Shown one piece after another: positions 1 through 64,000 of a DNA stretch of 64,000 nt. The DNA is from Opitutia bacterium (GTDB taxonomy: Bacteria > Verrucomicrobiota > Verrucomicrobiia > Opitutales > Opitutaceae), in assembly GCA_016187945.1 (NCBI GenBank), contig JACPIT010000009.1, positions 1-64,000 of the forward strand, given 5' to 3'. A program made the translations under genes and the position numbers. Each line of letters starts with the position of its first letter. Position 1 is the first letter of the stretch. The notes beneath the pieces are model-generated. The model had not been told where the DNA came from. It worked only from the letters and a program-made list of their open reading frames with translations, and did not search any database.

Positions 1-114
1 AAGCTCGAGGACCACCTCATCGCCGCCGCGCGGCCTTGGTCCACCCCGGCAGCCGTCAAAGGACTGATTCACGTTTGGCTCGCCGATAAAGTAAATCATG
101 GCGCGCCAGCCTAA
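1..114 (+). CDS. 3' end of an unidentified gene
   Basis: The window opens inside an open frame that reads 37 residues and stops at TAA (112-114). The visible tail contains AAARPWSTPAAVKGLIHVWL and ends in HGAPA. It is too short to assign to a family. The frame and the plausible amino-acid mix suggest a real C-terminus, but an accidental open frame cannot be excluded in DNA this rich in GC. Confidence 0.35.
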   Translation, partial: KLEDHLIAAARPWSTPAAVKGLIHVWLADKVNHGAPA

Positions 115-222
115 AGTCTAATTGTCAACAGACGTCGGTATCACACCCTGTATATCGGCACGCGGGCATGGGCGATGAAGACGAATGCCAATCGCCCCTG
201 GGCTGGGATCATGCAGTTGCCT

Positions 223-277
223 GTGGGCCAGCGAGCTTGCTCGCGCTCCTTGGGCGCCCGCTAACGGGCTGGCCCAC
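223..277. repeat. Branched palindrome (three-way-junction-like)
   Basis: Outer arms GTGGGCCAGC (223-232) and GCTGGCCCAC (268-277) pair perfectly. Inside lie two more hairpins, GCGAG-CTTG-CTCGC (231-244) and GCCCG-CTAA-CGGGC (256-269). The layout of two hairpins pointing inwards resembles a REPIN (inverted pair of REP sequences) with a degenerate foot. Confidence 0.55.
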
Positions 278-444
278 TCTCGCATTTTTCAGTCTTGGAA
301 TTTCGGAAGGAAATCGGGGCCAACTGCATGAGTCCGGCTGAGCTGTGGCACGATGGTCGCGCCCTACCCGCAGAAGAGAGCATAGCCATCGGGCGACGGC
401 CTAACGGAGCGACTTCGACGCCCGCGGCGGCGCTGGGGTGGAAC

Positions 445-514
445 GCGTTGACCTCAACGCGTTCAGAGACGCACGCCGCAAGTCGCGCGTTTGAGCGCGT
501 TGAGGTCAACGCGC
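445..514. repeat. Inverted repeat with GTTGACCTCAAC core
   Basis: A left arm GCGTTGACCTCAACGCG and a right arm CGCGTTGAGGTCAACGCG face each other across about 30 bases. Each arm is itself close to palindromic (GTTGA-CC-TCAAC). No regulator is known from the sequence. It belongs with the other intergenic palindromes in this window. Confidence 0.55.
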
Positions 515-521
515 GCCACCT

Positions 522-555
522 TTCTGAAAACGAAAAGCCCGCCTTGCGGCGGGCT
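522..555 (-). terminator. Rho-independent terminator of aspS
   Basis: On the minus strand AGCCCGCC-GCAA-GGCGGGCT (555-536) is followed by TTTTCGTTTTC. It lies about 45 bases past the aspS stop. The same stem type ends the two other genes at 2571-2601 and 3662-3689. Confidence 0.85.
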
Positions 556-598
556 GCGTTCGGCGCGGCTGGAGCCGCGCCCTCCATTTCCGAGGCGC

Positions 599-2377
<1,779 letters not shown>

Positions 2378-2478
2378 GGGAACGAGTGGTCAACCAAACG
2401 AGCCGCCCCGCGGAGGGGCAAACAGAATTTGGGTGGGTATGACAGAGGGCGGCGACACGGATTCCCAGCAGGGACACA

Positions 2479-2564
2479 GAGAACACAGAGGCAAACCGGA
2501 GGGGCACAGAGTCTCCGTCCGCTTTTCGAACCTCTCGCGGTCTCTGTGCGTGCTCTGTGTTCTC
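2479..2564. repeat. Inverted repeat with GAGAACACAGAG arms
   Basis: Perfect 12-base arms GAGAACACAGAG (2479-2490) and CTCTGTGTTCTC (2553-2564) lie between aspS and the next gene, with further imperfect pairing around them. It looks like an interspersed non-coding repeat. Confidence 0.5.
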
Positions 2565-2570
2565 AGTGAC

Positions 2571-2601
2571 GAAAAACAAAAAGCCCGCCTCGCGGCGGGC
2601 T
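2571..2601 (-). terminator. Rho-independent terminator of the zeta-like gene
   Basis: On the minus strand the stem AGCCCGCC-GCGA-GGCGGGCT (2601-2582) is followed by TTTTTGTTTTTCG, about 20 bases past the stop of the gene ending at 2624. Confidence 0.85.
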
Positions 2602-2623
2602 CATCGAAATCACACGCCGATGC

Positions 2624-3478
2624 TCACACTTTCACGTGCGCGAGCAAGGCGCGCTCTTCTGCCTCGGGCAACGGCTCGCCGTTCGTCTCGAGGATGCGAC
2701 GCGCCAGCGGCTCGAGTTGCTCGGCGGGCACCTCGACCATGCCGATGCCGTCGCGCCACTGGATCACCGGCAGGCCCCAAGCCTTGTTTTCGAGCACTAC
2801 GTCGGCGAAGGCCTTGCGCATGGCCCGCATCGAGGCACGCGTTTCCGCCGCGGGCTCCAGCACCACAGATTCTTCGACTCGATCGGGAGTGTCCGATGCC
2901 ATGAAACGCAGGTTGGTCCGGTGCTCGATTTCCGCAAGCTTCGAGGCGTCCACGATGCGCGCCCGTCCGTCGCACTCTTCAAAGACCAAGCGCGGCCGGT
3001 CGCCGGTATTGTCGTAAAGACGCCATTCGTAGAGCAGCGGCCGGTAGTGATCGAGCAGCAACCGCAGCCCCTTGCCGAAGCGGCGCTGCTGCACGTCATC
3101 CGGGATGTCGTGCCCGCCTTTGGTGACGCGCTGCCGGATGCGCGCACGAGTGATGGTGAGATCCGGAATCCAAAGATAATCGAGACGCACACGGTAGCCG
3201 GCCTCCTTCAGCTCCCGCAACAGCCGGACGTAACCGACACCCGTTAACGTCGTTTCAAACGAGAAGCTCTCACGCCGCTCGCCGAGTTCGCGCAGTCGCC
3301 GCAGCATGATCCGCCCGGCCTCGAACGCCGCCCGGTCCGGGGCGAACGGGGACAAGCCGGCGGCGATCAAGTCCGCGTTCACAAACTCGCGGCAACGCAT
3401 TTCCTGCGGCAGAAAGCGACGCACGTAGGTCGTCTTCCCTGCTCCGTTCGGTCCGGCGATGATGAACAGGTCCGGCAT
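2624..3478 (-). CDS. Zeta-toxin-like P-loop kinase/ATPase
   Basis: A 284-residue soluble protein opening with MPDLFIIAGPNGAGKTTYVR. The Walker A motif (GPNGAGKT, residues 9-16, Lys15) sits at the very start, as in zeta toxins and their chromosomal relatives. FVNADLIAAGLSPF (about residues 33-46) matches the zeta-family substrate-side motif, and DYLWIPDLTITRARIRQRV resembles the lid region. Zeta toxins phosphorylate UDP-N-acetylglucosamine; many chromosomal homologues have no proven toxicity. No epsilon-type antitoxin gene is adjacent. The C-terminal 80 or so residues go beyond the compact kinase core and are not recognised. The gene is single, has its own terminator, and starts at ATG 3478. 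Function beyond nucleotide-dependent phosphotransfer is inference. Confidence 0.8.
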   Translation of the reverse strand: MPDLFIIAGPNGAGKTTYVRRFLPQEMRCREFVNADLIAAGLSPFAPDRAAFEAGRIMLRRLRELGERRESFSFETTLTGVGYVRLLRELKEAGYRVRLDYLWIPDLTITRARIRQRVTKGGHDIPDDVQQRRFGKGLRLLLDHYRPLLYEWRLYDNTGDRPRLVFEECDGRARIVDASKLAEIEHRTNLRFMASDTPDRVEESVVLEPAAETRASMRAMRKAFADVVLENKAWGLPVIQWRDGIGMVEVPAEQLEPLARRILETNGEPLPEAEERALLAHVKV

Positions 3479-3661
3479 ACACCGAGTTCACTCGAAGGCA
3501 TGCCCGACGTCAACCGACGCAAATCAAACTCGCAGCGATGGGGATCGTGCCGCGCGTTGATCGCCGTCGCCGCTGAGAACAGCGGCGACCACCTCGCTTC
3601 ACCTCATTCTTGGGCTCTGCCAGAAAGCTATCTGGCTGAATCTGTGTCCATCTGTGGTTGG

Positions 3662-3689
3662 AAACAAAAAGCCCGCCTCACGGCGGGCT
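3662..3689 (-). terminator. Rho-independent terminator of gpmI
   Basis: On the minus strand AGCCCGCC-GTGA-GGCGGGCT (3689-3670) is followed by TTTTTGTTTCC, about 33 bases past the gpmI stop. Confidence 0.85.
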
Positions 3690-3721
3690 CGTCGAAATCG
3701 GGCGGTGTGTCCGGTGTGGCG

Positions 3722-5305
<1,584 letters not shown>

Positions 5306-5425
5306 AGGAAAATGTGTCGATAAAGTTACCGGCGCGCCCGCGCGCTCAACCTCTAAATCCGTCATCGCAACCCACGCCCACGCTTAGCCAAGGATTGGCC
5401 CAGCCCCTGCTGAGAAAGGACTCTC

Positions 5426-5737
5426 ATGACGCTGCTCATCCGCGACCAGCTCACCTGCCCACCGACGTGGTTTCTCAGCTACCGCGATCTGACGCTCTAC
5501 TGCGCGGTCATGCTGAAGCTCGACATCGTCCTCGAGTCGGAAGACCCGGACCTCTACTACCGCTGGATTCGCCAGCGCGGCGGCATGGATTTCGTGAAAG
5601 ACTTCGTGCGTCCCGGTTCGGAAGACGGCGTGCACCTCGACGTGGAGCACCATTTTTCCAACACGATCGTCACCGACCGCATCGCCCCGGAAAACGTCCA
5701 CCGCCTCATCGCGAGCATCCGGACGCTCGCGGCGTGA
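5426..5737 (+). CDS. Small hypothetical protein; host gene of the flanking repeat
   Basis: A 103-residue soluble protein (starts MTLLIRDQLTCPPTWFLSYR) that I do not recognise. It is rich in aromatic and acidic residues and has no signal peptide or membrane segment. Its last 19 codons and stop (5679-5737) form one copy of a direct repeat whose second copy lies at 10785-10840. So the downstream 5-kb block looks inserted at the 3' end of this gene while leaving it intact. In the distant copy the same frame reads on past TLA into RKRR instead of stopping. It is divergent from gpmI with 120 bases between starts. Confidence 0.7.
   Translation: MTLLIRDQLTCPPTWFLSYRDLTLYCAVMLKLDIVLESEDPDLYYRWIRQRGGMDFVKDFVRPGSEDGVHLDVEHHFSNTIVTDRIAPENVHRLIASIRTLAA
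5679..5735. repeat. Left direct repeat of the 5-kb insertion
   Basis: Starts GCATCGCCCCGGAAAACG and runs through the last codons of the small gene. It matches 10785-10840 with about four differences and one gap over 57 bases. It is a possible attachment-site repeat. Confidence 0.75.
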
Positions 5738-5740
5738 GGT

Positions 5741-6376
5741 TCAGCGGCTACGTTCGCGCTCGTGGCCTTCTTTCCGAGGCGGCGCGGCACCGGCGGCCTC
5801 CCGCGAAAGCGGTCGAGCAACCGGAATCGTTTCCTGGGCGCGAAGCGTCGCCGACCGGCTGGTTCCGAGCCGGCGGGCCGAATCTTCAATTGCCCGCCAC
5901 GCGAGCCCCGGATGTTCCCGGTGGGTTTCCAGCAGTTTCTCGCGTGGAATGTCGTTCACATGAGAGACGCCCTCGTTTCCCAACAACGCCGGCAGCTCCG
6001 AACTCCGAAACACATGTTGATCCCGCGCGCCATCGACAAAGCATGTCGCGCGACCGCGCGCCTCGGCCGCGAACCTGATCGCGGCGCTGCGGTAAAGCGA
6101 GGCGGCGTCCTCGCGGGTGAGCGGACTCGATGCCTCGATGGCGGGATCGAGCGATTGTGAAGCCAGATAGCGCCCGAGCGGAGTATCCTCCAGCACGGCC
6201 GCACGGCCCGGCGGCTGCGCGGCGCAATACTCGCGGGCGATCTGCCGATTGTCCTGGTGCGCGAGCGGTCCGCGACCGGAATAGAAAACAGCGCCATCCA
6301 CCGGAGCGGCCGCCGAACGGCGCATGATTTCCGCTTCGTAACCCGCTCTGTCCCGATGGTCGCGCGATGGGTTCAT
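5741..6376 (-). CDS. Small protein resembling a polymorphic-toxin C-terminal domain
   Basis: A 211-residue protein and the last gene of the three-gene block. It starts 15 bases after the ATPase stop, with ACGAGG as a ribosome site. The core (residues 28-145) shows FYSGRG (31-36), VLEDTPLGRYL (61-71), AASLYRSAAIRFA (91-103) and FVDGARDQHVFRSSELPALL (113-132). From memory this order (FxSG near the start, TLE-T-G-L, a helix ending in FA, then a SIF-E-P-L-NP-V end) is that of a small toxin domain at the C-termini of RHS and other polymorphic secreted toxins. Here it stands alone, without the long carrier protein. No signal peptide is seen. The arginine-rich tail (about residue 150 on) is unlike the core. 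Toxin activity is inference; effector or mobilisation factor are other options. Confidence 0.6.
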   Translation of the reverse strand: MNPSRDHRDRAGYEAEIMRRSAAAPVDGAVFYSGRGPLAHQDNRQIAREYCAAQPPGRAAVLEDTPLGRYLASQSLDPAIEASSPLTREDAASLYRSAAIRFAAEARGRATCFVDGARDQHVFRSSELPALLGNEGVSHVNDIPREKLLETHREHPGLAWRAIEDSARRLGTSRSATLRAQETIPVARPLSREAAGAAPPRKEGHERERSR

Positions 6377-6391
6377 GAGCGCCTCGTCCGC

Positions 6392-8704
6392 CTACGGCGT
6401 GTGCGTGGGTTGCAGCCGAATCACGTCCCGCCACGGCACCCGCGCGCGGTTGAGCACCACGAGGGCGGTATCGGGCTCGGCCAATAAAGTCGCGAGTTCC
6501 GCCCCGCGGACAATTTCTGCGGGACCGAGGCTGGACTGCGGGCGTTCGGTGTTCGCCGCACCGCGCAGAAAACGCATCGTGCCTTCCAAGACTCCGTGTC
6601 CGGCGCGCCGCTGGAGCGCACTCGGCGTGATGTGGCGCACCAAGGACGGTTGCTTCCGCGCCGCCGCCAGTGCACCGGAGACAGCTTGGCCGACGATCGC
6701 GGTGCGAACTGCCGCGCCTTGTGCCGTCTCGATTCTCGGCCGCCAAGTCACTCCAAGTTTCCCTGCGACAAAGCGGTCGGTTTCGGCCGAGCGCCCCTGC
6801 AACGCGAGCACCGAACCGAACGAGTTCAGCCACCGGGCCGCTACTTGATCGCCGAGCTTCTCGATCACTCCCTCCATCGTCTGCGTGGCGGCGATCATCG
6901 AGAGTCCCAGCGAACGCCCGATCGAGAGCATCGCGGCATCTTCGCGCGTGGCGACTTCTTGCGCTTCGTCGATCAGCAACACGACGGGCGCTGCGTTCTG
7001 TGCGGGGGATTCGGCGCGCCGTTTCAACGCGCCGTAAAGCCGCGCCTTCAGCAGGGCGGTCGCGACCGCTCCGGCGCGTCCATAACGGTAAGCCGGCAGC
7101 AAAACCCCGAATCGCCCTCCGCTCAGCGCGTCCTCGAGTGAAATCTCGTCATCCGCGGGTGTCGCTCGCACCCACTTCAAAAGATCGGCGTGAGCGGTCA
7201 GCGTGGAAATCCAGGTCTGTGCGGTCGTCGCGATTCCCCCGCGCGTCCGCTCGTCCATCTCCTTCCAATCGTATTGAAAATATTCGACGGCGCTCGCCAA
7301 CATGGGCTCCGCCGCGACGCGGGCATCGCCGATCGACGACAATACTTGCTGCCGCAACGACGCGTTCGCCGCCATGGCCCCCACCGTGGCGAGATTCCAG
7401 AAAAGCCCTCCCGCCGCTTCCGCGAGCACCGCCGAATGCCGCAGCAAGGCGTGAGCGCCGTTGCGCCAAAACGGATCCTGCCCGTGCGCCGGCTCGACGA
7501 TGTCGATCAGCGTATCGACGAGCACGTCGGGCGCGAGCCCCTTGACGATCGAGATCGTCACTCGGGCGGGATCGACCATCCGCATCCCCGGCAAATCGGA
7601 AACTTCGCGCGGCAGGCTGCCTTTCCCATCGAACACGACGAGGCCGGTGCCGTCCCACGCCGCGACTTGACGCGCCACCGGACGCAGGACTCCGGAGGTT
7701 TTGCCTGCTCCCGTGCCGCCGAATACCAGAAGATGCGTGCGCAAATCCTCCCGCGACAATCCCACCGGCAGACCCGGAGACGGCGCGAAGAAATCGCTGC
7801 GCCCCGCGAGCAAGCCGGTCGACATCCCGAGTCGCACAACCGGCTCGCGATTCTGCCGAATCGCCTCGTTCAGTTGCCGAACGCGCGCCGTTTCATTTGC
7901 CTCGGCCCAGGCCGTCCCGCCCGCCTCGACAAACGCCGCCGCTTCGACCGCTTCAGCCGCTTCGAGTTCAACCACGCGAGCCGCTGTCGGATTCGAATCG
8001 AGCAGCAATTTCAGCCCCGCGACCACTCCGACAAACATGAGAGCGAAGCTGCCGCCGAATAGCAGATTCGTCGCTCCCGCCGCGAGACAACCCGCAGAGG
8101 GCAGCCACCACCATGCCCGCACAGACGTCAGACGGAAACGCGCGTCGGCCTCGCTGATTTCCGCGGAGAGGGGTCGGCAATCTTCCGTCAGCCATCCGTG
8201 ACGCCACGGATCGCTCAAGTCGTCCGGCGTCTCCGCCGGTATGTCGCGCAAGAAGCACCGCCGCGCGACTCCCGTCATTTCCGCGATCAACGCCTCACTG
8301 CTCACCCCGCGCATCAGCACCCAAGGAAGCGAAACCACGAGCAGAACGAAAAGAGCCAGCTCCACCACCACCGCCAAATCGGGATAGAGCGTCACTCCAT
8401 GCTCCGGTGTCCACCATGCGGGAAAACTCAGTGCCGCACCGGCGACGATGCACGCCCACTGGCGATAAAACACCCGCGCCGAAATGAGCCGCGCCAGAGT
8501 CCGGTGATACACCTGTCGCGCCAGCGCGAGACCGGAGCCATCGTGGGCTGGCAGCGACAATGCCAACGCGTCGAACGGTTGCCGGGAGAAGACGAAGCCG
8601 GTGAACCCCTGGCGATCGATCCAGCCTCCCGTGCCCGCGCGAGCCAGTGGTCGTGTCGGCGTTTCGACGGCGGTGATCTTCTGCAGCGCAGCCTCGGTAA
8701 CCAT
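6392..8704 (-). CDS. VirD4/TraG-like membrane coupling ATPase
   Basis: A 770-residue protein with a membrane-anchored N-terminus and a large cytosolic ATPase, the layout of type IV coupling proteins that pass DNA or protein to a secretion channel. Hydrophobic segments lie around residues 75-120 and a further pair around 195-225. Walker A is FGGTGAGKTSGV with Lys335, followed by GLVVFDGKGS. Walker B is VVLLIDEAQEV with Asp579-Glu580. The following IAATQTMEGVIEKLG resembles the TraM-recognition/TraG C-terminal region. The start at ATG 8704 is chosen because it comes two bases after the upstream stop (TGACCATG), which implies translational coupling. No relaxase or other type IV secretion genes are in the window, so the partner channel is unknown. 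Confidence 0.8.
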   Translation of the reverse strand: MVTEAALQKITAVETPTRPLARAGTGGWIDRQGFTGFVFSRQPFDALALSLPAHDGSGLALARQVYHRTLARLISARVFYRQWACIVAGAALSFPAWWTPEHGVTLYPDLAVVVELALFVLLVVSLPWVLMRGVSSEALIAEMTGVARRCFLRDIPAETPDDLSDPWRHGWLTEDCRPLSAEISEADARFRLTSVRAWWWLPSAGCLAAGATNLLFGGSFALMFVGVVAGLKLLLDSNPTAARVVELEAAEAVEAAAFVEAGGTAWAEANETARVRQLNEAIRQNREPVVRLGMSTGLLAGRSDFFAPSPGLPVGLSREDLRTHLLVFGGTGAGKTSGVLRPVARQVAAWDGTGLVVFDGKGSLPREVSDLPGMRMVDPARVTISIVKGLAPDVLVDTLIDIVEPAHGQDPFWRNGAHALLRHSAVLAEAAGGLFWNLATVGAMAANASLRQQVLSSIGDARVAAEPMLASAVEYFQYDWKEMDERTRGGIATTAQTWISTLTAHADLLKWVRATPADDEISLEDALSGGRFGVLLPAYRYGRAGAVATALLKARLYGALKRRAESPAQNAAPVVLLIDEAQEVATREDAAMLSIGRSLGLSMIAATQTMEGVIEKLGDQVAARWLNSFGSVLALQGRSAETDRFVAGKLGVTWRPRIETAQGAAVRTAIVGQAVSGALAAARKQPSLVRHITPSALQRRAGHGVLEGTMRFLRGAANTERPQSSLGPAEIVRGAELATLLAEPDTALVVLNRARVPWRDVIRLQPTHTP

Positions 8705-8706
8705 GG

Positions 8707-10704
8707 TCAGGGCTCCAGTTGAATGAGGAAATACACCGGCGCGGCTTCCGACGTTTTCATGAACAGCGCGCAAACGTTTTCGTCGTCGATCCGAAGCGTC
8801 GCCGCGTGGATATCGTCGTCGAGTTCGCCGGTCGGCAGCGACTTCAATCCCTGCAGGCGCGGGAAGTAGCCGCGCTCGCCGCGCTCCGAGTCGAACGTGT
8901 AGGACGACTTCTCCTTTTTCAGCGGGAGCCAGCCGATATGCCCCCCCGCCCGGAGCAAATAGATCCGCGCATCGCGCTTGAGCCGGAGGACCGGCGTCGT
9001 CGCCGGAAACTGCGAGGTCACGGACGACATGAAACCGCCGAAAAGCGCTCCCAAGCCGGACTGCGTCGGCGCCGGCACCGGCTCCAGCGCCTCGAAGCCG
9101 CCCGGACCGTGGCGATACACGCCGGCCCGGTTTCCGCGCAAACCATCCAGAAACGCGGCGGTCTCCTTCGACAGGATTCGCCCCGTCGCGACGAGCCGCA
9201 GGTCACCCGCCGGCAAAAACAACGCGTCGCCGAATCGACCGCTGGCGCGCAGACCGGTTTCGTCTCCGGTGAGCTCGATCGCTTCGATCGTTCCCAAGCC
9301 CTGGATGCGGCCGCCGCTACGCAGCGCGAGCCGAAATGCCGCGTGCTCGCGCTCGATTTCCAAGGCTCCGCCGCCGTAATCGAGCGGACGCGATCCCTCG
9401 GCGTCCAACTGCAACGAACAGTCGCAACCGTCTCCCGCCATTCGCCGCACGCCCAGCGACACAACCACCCCGCCAATCGTGCCGCGATATACTTTCCCCG
9501 GCTCCAGTGCGGACGAGAGCTTTCCCATCTCGGCCGCAAATCGGTCGCGTTCCGACCGCACTTGGGTGTCGGCGACCCGCGCGAGGCCGATCTTCCGGTC
9601 CGAAGCGGGGATCCGCACGACCGGCGCGCCGGTGTCCAGAACGAGTTCGACAAAAGCCTGCTGCAGCAACACCTGCTTGGCGCTCTCCTCCACCGTCGCC
9701 TGATTCGTCGATGCATTCGTCGGCTCGGGCGCCGCCACCGCCACCGCGGGAACCGGCTCTTCGACCGGCTTCGCTCGACGACGTTCGATAAATGCACGCA
9801 GCTCGCGCGCCGGATCTCGATGAAACGCCGTCAGCGGCGCACGGCGCGGCGGACGCGACGCGAACGTGGTCGAAAGCTGGAACGCCACCGCGCCCGAACG
9901 CGCGTCCACCGATTTCACCTCCATATAAAGCGGCTCGCCGTGTTCGATCGCCGCCGGCACTCCCATCACCGCGCCGATCGGCAGAGCGTCCAATATCGCC
10001 GCCCTCTCAGCGTCGCATTTCGCGAGATACTTGTCTGATATTTCGTCGACCTCCACCGACGCCTTGCTGGCCGCGTCGAGGAATCCCTCCAATTCCTTTT
10101 TGAATTCGGGCGATTCGATCACCAGCGGACTCTTGAACTCCGCCATCCGCCGTCCCCGCCACTCGGAGTGCGCCAGTGGAACGCGCGTGAAATCCCATCG
10201 GCTGTCGAAAAAACTCCCCGAATGAACCGCTTGAAGAATGACCGTCTCGCGCGCACGGCTGCCCGTGGGAAACGTCGTCCGGAGAAACGCGTGCTGGAGG
10301 AACGACAACGCCGCACCCGATTTCTGTCCGCCAATCGTCGCGATGAAATCTTTCGGCACGAGTCTCAACTGCTGTTGCGCCACGTCCAATTCCGTCAGCC
10401 GATCGGTGATCGGCCGAAACACCGGATCCTCGCGCGGGGCTTCTCGATAGAGGCTCTCTTTCAAAACGAGTTCGACCTCGCATCGCACTTCCACCTGCAA
10501 CGCACCGAGACGGCGCTGCTCGATTTTTATCTCTCCGACTTCCGCCGGCTGGGTCACGTAGCCGGCCAGAGTCGCACGCACCAGTGCTTCGGGCAGAGAG
10601 GGCGGCGGCATGAGCCGCGCCGCATGCGATATCGAAGCGCCGACCGACAACACGACCATCCCGCGGAAAACGGTGCCGAAATGCCGCCAAAGCGAGCCGC
10701 ACAT
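8707..10704 (-). CDS. Large exported protein of unknown function, first gene of the cassette
   Basis: About 665 residues with an N-terminal hydrophobic segment ending SVGASISHAARLMPPP, a likely signal peptide cleaved after SHA. The rest is soluble, with alternating beta-rich stretches and one proline/alanine linker (around residues 320-345). I see no known catalytic motif; a CDCS pair lies in the second half. It could be a periplasmic or surface component working with the coupling ATPase encoded directly behind it. The start is ATG 10704, with an in-frame GTG one codon earlier (10707) as an alternative. It is the first gene of a compact three-gene unit, with 2 and 15 bases between genes. Confidence 0.75.
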   Translation of the reverse strand: MCGSLWRHFGTVFRGMVVLSVGASISHAARLMPPPSLPEALVRATLAGYVTQPAEVGEIKIEQRRLGALQVEVRCEVELVLKESLYREAPREDPVFRPITDRLTELDVAQQQLRLVPKDFIATIGGQKSGAALSFLQHAFLRTTFPTGSRARETVILQAVHSGSFFDSRWDFTRVPLAHSEWRGRRMAEFKSPLVIESPEFKKELEGFLDAASKASVEVDEISDKYLAKCDAERAAILDALPIGAVMGVPAAIEHGEPLYMEVKSVDARSGAVAFQLSTTFASRPPRRAPLTAFHRDPARELRAFIERRRAKPVEEPVPAVAVAAPEPTNASTNQATVEESAKQVLLQQAFVELVLDTGAPVVRIPASDRKIGLARVADTQVRSERDRFAAEMGKLSSALEPGKVYRGTIGGVVVSLGVRRMAGDGCDCSLQLDAEGSRPLDYGGGALEIEREHAAFRLALRSGGRIQGLGTIEAIELTGDETGLRASGRFGDALFLPAGDLRLVATGRILSKETAAFLDGLRGNRAGVYRHGPGGFEALEPVPAPTQSGLGALFGGFMSSVTSQFPATTPVLRLKRDARIYLLRAGGHIGWLPLKKEKSSYTFDSERGERGYFPRLQGLKSLPTGELDDDIHAATLRIDDENVCALFMKTSEAAPVYFLIQLEP

Positions 10705-10784
10705 CACCGCATCGTGACCGGACCGACGTTCCCTGGCGATTCAATTTCCATTCGGCACTGGATAAAGGGTATCTCCTTCAATCG

Positions 10785-10840
10785 GCATCGCCCCGAAAAA
10801 CGTCCACCGCCTCATCGCGAGCATCCGGACACTCGCACGT
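10785..10840. repeat. Right direct repeat of the 5-kb insertion
   Basis: Repeats the 3' end of the gene at 5426-5737. In that frame it still reads KNVHRLIASIRTLA, then runs on without the stop. It lies 80 bases upstream of the start of the cassette operon. Confidence 0.75.
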
Positions 10841-10855
10841 AAGCGGCGAATTCCT

Positions 10856-10924
10856 GTAGCGGCGGTCTATGACCGCCGAACGAGCGCGGCGCGAAATTCG
10901 CCGGCGGTCACAGATCGCCGCTAC
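10856..10924. repeat. REPIN-like element, GCGGCGGTC family
   Basis: GTAG foot (10856) plus the hairpin GCGGTCTATGACCGC, then an inverted copy ending in CTAC (10921-10924). The element at 63737-63806 has the same stem family, and a half element lies at 55882-55900. Together with the right direct repeat it fills most of the 320-base gap before hemH. Confidence 0.75.
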
Positions 10925-11025
10925 AGAGTCCCCCCTCTTCCCTCATTCCTTGTTCGACCTCGCGCGTCGGCTGGCGGCCGGTTGACTTCCCGACGGATTG
11001 CTCCACGTCTGGAGCGCCACACGCC

Positions 11026-12051
11026 ATGTCCAAGTCTGCCGTCTTGCTCCTCAATCTCGGCTCGCCCGACTCCACGTCCGTCCCTGACGTGACGCGCTAC
11101 CTGCAAGAGTTCCTCGGCGACGAACGCGTGATCGATCGCCCGGCCAACGCCTTCCTGCGCCGCCTGCTCGTCAACCGCATCATCATCCCGTCGCGCGTGA
11201 AAAAATCCGCGCACGCCTACGAGAGCATTTGGACGCCCGAAGGCTCGCCGCTGATTCTCACGAGCAAGAAAACGCAGACCGCCCTCCAGCAGCGCGTCGA
11301 AGTTCCCGTCGCGCTCGCGATGAACTACGGCAACCCGTCGATCCCCGACGTGCTCCGCCAACTCGTCGCGCAAGGCGTCACGCGCGTCCTGATGTTCCCG
11401 CAATACCCGCACTACGCGATGTCCTCGTGGGAAACCGTCGTCGTCAAAGTCCAGTGCGAGGCCGCGCAGATCGCGCCGCAACTGAAGCTCGACGGCGTGC
11501 AGCCCTACTACGGCGACGCCGACTACATCGACGCCCTCGTCGCCAGCGCGCAGCCCTACCTCGCGCAGCCCTACGACCATTTTCTCTTCAGCTACCACGG
11601 CATCCCCGTGCGCCACCTGACGAAAGCCGACAGCTCCCGCGCGCACTGCCAGGTCGTCACCGACTGCTGCACCACCTGCTCGCCCGTCCACGGCACCTGC
11701 TACAAGGCCCAAGTCACGCGCACCTCGCAGCTCTTCGCGCAACGCGCCGGCCTCGATCCCGCGAAGTGGTCGATCTCCTTCCAGTCGCGCCTCGTCGGCG
11801 AGCCGTGGCTCTCGCCCTACACCGACGCCGAGTTCGAGCGCCTCGCGAAGAGCGGCCGCAAACGCATCGTCGTCATCACGCCGGCCTTCGTCACCGATTG
11901 CCTCGAGACCCTCGAGGAGATCCGCGTCGAGGGCGCGGATGATTTCAAGGCCGCCGGCGGCGAGCAGTTCACGCACATCCCCTGCCTCAACGACCAGCCC
12001 GTCTGGATCGATTTCCTCACTCGCCGCGTCCAACGCTGGCAGCAGCAGTAG
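11026..12051 (+). CDS. hemH: Ferrochelatase
   Basis: Inserts ferrous iron into protoporphyrin IX in the last step of haem synthesis, in the cytosol or at the inner face of the membrane. The 341-residue protein begins SAVLLLNLGSPDSTSVPDV, typical of the family. The active-site histidine segment is LFSYHGIPVRHL, and TPAFVTDCLETLEEI is the conserved C-terminal glutamate motif. CCTTCSPVHGTC is a cysteine cluster (with further Cys before it) of the type seen in ferrochelatases that bind a [2Fe-2S] cluster, though those usually sit nearer the C-terminus. The stop codon TAG is the TAG of the GTAG foot of the repeat that follows. Monocistronic. Confidence 0.96.
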   Translation: MSKSAVLLLNLGSPDSTSVPDVTRYLQEFLGDERVIDRPANAFLRRLLVNRIIIPSRVKKSAHAYESIWTPEGSPLILTSKKTQTALQQRVEVPVALAMNYGNPSIPDVLRQLVAQGVTRVLMFPQYPHYAMSSWETVVVKVQCEAAQIAPQLKLDGVQPYYGDADYIDALVASAQPYLAQPYDHFLFSYHGIPVRHLTKADSSRAHCQVVTDCCTTCSPVHGTCYKAQVTRTSQLFAQRAGLDPAKWSISFQSRLVGEPWLSPYTDAEFERLAKSGRKRIVVITPAFVTDCLETLEEIRVEGADDFKAAGGEQFTHIPCLNDQPVWIDFLTRRVQRWQQQ

Positions 12052-12138
12052 GGCCGGCTTCGGCCGGCCCAAACGCCAGGACATTCGCACGCCACACGCG
12101 CGAGCCACACGCAACCGGACCGGCTGCAACCGGTCCTA
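12048..12138. repeat. REPIN-like element supplying the hemH stop codon
   Basis: GTAG foot (12048-12051, with TAG being the hemH stop), hairpin GGCCGGCTTCGGCCGGCC, then an inverted, more diverged copy ACCGGCTGCAACCGGTCC ending in CTAT. Same stem family as 29080-29171. Confidence 0.75.
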
Positions 12139-12240
12139 TCGCCCACCCGGTAAAATGATCCTCAATCTCCGCGCCGCACGGAACCTCGCCGTTTCCGCAC
12201 TCGGCAACGGCGCGCGTTTTGCTACTCGTTTCTCCGCGTC

Positions 12241-14988
12241 GTGAGCATCCCCTCGTCCCCGAGTCACACGCAGGTCACCTCGACTCCGGCCCTCGGAGCC
12301 GCCGTCCTTGTATTGGACGCGCACGGCCGCGTCGAACTCGCCAACGCCGCCGCCGCCGCACTCTGGCAGGCCCGCGCCACCGAACTCGCCGGCGATTTCC
12401 TGCCCAACCTTTTCGTCTTCGAGGTCACCTCGCGCGACCCCGACCTCGTGCAAGCACAGTGGGAGGTCGTCCAAGCCGCCGCGCTCGCCCAGCCCGTCAC
12501 GCTGCGCCTCCAACCGAAGGAAGCCGCCGCGTTCGACGCCATCGTGCGCCTCGAGCAAGCCAGCGCCGATCCCGTCCGCTATTTCGCCACGATCACGCGC
12601 TCCGCGCCCGCGCCCGCCGCGTTCGCGATTTCGCCGACCGCCTCCGCCGCGAATTCAGGCTCGGTCGCAAGTGGCGCCCACGCGACGAGCGCCGCGCCGG
12701 CCGGCGACAATTTCCTCGCGCTCCTCGCCGAGCGCAGCGCGCTCGGTTTCTTCGACCTGAATTTCGTCAAGAACGAGACTTATCTCTCGCCCGTCTGGAA
12801 GCGCATGCTCGGCTACACCGACACGAGCCTGCCCAACACCTACGAATCCTGGCTCGCGCTCATCCACCCCGACGACTCCGCCGCCGCGCCCGACAAGCTC
12901 GCCGGCCGCGCCGCGCCCGGCGGCTCGCGCCCCTTCTCGGTCGAATACCGCATGAAGCACGCGCGCGGCCACTTCGTGTGGGTGCAAGCCGTCGGCGCGC
13001 AACTCTTCGCGCCCAACGGCGCGCTCCAACGCGTCGTCGGCGCCCAAATCGACGTCACCGACCGCAAGGAACTCGAGGAAGCCTCGCTCCGCGCCGAGGA
13101 GCGCCTCAACGCCCTCGCCGAACGCGGACGCCTCGCGCTGTTCGAACTCGATTTCACCGACGGCGGCGCGAGCTGGCTCTCGCCCGCGTTCAAGGCGACG
13201 CTCGGCTTCAACGAAGCCGAGTTGCCCGACGAGCCCGAGTCGTTCCTGCGCGCGCTCCCGCCCGAGGACAGCGCCGGCGGACTCGCCGCGTTCTTCACCT
13301 CGAAACAGCCCGGCCAGCCCGTCTACTTCGACGCGCTCCGCCTGCGCCACCGCAACGGCACCGACCTCTGGGCCTACGCGGGCATCGTCCGGATCATCTC
13401 GCGCAAACGCGAACTCCAGCGCGTCCTCGGCTTCGTCGCGCCCATGCCCGAAGGCGTCGGCAACTCCGCGGGCAGCGGCGTCTCCGCCGAGCATTTTTCC
13501 GCGCTGCTCGCCGAGATTCACGAAGCCGTCCTGCTCGTCGACGCGCACGACAAAGTCGTCTTCGCCAACCACGCCGCCGAGCGCCTGCTCGGCCAGCCCG
13601 TCGAGCAGCTCGTCGGTCAGGCCGGCAGCGAAGTCTTCCGCCTCAAGCACCGCACCAGCGGCGCGCCCGGCGAAAGCCCGATCGAGAAGGCGCTCACGAC
13701 CGGCGAAGCCACGGGGCTGAACAACGAATTTTCCCTCGAGCGCGGCGCCGGGGCGACCGCTGCCGTCGTGCCGATCGTCTTCAGTTGCCGCGCCGTCTCG
13801 GACGCCGGCGGCCAATCCGCGGGCGCCGTCGTCGTGTTCCGCGACCCCGACGAGATGAGCCTCACGCCCGAGGAGCTGGTGAAGGCGAACCGCTTCGAAG
13901 CGCTCGGCCAGCTCGCCGGCGGCATCGCACACGACTACAACAACGTTCTCACGACGATCATGGGCGGCGTCTCGCTCGCCCTCGATGCGCGCGACTACTC
14001 CGGCCTCGAGAACAGCATGAAAGCCTGCGAAGCCGCCAAGGGCCTCAGCCGACAACTGCTGATGTTCTCGAAAGGCGGCACCGGCACGCGCCAAGTCATC
14101 AAAACCGCCGACTTGCTCCGCGACTCCGTGCGCATCGCCGCCTCGGGCTCCACGGTCAAAGTCGAACTCAACGCCCCGGCCGATCTCGCCACGATCCAGG
14201 TCGACCGCGCGCAGATGTTGCAGGTTTTCCAAAACCTCATCGTCAACGCGATCCAGGCGATGCCATCCAGCCAAGGCAACGTCTGGATCACCGCCGGCAA
14301 CGTCACGCTCGCCCCCGCCGAAATCCAAGGCCTCGTCGGCGGCCAATACGTCGCCATCGAAGTCCGCGACAACGGCAGCGGCATCAAGCCCGAGCACCTC
14401 GAGAAGATTTTCGACCCGTTCTTCACGACGAAGAAAACCGGCACCGGCCTCGGCCTCGCCACCGTCCTCTCGATCGTAAAACGTCACGGCGGCCAGATCG
14501 GCCTCGATACCGAGCTCGGCGTCGGCACGACCTTCACCGTTTTCCTCCCGCGCGCCGAACAGGAAACCGTCGTCGAGACACGTCGCCCGATCGCCCTGAA
14601 CTTCGCGCTCACCGGCCGCGTGCTCTTCATGGACGACGACGTCGAGATCAGCCGCCTGACCGAAGGCATGCTCGCCGGCATCGGCTACAAGGTCGACCTC
14701 GCGAAAGACGGCGAGGAAGCGATCAAGTTCTACAAGCGTTACCTGAACATCAACCGCCCCTACGACGTCGTGATCATGGACCTGACCGTGATCGGCGGCA
14801 TGGGCGGCGAAGAGTGCTTCCGCAAACTCCGCGAACTCGACCCGAACGTCCGCGCCATCGTCGCCAGCGGCTACGACAACGACGAGATGAAGCGTCAGTT
14901 CCTCGAACTGGGTTTCTGCGGCTACCTGACGAAGCCTTACCGCGTCGGCGACCTGAGCCGAGCGATCAAAGGCGTGCTCGGGACGTAG
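12241..14988 (+). CDS. Four-PAS hybrid sensor histidine kinase with receiver
   Basis: A 915-residue soluble kinase with no membrane segment. Four PAS-like domains precede the kinase (about residues 20-130, 155-280, 285-400, 415-535); the second and third are PAS/PAC, e.g. [19 protein letters not shown]. The histidine box is [19 protein letters not shown] with His564. The ATPase part shows [10 protein letters not shown] (N box), VRDNGSGI and [10 protein letters not shown] receiver domain (about 795-915) carries phosphate-accepting Asp847 in VIMDLTV and a conserved Lys in LTKPY. This is the typical phosphorelay layout of large Opitutaceae-like genomes. The start is GTG 12241. No response-regulator output gene is adjacent, so the downstream partner is unknown. 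The stop TAG abuts a GTAG-footed repeat. Confidence 0.93.
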
Positions 14989-14989
14989 C

Positions 14990-15060
14990 GTAGCGCCGGT
15001 CTCCGACCGGCGACCCGCCCCTGCGGAACGGCGATACAATATCGCCGCTCCAGCCACTAC
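14990..15060. repeat. REPIN-like element with two different stems
   Basis: GTAG foot (14990), hairpin CGCCGGTCTCCGACCGGCG, then a second hairpin of another family, GGAACGGCGAT...ATCGCCGCTCC (15025-15051), and a closing CTAC (15057-15060). The second stem recurs at 51025-51051. A chimeric element is the simplest reading. Confidence 0.65.
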
Positions 15061-15113
15061 GTCGCCGCCCGCTGATGTCTTGCAAAACACCAGCGGATGT
15101 CTTGCTTGCCCCC

Positions 15114-15362
15114 ATGCATAGCGAAACGCTCTCCCTCCGCATCTCCAAGGCCGAGATCGCCGCTCTGCGCCGGCGCGCGCGCACGGAGAAGGTTTCGCAA
15201 GGCACGCTCGTCCGCCGCGCGCTGCGGGCCTATGGCATCACGCCCGAACCCGAGGCGGCGAAGTCCGGCTTCGACGTCGTCGCGCACCTCGTGGGCGCGT
15301 GCAAGGGCGGCCCGTCCGACCTCGCCTCCAATCCGCGCCACCTCGACGGTTTCGGCCAGTGA
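15114..15362 (+). CDS. vapB: VapB-type antitoxin (ribbon-helix-helix-like)
   Basis: An 82-residue protein beginning MHSETLSLRISKAEIAALRR, a short beta strand followed by helices as in ribbon-helix-helix repressors. Its partner VapC starts inside its last codon (GTGA overlap at 15359-15362), so the two are translationally coupled. Antitoxins of this type bind the toxin and repress their own promoter. The start at 15114 fits the RHH strand; an earlier in-frame ATG at 15075 would add an unlikely leader. Confidence 0.8.
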   Translation: MHSETLSLRISKAEIAALRRRARTEKVSQGTLVRRALRAYGITPEPEAAKSGFDVVAHLVGACKGGPSDLASNPRHLDGFGQ

Positions 15363-15772
15363 AAACCTGGCTCGTCGACACCGGCCCACTCGTCGCGCTA
15401 CTCGCCGCGGCGGACCAGCACCACGCCTGGACCGTCGAACAACTGCGGCGCGCGCCCGCCACCGTGCTGACCTGCGACGCCGTCGTCACCGAGGTTGCTT
15501 TCCTGCTCAAACGTGCGGGACACGATACCGACCCGCTCTTCGGCCTGATCGAGGCCGGTTTCCTGCGCAGCGATTTCGAGCTCCACGCCGAACAGGCCGC
15601 CGTCCGCGATCTCATGCGCCGCTACCGCGACACCCCGATGTCGTTCGCCGACGCGTGCCTCGTGCGCCTGTGCGAAACCCGCTCCGATTCGTGCATCTGG
15701 ACGCTCGACCGCGATTTCACCATCTACCGCCGCAACCGCCGGCAAACGATCCCGCTCGTGGCTCCTTGGTGA
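15359..15772 (+). CDS. vapC: VapC-type PIN-domain toxin
   Basis: A 137-residue PIN-domain ribonuclease-like protein starting from GTG 15359 (VKTWLVDTGPLVALL). The acidic residues expected for a PIN active site are visible: Asp in VDTGP, Glu in VVTEVAFLL, Asp in MSFADACLV and Asp in TLDRDF. VapC toxins cleave tRNA or rRNA when released from VapB; the target here cannot be told from sequence. The GTG overlaps the antitoxin stop, so the start is well supported. Confidence 0.88.
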   Translation: MKTWLVDTGPLVALLAAADQHHAWTVEQLRRAPATVLTCDAVVTEVAFLLKRAGHDTDPLFGLIEAGFLRSDFELHAEQAAVRDLMRRYRDTPMSFADACLVRLCETRSDSCIWTLDRDFTIYRRNRRQTIPLVAPW

Positions 15773-15784
15773 GTCGAAGCCCGC

Positions 15785-16582
15785 TCAACTCGCCGTCTTC
15801 CGCTCCTCCACCCGCCCCAACAACCGCAGCATTCCATCCAAAATCGTGAGCGGGTGCGGCGGGCAGCCGGGAATGTAGAGGTCGACGGGCACCACCGTCT
15901 CGGCACCGTGCAAATGCTCTGGGTTGCCGATGAAAGGTCCGCCAGAGATCGCGCAGGCACCGACGGCGATGACGATCTTCGGCTCGGGCACCGCTTCCCA
16001 CGTCTTGCGCAGCGCGAGCTCCATGCCGCGCGACACCGGTCCCGTGATGAGCAAGCCGTCAGCGTGGCGCGGCGAGGCGACGAACTGGATGCCGAAGCGG
16101 CTCAAATCCCAACCGATCGTGTTGAGCACGTTCACGTCCGCCTCGCACGCGTTGCAGCCGCCCGCGCTTACTTGCCGCAAGCGCAGCGAGCGGCCGAACA
16201 TCCGGCGCAGTTTCTCGTCGAGCGCCGCCGCCAGCCGCAGCTCTTCCCCGCCCGGCGCGCCGAGCACGAGATCCTCGCGCCGCCGTGCGGCCATGCGATA
16301 GTCGTTCGTCGGAGTGATCGCCGCCGGCGCACACGCCGTCACGCACGCCGCGCAAAAAATACAGCGCCCAAGATCGAGCGTCATCGGTCGGCCGGGTTCG
16401 TGCGAGATCGCCTCCGTCGGACACACCGCCGCGCACTCCCCGCACCCGTCACCGCATCTCGCCGCATCGACGCGCAGCGCCCCGCCGTGCCGATCCGGCA
16501 GCGCCGGCGCGCGACCGTCCGGATAGTCCATCGTTTCGCAACCGCGCTTCAGGCGATGAGTGAGAATGTTGAAAGCGGGCAT
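15785..16582 (-). CDS. hyfI: NuoB/HyfI-like iron-sulfur subunit fused to a ferredoxin domain (Ehr-type complex)
   Basis: A 265-residue electron-transfer subunit and the last gene of the complex operon. Residues 40-90 form a two-cluster ferredoxin domain: Cys43, 47, 50, 54 and Cys74, 77, 80, 84. Residues 130-255 are the small-subunit fold of complex I and group 4 hydrogenases, with all four ligands for the proximal [4Fe-4S] cluster present (Cys143 and Cys146 in GGCNACEAD, Cys210 in VGACAISGG, Cys240 in PGCPPHPL). In E. coli the two parts are separate proteins (HyfH and HyfI), so this is a fusion. It would pass electrons to or from the hydrophilic arm. A 150-base gap with an inverted repeat separates it from the large-subunit gene. 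Confidence 0.9.
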   Translation of the reverse strand: MPAFNILTHRLKRGCETMDYPDGRAPALPDRHGGALRVDAARCGDGCGECAAVCPTEAISHEPGRPMTLDLGRCIFCAACVTACAPAAITPTNDYRMAARRREDLVLGAPGGEELRLAAALDEKLRRMFGRSLRLRQVSAGGCNACEADVNVLNTIGWDLSRFGIQFVASPRHADGLLITGPVSRGMELALRKTWEAVPEPKIVIAVGACAISGGPFIGNPEHLHGAETVVPVDLYIPGCPPHPLTILDGMLRLLGRVEERKTAS

Positions 16583-16616
16583 GGCGGGAAATGGCTCAGC
16601 AAAAACAAGGCAGTGG

Positions 16617-16707
16617 CCCGCGAATCAAGCGAATCGACACGGATGCAATTCCAGACGCGCCAATGCCTCGCCCTCTGGCATTCGCGTCCATTCGCGTGAT
16701 TCGCGGG
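16617..16707. repeat. Inverted repeat inside the complex operon
   Basis: Arms CCCGCGAATCAAGCGAAT (16617-16634) and ATTCGCGTGATTCGCGGG (16690-16707) pair with one mismatch. The element lies in the only sizeable gap between the last two genes. Confidence 0.6.
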
Positions 16708-16732
16708 GAGTTCTGTTTCATCGGGGATCGCA

Positions 16733-18214
16733 TCACAGATCGAAGCCGCAATACGACAGGTTGAAGCTCTTGTTGCAGATCGGAAAATCCGAGATCGCCT
16801 GCGAGCGCAGCGCGAGCGCGAGGCCCGTCCAGTTGTGGAACGACGGATCGACGATCTTGTAGCGGCGGAAACGCCCCGCCGCATCCGTCAGCGCCACGTG
16901 GCACACCTCGCCGCGCCAGCCTTCGACCAGCGTCACCGCGAGCATGTCGGCCGCAGGCGGCGCGACCGTATCGCGCGCATCGCCCTCCGGCGGGATCGCG
17001 AGCTGCTCGAGGAGAAATTGGCCCGACCGCTGAATCTCGAGCCAGCGCACGCGCGCACGGGCCAGCACGTCGCCGCCTGGCCAGACCGCGACCGGAATCT
17101 GCGCGAAGCGGTGCCAGCCCGCCGGATGATCGAAGCGCACGTCCCGCACGATGCCGCACGCGCGCGCCGCGAGGCCGACGAGTCCGACTTCCGTCGCCTG
17201 CGCGGTCGAAACGCCACCGACATTCTCGAAACGCGCCCGCGACGACGACGCCTCCCACAGCCACGTCGCTGCCTGCTCGACTTCCGCCAACGCCGCGGTG
17301 AGTCGCTCGCGCAGCGTTTCCAGTCGCTTCGCTTCGAGATCGAACGTGCACCCGCCCGGCCGCACGAGGCGCCGCCCGAAGCGATTGCCGCAGAGGAGTG
17401 CAGTCAGGTTGAGAAAATCGCCGCGAATCTTGCCGCAAGCCGAGGCCGTCGGGAGAAACGCCACGTCGTTCGCCAACGCCCCGAGGTCGCCCGTGTGGTT
17501 CGCCAGCCGCTCGAGTTCGAGCGCGAGCGCCCGCAGCCATTGCGCGCGCAACGGCGCCTCGGTGCCGCCGAGCGTCTCGAGCAGCGTCGCGTAAGCCGTC
17601 GCGTGCCCGATCGTCGTGTCGCCCGCGACCGCCTCGAGCTGCGGCATCGTCGCGCGATGCGGGCCGCCCGGCAGCGCCGCCTCGACGCCGCGGTGTTGGT
17701 AACCGAGCGCGATCTCGAGGTGAATGACCTCCTCGCCCGCGCATTGAAAACGGAAATGCCCCGGCTCGATCACGCCCGCGTGCACGGGGCCGACCGCCAC
17801 CTCGTGAATCTCGCTGCCGCCCACGCGGAAAAATTCGCCGTTCGCCGGCGCGCCGACGGCGGTGCGCCGCACGGGCTTCAGCCACGGATGGCCTTCGGGC
17901 ACGAGGCCGTGCTGCTCCCACACCTCGCGCTCGAACAAGTGCGCCTGCGCGTGCTGTGGCGTGAGTGCAGGATAACTGCCGCTCGTCGGCGCGCTGCGTC
18001 CGACCGCGAGCGTGTTGTCCGCATCGAACGCCAGGACCGCCACGAGCCGCGTGCCCGCGCCTTCCGGCACGCCGAACCACGCCACGAGCCGCGCGCCACG
18101 CGAAAGTTCGCCAGCCGTCAACCGCACGAATTCCTCCGCCGGCCACTCCGGCAGGTCCGCCCACGGGAGCGACGTCGCATTCGTCAGCAGGGCAAATGGT
18201 GTGAGCGAACTCAT
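16733..18214 (-). CDS. hyfG: NuoCD/HyfG-like large subunit lacking NiFe ligands (Ehr-type)
   Basis: A 493-residue fusion of a NuoC-like part (about 1-125) and a NuoD/hydrogenase large-subunit part. IHLEIALGYQHRGVEAAL matches the family. Group 4 hydrogenases hold NiFe with two CxxC pairs. At the place of the first (R-CGIC---H) this protein reads VAGDTTIGHATAY (around residues 196-208), without cysteine. Its C-terminus (ICNKSFNLSYCGFDL) has Cys480 and Cys489 but no DPCxxC. It is therefore not a hydrogenase by sequence. It fits the energy-converting hydrogenase related (Ehr) group, whose substrate is unknown. It starts at ATG 18214, overlapping the upstream stop by ATGA. Confidence 0.88.
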   Translation of the reverse strand: MSSLTPFALLTNATSLPWADLPEWPAEEFVRLTAGELSRGARLVAWFGVPEGAGTRLVAVLAFDADNTLAVGRSAPTSGSYPALTPQHAQAHLFEREVWEQHGLVPEGHPWLKPVRRTAVGAPANGEFFRVGGSEIHEVAVGPVHAGVIEPGHFRFQCAGEEVIHLEIALGYQHRGVEAALPGGPHRATMPQLEAVAGDTTIGHATAYATLLETLGGTEAPLRAQWLRALALELERLANHTGDLGALANDVAFLPTASACGKIRGDFLNLTALLCGNRFGRRLVRPGGCTFDLEAKRLETLRERLTAALAEVEQAATWLWEASSSRARFENVGGVSTAQATEVGLVGLAARACGIVRDVRFDHPAGWHRFAQIPVAVWPGGDVLARARVRWLEIQRSGQFLLEQLAIPPEGDARDTVAPPAADMLAVTLVEGWRGEVCHVALTDAAGRFRRYKIVDPSFHNWTGLALALRSQAISDFPICNKSFNLSYCGFDL

Positions 18215-19653
18215 GGCGCGGGGAAAAGTTGAGCGACGACCGCGTCCCACGACTCGCGCAGCACGTCGGGCGTAGCGAGGCCGAGCCAGAGCGAGCAACC
18301 GAGCAGCAGCAGCGGCGGCAGGATCAGTCCCGCGGTCTCGCGAAAGCGCCGGCTGCCCGCGCGCGCCGCGACGCGCGGCCGGCCGTCGACGATGCCGAAC
18401 ACCACGCGCGTCAGTCCGAAGAACGCGAAGAGCAAGCCCGCGAGAAACACCGTCGCCACACCGACGCGCCCCTCGGCAAACGCCGTGCGCACCACCAGCA
18501 GTTCGCTGAAGAACGGCCCGAACGGCGGGCACGCGGTCACGGCGAAGAGCCCCGCGACGAAGATCGCCGCGGATTGCGGCGTCAGCGCCGACATGCCGCG
18601 CACCTCGTCCATCGTGCTCGCTCCCGCCGCGCGGCGAATGTTGCCGGCACTGAGGAACAGCGCGCCCTTCGTCAGGCCGTTGTTCCAGACGTGAAACACC
18701 GCCGCCCACACGCCGACGCGGCCGAGTCCGGCGGCGACGGCGAGGATGCCCATGTGCTCGACGCTCGAGTAGGCGAGCATGCGTTTGAAGTCGCGCGTCC
18801 CGAGCAGGAACAGCGCGGCGACGATCAGCGAAAAAAGTCCGATCGCGAGCAGCGTGCGGTCCGCCACCGCGCCCTCGCCCGCCGCCGCCACGACCGCGCG
18901 CACGCGCAGCAGCGCCGTAAACGCCACCGTCGTCACGCCGCCCGCGAGCATCGCGCCGACGATGCCGGACGCCTCGCCGTAAGCGTCGGGTTTCCACGTG
19001 TGCATCGGCGCGAGGCCCATCTTCGTGCCGTAGCCGGCGAGCAACAGCACCCACGCCGCGAGCACCCACGGTCGCGAGAGCCCGGCGCCTTGCGCCGTGA
19101 GCGCGGAGAAAGTCAGATCGCCGCCGCCGCCCGTGTGCAGAGACGCGTAGCCGAGGCAGAACGAGCCGAGCAGCGAGAGCGCGATGCCCGTGCCGCCGAC
19201 GAGCAGGTATTTCCACGTCGCCTCGAACGCGCGCGGCGTGGCGTTGAAGTGCAGCAGCGGCACAGCCGCGAGCGTCAAGCCCTCGGTCGCGATCCAGAGC
19301 ACGCCGAGGTGCCGCGCCTGGTGCGCCGCGCTCATCAAGCCGAGCATCGCGAGCATCAGCGCCACGAACGTCCGGTTCGGGCGCTCCGCGCGCACTTGGA
19401 GATACGACACGCCGTAAGCCGCGCAAAACAGGAACAGCACCGAAACCATCGGCAACAGCGCCCGCGCGAGCGGATCGAAGGCGAGCCACGCACCGTTCAT
19501 CACCACCGGCGGAGCGAGGAGCAACCAGATCGACAGCACCGCGTGCACGACGCCGACCACCGGCATGAACCACGGACGCGTGCGGTCGTTCGGCCACGCC
19601 GCTGCCGCGAGCGCTCCGACGAAGGGCACGAGGATGAGGAGCAGCTCTTTCAT
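18211..19653 (-). CDS. hyfF: HyfF/NuoN-like antiporter-type membrane subunit
   Basis: A 480-residue, roughly 14-helix protein of the Mrp antiporter/NuoL-M-N family that forms ion channels in complex I and group 4 hydrogenases. Typical segments are KYLLVGGTGIALSLLG, GTKMGLAPMHTWKPDAYGEA (the conserved lysine/proline helix break), FKRMLAYSSVEHMGIL and FHVWNNGLTKGALFLSAGN. It starts at ATG 19653 (MKELLLILVP) with GAGG about nine bases ahead, and its last base pairs overlap the large-subunit start (ATGA). A 208-base gap with degenerate repeats separates it from the gene upstream. It likely couples the redox arm to proton or sodium movement. Confidence 0.9.
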   Translation of the reverse strand: MKELLLILVPFVGALAAAAWPNDRTRPWFMPVVGVVHAVLSIWLLLAPPVVMNGAWLAFDPLARALLPMVSVLFLFCAAYGVSYLQVRAERPNRTFVALMLAMLGLMSAAHQARHLGVLWIATEGLTLAAVPLLHFNATPRAFEATWKYLLVGGTGIALSLLGSFCLGYASLHTGGGGDLTFSALTAQGAGLSRPWVLAAWVLLLAGYGTKMGLAPMHTWKPDAYGEASGIVGAMLAGGVTTVAFTALLRVRAVVAAAGEGAVADRTLLAIGLFSLIVAALFLLGTRDFKRMLAYSSVEHMGILAVAAGLGRVGVWAAVFHVWNNGLTKGALFLSAGNIRRAAGASTMDEVRGMSALTPQSAAIFVAGLFAVTACPPFGPFFSELLVVRTAFAEGRVGVATVFLAGLLFAFFGLTRVVFGIVDGRPRVAARAGSRRFRETAGLILPPLLLLGCSLWLGLATPDVLRESWDAVVAQLFPAP

Positions 19654-19861
19654 CGCGAATTCCTCAACGGAGATGGCCACAGCATGCGCCCAGAACATTT
19701 CTCGGCCACGAAGAGGCACGAAGATTCACAAAAATCGAGCGCCCCGTCTTCGCGCGTTTTTGCGCCTTTTTGCGGCCAACTCCTCCGTGAATTGGATTTC
19801 GCTGCGGCATCGCCGCTCCGTGCTCTCCGCGTCCTCCGCGTTTCAACTGAGCTTCCCGTTT
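19654..19861. repeat. Repeat-derived gap inside the operon
   Basis: The 208 bases between hyfE and hyfF contain GGCCACGAAGAGGCACGAAG and, facing it, GCGCCTTTTTGCGGCC, plus the short near-repeat CTCTCCGCGTCCTCCGCG. They look like decayed interspersed repeats inside an otherwise tightly overlapping operon. Confidence 0.4.
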
Positions 19862-20503
19862 TCATTCGCGCAGCACGGTGAGTTTGCGCGTGTCGAGCGA
19901 GTCGAACGCGCGCTGGATGCGGTCCACGATGATGCCGATGACGAACACGCCGACCGTCAAATCGAGCAGGATGCCCGCCTCGACGAGCAGCGGCGTGGAG
20001 TGAATCAGCAGCAGACCGAAAAGGTAGATGCCGTTTTCGAGGATGAGATAGCCGCAGACCTGCGAGATCGCCTTGGCGCGCCCGATCAGCAGCACGAAGC
20101 CGGTCAGCACCGACGCGATCGAGCCCGGCACGAGCAGCGTGCCCGCGTGCTCCGGCAGCAACGGCAACGCCCGCGCGAGCGCCACGGCCGCGATTGTGCC
20201 ACCGGCGCCGAGCAACAGCGACGGCACGAAGCCGATGAACGGCTCGCGTTCGCGGTCGATGTTGGCCGTGCGCAGGGCGCGCGTCAGCAGGTTCGGAATC
20301 ACGAAGCCCTTCACCGCAATCGTCGCGAGCGCGACCAGCGTCACGAGCCAGTTGAAATGCTCCATGAACAGTGGCATCACGCCGAGCACGACGCCTTGCA
20401 CCGCCATCGCGCGAATCACCGCATGCAGCCGGCCGCTGCCGAGCGCGAGGAGGTTCAGGCCCATCGCGACGCCGACGAGCAGGTTGATGGTGTCGTTGTT
20501 CAA
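19862..20503 (-). CDS. hyfE: HyfE-like membrane subunit
   Basis: A 213-residue protein with about six membrane segments (e.g. LITRAL-like loop LLTRALRTANIDREREPFIG, then helices through GYLILENGIYLFGLLL). The C-terminus corresponds to NuoK, as in E. coli HyfE. ENGIYLF carries the conserved membrane glutamate. The start is TTG 20503, read from GGGAGG (20515-20510) seven bases ahead and overlapping the upstream TGA (TTGA). Other starts would lie deep inside the upstream gene. It is part of the membrane arm. Confidence 0.86.
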   Translation of the reverse strand: MNNDTINLLVGVAMGLNLLALGSGRLHAVIRAMAVQGVVLGVMPLFMEHFNWLVTLVALATIAVKGFVIPNLLTRALRTANIDREREPFIGFVPSLLLGAGGTIAAVALARALPLLPEHAGTLLVPGSIASVLTGFVLLIGRAKAISQVCGYLILENGIYLFGLLLIHSTPLLVEAGILLDLTVGVFVIGIIVDRIQRAFDSLDTRKLTVLRE

Positions 20504-21408
20504 ACCGTGCCTCCCTTCCACGCCGCGAGCAGCGCGAACAGGCAAAGCAGAAACGCCGTGGTGAGCAGCAGCGGCACGCGCTTGAACGCCAGCCGCGCCA
20601 TGAACGACTCCGCGAGTCCCACGCACACGGTCACGACCAGCACGCCGGCCGCGAGCAGGCCCGCCGCCGCGAACGGTGCGAGGCGTCCGAGTGGCAACAC
20701 CGCTTCGCACAGCAGCAGCGCGAACAGCAGGAGCTTCATCGACGCGCCGTGCAGAATCACGGCAAACGGCGGACCGCTGTGGTCGAGCACCATCACCTCG
20801 TGCACCATCGTCAGTTCCAGGTGCGTGTTCGGATCGTCGAACGGCACGCGGGAATTCTCGGCGAGCAACACGATGAACAAACCCGCCGCGAGCAACGCCG
20901 CGCCCGCGCCCGCCGCCGGCGCGAGCATCGTCGTCAGCGTGACGCTGCCGGTGAGCACGCTGAGCGAGAGCACCGCCGTCATCACGGCCGCCTCCGCGAG
21001 CACGGCGTAACTCACCTCGCGCGCCGCGCCCATGCCTTCGAACGCCGAGCCGGTTTCCAGCGCCGCCCACGCCGTGCAAAAGCGCGCGACCGCGAGCAGG
21101 TAGACGAGCAGCAACACGTCGCCGCGAAAACTCAGCGCGCCACCCGCCGGCCCGAGCGGCAACAGCATCGCCGCTCCGAGAATCGCCACCCAGCCGATCG
21201 CCGGTCCCGCGACGAAGCCCGGCGAGGCGAGTGTGCTCAGCACGACGCCTTTTCGCCACAACCGCGCGAGGTCGTAGTAAAGTTGCAGCACCGGCGGGCC
21301 GCGCCGACCCGCGATCCAGGCCTTCACCTTGTTGATGATGCCGGGCAGCAGCGGCGCGAGCACCAGCCAGCCCGCGAGCCGCAGAAGAATTTCCAGAAAC
21401 AGCATCAT
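20500..21408 (-). CDS. hyfC: HyfC/NuoH-like membrane subunit
   Basis: A 302-residue, eight-helix protein that joins the membrane arm to the hydrophilic arm in complex I and group 4 hydrogenases. Family signatures are NKVKAWIAGRRGPPVLQLYY near the N-terminus, FEGMGAAREVSYAVLAE and ENSRVPFDDPNTHLELTMVH. It starts at ATG 21408, overlapping the upstream stop (ATGA), and is itself overlapped by hyfE. All key motifs of the quinone/junction region appear intact. Confidence 0.93.
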   Translation of the reverse strand: MMLFLEILLRLAGWLVLAPLLPGIINKVKAWIAGRRGPPVLQLYYDLARLWRKGVVLSTLASPGFVAGPAIGWVAILGAAMLLPLGPAGGALSFRGDVLLLVYLLAVARFCTAWAALETGSAFEGMGAAREVSYAVLAEAAVMTAVLSLSVLTGSVTLTTMLAPAAGAGAALLAAGLFIVLLAENSRVPFDDPNTHLELTMVHEVMVLDHSGPPFAVILHGASMKLLLFALLLCEAVLPLGRLAPFAAAGLLAAGVLVVTVCVGLAESFMARLAFKRVPLLLTTAFLLCLFALLAAWKGGTV

Positions 21409-23354
21409 CGCGCACCTCCGCTCAGCACCAGCACGCCCAGCGCGACCACGCCGCCGAGCAGGTAGAGAATGTAGGATTGCAGGTGCCCGTGCTGGAGTCG
21501 CCGCACCGCCGTCGACAAGCGCAGGATCGCGTCGCTCGCCGGACCGAGCACGTGCTCGAGCACCGTCTCCGGCACGCGCTCGACACGCCGCGCCTCGCCG
21601 GGGAACGGCCCGCGCGGCTTGTGACTTTTTCGCTCGAACCGCAAAATCCAGAAGAACCAGCCCGCCGCGATGCCCGCGAAGGAGCCGCTCGTGTATTGCA
21701 TGCGCGCCGAGGGCGCCGCGTAGCCGCAATCCCACGTCAGCCCGCGGCGCAGACCGTTGCCGAGCGCCTTGCGCCACAGCCACGCCGCCGCGACGACGAA
21801 CAAGGCCGCCAGCGCCGCGTTGACCGCGCCGAGCGTGAACAGCGGCACCGGGGCCTCGAGCGCGCCCCAAGCGGGATTCCACGCGCCCGCCGCTCGCGCC
21901 ACCGCCGGAAACAGCGCACCCGGCGCGAGCGCCACGACCACGCATCCGGCCGCGAGCACGAGCATCGGTCCGAGCATCCAAGCTCCGCTCTCATGCGCGT
22001 GCTCCGCCGCCTCGGAGCGCGGCGCTCCGGCGAAAACGGTCGCACCGGCTTTCACGAACGTCGCCAGCGCCAGCGCGCCCGACACCGCGAGGAAAATGAT
22101 CGCCGGCACCGCGGCCCACGCCGCCGGTCCGCGCGCCGTCGCCGATTCGAACAGCCCGAGATAGACGAGCCACTCGCTCACAAAACCGTTGAGCGGCGGC
22201 AGACCCGAGATCGCCGCCGCGCCGAGCGCGAAGAGCCCCGCCGTCCACGGCATCGCGCGCCAGAGTCCGCCGAGCCGGCTCATCTCGCGCGTGCCCGTCG
22301 CATGCAGCACCGAGCCGGCGCCGAAGAACAGCAGCGATTTGAACAACCCGTGGTTCCACACATGCAACAGCGCGCCCGCGAGCGCGAGTCGTCCCCACGG
22401 CGCGTCGCCCTGCCCCGCCGCCACGAGCGCGAAACCGAAGCCGACGAAAATGATCCCGACGTTCTCGACCGAGCAGTAGGCGAGCAGGCGTTTGTAGTCG
22501 TTTTGCGCGAGCGAAAACGCCACGCCGAGCAGCGCGCTCACCGCCCCGAGGCCGACGAGCACCCAGCCCAGGCTCGACGGCACCGGCAGCCAGCCGCTGA
22601 AACGCACGACGCCGTAAACGCCGACCTTCAGCGCCACACCCGACAGCATCGCCGACACGTGACTCGGCGCGCTCGAGTGGGCCGACGGCAGCCAGATGTG
22701 CAGCGGAAACAAGCCCGCTTTCAGCCCGAAACCAAACAGCGCGAGCCAGAGCAACGGCGCCAGTTCCGCACGCTCGCGCATCGGCCCGAGTTCCCAACTG
22801 CCGGTGCGCGACGCCAGCAGCGCGAAAAACGCGAAGAGCGCCAGCGTCGCCGCGTGCGACGACGCGAGATAGAGCCAGCCCGCCGCGCGCACGTCGGGCC
22901 GGTGCTTGTCGATCAGCACGAGAAAAAACGCGCAGACTGCGAACAGCTCCCAGGCGATCAGAAAATGCAGCCCGTTCGACAACACGAACACGAGAGCGAG
23001 GCTGAGCACGAGCCCACTCCACCACGGACGACCGCGCGCCGCGATTTTCTTCTGCTCGTCGCCGCTCCAATAACCGTGCGCGTAGGCCGATCCCGTGCCG
23101 CCGACCACCGCGAGCAGCGCCAGAAAAAACGCGCTGAGTCCGTCGAGCCGCAGGTGGATCGGCTCACCCGCGAGCGGGAACGCGCTGCGCCATTCCCACT
23201 CCGGCGCGCCCGCCAGCACCGACGCCGCCGCGAGCAGCGCCGCCACCGAGCCGCCGAGCATCAGCGTGAGCCACAGCCGTGGCCAGCGCGGGCCGGTGAG
23301 AACGCCCGTCGCGAGGCCCAGCAGGGCGACGGGCAGTAGCATTCCCGCCGTCAT
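21405..23354 (-). CDS. hyfB: HyfB/NuoL-like antiporter-type subunit, copy 1
   Basis: A 649-residue polytopic protein of the Mrp/NuoL family. Seen are GLFPLHIWLPSAHSSAPSHV, YKRLLAYCSVENVGIIFVGF and LLHVWNHGLFKSLLFFGAGS, the normal ion-channel helices. The C-terminus continues with a further hydrophobic stretch and a soluble loop (GYAAPSARMQYTSGSFAGI). It starts at ATG 23354, which overlaps the stop of the EIIA gene (ATGA). It is closely related to the 650-residue protein at 24135-26087, with long stretches nearly identical in DNA, so the pair is a recent or homogenised duplication. Confidence 0.92.
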   Translation of the reverse strand: MTAGMLLPVALLGLATGVLTGPRWPRLWLTLMLGGSVAALLAAASVLAGAPEWEWRSAFPLAGEPIHLRLDGLSAFFLALLAVVGGTGSAYAHGYWSGDEQKKIAARGRPWWSGLVLSLALVFVLSNGLHFLIAWELFAVCAFFLVLIDKHRPDVRAAGWLYLASSHAATLALFAFFALLASRTGSWELGPMRERAELAPLLWLALFGFGLKAGLFPLHIWLPSAHSSAPSHVSAMLSGVALKVGVYGVVRFSGWLPVPSSLGWVLVGLGAVSALLGVAFSLAQNDYKRLLAYCSVENVGIIFVGFGFALVAAGQGDAPWGRLALAGALLHVWNHGLFKSLLFFGAGSVLHATGTREMSRLGGLWRAMPWTAGLFALGAAAISGLPPLNGFVSEWLVYLGLFESATARGPAAWAAVPAIIFLAVSGALALATFVKAGATVFAGAPRSEAAEHAHESGAWMLGPMLVLAAGCVVVALAPGALFPAVARAAGAWNPAWGALEAPVPLFTLGAVNAALAALFVVAAAWLWRKALGNGLRRGLTWDCGYAAPSARMQYTSGSFAGIAAGWFFWILRFERKSHKPRGPFPGEARRVERVPETVLEHVLGPASDAILRLSTAVRRLQHGHLQSYILYLLGGVVALGVLVLSGGAR

Positions 23355-24055
23355 GTGGCCCCTTCTTTGCCCACATGCGCGGGCGCGGAATCCGCCTCGG
23401 CCGCGGCCGCGAAGATTTCCTCGTCGCTCGCGCCGCGCTCGATCAATCCGCGCAGCGGTCCGCGCGAGATCAGTCGGCTGAGTCGCGCGAGCAAGTCGAG
23501 GTGCGCGCGCGCCGACGGCGCGATGAAAAAGATCAGCCGCGTCACCGGCACGTCGTCCGCCTTCGGTTCGTCGAACGGGAGCGGATCGCGCAACAGCACG
23601 AGCGCCACGATCCCCGAGTCGCGCCCGAGTGCGATGCGCGTCGTCGGATGCGGCACGGCGTAACCGTGGCCGGTCGGCGCGATCGTCACGCCGCCCTTCG
23701 CGCGGAGGCGCTGCGCCAGCATCTGCCGCACGGGCGGCGTCGCGCCGGGCAACACGGCGACGACGCGATCGATCACATTCGGCAATTCCGCCGCCGGCAC
23801 GTCGCGCCAAATTCCGCCGGCGCGCAGCAGCGTTTCGAGTTTCCACCCGCTCGCCGCCGTCGGAGCCGCTGTGGCGAGGAAGCCCGCCTGCGCCGCGAGT
23901 CCGCGCGAGGCGGCCCAGGCGGCAACTTGCGCGCGGTCGAACAGCAGCCGCCCGCGATCGATCGTGTGCGGCAGGCCCTCGGCGCGAGCCCAGTCCTCCA
24001 CCACCTTTTCCGACACGCCGAATGATTCGGCAATCTGGACGAGGTTTAGATACAT
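23351..24055 (-). CDS. Helix-turn-helix plus PTS EIIA (PtsN-like) domain protein
   Basis: A 234-residue protein between the two hyfB copies. Residues 1-55 (MYLNLVQIAESFGVSEKVVE...) match an excisionase/MerR-like helix-turn-helix domain. Residues 75-225 match the EIIA domain of nitrogen- or fructose-type phosphotransferase proteins. The phosphate-accepting histidine is His136 in YAVPHPTTR. So a sensor domain that can be phosphorylated is joined to a possible DNA- or protein-binding domain, inside an energy-complex operon. It may tune the complex or its expression to PTS state (inference). The start is ATG 24055, since the HTH begins there. It overlaps copy 1 of hyfB by ATGA. Confidence 0.85.
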   Translation of the reverse strand: MYLNLVQIAESFGVSEKVVEDWARAEGLPHTIDRGRLLFDRAQVAAWAASRGLAAQAGFLATAAPTAASGWKLETLLRAGGIWRDVPAAELPNVIDRVVAVLPGATPPVRQMLAQRLRAKGGVTIAPTGHGYAVPHPTTRIALGRDSGIVALVLLRDPLPFDEPKADDVPVTRLIFFIAPSARAHLDLLARLSRLISRGPLRGLIERGASDEEIFAAAAEADSAPAHVGKEGAT

Positions 24056-24134
24056 GGCCGTGGATGTTATATGGCGGCGAACGGCGCGGAGCGCACGCAC
24101 GATCTTACGCCGAGTTGCTGGAGAAGCTGCGCAT

Positions 24135-26087
24135 TCATTGTCCACCTCCGCTCACGACCAGCGCCGCGAGGGCCGCGACGCCGATCAACAGATAGAGCAA
24201 ATACGATTGCAGGTGCCCGTGCTGGAGCCGCCGCACCGCGCTCGACACCCGCATCACCACGCCGCCCGCCGGCTCGACGACGTGCTCGAGCACCGTCTCG
24301 GGCGTGTGCTCGGAAAATTCCGCCGCGTCCGGCAACACCGCCTCCGGCCGCAATTCGTGGCGCTCGGGTCGGAGAATCCACGCAAACCACTCCGTGATGA
24401 TCCCCGCGAAGGAGCCCGCGGTGTATTGCATCCGCGCCGTCGGCGCCGCGTAGCCGCAATCCCACGTCACCGCGCGCCGCGCGCCGTTCTTCGCGACCTG
24501 CCGACGCAGCAGCCACACGACGACAACCGCCACGACCACGAGCACCGCGTGACACGCGCTGATCACCGCGAGTGACGGCGGCGGCGCGAAGTCGTTCCAC
24601 GCCGGATTCCACTCGCCCACCGCGCGCGCCACCGCCGGCCAGAACAGCACCGGCGCCACGCCGATCGCGAGGCACGCCGCCGCGAGCAACACCATCGGCC
24701 CGCGCATCCACGGGCCGCTTTCGTGCGCGCGCTCTGCCGCCGTCGAGCGCGGCGCGCCAAGAAAGACCACGCCGCAGACTTTGATGAAACACGCCAGCGC
24801 CAGCGCGCCGGTCATCGCGAGCAGCACGACCGCCGGGATCGACGCGAGCGCCGTGTTGTCGTGCGAGCCGACGGCATCGAACAGCCCGAGATAGACGAGC
24901 CACTCGCTCACGAAACCGTTGAGCGGCGGCAGACCCGAGATCGCCGCCGCGCCGAGCGCGAACAGCGACGCCGTCCACGGCATCGCGCGCCACAGTCCAC
25001 CGAGCCGGCTCATCTCGCGCGTGCCCGTCGCGTGCAAGACCGAGCCGGCGCCGAAGAACAGCAGCGCCTTGAACAGGCCGTGATTCCACACGTGCAGCAA
25101 TCCGCCCGCGAGCGCGAGCCGTCCCCAAGCCGTGTTGCCCTGCTGCGCCGCGACCATCGCGAAGCCGAGTCCGATGAGAATGATGCCGATGTTCTCGACG
25201 CTGTGGTAGGCGAGCAGGCGTTTCAGGTCGTGTTGTCCGAGCGCGAACGCCACGCCGAGCACCGCGCTCGCGATGCCGAGCGCCGCCACGACTGCGCCCG
25301 CGCCCGGCGGCACCGGCAGCCAGCCGGTGAAGCGCACGAGTCCGTAGACGCCGAGCTTGATCGTCACGCCCGACAGCACCGCCGACACGTGACTCGGGGC
25401 GTTCGCGTGCGCCGAGGGCAGCCAGATGTGCAGCGGAAACAAGCCGGCCTTCACGCCGAAGCCGAACAGCGCCAGCCAGAACAACGGCGCCAGCTCCGCG
25501 CGTTCGCGCATCGGCCCGAGTTCCCAGCTCCCCGTGCGCGCCGCGAGGATTGCGAAGAACGCGAACAGCGCCAGCACCGCGGCGTGCGACGCGCCGAGAT
25601 AGAGCCAACCCGCCGCGCGCACCTCCGCGCGCCGCCGGTCGAGCGTCACGAGGAAAAACGCCGCCAGCGTGAACAGTTCCCAGCCGACGAGAAACTGCAG
25701 CCCATGCGCCGACACCAGCACGGCCACGAGGCTCACGAGCAAGACGCTCCACCACACGCGCCCTTGTCGTGCCGACGCCGGATGCGCGCGCTGCGGCCAA
25801 TAGCCGTGCGCGTAGGCCGCGCCCGCCCCGCCGACCACCGCCACGAGAGCGAGGAACAGCGCGCTCACCGCATCGAAGCGCAGGCACAGCACGTCGCCCG
25901 CGACGAAAAACTCGCTGCGCCACACCCACGCCGGCGCGAAACCGCCGAGCACGTTCACCGCCGCCGCCAGCGCGAGCGCGCAACCGCCAAGCGTCAGCGC
26001 GAGCCAGGTGCGCGGCAGCCAATTCCCGACCACGAGCCCGGCCGACAGGCCGAGCATCGCCGCGACGAGCACCACGCCAGAGCTCAT
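24135..26087 (-). CDS. hyfB: HyfB/NuoL-like antiporter-type subunit, copy 2
   Basis: A 650-residue paralogue of the protein at 21405-23354 and the first gene of the operon. It has the same landmarks: GLFPLHIWLPSAHANAPSHV, LKRLLAYHSVENIGIILIGL and LLHVWNHGLFKALLFFGAGS. It starts at ATG 26087 (MSSGVVLVAAML). Complex I has three antiporter-type subunits; with hyfF this complex also would have three, two of them near copies. An 80-base gap separates it from the EIIA gene. Confidence 0.92.
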   Translation of the reverse strand: MSSGVVLVAAMLGLSAGLVVGNWLPRTWLALTLGGCALALAAAVNVLGGFAPAWVWRSEFFVAGDVLCLRFDAVSALFLALVAVVGGAGAAYAHGYWPQRAHPASARQGRVWWSVLLVSLVAVLVSAHGLQFLVGWELFTLAAFFLVTLDRRRAEVRAAGWLYLGASHAAVLALFAFFAILAARTGSWELGPMRERAELAPLFWLALFGFGVKAGLFPLHIWLPSAHANAPSHVSAVLSGVTIKLGVYGLVRFTGWLPVPPGAGAVVAALGIASAVLGVAFALGQHDLKRLLAYHSVENIGIILIGLGFAMVAAQQGNTAWGRLALAGGLLHVWNHGLFKALLFFGAGSVLHATGTREMSRLGGLWRAMPWTASLFALGAAAISGLPPLNGFVSEWLVYLGLFDAVGSHDNTALASIPAVVLLAMTGALALACFIKVCGVVFLGAPRSTAAERAHESGPWMRGPMVLLAAACLAIGVAPVLFWPAVARAVGEWNPAWNDFAPPPSLAVISACHAVLVVVAVVVVWLLRRQVAKNGARRAVTWDCGYAAPTARMQYTAGSFAGIITEWFAWILRPERHELRPEAVLPDAAEFSEHTPETVLEHVVEPAGGVVMRVSSAVRRLQHGHLQSYLLYLLIGVAALAALVVSGGGQ

Positions 26088-26171
26088 GTCCGCGACGCTG
26101 CGCGAAACGCGCCGCGCTGGCCAGCTTCAACGCATGCGGCGCGAACGTTTGAAAATTTCCTCGCGCGAGAA

Positions 26172-26200
26172 GTAGCGCGGGCGTCCCGCTCGCGAGCTAC
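26172..26200. repeat. Single GTAG...CTAC hairpin
   Basis: GTAG (26172-26175) and CTAC (26197-26200) enclose a short GC-rich hairpin (GCGCGGGCGTCCCGC and GAGC side). It is a compact relative of the REPIN-like elements. Confidence 0.5.
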
Positions 26201-26248
26201 CATGGGGTCGCGCCACCACGCCGCGCCGTGCCGCGCTCCGGCGTTTTA

Positions 26249-26334
26249 TTTCACCACGGATTGCACGGATGACACGGATGCCGGCATCGATGCGGGTGCG
26301 TTTATCCGTGGTATCCGTGCAATCCGTGGTGAAA
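26249..26334. repeat. Perfect 22-base inverted repeat
   Basis: Arms 26249-26270 (TTTCACCACGGATTGCACGG...) and 26313-26334 are perfect reverse complements across 42 bases, with the ACACGGAT word repeated in the loop. It lies just behind the SulP stop and could also fold as a terminator-like hairpin, but no T-run follows. Confidence 0.7.
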
Positions 26335-26421
26335 CCAATCGCGAGTGCGCGGCGCGCGCCGGAGTTGGCCGCCTGTGGTCGCCACCGGGAGGTCGACGAT
26401 GACGCTCGCACGCTCGCCGCC

Positions 26422-28236
26422 CTACCCGCGCGCGCCGTCGTTGTGCCCGAGAATGCGATTCGCGCGCGCGAGGGCATCGGCGATCTCGCGGCGCGCGGAG
26501 GCGAGTTGCTCCTTCTCCGCGCGCAGCGCCTCGGCCGAATCCGGCGGATTGGCCGGCGGCGGCAGACCGAGAATCTCTCTCGCCCGCGCGAGCGCAGCGT
26601 CGATGTGCGGGCAAACGTTCTCGCGGCCGAGTCGGTCGAGAAAACCGGCCTTCTCCATCACGAAGAGCGGCTGCGTGTGCGGCGCGCTCAGAATCAGGTG
26701 CTTTCCTTTCGCGCGCAGCTTCGCGTGCAGATCCTCGAGCGCCTGCAGGCCCGTCGCGTCCATCGCGAGCACCTTGCGGATGCGCAGGATCAGGATGTCC
26801 GGCTCGTGCTTCGCCCGCTTCAGCTCGTCGTCGAGTTTGTCGACCACGCCGAAAAAGAACGCTCCGAACACGCGGAACACGAGCACGCCCTCGGGGATTT
26901 CCTTGCCGACGAGCGAGTGGTGCGAGCCCTCGGTGTCGGAGCTCTCGTCGACCGCCGTGATCTGCGAAGTCTCGGAAATGCGCTTCACCATCAACAACGC
27001 CGCGAGCACGACGCCGACTTCGACCGCCACGGTCAGGTCGGCAAAAATCGTCAGCGCAAAAGTCGTGATGAACACCAGCGAGTCGCTCAGCGGCCAGCGG
27101 CCGAGGCGGACGAGCTGTTTCCACGCAACCATGCGAAACGCCGCGACGACGAGGATGGCGCTGAGCGTCGCCAGCGGGATATGCACCGCGAGCGGCGCCG
27201 CCGCGACGAGCACGAGCGCGAGCAGGCCCGAGTGGACGAGACCCGCCACCGGCGTGCGGCCGCCCGCACGGACGTTGCCGATCGAGCGGGCGACGGCGCC
27301 CGTCACCGGGATGCAGCCGAAGAGCGGTCCGACGAAATTCGCCACGCCCTGCCCGATCAGCTCCTGGTTGGAATCGTGGCGATCGTCGAGCATGCCGTCG
27401 GTCACGACCGCGCACAGCAGCGCCTGCATCGAGACGAGCAGCGCGATCGTGAATGCCGGCTGCACGAGCGCCCGCAACGTTCCGAGGTCGGCGTGCGGCA
27501 AGTGAAAGTCCGGCCAGGTCGAACCGAAGCCGCCGAATTGCGAGCCGATGGTCGCGAGGTGCCATTTCTCGCCGAGACCGAACACCGCCACGACGACCGT
27601 CGCCACGAGCAGACCGACCATCGAGCCCGGCACGTAGCGACCGAGCCGCGACGGCCAGAGCGCGATCACGAGCAGCGAAGCCACCGCGAAGCCGACCGTC
27701 GGCCAGTGGATCGCATCGAGGTGTTCGCCGAGCACGTGCATCTTGCCCGCGAAGTCGACCGGCAGCTTGTCCACTTGGAGGCCGAGGAAATTCTTGATCT
27801 GCGAACTGAGGATGAGAATCGCGATGCCCTTGGTGAAGGCGCGCGACACCGGATACGGAATGAAACGGATGACCGACCCAAGCCGCGCGAGGCCCATGAT
27901 GGCAAGCATCACGCCGGCGATCATCGTGCACAGGATCAGACCGTCGGCGCCGTAACCTTGCACGACGCCGTAAGTGATGACGACGAACGCGCCCGTCGGT
28001 CCGCCGATCTGCACGCTCGAACCGCCGAGCGCCGCAATGAGCGCCCCGCCGATGATGGCCGTGAACAGCCCCTGCTCCGGCTTCACGCCCGAGGCGATCG
28101 CGAACGCGATCGAGAGCGGGAACGCCATCACCATGACGTTCACGCCCGCCATGAAATCACCGCGGAGACGGGCCTTCGAGTAGCCTTTCAGCGCCTCGAA
28201 CAATTTCGGACGAAAACTAAAAATCGATGCGTTCAT
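26422..28236 (-). CDS. SulP-family anion transporter with STAS domain
   Basis: A 604-residue inner-membrane carrier for sulfate, bicarbonate or a similar anion. The membrane part starts with RGDFMAGVNVMVMAFPLSIA and the hallmark GPTGAFVVITYG, and continues for about 12-14 helices. A STAS domain follows (about residues 425-545), with ILRIRKVLAMDATGLQALED matching the phosphate-binding loop region of anti-sigma-antagonist folds. The C-terminal 60 residues are a charged helical tail. ATG 28236 is chosen because the transporter fold begins right after it; ATG 28257 is possible. Substrate cannot be told from sequence. Confidence 0.92.
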   Translation of the reverse strand: MNASIFSFRPKLFEALKGYSKARLRGDFMAGVNVMVMAFPLSIAFAIASGVKPEQGLFTAIIGGALIAALGGSSVQIGGPTGAFVVITYGVVQGYGADGLILCTMIAGVMLAIMGLARLGSVIRFIPYPVSRAFTKGIAILILSSQIKNFLGLQVDKLPVDFAGKMHVLGEHLDAIHWPTVGFAVASLLVIALWPSRLGRYVPGSMVGLLVATVVVAVFGLGEKWHLATIGSQFGGFGSTWPDFHLPHADLGTLRALVQPAFTIALLVSMQALLCAVVTDGMLDDRHDSNQELIGQGVANFVGPLFGCIPVTGAVARSIGNVRAGGRTPVAGLVHSGLLALVLVAAAPLAVHIPLATLSAILVVAAFRMVAWKQLVRLGRWPLSDSLVFITTFALTIFADLTVAVEVGVVLAALLMVKRISETSQITAVDESSDTEGSHHSLVGKEIPEGVLVFRVFGAFFFGVVDKLDDELKRAKHEPDILILRIRKVLAMDATGLQALEDLHAKLRAKGKHLILSAPHTQPLFVMEKAGFLDRLGRENVCPHIDAALARAREILGLPPPANPPDSAEALRAEKEQLASARREIADALARANRILGHNDGARG

Positions 28237-28370
28237 AACGCGACGTGGACGATTCATTGCGAGAGCCCGTCCCGTGCCAGACAAGCCGAGCTTCCGGCAC
28301 AGCTCAGGTATAAGCAAACCGGCACCCGCCGATTACCGGAGACGTAAGCGCCGATCCGCCGCCTCACAAG

Positions 28371-28394
28371 GTAGGGCGCACCGGCCCGGTGCGC
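28371..28394. repeat. GTAG-footed hairpin (single REP-like unit)
   Basis: GTAG (28371-28374) followed by GGCGCACCGGCCCGGTGCGCC, a near-perfect palindrome. It lies between the SulP gene start and the ruvC stop. Confidence 0.6.
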
Positions 28395-28429
28395 CGTGGG
28401 ATCCCGGCGGTCCCGCCCGACCTCGCGCC

Positions 28430-29008
28430 TCACTCCCGCCACGTGAACGCGTGGCACAACGCCACCGCCGCCGCGTCCGACTCGTCGAGCCCGAGCGTGA
28501 GCCCGTGGCCGAGCAGCGTGCGCACGGTGCGCGCCACCTGCTCCTTGCCGGCGTGGCCGCGACCGACGACCGCCTGCTTCACGCGCAACGGCGGATACTC
28601 GAACGTCTCCACCTCCCGCAACGCCGCCGCCGCGATCGCCGCGCCGCGCGCCGCGCCGAGGATTTGCGCCGTCTGGAAATTCTGCACGTAGATCGTCTGC
28701 TCGAGCGCGACGTGCCGCGGCGCGTATTGCTCGAGGTGCCGTGCGATCGCGCGGTGGATTTCCGCCAGGCAAAACGCCATCGCGTGCCGCGCGGGCACTT
28801 TCACCGTCTCGCAATGCAGCAACACCGGCTGGCGCCCCGCGGCGAACTCGACGAGCGCGAGGCCCGTGCCGCGCAGCGACGGATCGATGCCGAGCACGCG
28901 GCCGACGAACGGCGTGCGCTGTAGCGTCGGCGCGTCCGGCCATTCCTTGGGCGCGAGCGTGCCCTCGAGTTTCGCCTTCCAGAGTTGTCGAACCGAAGCG
29001 CGGGCCAT
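28430..29008 (-). CDS. ruvC: Holliday junction resolvase RuvC
   Basis: Cuts Holliday junctions together with RuvAB during recombination and repair. The conserved core begins VLGIDPSLRGTGLAL (first catalytic Asp), continues with ALEQTIYVQNFQTAQILGAA (catalytic Glu) and ends in LDESDAAAVALCHA (the C-terminal pair of Asp). The 192-residue protein has an unusual leader of about 40 residues before the first strand. It starts at ATG 29008; a later start would cut little of the leader. No ruvA or ruvB is adjacent. Confidence 0.92.
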   Translation of the reverse strand: MARASVRQLWKAKLEGTLAPKEWPDAPTLQRTPFVGRVLGIDPSLRGTGLALVEFAAGRQPVLLHCETVKVPARHAMAFCLAEIHRAIARHLEQYAPRHVALEQTIYVQNFQTAQILGAARGAAIAAAALREVETFEYPPLRVKQAVVGRGHAGKEQVARTVRTLLGHGLTLGLDESDAAAVALCHAFTWRE

Positions 29009-29079
29009 GTGCCGCCCACGCAAACACGAGCCGCGCGGAAAAGAAACCTCGAAGTCACCGAGCCACGCCGCGCCCCAAA

Positions 29080-29171
29080 GTAGGGCCGGCTTCAGCCGGC
29101 CCCGCTTCGCTCTGATCGCAAGAGAAGTCCGCGAGCAAGTGTCAGCCGGGACCGGCTGAAGCCGGTCCTAC
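29080..29171. repeat. REPIN-like element supplying a stop codon to the TauE gene
   Basis: GTAG foot (29080) with GGCCGGCTTCAGCCGGCC, then the inverted copy GGACCGGCTGAAGCCGGTCC ending in CTAC (29168-29171). On the minus strand that foot reads GTAG, and its TAG is the stop of the gene ending at 29168. Confidence 0.8.
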
Positions 29172-29911
29172 CCCAGCAGCAATTTCACCGTCGCCGTCGC
29201 CGTCAGTCCGAGCGCCGCGATCTCGAACGCCCGCTGATTCACCCGACCCGCGACCACGCGGCCGATCAGCGCGCCCGCGATCACTGCCGGCGCCAGCCAC
29301 GCGTTCACGGCGAGACTCGATGCGTTGATCAAGCCGAGCTGCACCATGAACGGCACCTTGAACAGATTCACCGCCATGAAAAACACCGCGCTCGTGCCGA
29401 GGAACTCGAGCTTCGGCAGCCGCATCGCGAGCAGGTAGAGCATCATCACCGGCCCGGCGGCATTCGCCACCTGCGTGGCAAAACCCGCAAAGACACCCGC
29501 CAGCAGCCCGAACCACAAGGGCGCGTGACTCGCCGCTTCCGCACTCTCGGGCCGCGCCTTCCGCAGCACGTGCACCGCGAGCATGATCGCCAGCAACGCT
29601 CCGATCAACCGCGTCGTCTGCCGATCGTCCGCCACTTTCAGCGCCAGCCAGCCGAGCACCACCCCGCCGATCGTCGGCAGCAGCAACCGCCACAAATGCG
29701 ACCACTGCGCGTGCGCGCGATAGCTCAGCACCGCGAAGACGTCGCCCACGATCAACAGCGGCAGCACGACGCCCGTCGCCTGGCGCGCCGGCATCACGTT
29801 CGCGAACACCGCCACGAACAGAATCCCGAGCCCGGGAATGCCGGTCTTCGAAAAACCCGCCGTGAACGCGCCGAGCGCGAGCAGCAGCCATTGCCAGAGT
29901 TCGAATTTCAT
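29168..29911 (-). CDS. TauE/SafE-family membrane exporter
   Basis: A 247-residue protein with about eight membrane helices in two related halves. GAFTAGFSKTGIPGLGIL in the first half and GVFAGFATQVANAAGPVMML in the second are the family's paired motifs. Members export sulfite, sulfoacetate or other organosulfur anions, though many are unassigned. It starts at ATG 29911 (MKFELWQWLL). Its stop TAG lies in the foot of the REPIN-like element. A 35-base inverted repeat spans the gap to recF. Confidence 0.88.
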   Translation of the reverse strand: MKFELWQWLLLALGAFTAGFSKTGIPGLGILFVAVFANVMPARQATGVVLPLLIVGDVFAVLSYRAHAQWSHLWRLLLPTIGGVVLGWLALKVADDRQTTRLIGALLAIMLAVHVLRKARPESAEAASHAPLWFGLLAGVFAGFATQVANAAGPVMMLYLLAMRLPKLEFLGTSAVFFMAVNLFKVPFMVQLGLINASSLAVNAWLAPAVIAGALIGRVVAGRVNQRAFEIAALGLTATATVKLLLG

Positions 29912-29943
29912 GAGCGATGCGACGCGGCGCCCGCGCCCGCGCT

Positions 29944-30073
29944 GAAGCTCCAAGCTCCAAACCCCCAGCTCCAGAGAAACTCCAAACACCCGATGGTCAT
30001 GGCGCGTTCGTCTCGTTCGGTGTTTCGACGGATTGGTGCTTCTCTGGAGCTTGGAGGTTGGAGCTTGGAGCTT
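29944..30073. repeat. Long inverted repeat overlapping the recF 3' end
   Basis: Arms of 35 bases (29944-29978 and 30039-30073), built from GAGCTTGGAG words, pair at 32 of 35 positions. The right arm lies inside recF and codes for part of its tail (SSNLQAPEKHQ). Confidence 0.8.
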
Positions 30074-31154
30074 CGTTTTCGTCCGCCGCAATGCGTCCGT
30101 CGCGCACCGACACCACCTGCCACGCCCCCGCCTCCGCATCGGGCAGCGCCGTGCCGGTCGCGACGACTTGCGGCTGACCGTCGAGCGACGCCCAGAATTT
30201 GCGCCGCCGCTCCGGATCGAGTTCGCCGAGCACGTCGTCGCACAACAGCACCGGCTCGATCGCGCTGTGCCGCTTGAAATACGCCGCCTGCGCCAGCCGC
30301 AGCGCGATCACGAGGCAACGCTGCTGGCCCTCGGACGCGAAATTTTTCGCCGGACGCCCGCGCAGGAGAAATTCCAGGTCGTCGCGGTGCGGGCCGCGCT
30401 CGGTCGATTTCAGCAGTGTGTCGCGCGGCCGGCATTTCGCGAGCTGAGCCACGAACTCGTCCACCGTGGCGGCCGCCGTGTCAGGCGCGTAGACGAGCGC
30501 CGCCGACTCGCCCTCGGGAACGAGCCGTGCGTGTGCGACGCGGAAGCGTTCGCTCAACTCCGTCACACCCGCCGCGCGCGCCGCCACGAGTTTCACCGCG
30601 TGGATGGCGGCCTCGCGTTCGAACGCCGTCATCTGCGCGGCATCTCGCCCGCCGTGTTTGAGCAAAATATTCCGCTCCGCGACGGCGCGCGTGTAGCCTT
30701 GCAGCGCCGCCAAGTATGCGCCGTCCATCGCCGCCAAGGTCAGATCGAGCCAGCGGCGACGCACCGACGGGGAGCCGCGCAGCAGTTGGTTATCCTGCGA
30801 GGAGAAGACGACCGTCGGGAACTTGCCGATGAAATCGGCCAGCCGCGTGACCTTGCCCTGCTCCCACTCGACCGTGCGGCCATCGGCGCCGAGCGTGATC
30901 GCCAGCTTCGATTCGCCGAACTGCTCGTGCTCGATCGTGAAGCCGAGGCCCGCTTGCGCCTGCCCGAGCGCCACCAGCGCGCGCGGCTCTGCGCCGCGGA
31001 AGGAGCGCAGCGCCGTCACGTAGCCGAGCGCTTCCAGAAAATTCGTTTTCCCCTGCCCGTTCGCGCCGACCAGAAACGTGTGCCGCCCCGCCAGCCGCAC
31101 GGAGACGAGCGGCAGGTTGCGGAAATTCTGGAGCGTGACTTGGGCGAAACGCAC
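29997..31154 (-). CDS. recF: DNA replication and repair protein RecF
   Basis: An SMC-like ATPase that helps load RecA at gaps through RecOR. The 385-residue protein has Walker A FLVGANGQGKTNFLEAL near the N-terminus, the signature region KNFASEGQQRCLVIALRL, and Walker B PVLLCDDVLGELDPERR. It starts most likely at GTG 31154 (VRFAQVTLQNFRN), since the family begins at this strand. The open frame further upstream runs antisense through gmhA and is not protein-like. The last 25 residues (EAPSSNLQAPEKHQSVETPN...) are low-complexity and come from the inverted repeat. It is not next to dnaA/dnaN here. A short repeat-rich gap (31155-31277) separates it from gmhA. Confidence 0.93.
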   Translation of the reverse strand: MRFAQVTLQNFRNLPLVSVRLAGRHTFLVGANGQGKTNFLEALGYVTALRSFRGAEPRALVALGQAQAGLGFTIEHEQFGESKLAITLGADGRTVEWEQGKVTRLADFIGKFPTVVFSSQDNQLLRGSPSVRRRWLDLTLAAMDGAYLAALQGYTRAVAERNILLKHGGRDAAQMTAFEREAAIHAVKLVAARAAGVTELSERFRVAHARLVPEGESAALVYAPDTAAATVDEFVAQLAKCRPRDTLLKSTERGPHRDDLEFLLRGRPAKNFASEGQQRCLVIALRLAQAAYFKRHSAIEPVLLCDDVLGELDPERRRKFWASLDGQPQVVATGTALPDAEAGAWQVVSVRDGRIAADENEAPSSNLQAPEKHQSVETPNETNAP

Positions 31155-31215
31155 GACGGAGGACGAAAGATGGAAGACTGAGGACAGAGGACGGAGGACA
31201 GAAGACAATCCAATC
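31155..31215. repeat. GAGGACGGAGGAC-type simple repeat
   Basis: The recF-gmhA gap contains a purine-rich run in which GGAGGAC, GAGGACAGAGGAC and GAAGAC words repeat irregularly. It is a degenerate simple-sequence tract. Confidence 0.5.
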
Positions 31216-31277
31216 CTCGCCGCGCGCCTCCGCAGTTTTGCCTTTGCCGTCGATGGCGCCTCTGCAAAAGTTCCCCC

Positions 31278-31835
31278 ATGAATTTCGAGGCCTCGCAACA
31301 GACGACCATCGCCGCCCTCCAGGGACTCACCACGCAACGCGTGCAGATCGACCTCGCCGGAGATATCATCCTCCGCGCGCTGCAAGGCGGGAAAAAAATC
31401 ATCGCCTGCGGCAACGGCGGCAGCGCGGCCGAGGCCCAGCATCTCACGACCGAACTCGTCGGTCGCTTTTTCAAAAACCGTCGCTCGCTCCCCGCCGTCG
31501 CGCTCTCCGCCGACGGCACACTCGTGACCTGCATCGGCAACGACTACGGCTACGATCACGTCTTCGCGCGCCAGATCGAGGGCCTCGCGCAGCCGGGCGA
31601 CGTGGTCGTCGTCCTGACGTCGAGCGGCAACTCCAGGAACATCCTCCTCGCGCTCGACGCCGCGAAGAAGCTCGGCCTCGACACGGTCGCGCTCCTCGGC
31701 CGCGGGGGCGGCAAGGCGAAGGGCCTCGCGACCGCCGAGATCGTCGTCCCCGGCGACAGCGGCGCCGCCGCGCAGGAATGCCACCTTTTCCTCATTCACC
31801 ACTTCTGCGAACGGGTGGATGCGGCGTTCAACTAA
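31278..31835 (+). CDS. gmhA: Phosphoheptose isomerase
   Basis: Converts sedoheptulose 7-phosphate to D-glycero-D-manno-heptose 7-phosphate, the first step to ADP-heptose for lipopolysaccharide core. At 185 residues it has normal length. The sugar isomerase fold shows IIACGNGGSAAEAQHLTTEL, LTSSGNSRNILLALDAA, and a histidine near the C-terminus in ECHLFLIHHFCE as a metal/active-site ligand. It starts at ATG 31278. The divergent recF start lies 124 bases away. The other heptose genes are not in the window. It suggests a Gram-negative envelope. Confidence 0.95.
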   Translation: MNFEASQQTTIAALQGLTTQRVQIDLAGDIILRALQGGKKIIACGNGGSAAEAQHLTTELVGRFFKNRRSLPAVALSADGTLVTCIGNDYGYDHVFARQIEGLAQPGDVVVVLTSSGNSRNILLALDAAKKLGLDTVALLGRGGGKAKGLATAEIVVPGDSGAAAQECHLFLIHHFCERVDAAFN

Positions 31836-31885
31836 ACCGCCGCGCGGCCGGGCCAGCCTCGCGGCGATTTCCCCCAGAAAATCGA

Positions 31886-33763
31886 ATGCGACACAAACTC
31901 ACCGCCCTGATCGGCGGGTGCTTGGCCTTGGCCTGCGCCGCCGCGACTCCTCCGCCCGCGGAGCCTATCCCGCTCGCGACGCTCTTCGCTCCCGCCCAAT
32001 ATCGCCTGCCGCGACTCGCGCCGGACGGCCATTCCTACAGCCTCGTGATCGCGCATGGCGCGGAAGAAGCACTCTCCACGATCGACCTGAAGGCCGGCAA
32101 AGCCACTCCGGTCTTCCGGACCGCCGGACACATCCAAAACTACTGGTGGAAGAACCAGGATCTGTTGCTGATTCTGCTCGAAGCGAACGACCGCTACAGC
32201 TTCGAGACGTTCAACCTGAAAACCCGCGAGACCAGCAAAACGAACTCGCTCAACGTCTCTGCGCTGCTGAATCCGTTGCCCGACGACCCCGAGAACGTCC
32301 TCTTCGGCCGCTTCACCAAGCAGGACTTCGATCCCATCCGCTACAATCTCCGCACCAGTCGCGCCATGACGATTCCGGTGAGCTCCGGTTTCGTGCAGCG
32401 CTGGTTCACCGACGCGCAGGGAAAACTCGTCGCAGGCTACGGTCGGCTGCACGAAAAGTGGTTCATGGTGCTCGCGCAGGGCGACGGCTGGCGCCGCGTC
32501 GAGTTGGGCGAGAAGAGCACGCCGGATTTTCGCCCCGTCATGGTCGCCGAGGACCAGCGCCGGTTGATCGGCTTCGACTTCGCCTCGGGCGACACGGTGA
32601 GCGTCGTCGCGTGGGATCCCGCCAACGACCGCAAGGAGCTCCTCATCGGTGCCGACATCATCGATCCCACTTTCCTTAGTGCCTGGGGCGACGACTGGAC
32701 GCGCATGCAATGCGTCGCCTACGAGACCGACCGGCCGCGCTTCCGCTATTTCAATCCCGAGGATCAAGCCACCGCCGACACGATCGACGCCGCGCTGCCC
32801 AACACGATCAACTACATCGCGAGCACCTCGCGCGACAAATCGCAACTGGTCATCTCGAGCACGAGCGACCGCGTGCCGGCGGCCTATTATCTTTTCGACG
32901 TCCAGGCGCAGAAACTCGCGAAACTCGGCTTCGCCAGCTCGAAGCTGCCGCCGACGCAGCTCGCCGCGAGCAACTATTTCGAGTTCGCCGCCCGCGACGG
33001 CTTGAAGCTCCGCGGACGCGTCACGCTGCCCCCCGCGACGAGCGCCCCGTCTCCGGCTGTGCTGCTCGCGAATCTCAACGAACGCACCCGCTTCGGGTTC
33101 TCTCCGCAAATCCAGGCGCTCGCCACCCGCGGCTACGCCGTCGTCGAGATCGACACCCGTGGCATCGAAGGCTACGGCGAGAAATTCTGGGCCGCCGGCC
33201 ATCGGGAAATCGGCGGCAAGATGGTCAACGATCTCCTCGACGGCATCGACTGGCTCGCCGCGAAAGGCGTCGTCGATCCCCAGCGGGTCGCGATCTCCGC
33301 CTACGGGTTCAACGGCCTCGTCGCGCTTCAGGCGGCTACGAAACATCCGGATCGCTTCGCGGCTTGGGTGAATTTCTGGCTGCCGTCCAAACTCACCTAC
33401 ATCGACTACATGGCTTTCGTCTGCGGCCGCCTCTCGAAGGACGAGGTTGCGTCCCGCTACGGCGGCGAAGTCGCGATGCGGCGCTACATCGACACCCTAG
33501 AACCGCTGGAGTCCCTGCCGAAACTCCGCGTGCCGTCGTTTCATTTCTACGGTGCAGAGCGCGACAGCAAACTCAGCACCGAGGCGATCGAGGTGAAGCG
33601 CGTCGTCCAAAAAACCGGCGCGCCCAGCGTTTTTCTGGAGGGCAAGCATCAGGCCAGCTTCACGGCTTTCTGGGAAAACCGGAGCCCCGACTCGTCCACC
33701 GAATGGCAACGCATCTTCAGCGAACTGCTTCCCTTCCTCGACCGCCGCGTCGCTCGCAAATGA
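31886..33763 (+). CDS. Secreted S9-peptidase-like protein, nucleophile apparently lost
   Basis: A 625-residue protein with a signal peptide (MRHKLTALIGGCLALACAAA; the Cys could also make it a lipoprotein). A beta-propeller-like N-terminal region (PRLAPDGHSYSLVI...) is followed by an alpha/beta hydrolase domain (about 370-625) of the prolyl oligopeptidase/DAP family (YAVVEIDTRGIEGYGEKFW). In active S9 enzymes the nucleophile sits in GxSxGG after VAI. Here the segment is RVAISAYGFNGLVAL, with Gly where Ser is expected. Near the C-terminus LEGKHQASF keeps a His. So it may be a pseudo-enzyme, or use a shifted Ser. It overlaps the next gene by ATGA. Confidence 0.85.
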   Translation: MRHKLTALIGGCLALACAAATPPPAEPIPLATLFAPAQYRLPRLAPDGHSYSLVIAHGAEEALSTIDLKAGKATPVFRTAGHIQNYWWKNQDLLLILLEANDRYSFETFNLKTRETSKTNSLNVSALLNPLPDDPENVLFGRFTKQDFDPIRYNLRTSRAMTIPVSSGFVQRWFTDAQGKLVAGYGRLHEKWFMVLAQGDGWRRVELGEKSTPDFRPVMVAEDQRRLIGFDFASGDTVSVVAWDPANDRKELLIGADIIDPTFLSAWGDDWTRMQCVAYETDRPRFRYFNPEDQATADTIDAALPNTINYIASTSRDKSQLVISSTSDRVPAAYYLFDVQAQKLAKLGFASSKLPPTQLAASNYFEFAARDGLKLRGRVTLPPATSAPSPAVLLANLNERTRFGFSPQIQALATRGYAVVEIDTRGIEGYGEKFWAAGHREIGGKMVNDLLDGIDWLAAKGVVDPQRVAISAYGFNGLVALQAATKHPDRFAAWVNFWLPSKLTYIDYMAFVCGRLSKDEVASRYGGEVAMRRYIDTLEPLESLPKLRVPSFHFYGAERDSKLSTEAIEVKRVVQKTGAPSVFLEGKHQASFTAFWENRSPDSSTEWQRIFSELLPFLDRRVARK

Positions 33764-35694
33764 AACCACGCCTCACCGTCCTCCGCCACTCGTTCTTCGC
33801 TTGCGGCGCGCTCGCGGTCGCCGCATCGGCGCTCGCCGCGGACCTCGAACCCGTCGCACCCGACGCCGCCCGATTTTTCGCCGCGCCGATCTTCGATTCG
33901 CCCGCGCTCTCGCCCGACGGCACGAACGTCGGCTTCATCGGCCAGCTCGAAGGGCATCGCAAGCTCTTCCGCTTCGACCTCGCGAAAGGCGCCGTGCACG
34001 GCGTCTACGACCCGGGCAAGGGCGAAGTCTTTCGCTTCTGGTGGCGCGGCAACGACCAAGTGCTCCTCGCCGGCCACGGCAGCGACGGCTATGTCTACCT
34101 CCTGCAGAATATCGCCACCGGAAAAACGCGGACGATCCGCAGCCTCGACTATCTGCATCCCAGTCGGATCAGCACGCTGCCCGGCGATCCGAACCACGTG
34201 GTCGCGATCCGCTACGACGGGATGACGCGTTCTTATTTCGTCAGCCGCGTCGACCTCGCGACCGATCGCGCCGAAACGCTCGATCCCCGGGTGGACGACC
34301 TCGATCACGTCGTGGTTTCCCACCACGGCGAGGTGATCGCCAAAACCGATTTCAAGGACAAGGAATGGACCGTCTACTGGCGCGCCGACGGCAAAGCCGC
34401 ATGGCAGAGCGAAAAAGGCCCGGGGCCACAGCCCCAGTATTGGCCGGTGGGCTATCATGCACAAAGCGGCCAGCTACTCGTCCTCGCCCGCGACCAAGGC
34501 GACACCACGGCCCTGATGACCCTCGACGCCTCCACCGGGAAACGCACGCTCCTCGCCCAAAACCCGACCCGCGACGTCAGCCTCTTGTTCAGTTCCGGGG
34601 GCAACTCGGTCCGCACCGGGTTCGCGTTTTTTCATCCCGGCGAGCCGGACGAAGCCTACTTCTCCGCATTGCACCGCGATCTCGCTGCCAAGATCGCCCG
34701 CTCCATTCCCGAGAAATACCGACGCATCGTCAGCAGTTCCGACGACGGCCAGCGCCACGTGATCAGCGCGTTCAACCCCGCCCAGCCCGCGCGTTTCTAT
34801 CTGCTCGACCTCAGCGCCGGCAGATTATCGTCCCTCGGCACCCAATACGCACCCGACGCCGTTCCGGCGATCGGCGAGACGCGCTATTTTCAGTTCGCCA
34901 CTCGCGATGGCGTCGCGGAAACCGGCTTCGTCGTCCTGCCCGACTCGCAGCGTTTTGCCGCCCCGCATCCCGCCGTGCTCCTGCCGCTCGAAAGCGTCGG
35001 CGAACTCGCAACCGAAGGCGACACATACGACCGCCTCGCTCAATTTCTCGCCCACCGCGGTTTCGCGGTCGTCCGCCTGCTCGTGCGCGGCAGCAGCGGA
35101 TTCGGCCGGAGATTCGAGCGCGACGGCTCCTTCCGCTCTTCCGATGTCATGCTCAGCGACTACGAAGACGGCTTCGCCTACCTCGCAAGCGAAACGCTCA
35201 TCGACCGCCAGCGCGTCGGCTTGCTCGGATCGTGGACCGGCGCCTTGGTCGGCCTGCACGTCGCGACGAAAACCGATCTCTTCCGCGCGCTCGTGCTGCG
35301 CGACGTGCTGTTCGAACCGTCTACCGGCTTGGTGTTGGGTATGCTCAGCACCGAGGGTGGCACGCTATCGCGAATGATCAACCAGGCCGGCGGCGAGCAA
35401 TCGTCCGCGGAGCTCGTCCGCGCGCTGCGGCCCGGCAATAACGTCCGCGACCTCCATTGCCCCACGCTGATCGTCTACTCCTACATCTCCGGCGCATCGA
35501 ACAGCGCCAACCAAGTGCGCCGCCTTTTCGTCAGCAACGACAAGCCGCACGAGTGGTTCGTGCAAACGATGAAAACCTCGGGGCCGCTCGGACTCGAAGA
35601 GCCGGAGGCGGTCTTCGCCACGCGTGCCGCCGAGTTTCTCGAACGCCAGCTCAGGCCGCAACCGCGCGCCGCCGCGACTCCCGCGACGCACTGA
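33760..35694 (+). CDS. Second secreted S9-peptidase-like protein, degenerate nucleophile site
   Basis: A 644-residue relative of the preceding protein, with signal peptide ending SALAADLEPV. The propeller part (SPALSPDGTNVGFIGQLEGH) and hydrolase part (RGFAVVRLLVRGSSGFGRRF) are recognisable. The expected GxSxGG reads RVGLLGSWTGALVGL, so Ser is displaced by one position and the second Gly is lost. Near the C-terminus DKPHEWFVQ keeps a His. It starts at ATG 33760, overlapping the previous stop. The two genes form a translationally coupled pair that probably works together in the periplasm; whether either cleaves peptides is doubtful. Confidence 0.83.
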   Translation: MKPRLTVLRHSFFACGALAVAASALAADLEPVAPDAARFFAAPIFDSPALSPDGTNVGFIGQLEGHRKLFRFDLAKGAVHGVYDPGKGEVFRFWWRGNDQVLLAGHGSDGYVYLLQNIATGKTRTIRSLDYLHPSRISTLPGDPNHVVAIRYDGMTRSYFVSRVDLATDRAETLDPRVDDLDHVVVSHHGEVIAKTDFKDKEWTVYWRADGKAAWQSEKGPGPQPQYWPVGYHAQSGQLLVLARDQGDTTALMTLDASTGKRTLLAQNPTRDVSLLFSSGGNSVRTGFAFFHPGEPDEAYFSALHRDLAAKIARSIPEKYRRIVSSSDDGQRHVISAFNPAQPARFYLLDLSAGRLSSLGTQYAPDAVPAIGETRYFQFATRDGVAETGFVVLPDSQRFAAPHPAVLLPLESVGELATEGDTYDRLAQFLAHRGFAVVRLLVRGSSGFGRRFERDGSFRSSDVMLSDYEDGFAYLASETLIDRQRVGLLGSWTGALVGLHVATKTDLFRALVLRDVLFEPSTGLVLGMLSTEGGTLSRMINQAGGEQSSAELVRALRPGNNVRDLHCPTLIVYSYISGASNSANQVRRLFVSNDKPHEWFVQTMKTSGPLGLEEPEAVFATRAAEFLERQLRPQPRAAATPATH

Positions 35695-35700
35695 CGCGCC

Positions 35701-35940
35701 TCACGTCGGCGTCACCAACGCCTCCGTGGGCCGCACTTTCGGCTCGCGCTCGTCGTCGGTCGGCGCCGTCGCGCGGATGTGGCGGGTGCGGTGTTTCACC
35801 AGTTCCTGGGCGGTAAGCCAGTGATCGAGTTCGCGGCCGGCCGGGCAGCCTTCTTGTTGCCAGAGCAGGTAGGCTTCGCGGCGAATTTCCTCCGTCGGGT
35901 CGCCACGTTGCCGGGTTTCACGGTGTTCGCGGGTTTTCAT
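35701..35940 (-). CDS. DUF2934-type small protein
   Basis: A 79-residue soluble protein. IRREAYLLWQQEGCPAGREL followed by DHWLTAQE is the core of DUF2934, a short helical domain common in several Gram-negative phyla and of unknown function. It starts at ATG 35940 with AGGAGG ahead. It is convergent with the S9-like pair, with six bases between stops. Confidence 0.85.
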   Translation of the reverse strand: MKTREHRETRQRGDPTEEIRREAYLLWQQEGCPAGRELDHWLTAQELVKHRTRHIRATAPTDDEREPKVRPTEALVTPT

Positions 35941-36063
35941 GACGCCTCCTTGGTTAGGCGCGTAAGGTAGCACAGTCGCCCGCCGCACGCTCCTCATTTT
36001 CTGTCTCTTTTCTTCCGCCGCGGGCGCCCCGAACGCCGGCCCGGGAGCTTTCCGGTGTCCGCT

Positions 36064-37200
36064 TCAACGGCCGCGGGAGGCGGCATCGGCGGCCACCAGC
36101 GTCTGGAAATTCACGTCGGCGCCGAGCACGCCGACACAGCGGCCGTCGCCGCCGAGGATTTGCGCGGATGCCGTAAAACAGAACTCGCCCGTCGCCGCGG
36201 AGCGGTAGATGTCGCTCAACGCCACGCGCGTCGCCTCCGCCCGCGCGTCACGGAACCACGGTCGCTCGCGCCAATCGCGACCGAGGGCCGACGGATCGAC
36301 CGCCACCTCGTCGCCACGGCGCGCCAGGTTCGCCGTGATCTGACGACCGGCCGCGTCGGTGACGTAGAGCAGTTCGAAGCTCGGGCGCGCCGCCAGCCAG
36401 CGGACGAGTTTCGCCTCGAGTTCGGCGCGCTGGCCGACGACGGAGACGAGTTCGGGCAGAAGTCCGCGCACCGCCTGCGCCGCCCGCTCGTGCGCCGCCA
36501 GCCGGAACGTCCCCACCGCCACCAGCAGGCGCTCGGTCAAATCGTTGGCCTGGCCGCCAAGCGAGTGCAGCGCCTCGGCGCCGTCGCGTTGCTCGCGCGC
36601 GGTCGTGGCCATGGCCTGCACGCGCGTGTTGACCGATTGCACGGTGACGGCCGACGCCGCACGGTCCGCGCCGACGACGGACGCGGCCACCTCGCGCACG
36701 GCGCCGTCGATCGCACCCACGCGCTCTTCGATCGCGCCGGTCGAGTGGCGCGTCGCGTCGGCGAGTTGCTGGACTTCGCGCGCCACGACGTTGAAGGCGC
36801 GCCCCTGCTCGCCGGCGCGCGCCGCCTCGATGCTGGCGTTCAGCGCGAGGATGCGCGTCTGGTCCGCGATGCGCGCGATCTCGCTCGCGACCGAGTGGAC
36901 GTTGTCCGACGACTCCTGCAAGCGCGCCACGATCGCCGTGAGGCTGGCCGCGAGTTGCGCGGTCGCATCGGCGATCTGACCGGCGTGGCGCGCCTGGGTG
37001 TCGGCCTGCGTCTGCATGCCGGCGGCCAGGCGAGCGAGGCGCGGGCCGAGCGTCGCGAGTTGGACGGCGGTCGCGGCGATGTGCTCGATCTGCGCCAGCG
37101 ACGCCGTGCCGCGTTCGGCTCGCGGCGTCACAATGCCGGCGGCGCGGGGCGCGCGAGAGGGAAACGAGGGGAGCTGGGAAGTCGGCATGCCGCCGCGCAT
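36064..37200 (-). CDS. Soluble methyl-accepting chemotaxis protein with C-terminal Cache-like domain
   Basis: A 378-residue protein without signal peptide or membrane segment. Residues 40-225 are a helical MCP signalling domain; the hairpin tip is recognisable as EIARIADQTRILALNASIEA followed by ARAGEQGRAFNVVAREVQQL. Residues 265-375 resemble a Cache/PDC sensor: LLYVTDAAGRQITAN, GRDWRERPWF, YRSAATGEFCFTAS and CVGVLGADVNFQTLV. Cache domains are normally outside the cell and N-terminal, so this cytosolic, C-terminal placement is unusual. It would signal to CheA/CheW, which are not in the window. ATG 37188 is an alternative start. Confidence 0.85.
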   Translation of the reverse strand: MRGGMPTSQLPSFPSRAPRAAGIVTPRAERGTASLAQIEHIAATAVQLATLGPRLARLAAGMQTQADTQARHAGQIADATAQLAASLTAIVARLQESSDNVHSVASEIARIADQTRILALNASIEAARAGEQGRAFNVVAREVQQLADATRHSTGAIEERVGAIDGAVREVAASVVGADRAASAVTVQSVNTRVQAMATTAREQRDGAEALHSLGGQANDLTERLLVAVGTFRLAAHERAAQAVRGLLPELVSVVGQRAELEAKLVRWLAARPSFELLYVTDAAGRQITANLARRGDEVAVDPSALGRDWRERPWFRDARAEATRVALSDIYRSAATGEFCFTASAQILGGDGRCVGVLGADVNFQTLVAADAASRGR

Positions 37201-37332
37201 CTAGCAGGCCGCATGCACGCGGCCCGTGCGACCGGCGTTTATGCCGCAGGCGAGCTGCGTGGATGCGCCCGCGGCGCCGGCTGCTTTTTGGTTCTTGCGA
37301 GCGGCGGGCCGGCGGGACTTCTTGGCCGTTCC

Positions 37333-37857
37333 ATGAGCAACGAGAACGCCTCCACCAACGAAGTCGCCGTCATCAAGACCAGCTACGGCGAAATGACCAT
37401 TGCCTTCTGGCCCGATGTCGCGCCGAAGACGGTCGAGAATTTCAAGAAACTCGCGCGCGCCGGCTTCTACGACGGCACCGCGTTCCACCGCATCATCAAA
37501 GGCTTCATGATCCAGGGCGGCTGCCCGAACACGAAGGCCGGCGAGACCGGCATGCCCGGCACGGGCGGCCCCGGCTGGAAGGTGAAGGCCGAGTTCAACG
37601 CCAAGCCGCACGTCCGCGGCGTCATCTCGATGGCCCGCTCCGCGCACCCGGACAGCGCCGGCTCGCAATTTTTCCTCGTGCACGGCGACGCGCGTTTCCT
37701 CGACCGCCAATACACCGCGTTCGGCCAGCTCGTGAAGGGCGACGAAGTCCTCGAGCAAATCGCCAGCGTCCCGGTGAAGTCCGGCGGCGGCGGCGAAAAG
37801 AGCACGCCCATCGACCGCGTCGCCGTCGAGAGCGTGAAGATCGTGGCACAGGCGTAA
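37333..37857 (+). CDS. Cyclophilin-type peptidylprolyl isomerase
   Basis: A 174-residue cytosolic proline isomerase that speeds protein folding. Conserved catalytic and binding segments are present: FYDGTAFHRIIKGFMIQGGC (Arg of the active site), SMARSAHPDSAGSQFFLVHG, and TAFGQLVKGDEVLEQIA. It starts at ATG 37333 (MSNENASTNEV) after a non-conserved open stretch. No signal peptide. A clear terminator follows at 37912-37937. Confidence 0.94.
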   Translation: MSNENASTNEVAVIKTSYGEMTIAFWPDVAPKTVENFKKLARAGFYDGTAFHRIIKGFMIQGGCPNTKAGETGMPGTGGPGWKVKAEFNAKPHVRGVISMARSAHPDSAGSQFFLVHGDARFLDRQYTAFGQLVKGDEVLEQIASVPVKSGGGGEKSTPIDRVAVESVKIVAQA

Positions 37858-37911
37858 GGCGCGCCTGGGGCAGTCGTAAGGCAGCTCCGCGATCCCAAAA
37901 ATTCCGCACGC

Positions 37912-37937
37912 AAGGCCGGCCCAGCGCCGGCCTTTTT
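37912..37937 (+). terminator. Rho-independent terminator of the cyclophilin gene
   Basis: AAGGCCGGC-CCAGC-GCCGGCCTT followed by a T-run. Confidence 0.88.
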
Positions 37938-37949
37938 GCTGCCTTCGAT

Positions 37950-39593
37950 CTAGGACTGCCGCGGAACCGGCGGCGCCAGTTTGAGCTTCAACTTCGGCAC
38001 CGGGACGGGAGCCCGCGTGCTCGGCGGCGCCACCGACACGTCGTTCGTCGTGCTTTTCGGTTCTCCGTCCGACGCGGGGGCGATTTTCCGCAGAATCTCT
38101 TTCACCGCCTCGCGCGCAGCCGGTTCGGGGGAGAACCGCTCGACGTCGCCCAACATCTGCCGCGCCGCGTCGAGATCGTTCAGCCGCACCCGCACCATCG
38201 CGAGGCCGATCAACGCGCGATCTTGGTGACGCAAGGTCGGGAAGTGGCTCTGGACGAGATTCACGTTCCGGATCGATGGCTTCGGTGCCGCGGCTTCGAC
38301 CCATGCGAGCATTTCGTAGGCGTCGCTCTGATCGGGCGCGACTTCGATGGAACGCGTCAGCAGGTGCCGCAGTCGCTCGGCGCGTTCTGCCGGGAGTCGG
38401 AAGTAGTAGTCGAATTGGCTGAACCAATTTCTGCTCTCGATCAAACCGACTTGGTGAAAGACGGCGGGATTTTGCGAGCCTTCGTCCAGCGCCTGCCGCC
38501 AACGTTCCAAAGCCTCGGAGTTGTCGCCCTCGGTGGAAGCGTCCGATCCCAGCACTTCGAGCGCACGGAGCCGGCCGGGGCCGCTCAGCGCCTCGAGCAT
38601 CGCGAATTTCCCTCGCGGATCGCGGGTCGATCGCAACGCGAGTTCGGCCAGACGTAGGCGGATTTCGGCGCGCGCCACCTTTTCCGCTCGATACGTTTCC
38701 TTTCCGGGGATTTTCGGTGGCGCCACTTTGCGTGCCGCGTAGTGACCGGTCCGGACGTATTCGCGCAACTTCGCTTCCATGCCGCTGAAATCCTCACCCG
38801 TCGCCTCCTTGAACGCTCGCGGCACTTCCGCCGCCGGCACGGCATCCGGCGACACCATCATGCGGTGCACGAGCCCGAAGACGCTTTCCGGACGCTTACC
38901 GGCGCCGAAATACCAGTAATGTAGCAGCGCCCACGACTCCGAGTAGAACAGCCCCGAGTGCTCCTCGCCACCAGCGAACACCTGCGCCTGCTCCGCGTTG
39001 AGCAACGCTTGCAGCGGAATGAGCTCCTGATTCAGCAGCGCCGCGACGTGCCCTGGCACGGGACGGCCGAACACCACCGAATCGGAGCGCAGTTCGATCG
39101 TCGAAAAAAGCTCCGCCAAACCCTCGCTCAACCACATCGGCGGTCGCATGCCGCCGACATGCGTGAGGTGGTGGATGTATTCGTGAAAAATGACGCGTCT
39201 CGCTTCGGTGCTGTCTTCCACCGGAGCAAACATCACCGCGGCCCGGTCGGGACGCGCGATGTAGAGACCAGTGACGCCCTTGAGATTCGCCGGACGATAG
39301 GCGTCGAAATCCCGTCGCGAGTCGAACGCGTAAAGCGTCACCTCCAGCGGCTCGCGCTCCGCGAGACGATTCACGTCGAAGAAAATCGCGCGGAGCATTT
39401 CGAGCCGGTAAAGCAGGTCACGCGAATCGATATCGCCGATGTGGCTGAATAACTCGAAATGAGGCGAGCGGTAGAGCCGCCAACGGTCATCCACCCCGGC
39501 AAAAATCTCCTTCGCCGCTCCGCGCGCGGCGAGAGCCGCAACGAACCAGCCGCCGACGACGACAATCGTGCGAACAACGCGAAAGCAAATCAT
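37950..39593 (-). CDS. Secreted gluzincin-like metallopeptidase with helical repeat tail
   Basis: A 547-residue protein with a signal peptide (through VAALAARGAA). The zinc motif is VIFHEYIHHLTHV (HExxH), with the third ligand in MWLSEGLAELF, as in the peptidase MA/DUF1570 kind of gluzincins. The N-terminal part (FELFSHIGDIDSRDLLYRLE) is typical of that group. The C-terminal half has helical TPR-like pairs (ALERWRQALDEGSQNPAVFH; LIGLAMVRVRLNDLDAARQM). It is likely a periplasmic peptidase; substrate unknown. It starts at ATG 39593 and is convergent with the cyclophilin gene. Confidence 0.85.
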   Translation of the reverse strand: MICFRVVRTIVVVGGWFVAALAARGAAKEIFAGVDDRWRLYRSPHFELFSHIGDIDSRDLLYRLEMLRAIFFDVNRLAEREPLEVTLYAFDSRRDFDAYRPANLKGVTGLYIARPDRAAVMFAPVEDSTEARRVIFHEYIHHLTHVGGMRPPMWLSEGLAELFSTIELRSDSVVFGRPVPGHVAALLNQELIPLQALLNAEQAQVFAGGEEHSGLFYSESWALLHYWYFGAGKRPESVFGLVHRMMVSPDAVPAAEVPRAFKEATGEDFSGMEAKLREYVRTGHYAARKVAPPKIPGKETYRAEKVARAEIRLRLAELALRSTRDPRGKFAMLEALSGPGRLRALEVLGSDASTEGDNSEALERWRQALDEGSQNPAVFHQVGLIESRNWFSQFDYYFRLPAERAERLRHLLTRSIEVAPDQSDAYEMLAWVEAAAPKPSIRNVNLVQSHFPTLRHQDRALIGLAMVRVRLNDLDAARQMLGDVERFSPEPAAREAVKEILRKIAPASDGEPKSTTNDVSVAPPSTRAPVPVPKLKLKLAPPVPRQS

Positions 39594-39655
39594 GAGAGAG
39601 CGAGGATCGAACGGCCCGTGCGCCGCGAAAATGCCGGACCGCGCCGAGCGGCGGC

Positions 39656-39686
39656 AAACAAAAAGCCCGGCACGCGAGGTGCCGGG
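39656..39686 (-). terminator. Rho-independent terminator of ald
   Basis: On the minus strand GCCCGGCAC-CTCGC-GTGCCGGGC (39686-39664) is followed by TTTTTGTTTG, about 55 bases past the ald stop. Confidence 0.87.
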
Positions 39687-39741
39687 CGGAAGAGAGAGCG
39701 AAGGCGTCGCGCCTCGCGGGCGTGTGCGATGCGCGCTGCGT

Positions 39742-40836
39742 TCAAGCTTGGTCGAAGCCGACGGCTTTCGCCACTTCGTCGTAGACGATGCGGCCGCCGC
39801 GCGTGTTCACGCCTTTCGCCAGACCCTTGTGGTCGGCCAGCGCGCGCTCGACGCCTTTTTGGACGATCATGGCGACGTAGGGCTCGGTCGCCTGCGTGAG
39901 GCCGAGCGTCGACGTGCGGCCGACGAGCGCCGGCATGTTCGGCACCGCGTAGTGGTTCACGCCGAATTCCTGGTAGGTCGGCTTCTCGTGCGAGGTGTAT
40001 TTGATGCCCTCGATGCAGCCGCCTTGGTCGATCGCGATGTCGACGATCACGGAACCGGGCCGCATGTTCTTCACCATTTTTTTGGTGACGACCGTCGGCG
40101 CCTTCGCGGCCGGGATGAGCACGGCGCCGATGACGAGATCGGCGGAGGCGACCTCGGCTTCGACGTTGGCGGGATTCGAAACGAGCGTGACGACTTTGCC
40201 GCGGTATTCCTGGTCCATCACCTCGAGCTTGCGCGTGTCGAGGTCGAGCACCGTGACGCGCGCGCCCATGCCGGCGGCCATGCGGACGGCGTGCGCGCCG
40301 GAGTTGCCGGCGCCGACCACGACGACGTGACCGGGCATCGTGCCGGGGATGCCGCCGAGCAACACGCCCGAGCCGCCGACTTGCGACTGGAGAAAATACG
40401 CTCCGACCTGGATCGAGAGGCGGCCGGCGATGTGCGACATCGGCTTGAGGAGCGGGAATTGTCCGTCGCCGCCTTCGACCGTTTCGTAGGCGATGCCGAG
40501 CACGCCTTTTTTGCAGAGCTGTTTCGCGAGCGCGGGGCCGGCGGCTAGGTGCAGGTAGGTGAAGATCGTCTGGCCTTGCTGCATCAGGTCGAACTCAGCC
40601 TCAAGCGGCTCCTTCACCTTGAGAATCATGTCGGCGCCCTTCCAGACCTTCGCTGCGGAAGTCGCGAACGTCGCGCCGGCGGCCTTGTATTCAGCGTCGG
40701 TGAACCCGGCCGTCAGGCCCGCGTTCTTTTCCATGAGCACCTTCGCGCCGAGCGAGGTGACGCGACGGCACAGGCTCGGCGTCATGGAAACGCGTTTCTC
40801 ACCGATCTTAATTTCTTTGGGGACACCGATAATCAT
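39742..40836 (-). CDS. ald: Alanine dehydrogenase
   Basis: NAD-dependent enzyme interconverting L-alanine and pyruvate plus ammonia; used to grow on alanine or to balance nitrogen. The 364-residue length and MIIGVPKEIKIGEKRVSMTP start are typical. KVKEPLEAEFDLM carries the catalytic Lys of the family, TYLHLAAGPAL the His, and the nucleotide fold is HVVVVGAGNSGAHAVRMAAG. The C-terminal region NMPALVGRTSTLGLTQATEP is well conserved. Monocistronic with its own terminator. Confidence 0.95.
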   Translation of the reverse strand: MIIGVPKEIKIGEKRVSMTPSLCRRVTSLGAKVLMEKNAGLTAGFTDAEYKAAGATFATSAAKVWKGADMILKVKEPLEAEFDLMQQGQTIFTYLHLAAGPALAKQLCKKGVLGIAYETVEGGDGQFPLLKPMSHIAGRLSIQVGAYFLQSQVGGSGVLLGGIPGTMPGHVVVVGAGNSGAHAVRMAAGMGARVTVLDLDTRKLEVMDQEYRGKVVTLVSNPANVEAEVASADLVIGAVLIPAAKAPTVVTKKMVKNMRPGSVIVDIAIDQGGCIEGIKYTSHEKPTYQEFGVNHYAVPNMPALVGRTSTLGLTQATEPYVAMIVQKGVERALADHKGLAKGVNTRGGRIVYDEVAKAVGFDQA

Positions 40837-40995
40837 GCGCTCCGGGATAGCCGCGCCCGTCGTTATGACAAGAGCGCACCGGCCATCTGGGCCGATAGTG
40901 GGAGACCTTTCCCGAAGGCCGCGCCGCCTAATTCTCGACAAATGCGCCCGGGAAAACGATGAAACGGGGCGCGTCCCGCCCTCTTCGCCCCCTCG

Positions 40996-42318
40996 ATGGA
41001 TCGCTCCCTCATTCCCGGCCTCGCGCTCGTTCTCGCCAGCCTCGGCATGCTCGCGTGGAGCCTCTTCCTCCGGCGGCGGCACCGGCTTGTGCACGACTTG
41101 CCGACCTCGAAAGCGCAGGGCGTTTTCATCGGCCTCGTCGAACTCAAGGGCACCGCCGAAGCCGAGGCGCCACTCCGCAGCTACCTCGCCGAGGCGCGTT
41201 GCGTGCACTACGGCTGGACGGTCGAGGAGCGTTGGTCGCGGACCGTCACCGAAACCTACACCGACTCCGACGGAAAAACGAAAACCCGCACGCGCCACGA
41301 GAGCGGCTGGAAAACCGTCGCGTCCGGCGGCGAGACGATCGCGTTCTACGTGCAAGACGACACCGGCGCCGTGCTTGTCCGCCCGAGCGGCGCGAAGATC
41401 GAAACGTGCGGCCTGTTTTCCGAAACGGTCTCGCGCGGCGACGCGCTCTATTACCAAAAAGGCCCGCCCGACGCCGTGTCCCACTCCGATCACGTGCGAC
41501 GCTTCAACGAAGCCGGCATCCCGTTGCACGCCGAGTTGTTCATCGTCGGCCGCGCCCGCGAACGCGCGGATGTCGTCGCGCCCGAGATCGCCGAGGACCG
41601 CGAAGCGCCGCTCTTCCTCATCAGTTGCCGCAGCGAGGAACGCGTGCTCTCGGGCTACGGCCTCGGTTCGTGGATCACGTGGCTGCTCGGCCTCGCCGCG
41701 GCGGTCGGCGCGGGAGCGGTGCTGGGGGAGCAGTCCGTCCGCTTCGCGCCGCGCGACGATTATCGCCCGCTCTTCGTCGGCGGCGGCGCGTTTCTCCTGC
41801 TATGGAGCGCGGCGTGGGTATCGATGGTCTACAACAGCCTCGTCGGTCTGCGCGAACGCGTGCGGCAAAGCTGGTCCCTCATCGATGTGGAGCTCAAACG
41901 TCGCCACGACCTCATCCCCGCGCTGGTCGCCGCGCTCGACGGCTTGCGCGCGCACGAGCAAACAGTCCAAACCGCCCTCGCCCGCTTCCGTGCGCAGAGC
42001 GTCGCCACGCCGCCCGGCGTCGCCGGGCCGGATTTTCAGGGGCTCGCCGCATCGCTGCGGGTCGTCGCAGAGAATTACCCCGAGCTGAAAACGCAGCCGA
42101 ACTTCGCGCGCCTGCACGCCGAACTCGTCACGACGGAGCAGCGCGTCGCGCTCGCGCGCACTTACTACAACGACACCGCTACGCACTTCGCCACGCGCCT
42201 CGAGCGAGTGCCCGACCGCTGGGTCGCTCGCCTCGGGCGCATGCAGCCCGCGCCGCTGCTGGCCGCGAGCGATTTTGAGCGCGCCGAAGTGCGCGTGCGT
42301 TTCGCCGACGGCGACTGA
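40996..42318 (+). CDS. GIDE-LemA fusion membrane protein
   Basis: A 440-residue membrane protein. A helix at residues 5-24 is followed by a GIDE-like domain (about 40-180; AEARCVHYGWTVEERWSRTV and GETIAFYVQDDTGAVLVRPS), named after the domain of the mitochondrial E3 ligase MUL1, here without a RING finger. Two further hydrophobic segments follow (about 225-275). The C-terminal third is a LemA domain (VYNSLVGLRERVRQSWSLID, LKRRHDLIPALVAAL). LemA proteins are stress-linked membrane proteins of unknown mechanism. The gene starts at ATG 40996 and ends six bases before folA, so the two are likely cotranscribed. Confidence 0.86.
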   Translation: MDRSLIPGLALVLASLGMLAWSLFLRRRHRLVHDLPTSKAQGVFIGLVELKGTAEAEAPLRSYLAEARCVHYGWTVEERWSRTVTETYTDSDGKTKTRTRHESGWKTVASGGETIAFYVQDDTGAVLVRPSGAKIETCGLFSETVSRGDALYYQKGPPDAVSHSDHVRRFNEAGIPLHAELFIVGRARERADVVAPEIAEDREAPLFLISCRSEERVLSGYGLGSWITWLLGLAAAVGAGAVLGEQSVRFAPRDDYRPLFVGGGAFLLLWSAAWVSMVYNSLVGLRERVRQSWSLIDVELKRRHDLIPALVAALDGLRAHEQTVQTALARFRAQSVATPPGVAGPDFQGLAASLRVVAENYPELKTQPNFARLHAELVTTEQRVALARTYYNDTATHFATRLERVPDRWVARLGRMQPAPLLAASDFERAEVRVRFADGD

Positions 42319-42324
42319 TTTCCC

Positions 42325-42816
42325 ATGCCCAAACCGATCAACCTCATCGTCGCCTGCGGCGAGAACCGCGTCATCGGCAATGGCCGCCGCCTGCCGTTCC
42401 ACATCCCCGAGGACAAAGCGTGGTTCAACGAGAAGACCGCGGGCACGGTCGTCGTCCTCGGCCGCATCTGCTATGAAATTTGGACGCGCGTGCATCTCGA
42501 TGGTCGCGTGCCGGTCGTCATCACCTCGCACCCCGAAATTGCGCAATCCGGCGCGCATGTCGCCGCGAATGTCGCCGACGCGCTCTCGATCGCGCAATCG
42601 CTGCCGGGCGAAATCATGGTTTGCGGCGGTCAGCGCGTCTACGAAGAGACCTTGCCGATCGCCGACCGCATCCTGCTCACGCTCGTGCACGCCGAGGTGG
42701 AGGGCGACGTGTTTTTCCCCGAGTGGCGCCACCTGACTTGGCGCGAGACGTGGCGCAAGGAGAGCGCCGACGCGCACTACCGCTACACCTTCAGCGTGCT
42801 CGAGCGCGTGCGCTGA
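42325..42816 (+). CDS. folA: Dihydrofolate reductase
   Basis: NADPH-dependent reduction of dihydrofolate to tetrahydrofolate. The 163-residue protein shows NLIVACGENRVIGNGRRLPF (start of the fold, with the usual W/L loop altered to RRLPF), ETA-like carboxylate PEDKAWFNEKT, VVVLGRICYEIW and IMVCGGQRVYEETL. The downstream strand is ILLTLVHAEVEGDVFFPEW. It lies six bases after the GIDE-LemA gene. No thyA is adjacent. Confidence 0.95.
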   Translation: MPKPINLIVACGENRVIGNGRRLPFHIPEDKAWFNEKTAGTVVVLGRICYEIWTRVHLDGRVPVVITSHPEIAQSGAHVAANVADALSIAQSLPGEIMVCGGQRVYEETLPIADRILLTLVHAEVEGDVFFPEWRHLTWRETWRKESADAHYRYTFSVLERVR

Positions 42817-42855
42817 ACGCGTCTCGCGGCTCCCGGCGGCCAGCCGTCACCGCGG

Positions 42856-43056
42856 CTACGGCGCGATGCGCCGGTCGGACGCGGTCGTGTCCCAATGGAA
42901 CACGCGATAAAGCGGGCAATAGGCAAAGCCCGCGGTGAGGAGCGGCAAGACGCCAAGCCAGCCCCACCCGCTCCCGAAATGCACGCCGCCGAGCATAATC
43001 AACCAACCGGCCACGTAGCGCACCGCCGCATCGTAGGAACCGACATTGTGTTTCAT
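42856..43056 (-). CDS. Small DUF2892/YgaP-like membrane protein
   Basis: A 66-residue protein with two membrane helices (YVAGWLIMLGGVHFGSGWGW and VLPLLTAGFAYCPLYRVFHW). The N-terminus KHNVGSYDAAVRYVAG fits the DUF2892 family, often found with rhodanese domains. The ribosome site AGGAGGT lies directly ahead of ATG 43056. Its stop TAG reads GTAG on the minus strand, possibly another repeat foot. Confidence 0.85.
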   Translation of the reverse strand: MKHNVGSYDAAVRYVAGWLIMLGGVHFGSGWGWLGVLPLLTAGFAYCPLYRVFHWDTTASDRRIAP

Positions 43057-43160
43057 GGGCACCTCCTGGATGTGCCCACAGTCTAGCGCGTCCGGGGCGC
43101 GGGCGCTGCGCATCCTTTGTCCGACTCGTCGCGGCAACGTGCGCTCGGGACGCGCGACGC

Positions 43161-43691
43161 TCAGCGGCCTTGCCGCGCTGCGTGCGCTTTCGCGACTTCG
43201 ATGTATTTCAGCGCCCACTTTTTCAGTCCGGTGCGCTCCTCGGGCGTGAGTGGGCGGACAACTTTCGCCGGCGACCCGAGAATCATCGAGCCGGGCGGCG
43301 CCTCGAATTTCTGCGTCACGAGGGCGTTGGCGCCGACGATGCACTGATCGCCGATTTTCGCGCCGTCGAGCACCGTCGCGCCCATGCCGATCAAGCATTC
43401 GTCGCCGATCTCGCAGGCGTGGACGATCGCGCTGTGGCCGACCGTCGTGTAGCGGCCGATCTTCACGCCGTGTTGGTCGGCAAGGTGGACCATCGTGAGA
43501 TCCTGGATGTTGGTGCCCTCGCCCACTTCGATCGTATTGATGTCGCCGCGGAGCACGCAGCCATACCACACGCTGGCGAGCGGGCCGAGCTTCACCGCGC
43601 CGAGCACGGTGGCGTTCGGCGCGACGAATGCGGCTTCGGCGACGGAGGGAGTTTGGCCAAGAAAACGCACGAGGCGTTCGTGAACATCCAT
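43161..43691 (-). CDS. Gamma-carbonic-anhydrase-like hexapeptide protein
   Basis: A 176-residue left-handed beta-helix protein (YrdA/PaaY-like). The hexapeptide repeats and three metal-binding histidines are visible: HLADQHGVKIG and VGHSAIVHACEIGDECLIGM. ASVWYGCVLRGDINTIEVGE is the conserved turn before them. Members bind zinc or other metals; some show carbonic anhydrase activity, many none. It starts at ATG 43691. No neighbour suggests a pathway. Confidence 0.92.
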   Translation of the reverse strand: MDVHERLVRFLGQTPSVAEAAFVAPNATVLGAVKLGPLASVWYGCVLRGDINTIEVGEGTNIQDLTMVHLADQHGVKIGRYTTVGHSAIVHACEIGDECLIGMGATVLDGAKIGDQCIVGANALVTQKFEAPPGSMILGSPAKVVRPLTPEERTGLKKWALKYIEVAKAHAARQGR

Positions 43692-43744
43692 GAGTTCACA
43701 CTGGCGGCGTCGGCCCGCGCCGCCAAGTGCGGAGCGTCACGGCA

Positions 43745-43873
43745 TCACTTGACCGTGCGCTCCCTGCTCCCGCCGAGCCAGACAGCGAGGCCCAGGAGGC
43801 ACGTGGCGCCGACCGCACACGCCGCCAAAATCGCGCCGATCGCGAGGACGATTTCGATGATGAGATTGCTCAT
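43745..43873 (-). CDS. Small single-helix membrane peptide
   Basis: A 42-residue open frame (MSNLIIEIVLAIGAILAACA...) that is almost entirely one long membrane segment, ending in a basic tail (GGSRERTVK). I do not recognise it. The starting ATG 43873 is sensible and the hydrophobic pattern is not typical of random GC-rich sequence. Confidence 0.45.
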   Translation of the reverse strand: MSNLIIEIVLAIGAILAACAVGATCLLGLAVWLGGSRERTVK

Positions 43874-44134
43874 GGAATGAGACGTTCGCGGGGGGTGACG
43901 CACGAACACGGCCATGAGTTTCACCGCGCGACGTGAATGTAACGAAACAAGGAACCCCGGGGAGGAATTCACCTCACGTTTACGGAGCGGTAACGCCCAG
44001 CACGCCTCGGCGCGCCGGCGACTCGTCGACTCGGACGAGCCACCAGCCTCAACGTCGCAGCCGACGTCCGGGGCTGGTCGGCGCGCGAGCTCAGCCGATT
44101 CAGGTCGGCTGTTCCTCGGAGGCCGCGGTCCGTC

Positions 44135-45394
44135 TCAAATCACGATGCCGGCAAGCGTGGCGGAGAGATAGGAGGCGAGCGTGCCGCACAGCAGGGCTTT
44201 GAGGCCGAGCTTGGCGAGGTCGGCGCGGCGCTCGGGCGCGAGCGCGCCGATGCCGCCGATCTGCATGCCCACGCTGCTGAAGTTCGCGAAGCCGCAAATC
44301 GCGATGCTGAGAATGAGCAGGCCCTTGTCGGTGACGATCGGGACCGAGTGATTGGTGAGATTCTGGAACGCCACGAATTCGTTGATCGTGAGCTTTTGGC
44401 CGAGGAGGGTCGCGACGCTGTTCACGTCCTGCGACGGCACGCCCATCGCCCAGGCCATCGGGTAGAAGATTTTCCCGAAGATCCAGTTGAGCGTCAGGTT
44501 GAAGTCGGAGCTGAAGAGGTGACCGATCGTGGTGAGAATCCAGTCGAGGCACGCGATGACCGCGATGAAGCCGATCAGCATGGCGATGACGTTCATGGCG
44601 ATCTTGAAACCGTCGCCGGCGCCGTGGGAGACGGCGTCGATGACGTTCGAGTAGTCGCTCTTCACCTCGAGTTTCACCGAGCCCATCGTCTGACTTTCCT
44701 GCGTCTCGGGAAAAACGATCTTGGAAATCACGAGCGCGCCCGGCGCGGCCATGAGCGAGGCGGTGATGAGTTTCGGCGCGAGATCCATGCCGGCCGCCGC
44801 GCCCATGTTGGCGTAGACGACGAGGATGCCGCCCGCGATACACGCGAGCGAGCCGCTCATCGACGCGAGCAGCTCGCTGTTGGTCATCGTCGAGAGATAC
44901 GGGCGGATCATGACCTGCGCCTCGACCTGGCCGACGAACGCGCTCGCGACGTTGCTCAACGCCTCCGCGCCGGACACACGCATGATGAAGTTCATTGCGC
45001 GCGCGATCACTGCCACGACGCGCTGCATGATGCCGAAGTGGTAGAGGATCGCGACCAGCGCGCAGACGAGCACGATCGTGGCTGTGACGTTGAAGGCGAA
45101 GACGAAGCCGCCCGCGATGTAGTTGCCCATCTTGCCGCCCTGGTCGACGGCGATGCCGCCGTAGACGAAGGACGCGCCCGCGCGCGCGAACTCCTCGAGC
45201 TTGCCGATGCCGTGACCGACGACCTGGAAGAAGCGGCCGACGAAGCCGACCTTGAAAATCAGCAGCGCGATCGCGACTTGGAGCGCGATGCCGCTGGCGA
45301 CGAGCCGGTAGTTGATCCGCCGGCGGTTATTCGAGACGAGGAACGCGATACCGAGAATCAACGCGATTCCGAACAGGCCTTGGAGACGATCCAT
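44135..45394 (-). CDS. CNT-family concentrative nucleoside transporter
   Basis: A 419-residue inner-membrane symporter (NupC/CNT type) that takes up nucleosides with sodium or protons. GVEAQVMIRPYL-like region FVGQVEAQVMIRPYLSTMTN carries the family's conserved Glu, and the second half has NEFVAFQNL and ICGFANFSSVGMQIGGIGAL, the matching unwound-helix motif. About ten membrane segments are present, starting LFGIALILGIAFLVS. It starts at ATG 45394. Monocistronic. Confidence 0.93.
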   Translation of the reverse strand: MDRLQGLFGIALILGIAFLVSNNRRRINYRLVASGIALQVAIALLIFKVGFVGRFFQVVGHGIGKLEEFARAGASFVYGGIAVDQGGKMGNYIAGGFVFAFNVTATIVLVCALVAILYHFGIMQRVVAVIARAMNFIMRVSGAEALSNVASAFVGQVEAQVMIRPYLSTMTNSELLASMSGSLACIAGGILVVYANMGAAAGMDLAPKLITASLMAAPGALVISKIVFPETQESQTMGSVKLEVKSDYSNVIDAVSHGAGDGFKIAMNVIAMLIGFIAVIACLDWILTTIGHLFSSDFNLTLNWIFGKIFYPMAWAMGVPSQDVNSVATLLGQKLTINEFVAFQNLTNHSVPIVTDKGLLILSIAICGFANFSSVGMQIGGIGALAPERRADLAKLGLKALLCGTLASYLSATLAGIVI

Positions 45395-45484
45395 GGACGA
45401 GCGACGCTGCCGGGTTCACGCCCGAGAGCAATACCGGAGAAGCCCCGATGGTCGGCGACGCAGCGGCGGAACAGCGACCGCCTT

Positions 45485-45556
45485 GTAGCAGCCGACGTGA
45501 GGAGGCTGAGGCTCGGCCCACGCCGCACGCGACAGCCTCGTCACCTCGGCTGCTAC
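45485..45556. repeat. REPIN-like element, GCAGCCGA family
   Basis: GTAG (45485) with GCAGCCGACGTGAGGAGGCTG and a facing CAGCCTCGTCACCTCGGCTGCTAC ending 45556. The outer arms GTAGCAGCCGA and TCGGCTGCTAC match perfectly. Confidence 0.75.
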
Positions 45557-45585
45557 GAAGCAGTCATCGGGCCTCTTCGCTCCTC

Positions 45586-45611
45586 GGCGGCGAAGGGACG
45601 CGCCGCCCTAC
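45586..45611. repeat. GTAG-footed hairpin supplying a stop codon
   Basis: On the minus strand GTAG (45611-45608) plus GGCGGCG-CGTCCCTT-CGCCGCC. The TAG is the stop of the gene ending at 45608. Confidence 0.7.
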
Positions 45612-46213
45612 CGCAGCGCCACCGGCGGGCCGAGCACTTCGCGCAGCACGAACGCGCGCCGGAGCGCGTCGGGACTGCGCAGCTCGCCCAATAAAGCGCC
45701 GCGCGCCGCGACCTTGTCCTCGACCTGCGTGTCGGCGGTCGATTGCTCAAACTCCGTGCGGCGGACCGCGGCGGATTTCATCAACTCGAGTTCGCGCATC
45801 TTTTCGGCGAGCGTCGCCTGCTGTTCGAGTATCTCGGCTTGGCGCTGCACCTCGACGCGCGACGCACCCAGACGCGCCGGCTCCGGCACACGCTCCAGCA
45901 CGACTTCGCGCACGATCGGCGGCGGCGCGTAAGCCGCGGGCTCCGCCTCCGGCACGGGCGGCGGAGCGGACGGCAACTCGTAACCAGTGGCGGCGCGACG
46001 GCGCTCGGCGATCTTCCGCTGAATGTCTTCGCGAATGCGACGCGTGCGCTCGGCCAGCTCCGGATCGGCGAACGGCTTGTCCTCCGGCGGAACCGGCGGC
46101 GCCTCTTCGTCGCCGCCTTTCTGTCCACGCACGGCCTTGATGAGCTGCGCGATCACGCCCGCGATGATCACGAGCGTCCAGGCATGTTTGCCAACCCAGT
46201 CCAGGATATCCAT
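45608..46213 (-). CDS. Membrane-anchored protein of the flotillin operon
   Basis: A 201-residue protein with one N-terminal membrane helix (WTLVIIAGVIAQLIKAV), then an acidic, proline-rich soluble part and a coiled-coil-like stretch (QAEILEQQATLAEKMRELEL). I do not recognise a family. It is the last gene of a four-gene minus-strand operon with floA and two nfeD genes, 21 bases after the floA stop, so it may act in the same membrane platform. Its stop lies in a repeat foot. Confidence 0.75.
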   Translation of the reverse strand: MDILDWVGKHAWTLVIIAGVIAQLIKAVRGQKGGDEEAPPVPPEDKPFADPELAERTRRIREDIQRKIAERRRAATGYELPSAPPPVPEAEPAAYAPPPIVREVVLERVPEPARLGASRVEVQRQAEILEQQATLAEKMRELELMKSAAVRRTEFEQSTADTQVEDKVAARGALLGELRSPDALRRAFVLREVLGPPVALR

Positions 46214-46234
46214 CGGCGGAAACGGCGCGGGCGG

Positions 46235-47239
46235 TTACTTCTTGCCCTCGGGGTGCGCGATCGAGCCGCGCATCGCCGTGTCGGCCTGAACGTTTTCCAT
46301 GCGGTAGTAATCCATGACGCCGAGCCGGCCGCTGCGGAACGCCTCGGCCATCGCCATCGGCACCTGCGCCTGCGCCTCGACGACCTTCGCCTGCATCTCC
46401 TGCACGCGCGCCTTCATCTCCTGCTCGACAGCGACCGCGGCCGCGCGGCGGATTTCCGCCTGCGCTTGCGCGATGCTCTTGTTCGCCTCGGCCTGCGCTT
46501 CCTGCAGCTTGGCCCCGACATTTTCGCCGACATCCACGTCGGCGATGTCGATCGAGAGAATTTCGAATGCCGAACCGACATCGAGGCCGCGCGCGAGCAC
46601 GGTCTTGGAAATGCTGTCCGGCGACTCAAGGACGACCTTGTAGCTCTCGGACGAGCCGATCGTGGAAACGATGCCCTCGCCGACGCGGGCGATGATCGTT
46701 TCTTCCTTAGCGCCGCCGACGAAGCGGTCGAGGTGGGTGCGCACCGTGACGCGAGCCTTCACCTTCACCTGGATGCCGTCTTTCGCCACGCCGTCGATGG
46801 TCGTGCGGCCGCTCTCGGGATTCGGGCAATCGATGACCTTCGGGTCGACGGACGTGCGCACGGCTTCGACGACGCTCTTGCCGGAGCCCTTCGTCGCGAG
46901 ATCGATGGCGCACGCGCGATCCCAATCGAGCGCGATGCCCGCCTTCGCGGCGGCGACGAGCGCCTGGACGGTCGGCACGACGTTGCCGCCCGCGAGGAAG
47001 TGCGCCGCGATCTTGTCGGTCGAGACCTCGATGCCGGCCTTCACCGCCGTGATGCGCGCATCGACGACTAGCCCGTAGGGAACGCCGCCGAGACGCATGC
47101 CGAGGAGATTGAGCACGCTGACCGGCGCGCCGTTCAGACGGGCTTTCAGCCACACGCCGACAAAGGAGAAAAAGACCCCGAAGAAGACGAGGCCGACAAC
47201 GACGATCGGGATCAGGAATATCAGAGGAATGGAGCTCAT
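46235..47239 (-). CDS. floA: Flotillin-like protein FloA
   Basis: A 334-residue membrane scaffold protein (UPF0365/FloA family) that organises membrane microdomains. It starts with a membrane segment ([20 protein letters not shown]). Family segments include [20 protein letters not shown] and [19 protein letters not shown] long alanine/glutamate-rich coiled coil ([20 protein letters not shown]) fills the second half. It starts at ATG 47239, three bases after the nfeD stop. FloA is commonly encoded next to NfeD, as here. Confidence 0.95.
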
Positions 47240-47242
47240 GAG

Positions 47243-47710
47243 TTAGGTTTGGGAAACGGTGATACGAAAATTATCCACGCCGACGACGCGCAGCGCCGTG
47301 CCCTTCGGCACATGGCCGGAGCGGCAAAACGCCTCGTAGCGCCGCCCGTCCACTTCGACGTAACCGCTCGGCGCGAGCGTCGTCAGCGCCACCGCCGCGC
47401 GGCCGACGACCGCTTCCGGCGCCGCCGGCAACGGCTGGCTCGTGGCGCCCACGATCGATTGCACGACCATGCGTTTGCCGAACGACGTTTTCGGCAACAC
47501 GACGAGTTCGAGATAAAGCATGATGCCGACCAGCACGAGCGCGCCGAAACTCGCGAGCAGCCCGCCGCCAAAGCCGAATTCGCGGAACGAAAGCAGGCTG
47601 CCAACCGCGAGCGCGATGCCGCCGATGATGCCCGCCACGGCACCCGGCAGGAAAATCTCCGCCGCCAGCAACATGGCCCCGACGACGAACAACAGGATGA
47701 TCGCGTTCAT
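47243..47710 (-). CDS. Short NfeD-like membrane protein
   Basis: A 155-residue protein: three to four membrane helices (starting AIILLFVVGAMLLAAEIFLP) and a C-terminal OB-fold (RAAVALTTLAPSGYVEVDGR). This is the short NfeD type without a protease domain. It starts at ATG 47710, overlapping the long nfeD stop (ATGA). It likely partners FloA. Confidence 0.9.
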   Translation of the reverse strand: MNAIILLFVVGAMLLAAEIFLPGAVAGIIGGIALAVGSLLSFREFGFGGGLLASFGALVLVGIMLYLELVVLPKTSFGKRMVVQSIVGATSQPLPAAPEAVVGRAAVALTTLAPSGYVEVDGRRYEAFCRSGHVPKGTALRVVGVDNFRITVSQT

Positions 47711-49131
47711 GCTTTTTCCTCCTCCACCACGAGAGCGAAATCTTCCCGCGCGCGCACCACGACCCGCGCGCCCGGCTCGATGCTGCCGAGCATCGAGCGC
47801 GCTTCGTAGCGTTTGCCGGCAATCTCGACCTGTCCGCCCGGCCGCAACGCCGTCGCCGCCACTCCGACTACGCCGACGAGTCCGCTCGCCAGCGCGCCGC
47901 CCGCGGCGGCTTGCGCAACAGAGCCGGCGGTCGAGTTCACGGTCAGCCGGTCCCAAATCCAGCCGTGCGGCAGGTAGCGCAGCAGCACCACCGCGAGCCC
48001 GATCGAGAGCAGCACGCCGAGGCCGACGTTCGACAGCGGACGGGCGAAGGCGTCGCCGGAGAAATTCACCGGCTCGTTTGGCCACAGGTCCGCCATCGAC
48101 CAGACCAGCGCCGCGAGCATCAACACGAGGCCGGCCAGCGCCGGCAGCGCCACGCCGGGAAAGAAAAACACCTCCGCGAGCACGAACAGCAGGCCGAGCG
48201 TGAACAACAGCACCGGCTCATGTCCCGAGAAACCCGCCACGTAGTGCCCGAAGAACACGACGAGCAGCAGCAGAATGCCGACGCCCGCGAACATCCCGTG
48301 CGACGGCATCTTGAACTCCAGAAACAACGCCAGCAGACCGAGACCGGTGAGGATCGGCGCGAGCGCGGTGAGGTATTGCGCGAGCGACTCCGACCACGTC
48401 ACGCGGAACTCGCGCACCTCGTAGTTGCCCGCGCCGAATTTTTTCGCGAGCAACGCGTCGATGTCCGCCGCGATGCCCGCGCCGAGCAACGGCTGCGGCG
48501 GCTCGCCGTAAGTCTTCATCGCCTCGCTGGCAGTCAGCGTCAGCAGCTCGCCCTTCGGTTTCAGCACCGTGTCGCCGATCTTCAGCTCGAAATCCTCGTC
48601 GATCATCGCGGAGACGACCTGCCCGCGCAGCCCCTTGCCCTCGGAGATCGAACGCACTTCCGCGCGCAGGTAGCTGACGACTTTCTGCCGCATCGTCTTG
48701 TCGATGTCCTGCCCCGTCGCGCTGACGGGCGCCGCTGCGCCGATTTTCCCGCGAGGCGCGAACCAGATTTCCTCCGTCGTCGCCGCGATGAACGCGCCAG
48801 CCGAAAGCGCCTGATCGTCGACGAATGTCGCGGTCTGGCCGGGAAATTTCCCCAGCGCCTCCATGATTTCCAGCGTCGCGTCGAGCGCGCCACCGGGCGT
48901 TTTCATGTCGAGGATGACGAGGTCCGCCTTCTGCTCGATCGCTTCCTTCAGGCCGCGGCGGATGACGTAGAGAGTGGGCTTGGCAATCTCATCCCGCACC
49001 GGAATGAAGAACGCCACGCGCTTCGGCGACGCGATTTGCGCCGGCGCCGGCGTGGCCGGAGCCGCCGGCTCCGCGCCGCACACGAGTCCCACCACCGCAC
49101 TGAAGAGAAAGGCCAGACGCCCGAGGTTCAC
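47707..49131 (-). CDS. Long NfeD-like protein with ClpP-class serine protease domain
   Basis: A 474-residue exported membrane protein. A signal peptide (through SAVVGLVCGAE) precedes a ClpP-fold serine protease domain (about 40-215): LVILDMKTPGGALDATLEIM, and the catalytic Ser in QALSAGAFIAATTEEIWFA. Five or so membrane helices follow, with an OB-fold at the C-terminus (QVEIAGKRYEARSMLGSIEP). The long NfeD is thought to cleave stomatin/flotillin-type partners. The start is GTG 49131 (VNLGRLAFLF) by signal-peptide logic; the frame extends to 49224. First gene of the operon. Confidence 0.88.
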   Translation of the reverse strand: MNLGRLAFLFSAVVGLVCGAEPAAPATPAPAQIASPKRVAFFIPVRDEIAKPTLYVIRRGLKEAIEQKADLVILDMKTPGGALDATLEIMEALGKFPGQTATFVDDQALSAGAFIAATTEEIWFAPRGKIGAAAPVSATGQDIDKTMRQKVVSYLRAEVRSISEGKGLRGQVVSAMIDEDFELKIGDTVLKPKGELLTLTASEAMKTYGEPPQPLLGAGIAADIDALLAKKFGAGNYEVREFRVTWSESLAQYLTALAPILTGLGLLALFLEFKMPSHGMFAGVGILLLLVVFFGHYVAGFSGHEPVLLFTLGLLFVLAEVFFFPGVALPALAGLVLMLAALVWSMADLWPNEPVNFSGDAFARPLSNVGLGVLLSIGLAVVLLRYLPHGWIWDRLTVNSTAGSVAQAAAGGALASGLVGVVGVAATALRPGGQVEIAGKRYEARSMLGSIEPGARVVVRAREDFALVVEEEKA

Positions 49132-49226
49132 AGCGCAGCACGATACCGGCGCGTTCCCGCGCTGCAAGCGTGCGAAACTTACAAAGCCGTGGCGCCTTTC
49201 AAAAATTTCGCGGCGCTTACTCACCC

Positions 49227-49251
49227 GTAGCGGAATTCGTCAGAATTTCGC
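49227..49251. repeat. GTAG-footed hairpin, copy 1
   Basis: GTAG then GCGGAATTC-GTCA-GAATTTCGC. It repeats at 49345. Confidence 0.65.
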
Positions 49252-49344
49252 TCGTTCCGCGGCGAAAGCCTCACCAGGCGGTTGCCTGCGCGGCCGGGCG
49301 AAACGCTCACGCGTTCCGCTCCGGGACCGCGCGCCTGCTCACCC

Positions 49345-49369
49345 GTAGCGGAATTAGTGAGAATTTCGC
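49345..49369. repeat. GTAG-footed hairpin, copy 2
   Basis: GTAG then GCGGAATTA-GTGA-GAATTTCGC, same orientation as copy 1, 118 bases apart. The shared CTCACCC in front suggests tandem duplication of a larger unit. Confidence 0.6.
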
Positions 49370-49463
49370 CCGTCCCAAAGCCCTCGAATTTTCCACGCTG
49401 ACACACGCCCGTCGCGATTTGAGTTGGTGTGTCGCGGCATTTTTTCTTTCAACCGAGGCCAAC

Positions 49464-50384
49464 ATGGAACGCATCCCGTATCTGGGGCACACGATTTATC
49501 GCTGGCAGGTCGGCCCGTCGACCTTCCTCGCGCTGCCGGAAAAAGGCGCGCGGCTCATGCACTGGAACGTCACCCTCGGCGACGGCTCCGTGCGCGACCT
49601 CATCCACTGGCCGGAGATGGACAAGCTCGACGACGTGGCGAAGGTCCGCGGCGGCAACCCGATCCTCTTCCCGTTCAACGGCCGCACCTACGACCGCGGC
49701 GAGATGGGCTTCTGGCGCGCCGAGGACGGTGTCCGCCGCCCGATGCCGATGCACGGCGTCGCGCGCCAGGGCGAATTCAAGGTGAAGCGGCTCGACGAGC
49801 GCGGCTTCTCCGCCGTGTTCGTGCCCGGCGAGGAGGCGAAAGCCTCCTACCCGTTCGACTACGAATTCGTCGTCAGCTACCGCTTCGAAGCGAACGCCCT
49901 CTACGTCGAACTCGAACTGACCAACCTCGGCCAGACGCCGATCCCGTGGTCGGCCGGCCATCATTTTTATTTCAACCTGCCGTGGACCGAAGGCCTCGCG
50001 CGCAAGGATTACGTCGTGGAAATCCCCGCCGCGCGCACGCTGCGCCGCAACGAAACCGGCCAACTCGTCGACGGCCCGCGCCTCCAGCCCCGCGAGACGC
50101 TCGATAACCCGGCGTTGATCGACACGTTTCACACCGCGCTGCGCGGTCATCAATTTCAAGTCACCGAACGCACGACCGGTGCGCGCCTGCGTTTCCGCAC
50201 CGGCTTCTCGAACACGACCGCGAAGGACGCGACGGTGGTCACTTGGTCCGCGGACGACAAGGTGCCGTATTACTGCGTCGAGCCGTGGATGGGCCCCGCC
50301 AACGCGCCCGAGACAAAGATCGGCCTGCACCATGTCGGGCCAGGCCAGACCCAAAAATTCCTCGTCGACATCACGCACGGCTGA
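49464..50384 (+). CDS. Aldose 1-epimerase-like protein
   Basis: A 306-residue galactose-mutarotase-fold protein (DUF4432/aldose epimerase superfamily). It begins MERIPYLGHTIYRWQVGPST; GGNPILFPFNGRTYDRGEM and MHGVARQGEF carry the active-site Asn/Arg and His, and WSAGHHFYFNLPW the second His. VEPWMGPANAP near the end holds the catalytic Glu. It probably flips the anomeric carbon of a sugar or sugar phosphate. It starts at ATG 49464 with GAGG eight bases ahead. A TatA gene follows 72 bases on. Confidence 0.9.
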   Translation: MERIPYLGHTIYRWQVGPSTFLALPEKGARLMHWNVTLGDGSVRDLIHWPEMDKLDDVAKVRGGNPILFPFNGRTYDRGEMGFWRAEDGVRRPMPMHGVARQGEFKVKRLDERGFSAVFVPGEEAKASYPFDYEFVVSYRFEANALYVELELTNLGQTPIPWSAGHHFYFNLPWTEGLARKDYVVEIPAARTLRRNETGQLVDGPRLQPRETLDNPALIDTFHTALRGHQFQVTERTTGARLRFRTGFSNTTAKDATVVTWSADDKVPYYCVEPWMGPANAPETKIGLHHVGPGQTQKFLVDITHG

Positions 50385-50456
50385 AACCGCACGCGCCCGT
50401 CCGCCGGAAAATTTCCGTCGTTACCTTTCCGTCCGCTGCGCGTCTAATTCCCGATC

Positions 50457-50849
50457 ATGCCTCCCACGCTCGCATTCATCGAAGGCCTCGGCGGACCCGA
50501 GGTGATGATGATCCTGTTCGTCATCCTGCTCCTTTTCGGCGCCAACAAGCTCCCCGAACTCGCCCGCGGCCTCGGCAAATCCGTGAAGGAATTCAAGAAA
50601 GCCGCGTCCGATGTGGAGTATCAGATCAAGGAGGCGATGGAGGAAAAGCGCGAGCAGTCCGAAGAAGCTAAACGCTTCGCGCCGAAGCCGGTCACGCCGG
50701 GCGCGTCCAGCGCCGAGCAGCCGAAAACCTTCCCGCCTTACCCGCCGGGCGCGACGCCTCCGGCGAAGTCAGCCGCCGCCATCGCGCCCAGCGCCCCGTC
50801 CGACGCCGCGCCGCCCGCGAATCCGCCGCCCGAAACGCCGAAAGCGTGA
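50457..50849 (+). CDS. tatA: Twin-arginine translocase TatA-family protein
   Basis: A 130-residue protein: an N-terminal membrane helix (VMMILFVILLLFGANKLPEL) directly followed by the FG-K-LPELARGLGKS amphipathic helix and EFKKAASD, the TatA/B signature. The C-terminal half is a proline/alanine tail. TatA forms the pore that moves folded proteins across the inner membrane with TatC, which is not in the window. It starts at ATG 50457. A REPIN-like element begins one base past its stop. Confidence 0.93.
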   Translation: MPPTLAFIEGLGGPEVMMILFVILLLFGANKLPELARGLGKSVKEFKKAASDVEYQIKEAMEEKREQSEEAKRFAPKPVTPGASSAEQPKTFPPYPPGATPPAKSAAAIAPSAPSDAAPPANPPPETPKA

Positions 50850-50850
50850 G

Positions 50851-50945
50851 GTAGGGCCGGTCTCCGACCGGCCAAGTTCGATTTTCATTCGCCGGCGCTG
50901 CACGCGAGCGCCGCTCCAACGCGGCCGGTCGAAGACCGGCCCTAC
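50851..50945. repeat. REPIN-like element, GGCCGGTC family
   Basis: GTAG (50851) with GGCCGGTCTCCGACCGGCC, then the inverted GGCCGGTCGAAGACCGGCC and CTAC (50942-50945). Confidence 0.8.
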
Positions 50946-51024
50946 CGCCAAAGCGACATCGCCCGCCTTCTCCGCCTCCACGCTCGTTCCCGCGCCCGCG
51001 CTCGTTGCCCAACGTGCCCGCTCC

Positions 51025-51051
51025 GGAACGGCGATATAATATCGCCGCTCC
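51025..51051. repeat. Palindrome GGAACGGCGATA-type
   Basis: A 27-base near-perfect palindrome of the type GGAACGGCGATA...TATCGCCGCTCC, nearly identical to 15025-15051. Just downstream of the ABC permease stop. Confidence 0.6.
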
Positions 51052-51069
51052 TCCTCGCCGCCGGCCGCG

Positions 51070-52434
51070 TCAGTCGAAAATCGGCCCGCGGCGGAACCGC
51101 CACAAGCTCACCGCCACGAGCGCCGCGCTCATGCCGAGCAGCACGCCCACCGTCGGCAGCAGCTCCGCGAACGTGCAGCCGTTCCACAGCACGAGCGCGA
51201 AGCCCTCCATCGACCAGTAAACGACCGTCAGCTTGCTCAGCCGCTGGATGAACTCCGGCATGAACGACGTCGGAAACCACGCCCCGCCGATCGAACTCAT
51301 CGTGAGGATCAGCAGCGTCGCCAATCCGCTCGCCGCCGCCTGCGTGCGCGTGATCGACGCCAGCAGCATGCCGAAGGCGGTGCACGCCATCGCCGCCGCC
51401 AGACAGATCACGACGAGATTTCCGAAGTTCGACAGCACATCGATGCCGAATAGCAATCGCCCCGCGAAAAACAGCGTCACCAGTTGCACGAGCCCGAGCG
51501 CGATGCCGAAGAGATACTTGCTCCACAGCAAATGCGCGCGCCGCACCGGCGACGAGAGCAGTCGCAGAAAAATCCCCGCCTTCTTCTCCTCGAAGAGCGA
51601 CGTCGCCATGCCGCTGAGCGAAAACAGCAGGAACATCATCGCCCAGCCGCCCACGACGCGCGTCGCCGCCGCGTTCGTCACCTGCGCGCCGGCGAGTTGC
51701 TCCTTCTCGATCTTGATCACGCGCTCGAGAAATTCGCCCGCGCTCGCACCGCCGCTCTCGCCCGCAGCGCCCGGCGCACCGGCCTGCCCGCCAGTCGCGG
51801 CGCCGGGCCCCGGCAGTTCGCCGCGCGCCATCGCGTCGCGCACTTTGGCTTCGTCTAAATTGAACGCCCGGCTCACCGCGCCCGCCATCTCGCCGTAGAA
51901 TTTGTCGGTGTTGTGCGCGCCGATGAACTCGTTCGCCTGCTTGCGCAGCGACTGCATCAGCAACTGCGGCGCGGCGGTGTAGATGGTTTTCTGGAGCAGG
52001 CCGGTCACCGTCTGCGTCTCGATGTCGTTGCGCGGATTCGTCAGAAACTTCAGGCGCAACCCGACGCGCGCGTCGCTCGTCACATCGGTGGGAAACACGA
52101 GCGCGAAGCGGAAGCGGTCGCTCTTGAAGCCCGCGCGCACCGCCTCCTCGGTCAACGGCTGCGGCTGCCCCGGCGGCGCGTCGGCGGTCTCGACGACGCG
52201 GAAAGCCTTCTCGCGTTTCAGCGCATCGATCAGCGTGACGACCTCCGGCGCGCTGCTCTGGTTGACGATCGCGAGCGGGATGCCGACCGGGCCGGTGTCC
52301 TTGCGATTCACGCCGAAGACCTGGCCGAAAATGTAGATCAGCACGACCGGCACGAAAAACGTGAGGCCGACCGCGACGCGGTCTTTTTTGAAATTCAGAA
52401 AATCCTTCCGCAGCAGAGTGAGGACGAGGTGCAT
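51070..52434 (-). CDS. ABC-2 type transporter permease
   Basis: A 454-residue exporter permease. One N-terminal helix (VGLTFFVPVVLIYIFGQVFG) is followed by a large external loop (about 50-240) and five C-terminal helices; RLLSSPVRRAHLLWSKYLFG and SSIGGAWFPTSFMPEFIQRLS are typical ABC-2 segments. The loop contains an inserted glycine/alanine-rich stretch (PGPGAATGGQAGAPG...). It is encoded just after the ATPase gene, with a 111-base repeat-bearing gap. The pair would export a lipid, drug or polysaccharide; not specified by sequence. Confidence 0.92.
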   Translation of the reverse strand: MHLVLTLLRKDFLNFKKDRVAVGLTFFVPVVLIYIFGQVFGVNRKDTGPVGIPLAIVNQSSAPEVVTLIDALKREKAFRVVETADAPPGQPQPLTEEAVRAGFKSDRFRFALVFPTDVTSDARVGLRLKFLTNPRNDIETQTVTGLLQKTIYTAAPQLLMQSLRKQANEFIGAHNTDKFYGEMAGAVSRAFNLDEAKVRDAMARGELPGPGAATGGQAGAPGAAGESGGASAGEFLERVIKIEKEQLAGAQVTNAAATRVVGGWAMMFLLFSLSGMATSLFEEKKAGIFLRLLSSPVRRAHLLWSKYLFGIALGLVQLVTLFFAGRLLFGIDVLSNFGNLVVICLAAAMACTAFGMLLASITRTQAAASGLATLLILTMSSIGGAWFPTSFMPEFIQRLSKLTVVYWSMEGFALVLWNGCTFAELLPTVGVLLGMSAALVAVSLWRFRRGPIFD

Positions 52435-52449
52435 GGTGAGTGAGAGGGA

Positions 52450-52530
52450 GAGTGAAGGTGAAAGAGAATTCGACGACGCGAGCGCGGCGGAGAGCGGGAG
52501 CGCGAAGGTCTTTCACCCTCACTTTCACTC
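52450..52530. repeat. Inverted repeat between ABC genes
   Basis: GAGTGAAGGTGAAAGA (52450-52465) and a facing TCTTTCACCCTCACTTTCACTC (52509-52530). A transcript crossing it could form a hairpin, which may lower permease expression relative to the ATPase. Confidence 0.5.
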
Positions 52531-52545
52531 CCGCTCTGGACTCGT

Positions 52546-53463
52546 TCACTCGCGCAGCGTCTTGCCGGTGAGGTGGAGAAAAAGATCTTCGAGCGTCGGC
52601 CGCTTCAGCGTAAACGCGCGATCGGGCAACCCGGCCGCCTGCGTCGCGGCGAAAAAATTGGCGAGCCGCACGCCGGGCGCGAGCAGCACTTCGCAGCGTT
52701 CGTCGATCTCGCGCAGCGCACCGAAGCGGGCGAGCGCCGCGATCGCGGCCGGCGGCGTGCCGTTGCGCGCGAAGCTCACGATTTCCGCCGCCGGGAGGCG
52801 CGCGAGCAATTCGTCGAGCGAGCCGAGCGCGAGAATTTTGCCGTGGTCGATGATGCCGATGCGCGAGCAGAGCCGCGTCGCCTCCTCCATGTAGTGCGTC
52901 GAGTAGATGACCGTGAGCCCGTCGCGGTTGAGGCGCTGGAGCAGATCGAAGATCGCGTTGCGCGACTGGGGATCGACGCCGACGGTCGGCTCGTCGCACA
53001 GCAGCAGCTTCGGCTCGTGCAGGAGGCTCGCGGCGAGATTCAGGCGGCGCTGCATGCCGCCCGAGTAGGTTTTCACGGCGTCGCGACGGCGATCGCTGAG
53101 CTGCACGGCCGCGAGGCACTCGTCGATGCGCGCGACGAGTTTCGCGCCACCGAGTCCGTAGAGACGACCGAAGATGCCGAGGTTCTCCTCGGCGGTGAGT
53201 TCCTCGTAGAGCGCGACCGATTGCGGCACGAAGCCGATCGCGCGCACGATGTCCGCCGGCCGGCCGGCCAGCGCGACGCCGTCGAGTCGCACCGTGCCGC
53301 TCGCCGGCTCGCGCAGCCCCGCGACGAGCGACATGAGCGTGCTTTTCCCAGCGCCGTTCGGGCCGAGCAGGCCGAAAAATTCGCCGCGCGCGATCGTGAG
53401 CGAGACGCCATCGAGCGCCGTGAGTGCGCCGTAGCGTTGGGTGAGTTGGTCGAGTTGGAGCAT
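52546..53463 (-). CDS. ABC transporter ATP-binding protein
   Basis: A 305-residue ATPase. Walker A GLLGPNGAGKSTLM, Q-loop FVPQSVALYEE, signature YSGGMQRRLNLAASLL, Walker B LLLCDEPTVGVDPQSRN and the switch His in YSTHYMEEA. A C-terminal domain of about 80 residues matches the CcmA/NodI-like (export) class. It starts at ATG 53463. It forms a two-gene exporter operon with the permease behind it. Confidence 0.95.
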   Translation of the reverse strand: MLQLDQLTQRYGALTALDGVSLTIARGEFFGLLGPNGAGKSTLMSLVAGLREPASGTVRLDGVALAGRPADIVRAIGFVPQSVALYEELTAEENLGIFGRLYGLGGAKLVARIDECLAAVQLSDRRRDAVKTYSGGMQRRLNLAASLLHEPKLLLCDEPTVGVDPQSRNAIFDLLQRLNRDGLTVIYSTHYMEEATRLCSRIGIIDHGKILALGSLDELLARLPAAEIVSFARNGTPPAAIAALARFGALREIDERCEVLLAPGVRLANFFAATQAAGLPDRAFTLKRPTLEDLFLHLTGKTLRE

Positions 53464-53735
53464 CGTGGAAAGGAGCTGACGGCGCCGATCAGGCCGCAGC
53501 CGCCCGCGCATCGCGACCGCGTTTTCGCGGCCGAAAGTCATGGTCAGGCATGACTCGACCGAAATCGTCCCACGCATGGGAATCGCCGATGCCGCTCGCG
53601 TGACGCCGCCGCGGGAGCCCGCGAGTTCCGCGTTTGGCCCGAAAAAGTTCATTCCGCGCAGTGCGCGGCACTTACGCGACGATGTGCAACTTGGCACCGC
53701 GCTTGCGTGTAGTGCTGGCAACAACCGATACGAAA

Positions 53736-54044
53736 ATGAAGACCCTCACTTTCCTCCTCTCTCTCGTGGGCGCCAGCCTGACCGTCACCGCCGCCTCCGC
53801 CGCCATGCAAAACGAAAACGTCGTCGATCTCCCCTCCTACCGCGTCGTCGCGCCGCGCTACACCGCCGCGGAAAAGGAAATCGCCAGCAGCCTCGCAGAA
53901 TTCCGCGCCAAGGCTCAACCCGCGCTCGCCGTCCGCACCGAGTTGCCGTCGCTGAACGTCGTCGCGAAGCAGCACTCTGACGCGTCGCACGAGCGCTCGG
54001 TCGCCGCCAAGCTCGTCCCGGCCCGCGTCGCCACGCGCTCCTGA
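53736..54044 (+). CDS. Small exported protein of unknown function
   Basis: A 102-residue protein with a clear signal peptide (MKTLTFLLSLVGASLTVTAA, cleaved around SAA). The mature part has two similar segments, VVDLPSYRVVAPRY and RTELPSLNVVAKQH, that share L-P-S-x-x-V-V-A. It resembles small TonB-plug-like or outer-membrane-associated proteins in having such a short repeated motif, but I cannot name it. A strong terminator follows. Confidence 0.7.
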   Translation: MKTLTFLLSLVGASLTVTAASAAMQNENVVDLPSYRVVAPRYTAAEKEIASSLAEFRAKAQPALAVRTELPSLNVVAKQHSDASHERSVAAKLVPARVATRS

Positions 54045-54078
54045 TTTTCCGACTCGAATTTGTTGTGTGTGTGTGTCC

Positions 54079-54110
54079 AACCCGCCCCGCGAGGGGCGGG
54101 TTTTCTTTTT
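54079..54110 (+). terminator. Rho-independent terminator
   Basis: AACCCGCCCC-GCGA-GGGGCGGGTT followed by TTCTTTTTT. Confidence 0.88.
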
Positions 54111-54144
54111 TGCGCAAACGACGCTGCGCGCGTTTCGTGTCCAC

Positions 54145-54462
54145 GTGAACGACGACGCACCTGCCGATCAACCCGCCGCCGCCGCGCGCGAACCCGAGCC
54201 CGTGCGCCTGCCGATCACCGGCGAACTCGATCTGCACACGTTCCGGCCGAGCGAGGTTGCCGCGCTGCTCGAAGACTATTTTGCCGAGTGCGCCCGCGCC
54301 GGAATTTTCTCGGTGCGCGTCGTCCACGGCAAGGGCACCGGCGCGCTGCGCGAAACGGTGCATGCGCTGCTCCGACGCTCGTCGCGCGCCGCCAGCTTCC
54401 GACTCGGCGACGAGACGAGCGGCGGCTGGGGCGCAACGATCGTCGCGCTGCGCCGGAAGTAG
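54145..54462 (+). CDS. Smr-domain protein
   Basis: A 105-residue protein that is little more than an Smr domain (the small MutS-related nuclease/RNA-binding fold). GELDLHTFRPSEVAALLEDY carries the DLH motif and VRVVHGKGTGALRETVHALL the HGKGxG motif; both are needed for nicking in active Smr proteins. The start is uncertain: GTG 54145 (VNDDAPADQ) is chosen because the upstream terminator would otherwise lie inside the gene. Its stop TAG is in the foot of the following REPIN-like element. Confidence 0.85.
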   Translation: MNDDAPADQPAAAAREPEPVRLPITGELDLHTFRPSEVAALLEDYFAECARAGIFSVRVVHGKGTGALRETVHALLRRSSRAASFRLGDETSGGWGATIVALRRK

Positions 54463-54553
54463 AGCCGGTCTTTGACCGGCTTGAATGCACTCTCGTTCTC
54501 ACGCGTCTCATGCGACCGAAAGCCCAATGCAGCCGGTCAAAGACCGGCTCTAC
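54459..54553. repeat. REPIN-like element supplying stop codons to both neighbours
   Basis: GTAG (54459-54462) with AGCCGGTCTTTGACCGGCT and an inverted AGCCGGTCAAAGACCGGCT ending in CTAC (54550-54553). The left TAG ends the Smr gene, the right one (minus strand) ends the next gene. Confidence 0.82.
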
Positions 54554-54861
54554 TCCTCCGCCGGCCGCGCGCTCGGCCGCTTCGGTTTCGGCGGCGGCCC
54601 CCACAATCGCAGCATGAATTCCGCGAGATTCAGCATGCTCACGCGTTGTCCGTCACTCGGCGCCACGGCGCGCAACGCCGGCACTTGCGCCGTGCGTTCG
54701 CGAAAATAATCCCACAATTCGCGCTCGAGTCCCCGCGCGACCTCGCCGGGCGCAGCGGCACGCTTGGCCGACTCGACCGTCTTCATCTGCCAGTGCCGCC
54801 GCTCGTCCGGCTGGCGTTCCCAGTAATCGAAGAGCGATTGTTCGTAACGATTCAGGCTCAT
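54550..54861 (-). CDS. Hypothetical protein
   Basis: A 103-residue soluble, charged protein (MSLNRYEQSLFDYWERQPDE start; many Arg/Glu). The middle part LERELWDYFRERTAQVPALR looks helical. I do not recognise a family. It starts at ATG 54861. Convergent with the Smr gene; its stop is TAG in the right repeat foot. Confidence 0.7.
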   Translation of the reverse strand: MSLNRYEQSLFDYWERQPDERRHWQMKTVESAKRAAAPGEVARGLERELWDYFRERTAQVPALRAVAPSDGQRVSMLNLAEFMLRLWGPPPKPKRPSARPAEE

Positions 54862-54960
54862 GTGGCGCAGGTTTTTACGGATTTGAGAGGGCGAAGGCGG
54901 CGTTGCATTTGAACATTCTATCTGTCTGACTGTCGGCAGTTATCTCAACCCAGCACACAC

Positions 54961-55776
54961 ATGTGGCAAAATCTTAAAGCACAAATTCCGGCGGTCATCC
55001 TCACCGCCCTTCTCGTCGGCGGCGCCATTTTCTGGTTTCACCAAAAAACCGTCCAGGATCTGGCCACGCGCCAGCAGGCCGAGATGAACGCCCTCCGCGA
55101 GCAAACCAATGCCGAGATGAAAGCCTCGGCCGAGGAAACGCGCCGCCACATCGAAGCCGTCAACACGCTGCTCAAGGACGCCATCGCGAAGCGCTCCGCC
55201 GACGTGTTCATGACCGACGAGGAAGTGCAGAAGCTGAACCAGGAAAAGATGAACCAGCTCGCCGAAGCCATCGCGCAGAAAGTTCTCCCCTACGGCCAAG
55301 TCCCGAAGACCCCCGAGGAAGCCGAAAAGATTCAGAACGAGCAAATCGACAAGGTCGGTGGCCGCCTCGCCGAGAAAATTTCCCCGATCCTCGCCGAGAT
55401 GTCGAAGGACCAGAACCTCACCCGCGACTCGATTGCCCAATACTCGCAACGCATCTCGAATCAGATCAGCGGCGTCCTCACCGCCGAAATGGCCCGCAAC
55501 CAGGAGCTGAACAATAACGTGCTGACCGCGCAGACGATCGCGCAGGACTCCATGAAGCTCTCGCACGAGATCACCGCGCTCTACCTCAGCAGCTTCAAGG
55601 ATCAGGGCCTCCTCACGCGCCTCCTCTCGCTCCCCGCCAACGTCGTGCGCGACGCCGCGAGCATGAGCATCGTGAACAGCTCCGACCGCAAGAAGATGGA
55701 AGAGCGCCTCGTCTCCGAGATGAACGCCCTCCAAAAGCGCCTCGACGAACTCCAGGCCTCGGTCCCGAAAAAATAA
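54961..55776 (+). CDS. Membrane-anchored coiled-coil protein
   Basis: A 271-residue protein with one N-terminal membrane helix (IPAVILTALLVGGAIFWF) and a long, largely helical, Gln/Glu/Lys-rich soluble part (TRQQAEMNALREQTNAEMKA; KKMEERLVSEMNALQKRLDE) likely to form coiled coils in the periplasm or cytosol. I do not recognise it. It starts at ATG 54961 and has a good terminator behind it. Codon and residue use (many Gln, Asn, Lys) differ from neighbours, as is usual for coiled coils. Confidence 0.82.
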   Translation: MWQNLKAQIPAVILTALLVGGAIFWFHQKTVQDLATRQQAEMNALREQTNAEMKASAEETRRHIEAVNTLLKDAIAKRSADVFMTDEEVQKLNQEKMNQLAEAIAQKVLPYGQVPKTPEEAEKIQNEQIDKVGGRLAEKISPILAEMSKDQNLTRDSIAQYSQRISNQISGVLTAEMARNQELNNNVLTAQTIAQDSMKLSHEITALYLSSFKDQGLLTRLLSLPANVVRDAASMSIVNSSDRKKMEERLVSEMNALQKRLDELQASVPKK

Positions 55777-55807
55777 CACCGCGCCCTCTGGCGCGAGATG
55801 ACTCTCC

Positions 55808-55834
55808 GGCCGCGCCGCAAAGCGCGGCCTTTTT
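55808..55834 (+). terminator. Rho-independent terminator
   Basis: GGCCGCGC-CGCAAA-GCGCGGCC followed by TTTTT. Confidence 0.88.
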
Positions 55835-55881
55835 GCTTTCGGATGCCGAAAGCAACCGTCCGAAGTTGCCCGGCCCTGTCG

Positions 55882-55900
55882 CGGCGGTCTATGACCGCCG
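55882..55900. repeat. Half REP hairpin
   Basis: CGGCGGTCTATGACCGCCG, the stem of the elements at 10856 and 63737, but without a complete foot or inverted partner. Confidence 0.6.
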
Positions 55901-55975
55901 AACCCACGCCACCCCAAAAACGCGCCACTCGTATCCGCACAGGATCGAGCCGCACCACACCATTCTCGCACCGAC

Positions 55976-55999
55976 GTAGCAGCGCTCGTCAGAGCGCTG
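55976..55999. repeat. GTAG-footed hairpin
   Basis: GTAGC then AGCGCTC-GTCA-GAGCGCT. Confidence 0.6.
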
Positions 56000-56080
56000 T
56001 TCCGCCCGCCCGCGTCGCTTGCTGTCACGCCCGCAAGCTTGCCGCCCCTCCGTCCTCGGTCCTGAGTCCCCCCGTCCGCC

Positions 56081-57196
56081 GTGCTCCCCGCGCCTCTCCG
56101 CCTCGCCCCCGACCACGCCCGCCGCTTCACGCGGCGCGCGCTGCTCCTCGACTCTCCCGCCGCCGACGTCGCCGGCGCCCTCGCCCACCTCGGCTACGTG
56201 CAAATCGACCCGCTCAACATTTGCGGCCGCATGCACGACCTCATCCTGCGCAACCGCGTGGTCGGCTACCGCGAAGGCGACCTCATGCGCCACCTGCACG
56301 GCGATGCGTCCGTCAAGACCGCCGCCGAGCGCACCGCCTTCGAGCACCACCACCCCGAGACCGGCATCCTCGTCGCCTTCGGCCACGAAGCCTGGCCGCA
56401 CCTCCTCGCCGCCATGCGTCGCCGCACGCACCGCTCCGGCCCGTGGGCCGGCCGCCTCTCCGCGAAACAAAAAACGCTCGCCGAAAAACTCCTCGCCGAA
56501 ATCGCCGCCCGCGGCCCGCTCAGCGCCGAAGATTTCGACGACCACGGCCGAGCCCGCCAGGTCTGGGGCGCTTCGTCGCTCGTGAAAGCGACGCTCCAGA
56601 AACTTTTCTTCCACGGCCGCCTCCTCCTCGCCAAACGCGGCCAAGGCAACCGCCGCTTCTACGATCTCCCCGAGCGCATCCTGCCGGCCGCCGTGCTCAC
56701 GCTCCGCGAAGCAACCCGCCGCGACACCGCCCGCTGGTCCGCCGAGCTGAAACTCCGCCAGCGCCGCCTCTGCACCCTCAAGCGCACCGAACTTCCGCTC
56801 GTCGCCGACCTCGTCCAACCGATTACCGTCGAAAACTGCCCGCCGCTCTACTGCCTCCGCACCGACCTGTCGCTGCTCGATCTCTCAACTCTCACCTCTC
56901 ACCTCTCAACTTCCCCCCTCCTCCTCGCCCCGCTCGACCCGCTGATCTACGACCGACGCGTCACGTCCGCCCTCTGGAATTTCGACTACACCTGGGAAGC
57001 CTACACGCCGCCCGCGAAACGCGTGCGCGGTCACTACTCGCTCCCGATCCTCGCCGGCACCGACCTCGTCGGCCACGTCGACCCCAAAGCCGACCGCACC
57101 GCCCGCCGCCTCCGCATCGCAGCCCGCTCCGTGAGACGCGGCCACCGCACCGCCGACGCCACTCGCGCCCTCGCGCACTGGCTCGGCCTCGAGTAG
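56081..57196 (+). CDS. AlkZ/YcaQ-like winged-helix DNA glycosylase-type protein
   Basis: A 371-residue protein of the HTH_42/YcaQ family, three winged-helix units with a beta barrel; AlkZ and YcaQ unhook interstrand crosslinks. The Q-x-D catalytic motif is present as LGYVQIDPLNICGRMHDLIL. LVKATLQKLFFHGRLLLAKR and LAPLDPLIYDRRVTSALWNF are further family segments. Directly before the latter, DLSTLTSHLSTSPLLL is coded by a CTCTCACCTCTCAAC simple repeat (about 56882-56915) and seems to be a small insertion. It starts at GTG 56081. The stop TAG is in a GTAGCGCCGG repeat remnant. Confidence 0.86.
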   Translation: MLPAPLRLAPDHARRFTRRALLLDSPAADVAGALAHLGYVQIDPLNICGRMHDLILRNRVVGYREGDLMRHLHGDASVKTAAERTAFEHHHPETGILVAFGHEAWPHLLAAMRRRTHRSGPWAGRLSAKQKTLAEKLLAEIAARGPLSAEDFDDHGRARQVWGASSLVKATLQKLFFHGRLLLAKRGQGNRRFYDLPERILPAAVLTLREATRRDTARWSAELKLRQRRLCTLKRTELPLVADLVQPITVENCPPLYCLRTDLSLLDLSTLTSHLSTSPLLLAPLDPLIYDRRVTSALWNFDYTWEAYTPPAKRVRGHYSLPILAGTDLVGHVDPKADRTARRLRIAARSVRRGHRTADATRALAHWLGLE

Positions 57197-57282
57197 CGCC
57201 GGTTTCTACCCAGCGGGAAGCGCCCCCCCCCCCCGCCGCCACCGATCGCTGTCCGTGCCCCCACCGCAACCGCCCCGAGCGC

Positions 57283-57302
57283 AATGTTCTTATTAAGCGA
57301 CA
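57283..57302. repeat. 20-base direct repeat, copy 1
   Basis: AATGTTCTTATTAAGCGACA; one mismatch to copy 2, start-to-start distance 91 bases. Confidence 0.65.
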
Positions 57303-57373
57303 TCGCGCCCCCCGACCGCTCGCTCCGCTTCTCGGTGAAAACGACATTCTCGTTTACCGTCGGTCGCCGGCCG

Positions 57374-57393
57374 AATGTTCCTATTAAGCGACA
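57374..57393. repeat. 20-base direct repeat, copy 2
   Basis: AATGTTCCTATTAAGCGACA, same strand as copy 1. Confidence 0.65.
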
Positions 57394-57516
57394 ACACGAC
57401 GTAAACGTCCAACCTGGGGCGGCCCCCGTGCCAGACCTCATCCGGAAATTTTCTCGCCCCTCCCCTCGCCTCCGCGCTTGATCGCCGCACGGGCCGTCAC
57501 GCAGTGTGCACAGTTT

Positions 57517-59339
<1,823 letters not shown>

Positions 59340-59343
<4 letters not shown>

Positions 59344-59567
59344 GGCCGGCCTGCGACCGGCCCCAAATACCCACGAGACACACGAGGGGACACGTAAACG
59401 GATACATCACCCGATTTCTATCATTCTGAGCACCGCGAAGAATCCAGTCATGCCCGCACCGCACGTCCTCCTGGATTCTTCGCGACGCTCAGAATGACAG
59501 ACATCGTGCTCTGGTTTCCCTTTCGTCTGCTTCGCCGCAACTCAGGCCGGTCGCAGACCGGCCCTAC
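59340..59567. repeat. Wide REPIN-like element with nested inverted repeat
   Basis: GTAG foot with GGCCGGCCTGCGACCGGCC at the recQ stop, and an inverted GGCCGGTCGCAGACCGGCC ending in CTAC (59564-59567). The arms are 228 bases apart instead of about 90, because a separate inverted repeat (59421-59497) lies between them. Confidence 0.7.
59421..59497. repeat. 27-base inverted repeat, TCATTCTGAGC type
   Basis: Arms 59421-59447 and 59471-59497 (TCATTCTGAGC..GCGAAGAATCCAG and its complement) differ at two positions, loop 23 bases. It resembles non-autonomous insertion remnants and is nested in the REPIN-like element. Confidence 0.75.
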
Positions 59568-59569
59568 CC

Positions 59570-60460
59570 TCAAAACGGCATAAACCCACCGCCGCCGCCG
59601 AAGAGCGTGTGCATCAGGAACACCGAGAGGAACGAGCCGACCACGATCGAAAACGTCTTCGAGGTGAGCGTGATCGTCACCGCCTGCGAGAGCGACTGGT
59701 TATAGCTCACCTTGCGCAGCACGACGACCAGCACGATCGCCGCGGTCGCCTCGTCGGCATACATCGTCGAACCCATCCCGAGCGCCCACAGCGCGATCGC
59801 ACCGACGACGGCACGCGTCACCGTGTCCGCCAGCGCCGCCATCGCGAGGCCGAACCACGAAATCTCCACGCTCCAATACTTCGTCGTGAGCCACAGCGCC
59901 GCGAGCATCATGAGCGCCTTGATAATCAGTTCGACGACGAACGTCACCCAACGCGGCGGCCCGGCGTCGGAGTGCGATTCGTGCGCCGGCGGATTCTCCA
60001 TCGCTTCGATTTCTTTCTCCATCTTCGCCCGCGTCGCCGCTTCCTCCTCGATCAATTCCTGTTCTGCGCTCTTCGCTTTTGCCTTTTCGGTCGCCTTCGC
60101 GGCATCCGCCAGCGCGGGCTTCTCCTCGGGTTTCGTCGGCGCCACCGCGTTTTCCTTCGCCGGCTCGACCGGGGCCGCGACCGGAGCCGCGAGCGGAACG
60201 GGCGCCGTCGTCGCCGTCTCGGCGGCGGGTGGCGCGCCCGGCCCTTCGGCGACTGCGATGCCTTGCACGACGGCAACCTTGCCGTCCTCGAGCTCGATGC
60301 GTCCGCTCTTGTAGAGCAAAATCTCGCGCGTGCCGCGCTTGAGGTCGGACGCGGGCTTGCCGAGCTCCTGGATCACCTCCGCGCGGCCTTGTCCGTAATA
60401 GACTGCCGACGCCTGCACCGTCGCCAGAGTGAATGCGACTGCGAGGAGGAAAAATCGCAT
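59570..60460 (-). CDS. Exported protein with BamE-like segment and membrane C-terminus
   Basis: A 296-residue protein with a signal peptide (MRFFLLAVAFTLATVQASA). Residues 20-65 (YYGQGRAEVIQELGKPASDL, RGTREILLYKSGRIELEDGK) resemble the SmpA/BamE fold. A proline/alanine linker and an acidic helix follow (QELIEEEAATRAKMEKEIEA), then four membrane segments (starting WVTFVVELIIKALMMLAALW). So a small periplasmic domain is joined to an integral membrane part; function unknown. It starts at ATG 60460 in preference to 60478 by signal-peptide shape. Confidence 0.8.
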   Translation of the reverse strand: MRFFLLAVAFTLATVQASAVYYGQGRAEVIQELGKPASDLKRGTREILLYKSGRIELEDGKVAVVQGIAVAEGPGAPPAAETATTAPVPLAAPVAAPVEPAKENAVAPTKPEEKPALADAAKATEKAKAKSAEQELIEEEAATRAKMEKEIEAMENPPAHESHSDAGPPRWVTFVVELIIKALMMLAALWLTTKYWSVEISWFGLAMAALADTVTRAVVGAIALWALGMGSTMYADEATAAIVLVVVLRKVSYNQSLSQAVTITLTSKTFSIVVGSFLSVFLMHTLFGGGGGFMPF

Positions 60461-60660
60461 GCGCCGTAGAAACCGCACCGCGCCGCGCCCAGCAAGCCGA
60501 TTCCCGTCAACGCCGCGTCAAAATCCCTCGGTGTTTCCCGAAGTCGAAAATACCGGCGCGCCGCCGCACCGGTTCCGCCCATCGCGCCGCCACGCCGCGA
60601 GCGGCCGCGCCGCCGTATCTGCGCGCTTGCACGCCGCCGCCGTTCGGCAACGGATGACTC

Positions 60661-61398
60661 ATGCCCGCCGCGCCCGCACCGCTCGCCGAGAACGAGCCCT
60701 TCGCCTTCCACGGCGAACGTGTCGAGTCCGCGCGACTCGTCTCGCCCGCCGAAGCAAAACGCCTGCGCGCCGCGAGGAACGTCACCGGCAAGCCAAACGC
60801 GGACGTGCTGCGCGAGTTCATCGGCATCGCACCGAACGGCGACGAGCGCCGCGCCACCGCGATCGATTTTCCGAGCGAGATGACCGCCGCCGAAGCGCAG
60901 CTCTACGCTGCGCCGTTCGCCACGCTCGCGCGCGTCGGCGCCACGCTGCACAGCGCGGGACGCGACGGCGCTCTGCGCAACGCCCTCGCCCGCCTCGAAC
61001 GTTTTCTCGCCTGCCCGGCGGACGAAACCGAACCGACCTTCGCGTGGATCGAAGGCGAGGTGTTGCCGGACGACTCGCTCGTCGTCTGGGCACGCGACGA
61101 CGACTTCGGCGCCGGCGCGCTCGCGTCGCGAGCGTTCGCGCGCTGGTGCGGAGAATGCCGCGGCGATGCGCTCTCGGCGCTGCGCTCTTTCCCGTTCCCG
61201 TGGTCGCCGGCGACGCCGCTGAGTTCGCTCACGCGCGCGCAAGAAGAACAGCGTTTCGCGCTCGCCCGCGCGGCACGCGCCGAAGACGCCGACGCGATCG
61301 AAGCCTCACTCGCAGCCGCCTACGGCTGGCCAACCGACCTCGACGACGCGGAATTGCTCGCACGCCTCACCGCGCTGCACGCGCAGCGAAAACTGTAG
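60661..61398 (+). CDS. Orphan C-terminal domain of an MmeI-type DNA methyltransferase
   Basis: A 245-residue soluble protein without any methyltransferase catalytic motif (no FxGxG, no NPPY). From memory its segments match the C-terminal recognition part of MmeI-like enzymes: NADVLREFIGI, AIDFPSEMTAAEAQLYAAPF, DDSLVVWARDDDFGAGALAS with SRAFARW, FPFPW, and the final IEASLAAAYGWPTDLDDAEL with LARLTALHAQR. It may be a trimmed leftover or a stand-alone specificity domain. It starts at ATG 60661. The stop TAG is in the foot of the next repeat. Confidence 0.72.
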   Translation: MPAAPAPLAENEPFAFHGERVESARLVSPAEAKRLRAARNVTGKPNADVLREFIGIAPNGDERRATAIDFPSEMTAAEAQLYAAPFATLARVGATLHSAGRDGALRNALARLERFLACPADETEPTFAWIEGEVLPDDSLVVWARDDDFGAGALASRAFARWCGECRGDALSALRSFPFPWSPATPLSSLTRAQEEQRFALARAARAEDADAIEASLAAAYGWPTDLDDAELLARLTALHAQRKL

Positions 61399-61468
61399 GA
61401 GCGGCTTTACGCCGCGATTGGCTCGACGCCGGTGCCGCGTTCGAATCGCGGCGTAAAGCCGCTCCTAC
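61395..61468. repeat. REPIN-like element, GGAGCGGCTTTACGCC family
   Basis: GTAG (61395-61398, containing the stop of the gene before) with GAGCGGCTTTACGCCGC, and inverted GCGGCGTAAAGCCGCTC ending CTAC (61465-61468). The two outer arms are perfect complements. Confidence 0.82.
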
Positions 61469-61492
61469 AACTCTCGCGAGCGCGGGCTGGGA

Positions 61493-61554
61493 GTAGCGCG
61501 GTGCTTCAGCCCGCGCCGAAAAATTCTCCACCGCGGGCTAAAGCACCGCGCTAC
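61493..61554. repeat. REPIN-like element, GCGCGGTGCTTCAGCCCG family
   Basis: GTAG (61493) with CGCGGTGCTTCAGCCCGCG and the inverted CGCGGGCTAAAGCACCGCG ending CTAC (61551-61554). The minus-strand TAG in that foot ends the gene at 61551. Confidence 0.82.
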
Positions 61555-61850
61555 CTCTTCCCCTCGCAGCCGAGAGTTTTCTTCAGCGCCGCCCAGAAGG
61601 CCGCGGCGACAAAACCGCCGAACGTCATCACGACAAACAACGCGATCAGCAGGCGCTTCGAGGCCGCCGCATTGTCGCCCACGAGCCGCATCTGACCGAG
61701 GATGCCTCGCGCATACCAGATCAGCATCGCGAGCACCGCGGCGCAGGTCAGCACGACGAACCACATGAAGGTTTTGCCAAGCGGCGTCCGCGGTGTTGGC
61801 GTCGGTTGCGGCTCGGGCGACGAGCCTCGCTGGCGTCTCCCTTTCGTCAC
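61551..61850 (-). CDS. Small two-helix membrane protein
   Basis: A 99-residue protein: a basic/proline-rich cytosolic start (VTKGRRQRGSSPEPQPTPTP), then two membrane helices (FMWFVVLTCAAVLAMLIWY and LLIALFVVMTFGGFVAAAFW) and a short basic end. I do not recognise it. The start is GTG 61850, overlapping the DUF885 stop (GTGA), so the two genes are coupled. The stop is in a repeat foot. Confidence 0.75.
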   Translation of the reverse strand: MTKGRRQRGSSPEPQPTPTPRTPLGKTFMWFVVLTCAAVLAMLIWYARGILGQMRLVGDNAAASKRLLIALFVVMTFGGFVAAAFWAALKKTLGCEGKR

Positions 61851-63664
61851 GGATTCCCGCCGACAAACTTCCACGACGTCCGGTGATCGCGCGGGAGTTT
61901 CGCGCCGGTCAGGCGTGCGCGGACCATTTCGATCGGCATCGTGCCGCCGCGCATGATCGCATCGTGGAAATCCTTTTCGCCCATCTTGCCGCTCTTCACG
62001 AGGTCGGCGTAGAGCGCGCGCAGTTGGATCGCGCCCATCATGTAGCCGACCTGGTAGAGCGGCGAATAGTCGCCGTTGAACGAGCGGCGCACTTCGCCGG
62101 TCGCGGTGTGGCGGTCGTGGCCGACTCGATCGACGAGGAAGTCGATGCACTGCTGCGGCGTCCAGCGGCCGAGGTGGAAATTGAGCGAAAAAATGATGCG
62201 CGCGCACCGATGGGTCCGCCAGAAGAGCGCGCCGGCGCGGTCGAGCGGCTTTTGTTGGTAACCGAGACCCCAGAGGTGCATCTCCCACCACAGCGCCCAG
62301 CCCTCGATCCAGAACGGCGTGTCGAAGAGGCGCCGGTGTTGGTTGTAGCGATCGAGATACCAGAACTGCATGTGGTGCCCCGGGATCAGTTCGTGGAAGA
62401 CCGTCGCGTGACACAGGTGGACGTTGTTCGCGCGGAGGCTGTCGAGCTTGTCCTTGTGGTCCATCGCGTCGGTCGGGAACGAGACGATGATGCGATCGCC
62501 GCCGAGGAAGAACGGATTCACCTTCTGTCGCTCGGGCGACATCATCGTCATCGTCCAGTCGTCGATCATGTGCGGCGGCACCGTCACGAGGTCGCGCTTC
62601 GTGAGGAAGTCCACCGCCTCATACGCGAGGCCTGCGATCATCTCCGGCTGGTCGCCGGGCGCGACGTAGTCCGCCTTCATTTTTTCCAACGCCTGCTTCC
62701 AGTCGTCGCCGCAGCCGAGTTCCTGCGCGACCTTCCGCCACTCGGCCTCGCACCAGGCGAATTCCTTTTCGGCGACGGCGATGAGTTGCTCGGGCGTGTA
62801 GGGAATCATCTCGTGCTCGAGATCGACCGCGAGGCCGTCGGCGCCGATCGGATCGCCGACGATCGGCTCGTCTTCGCCGGGCTTCGCACCGACGATTTTC
62901 TCGCGGAGAAACTTCGCGTAGTCGTCGAACGCGACGGTGAGTTTCTTGTAGGGCTCGCGCGTCCACCAACCGAACTCCGGGTCGTAGCCGTCGTAGTGCT
63001 TGAACCAATCGGCGAGCTGCTTGCCCGTGGCGTCGAGCTGGTTGATCGCGCGAAGTGCGACGATCTTGTTCGGCTTGAGCGCGTTCTCCGCCGGCTTGTC
63101 GCTCAGGCCCGACTCGAGGGCCTTTTTCACCGCCTCGAGTTGCACGCGCGCGTCGGCGAGCGTGGCCGCGGAGGCTTTGCCGTCCGGGCGCGCGTAGCCG
63201 CGGCGTGTTTCCTGGAGCGACTCGAGTTGCTCGAAAAACGGCAGCAGCGGCACGATCTCGGCCATGCGCTTCTGCTGGCGATCGAGGAGCGCGAGTTGGA
63301 ACTTCAGCTCGGCTTTCATCAGATGCCAGTCGATGCGACCTTCGACGCCGAGTTGCTCGTAGTTCATCGCAGCCAGCTTCGTCAGCCACGCGCGGTAGAA
63401 CTCGCCCAAACGCCGCAGGCGCAGCGGGGAATTCTCCACCGGGTGCATAACGAGCAATCCCTCGCGGTCGGCGTTGTAGCGCTCGACGAGTTCGCGCAGT
63501 TCGCTCGATTGCGGGCGCGCGAACGGCGCGAGGTCGGGCACGTAGTCGGCGGCGGGACGCTGCGCTTGCAGCGGCTGGCCGTGGCGGAAATTTTCGTCGG
63601 CGGCGCGCGCCGCGAGAGTCGAGAGGCCGAAAGCGAGCAGACAGCGGACAGCGTGGTGCTTCAT
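61847..63664 (-). CDS. Secreted DUF885-family metallopeptidase-like protein
   Basis: A 605-residue protein with a signal peptide (MKHHAVRCLLAFGLSTLAAR, cleaved near ARAA). DUF885 proteins are M32-like zinc proteins. The HExxH-type motif here is TVFHELIPGHHMQFWYLDRY (HELIPGHH), with a downstream Glu in TPFWIEGWALWWEMHLWGLG. Length and order are typical for the family; several members are predicted peptidases, none of the substrates is evident here. It starts at ATG 63664 by signal-peptide logic. A small membrane protein gene overlaps its stop. Confidence 0.9.
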   Translation of the reverse strand: MKHHAVRCLLAFGLSTLAARAADENFRHGQPLQAQRPAADYVPDLAPFARPQSSELRELVERYNADREGLLVMHPVENSPLRLRRLGEFYRAWLTKLAAMNYEQLGVEGRIDWHLMKAELKFQLALLDRQQKRMAEIVPLLPFFEQLESLQETRRGYARPDGKASAATLADARVQLEAVKKALESGLSDKPAENALKPNKIVALRAINQLDATGKQLADWFKHYDGYDPEFGWWTREPYKKLTVAFDDYAKFLREKIVGAKPGEDEPIVGDPIGADGLAVDLEHEMIPYTPEQLIAVAEKEFAWCEAEWRKVAQELGCGDDWKQALEKMKADYVAPGDQPEMIAGLAYEAVDFLTKRDLVTVPPHMIDDWTMTMMSPERQKVNPFFLGGDRIIVSFPTDAMDHKDKLDSLRANNVHLCHATVFHELIPGHHMQFWYLDRYNQHRRLFDTPFWIEGWALWWEMHLWGLGYQQKPLDRAGALFWRTHRCARIIFSLNFHLGRWTPQQCIDFLVDRVGHDRHTATGEVRRSFNGDYSPLYQVGYMMGAIQLRALYADLVKSGKMGEKDFHDAIMRGGTMPIEMVRARLTGAKLPRDHRTSWKFVGGNP

Positions 63665-63736
63665 AGGCGAACGGAGTGCGCGGAGTCTTCCGCGAAACCG
63701 CGGAGCCGCAAGCGCGAACTCCTGGGGCAGCAGCCT

Positions 63737-63806
63737 GTAGCGGCGATCTATGACCGCCGAGAGAAACTCGCGGCGGATGCGTTCGGCGGTCACAGACCGC
63801 CGCTAC
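63737..63806. repeat. REPIN-like element, GCGGCGATC family
   Basis: GTAG (63737) with GCGGCGATCTATGACCGCCG and an inverted CGGCGGTCACAGACCGCCGC ending CTAC (63803-63806). Close relative of 10856-10924. Confidence 0.8.
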
Positions 63807-63810
63807 AGGT

Positions 63811-64000
63811 TCACTTCACCGCACGCCACACCGCCATCGGGGCGAGGCCGCGGTTGTTCCAGGCGAAATACGGGATCGCAGTCGCGCCGTCGACGTCGAG
63901 CGTCACGAGGCGTCCGAGCGGGCTGCTCTGCTCGCGGGTCACCGTGTGTGGCCCCGCAGAGATCGCGGTCGGCAGCGGCTGGTCAGCTTGTTCGAAACAA
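63811..64000 (-). CDS. 3' end of a GH127 (DUF1680) beta-L-arabinofuranosidase-like gene
   Basis: The minus strand is open from the window end to TGA at 63813-63811, giving a 62-residue C-terminus. The last residues are IPYFAWNNRGLAPMAVWRAV then K. PYxAWxNRGxxxMxVW is the strongly conserved end of DUF1680/GH127 beta-L-arabinofuranosidases, which remove terminal arabinofuranose from plant-type glycans. Most of the gene lies outside the window, so activity cannot be checked. Confidence 0.75.
   Translation of the reverse strand, partial: CFEQADQPLPTAISAGPHTVTREQSSPLGRLVTLDVDGATAIPYFAWNNRGLAPMAVWRAVK

Follow-up and report, generated by a model that had tools for sequence, protein, structure and literature searches.

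A conserved replacement for the NiFe site in an Ehr complex of an Opitutaceae bacterium, with PTS-type and SulP genes as operon partners

The question raised by this locus is what a complex built like a group 4 hydrogenase may do when its large subunit has no ligands for the NiFe site. The window analyzed is a stretch of 64,000 nucleotides from an Opitutia bacterium (contig JACPIT010000009.1). The coordinates 16733–18214 given for the large subunit by the original prediction were right, the gene being read on the minus strand. According to Pfam and NCBIfam, the protein is a NuoC-like N-terminal part fused to a part similar to NuoD and hydrogenase large subunits. Its gene is the eighth of nine on the same strand, the SulP gene being the first and the small subunit gene the last:

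26422–28257, minus strand: SulP/STAS anion transporter (ATG at 28257 or 28236; the open reading frame reaches 28317)
24135–26087, minus strand: first HyfB-like antiporter subunit (HyfB1)
23351–24145, minus strand: HTH_17 plus PTS_EIIA_2 protein (GTG at 24145 or ATG at 24055; phospho-acceptor His166 in the 264 aa form)
21405–23354, minus strand: second HyfB-like antiporter subunit (HyfB2; ATG at 23354; 65% identical to HyfB1)
20500–21408, minus strand: HyfC/NuoH-like membrane anchor, with the conserved acidic chain kept
19862–20503, minus strand: HyfE-like membrane subunit (TTG at 20503)
18211–19653, minus strand: HyfF-like antiporter subunit (ATG at 19653; the open reading frame reaches 19719)
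16733–18214, minus strand (read from 18214 to 16733): EhrL/HyfG-like large subunit (ATG, 493 aa, without NiFe ligands)
17600–17626, minus strand: AGDTTIGHA, residues 197–205 of the large subunit, standing for CGxCxxxH (CGICGFAH in HycE)
16736–16774, minus strand: NKSFNLSYCGFDL, residues 481–493 of the large subunit, replacing the DPCxxC end and stopping at the end of HycE DPCxxCTDR
15785–16582, minus strand: EhrS/HyfI-like small subunit (N-terminal 2x[4Fe-4S] ferredoxin domain, 12 Cys present)

The SulP gene lies 334 bp upstream of that of HyfB1, and the HyfF gene overlaps the start of the large subunit gene by 4 bases. Since several neighbors overlap by a few bases, the operon is likely to give one transcript; a promoter scan yielded no sigma-70-like site (0 found, 0.5 expected). 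HyfB2, HyfC and HyfE were analyzed with 21, 11 and 24 extra residues, respectively, upstream of plausible starts, and the domain calls were unaffected.

In the alignment to E. coli HycE, the four cysteine ligands of a [NiFe] hydrogenase (C241, C244, C531 and C534) were all substituted, their positions being taken by A197, T200, S487 and G490. The large subunit terminates in ...FPICNKSFNLSYCGFDL, and DPCxxC is absent. So, the loss of both CxxC pairs, the presence of AGDTTIGHA opposite HycE CGICGFAH, and a C-terminus without DPCxxC, which had all been claimed from the sequence, were borne out. A C-terminal maturation tail is also lacking: the protein ends at the position of HycE R537, and HycE is 32 residues longer. 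It is presumably at this position that the maturation protease cleaves the HycE tail.

The same features were searched for in 98 relatives of at least 440 aa, coming from 96 loci. Eighty of these loci were found by family-conserved peptides and are a near set, the best 80 of at least 572; among those best 80, the nearest matches with a name came from a MAG of Lacunisphaera (81%) and one of an uncultured Opitutaceae member (78%). The counts exclude the two fragments in L069 and L072 as well as a true [NiFe] protein encoded in L100. Neither CGxCxxxH nor DPCxxC was present in any of the 98 relatives (0/98). An xGD motif occupied the position of CGxCxxxH in 97 of them, with L050 as the exception, and the NKS-type motif that replaces the C-terminal one was the exact protein end in all 98, the HycE tail being absent. 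Loss of the motifs in 98/98 relatives, together with the sharing of those that replace them, indicates that a sequencing error at the motif, considered in the original prediction as a possible refutation, did not occur. Another refutation, a separate set of cysteines filling the site, found no clean counterpart: C480 and C489 are near the old site and are not universal. In an alignment of 61 Ehr proteins (that of the window plus 60 drawn from the 98 relatives), used also for the pocket counts below, C480 was Cys in 48/61 and C489 in 51/61 rows, the remainder being Asn, Ile, Val or Thr, or else Ser or Ala.

The class of the complex was studied with an alignment and a tree of 60 chosen large subunits: that of the window with 30 close relatives, four of a second type, eight from plasmids, five [NiFe] group 4 proteins with ligands and 12 NuoD-like proteins. 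The 43 ligand-less hydrogenase-like proteins, including the Geobacter and Geomonas sequences, formed one Ehr clade (100/100), which was sister to E. coli HycE/HyfG (100/98) with the three other [NiFe] proteins outside; the NuoD set was apart from group 4 plus Ehr (100/99). On this topology, the loss of the four cysteines took place along the Ehr branch and was independent of complex I. The large subunit thus falls where it had been predicted, in the Ehr clade and outside NuoD, and the complex is an Ehr (energy-converting-hydrogenase-related) member of the complex I superfamily: it is a relative of group 4 [NiFe] hydrogenases, lacks the CxxC pairs, and has antiporter-like subunits and a NuoH-like anchor in one operon, while I149 and G198 stand in the places of the quinone His and Tyr of NuoD. 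Ehr is reportedly dealt with in works of Coppi (2005) and Marreiros et al. That its substrate is not known, as also stated beforehand, agrees with PMC10284858, PMC10432482 and PMC7894505, where the function is called unknown or untested in the excerpts available (the PMC-numbered papers are cited here from such excerpts).

One of the closest known systems is the Geobacter/Geomonas complex (ehrABCDLS), named Ehr in PMC7894505 for Geobacter: the large subunits are 53–57% identical (Geobacter argillaceus, Geomonas), and the replacement motifs and the subunit set match. The window differs from it in the co-encoded SulP, in the EIIA gene placed between two HyfB genes, and in that those two HyfB are 65% alike. 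An Ehr of Methylacidiphilum (PMC6688271) is known here by description only. E. coli HycE/HyfG is the sister group, with HycE as the best solved structure; the proton path, the β1-β2 Glu and the canopy Arg are kept in Ehr, which differs by the absence of NiFe cysteines and of the C-terminal tail, and by Asn instead of the canopy Asp. With complex I NuoD, Ehr shares the fold and proton-path residues, but it lacks the quinone His and Tyr and lies on a separate tree branch. Pyrococcus furiosus MBS resembles Ehr in having lost NiFe, in its antiporter modules and in the absence of quinone ligands; the differences, as far as PMC7684303 describes MBS in the text available, are that Ehr keeps the E21-equivalent Glu and the proximal CxxC, and that Ehr lost four cysteines and MBS two.

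Concerning the site left by NiFe, HycE residues E193, R478, H284 and E437 are kept in 61/61 Ehr proteins (as E150, R434, H240 and E393 in the window) and R395 in 60/61 (R351); the proton route and canopy residues of the hydrogenase are those named in PMC9474812. In HycE numbering, C241 is replaced by Ala or Ser in 59/61, C244 by Thr or Ser in 56/61, and C531 and C534 by Ser and Gly, respectively, in 61/61. The canopy Asp (D529), given as strictly conserved in the available text of PMC9474812, corresponds to N485 and is Asn in 57, Ser in two and Asp in two of the 61. Besides, D199 (60/61) and D456, N481 and K482 (61/61 each) are fixed in Ehr without a HycE counterpart, the quinone His and Tyr of complex I (E. 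coli NuoCD H224 and Y273) are I149 and G198 in 61/61, and 46 columns in total are invariant over the 61 proteins, which come from many phyla. Judging by these counts, the pocket is rebuilt rather than merely decayed. Since it keeps the E21-type Glu and the proximal-cluster CxxC and lacks both the NiFe cysteines and the quinone His/Tyr, it differs from the pockets of hydrogenase, MBS and complex I alike. For the large subunit, an AlphaFold model based on 55 rows had a mean pLDDT of 86.2, with values below 50 at residues 117–165 and 489–493, stretches to which the β1-β2 Glu and the last residues of the C-terminal motif belong; due to this low pLDDT across part of the pocket, what is said of it rests on the sequence alignment only. 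The best solved match by Foldseek was HycE (7z0s_E).

As a separate observation, six cysteines of the large subunit (C158, C260, C275, C438, C480 and C489) are each common in the main Ehr type (45–51 of the 61 rows) and mostly absent from the type II and plasmid types. Together they might make up an additional redox or metal site.

The small subunit has all 12 cysteines for three [4Fe-4S] clusters, two of ferredoxin type and the proximal one, in agreement with the earlier claim that all the iron-sulfur ligands are kept; these columns are Cys in 77–92 of 93 aligned rows. The proximal cluster has the hydrogenase-like CxxC spacing (C143-x2-C146), and so the shortened loop that frees one iron in MBS is absent. 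In the membrane part, HyfB Glu137, Lys213 and Lys244, HyfF Glu146, Lys233 and Lys351, and the acidic chain of HyfC, which from family knowledge we take to be the pump residues, are each conserved in at least 80% of 93 rows. Omega values of 0.06–0.34 were obtained for the nine genes between the window and three same-genus relatives (27 comparisons). By the omega values and the pump residues, the complex is under selection and has what it needs to pump.

We give about an even chance to a redox-driven ion pump that is fed by ferredoxin and has a new pocket for its substrate. Ferredoxin would probably deliver electrons to the pair of [4Fe-4S] clusters in the domain fused to the small subunit, from which they would cross the proximal cluster to a small substrate in the former NiFe site. 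The energy would pass through the charge chain of HyfC to the three antiporter-like subunits (HyfB twice and HyfF), which would move H+ and/or Na+/K+. The HTH-EIIA protein, which the PTS of the cell could phosphorylate, would probably gate the complex or its transcription, and, in the family of the window, the SulP permease would probably use the gradient or supply an anion. The donor, substrate, ion, direction and regulation of such a pump are what we infer from features read in the sequence, namely subunit make-up, ligand loss, clusters, pump residues, pocket and partner genes. With respect to the donor, the ferredoxin domain fused to the small subunit suggests ferredoxin. POR-family matches (below 1e-70) occurred in 13/13 genomes with Ehr vs. 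21/44 others, a weak link, given that the cut-off was chosen with the data in view and that these genomes are relatives of one another.

Other readings of the complex were weighed against the ferredoxin-fed pump. A ferredoxin:quinone oxidoreductase, with a pocket binding quinone in a manner unlike complex I, is conceivable but unlikely: the NuoH-like anchor, a subunit set typical of the superfamily, and the canopy Arg and proton path common with complex I (PMC9474812) are in its favor, but the residues equivalent to NuoCD H224 and Y273 are replaced, and invariantly so (I149 and G198, 61/61), and the proximal cluster has a CxxC (C143, C146) instead of the adjacent cysteines of complex I (PMC7684303). 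It is quite unlikely that the complex is an ion transporter with no catalysis of its own, in which the redox arm would be a sensor or scaffold, EIIA would exert control and SulP would move the anion. This would account for the loss of all metal and quinone ligands next to pump residues that stay, and for transport-related partner genes, but not for the keeping of all the cluster cysteines, nor for that of a proton path to the pocket, needless in an idle arm. We consider distinctly improbable a formate-linked Ehr on which a formate dehydrogenase would dock, as was proposed from gene content for Riflemargulisbacteria (FDH-Ehr, PMC6349859). The abundance of Ehr subunits in formate-grown Geobacter sulfurreducens (PMC7894505) is consistent with it, but no formate dehydrogenase was annotated in four annotated plasmid loci, and none was recognized among the recurrent neighbors, whose clustering was noisy.

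Sulfur reduction catalyzed by a cluster, as in MBS, seems highly improbable. MBS also lacks the equivalents of the quinone ligands H38/Y87, but in it the MbsJ loop is shortened, by which one iron is freed, and the E21 equivalent is missing, according to the available text of PMC7684303, while Ehr keeps the CxxC spacing and the invariant Glu. We find it scarcely credible that the complex is a decaying, nonfunctional relic of a hydrogenase. The metal site was indeed lost, and the Geobacter Ehr is stated to be nonfunctional in the excerpt of PMC13194489, but the low omega (0.06–0.34 in 27 comparisons) and the kept pump residues argue against that statement, as do the 46 columns invariant in all 61 proteins, from a wide range of phyla, and the detection of Ehr subunits by proteomics (PMC7894505). 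A true [NiFe] hydrogenase, with an error in the motif or with other cysteines as ligands, has negligible probability in our opinion: C480 and C489 are near the site and common, and HypD is present in the genome, but CGxC and DPCxxC are absent in the 98/98 relatives counted, the two cysteines are not universal, and 5/13 Ehr genomes have no HypD match.

The presence of HypD runs against another expectation of the original prediction, namely that an absence of hyp maturation genes would support the loss of NiFe. Two [NiFe] large subunits that do carry CGxC and DPCxxC are also encoded in the window's genome, the first at some 6 kb from HypD and the second on contig C12. HypD was found in 8/13 Ehr genomes and in 7/44 others. 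The five Ehr genomes with no HypD match (G017, G018, G022, G026 and G033) indicate that the complex occurs without maturation genes; one of them, G017, consists of two contigs and has a listed completeness of 100%.

The HTH-EIIA protein, whose 264 aa form contains a PTS_EIIA_2 domain with the phospho-acceptor His, as in the EIIANtr type, was detected in 61/96 Ehr loci with a profile started from that of the window. Where the DNA extends 8 kb or more upstream of the large subunit (74 loci), the EIIA gene was upstream, on the same strand and within 12 kb in 52; in two more it was more distant (L038) or turned round (L112), and in 20 it was absent (five plasmid and 15 non-plasmid loci). The 35/96 loci in which it was not found include all five plasmid loci, and many of the others have short flanks; in the Geobacter-type loci with double HyfB, it may lie beyond the covered DNA. 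In the column of the phospho-acceptor, 67 rows have a letter, which is His in 65 of them and Cys in the other two. Of five distant examples, Pfam recognized the two domains together in four; in the fifth, which belongs to a type II operon, it recognized EIIA alone. Orthologs below E 1e-80 occurred in 11/57 related genomes, exactly the 11 with a type I Ehr large subunit; because the gene sits in the operon, this coincidence is not independent of the operon. Persistence of the protein at 21–32% identity in distant loci does provide independent support. Weak matches (27–32% identity) were also seen in G019, G026, G036 and G056, and PTS enzyme I in 53/57 genomes, including that of the window.

A precedent for EIIA action on a cation/proton antiporter is PtsN of E. 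coli, which when unphosphorylated binds and inhibits the K+/H+ antiporter YcgO (PMC11808508); unlike Ehr, YcgO is a CPA1 antiporter. An action of EIIA on Ehr is only what we infer. To our knowledge, E. coli PtsN has no HTH domain. Among the literature listed, covered by titles and abstract starts and with few subscription journals, no coupling of EIIA to Ehr was found, and absence in print is not claimed. A more specific version of the pump is tentative and rather doubtful: phosphorylation of HTH-EIIA, in response to the PEP/pyruvate or nitrogen state, would switch the ferredoxin-driven Ehr, a pocket made of K482, R434, N481, N485, S487, T200 and D199 would bind a polar, perhaps anionic, substrate, and SulP would import the anion in the window's family.

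Concerning SulP, a same-strand gene just upstream of the operon was present in 8/96 loci, whose sources are the genus or family of the window or a Verrucomicrobia MAG; two of the eight have type II operons. In L076, L104 and L108 there were SulP matches of only 26–29%, elsewhere in the locus. SulP proteins of at least 59% identity, a threshold chosen with the list in view (the next match had 55%), occurred in 10/13 genomes with Ehr of either type vs. 1/44 others (G003, 82%). The operon regions of G017, G018 and G033 have no SulP. The protein scored below the NCBIfam cut-offs for BicA (259 bits vs. 880) and DauA (454 of 614). Antisense ORFs, the DNA being rich in GC, blurred an unsupervised clustering of neighbors; the clusters listed as recurring in more than five loci were subunits, mixed sets and the SulP set (8 loci). 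No paper in the literature listed (titles and abstract starts; available text of PMC2621215) couples SulP to a Hyf-like complex, with no claim that none exists in print.

Two further linkages were tried and rejected. A CO2-uptake device, made of SulP and the complex and linked to RuBisCO, gained no support from RuBisCO-domain matches in 4/13 Ehr genomes vs. 8/44 others, a count that includes possible RuBisCO-like proteins. Nitrogenase matches (3/13 Ehr genomes, G017, G022 and G026, vs. 3/44 others) showed no clear link.

Ehr as a kind of complex was already known. What is added here is the conserved replacement pocket, the PTS-type partner of many but not all lineages and the family-specific SulP; neither these nor the duplicated HyfB figured in the original prediction. 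Ehr is spread over many phyla, from Geobacter to nitrifiers, and on the present evidence its proteins are maintained and have a conserved pocket of their own, rather than being broken hydrogenases. The EIIA and SulP neighbors may hint at the function of the complex, and the PTS-kind partner and, in one family, the anion transporter are handles for experiments. The Ehr substrate, once found, would extend the chemistry of the complex I superfamily beyond protons, quinone and sulfur. PTS gating of the pump, if true, would tie a phosphotransfer relay directly to this superfamily.

Some minor observations concern other loci. The large subunits of Ehr types I and II are about 36% identical; both types occur together in L038 (1–17053, nested in one gene run, G015) and in tandem in L061 (4043–19916), and the Variovorax plasmid L049 carries two Ehr sets about 9 kb apart. 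The second type, seen in L040 (8037–19764) and L041 (5171–16743), has the C-terminus NKSFNLSYSGTDR and two HyfF-like genes; just upstream in both there are a SulP about 59% like that of the window and a divergent EIIA protein. In L100 (17848–21255), from a Phycisphaerales MAG, a true group 4 [NiFe] hydrogenase (CGIC, DPCFSC) lies 5–6 kb from the Ehr operon. The 82% SulP of G003 (contig C20:11380–13125), in a genome with no Ehr match, is beside another SulP on the opposite strand and is possibly a remnant of a lost Ehr operon.

Within the window, positions 15075–15772 encode ribbon-helix-helix and PIN-domain proteins (Pfam), likely a VapBC-type toxin-antitoxin pair, convergent to the small subunit gene. 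Ferrochelatase and then a PAS/histidine kinase/response regulator hybrid are encoded at 11026–14988 on the plus strand, towards the operon. A TraG/TraD-type coupling protein, encoded at 6392–8773, is indicative of a conjugative element or one for type IV secretion.
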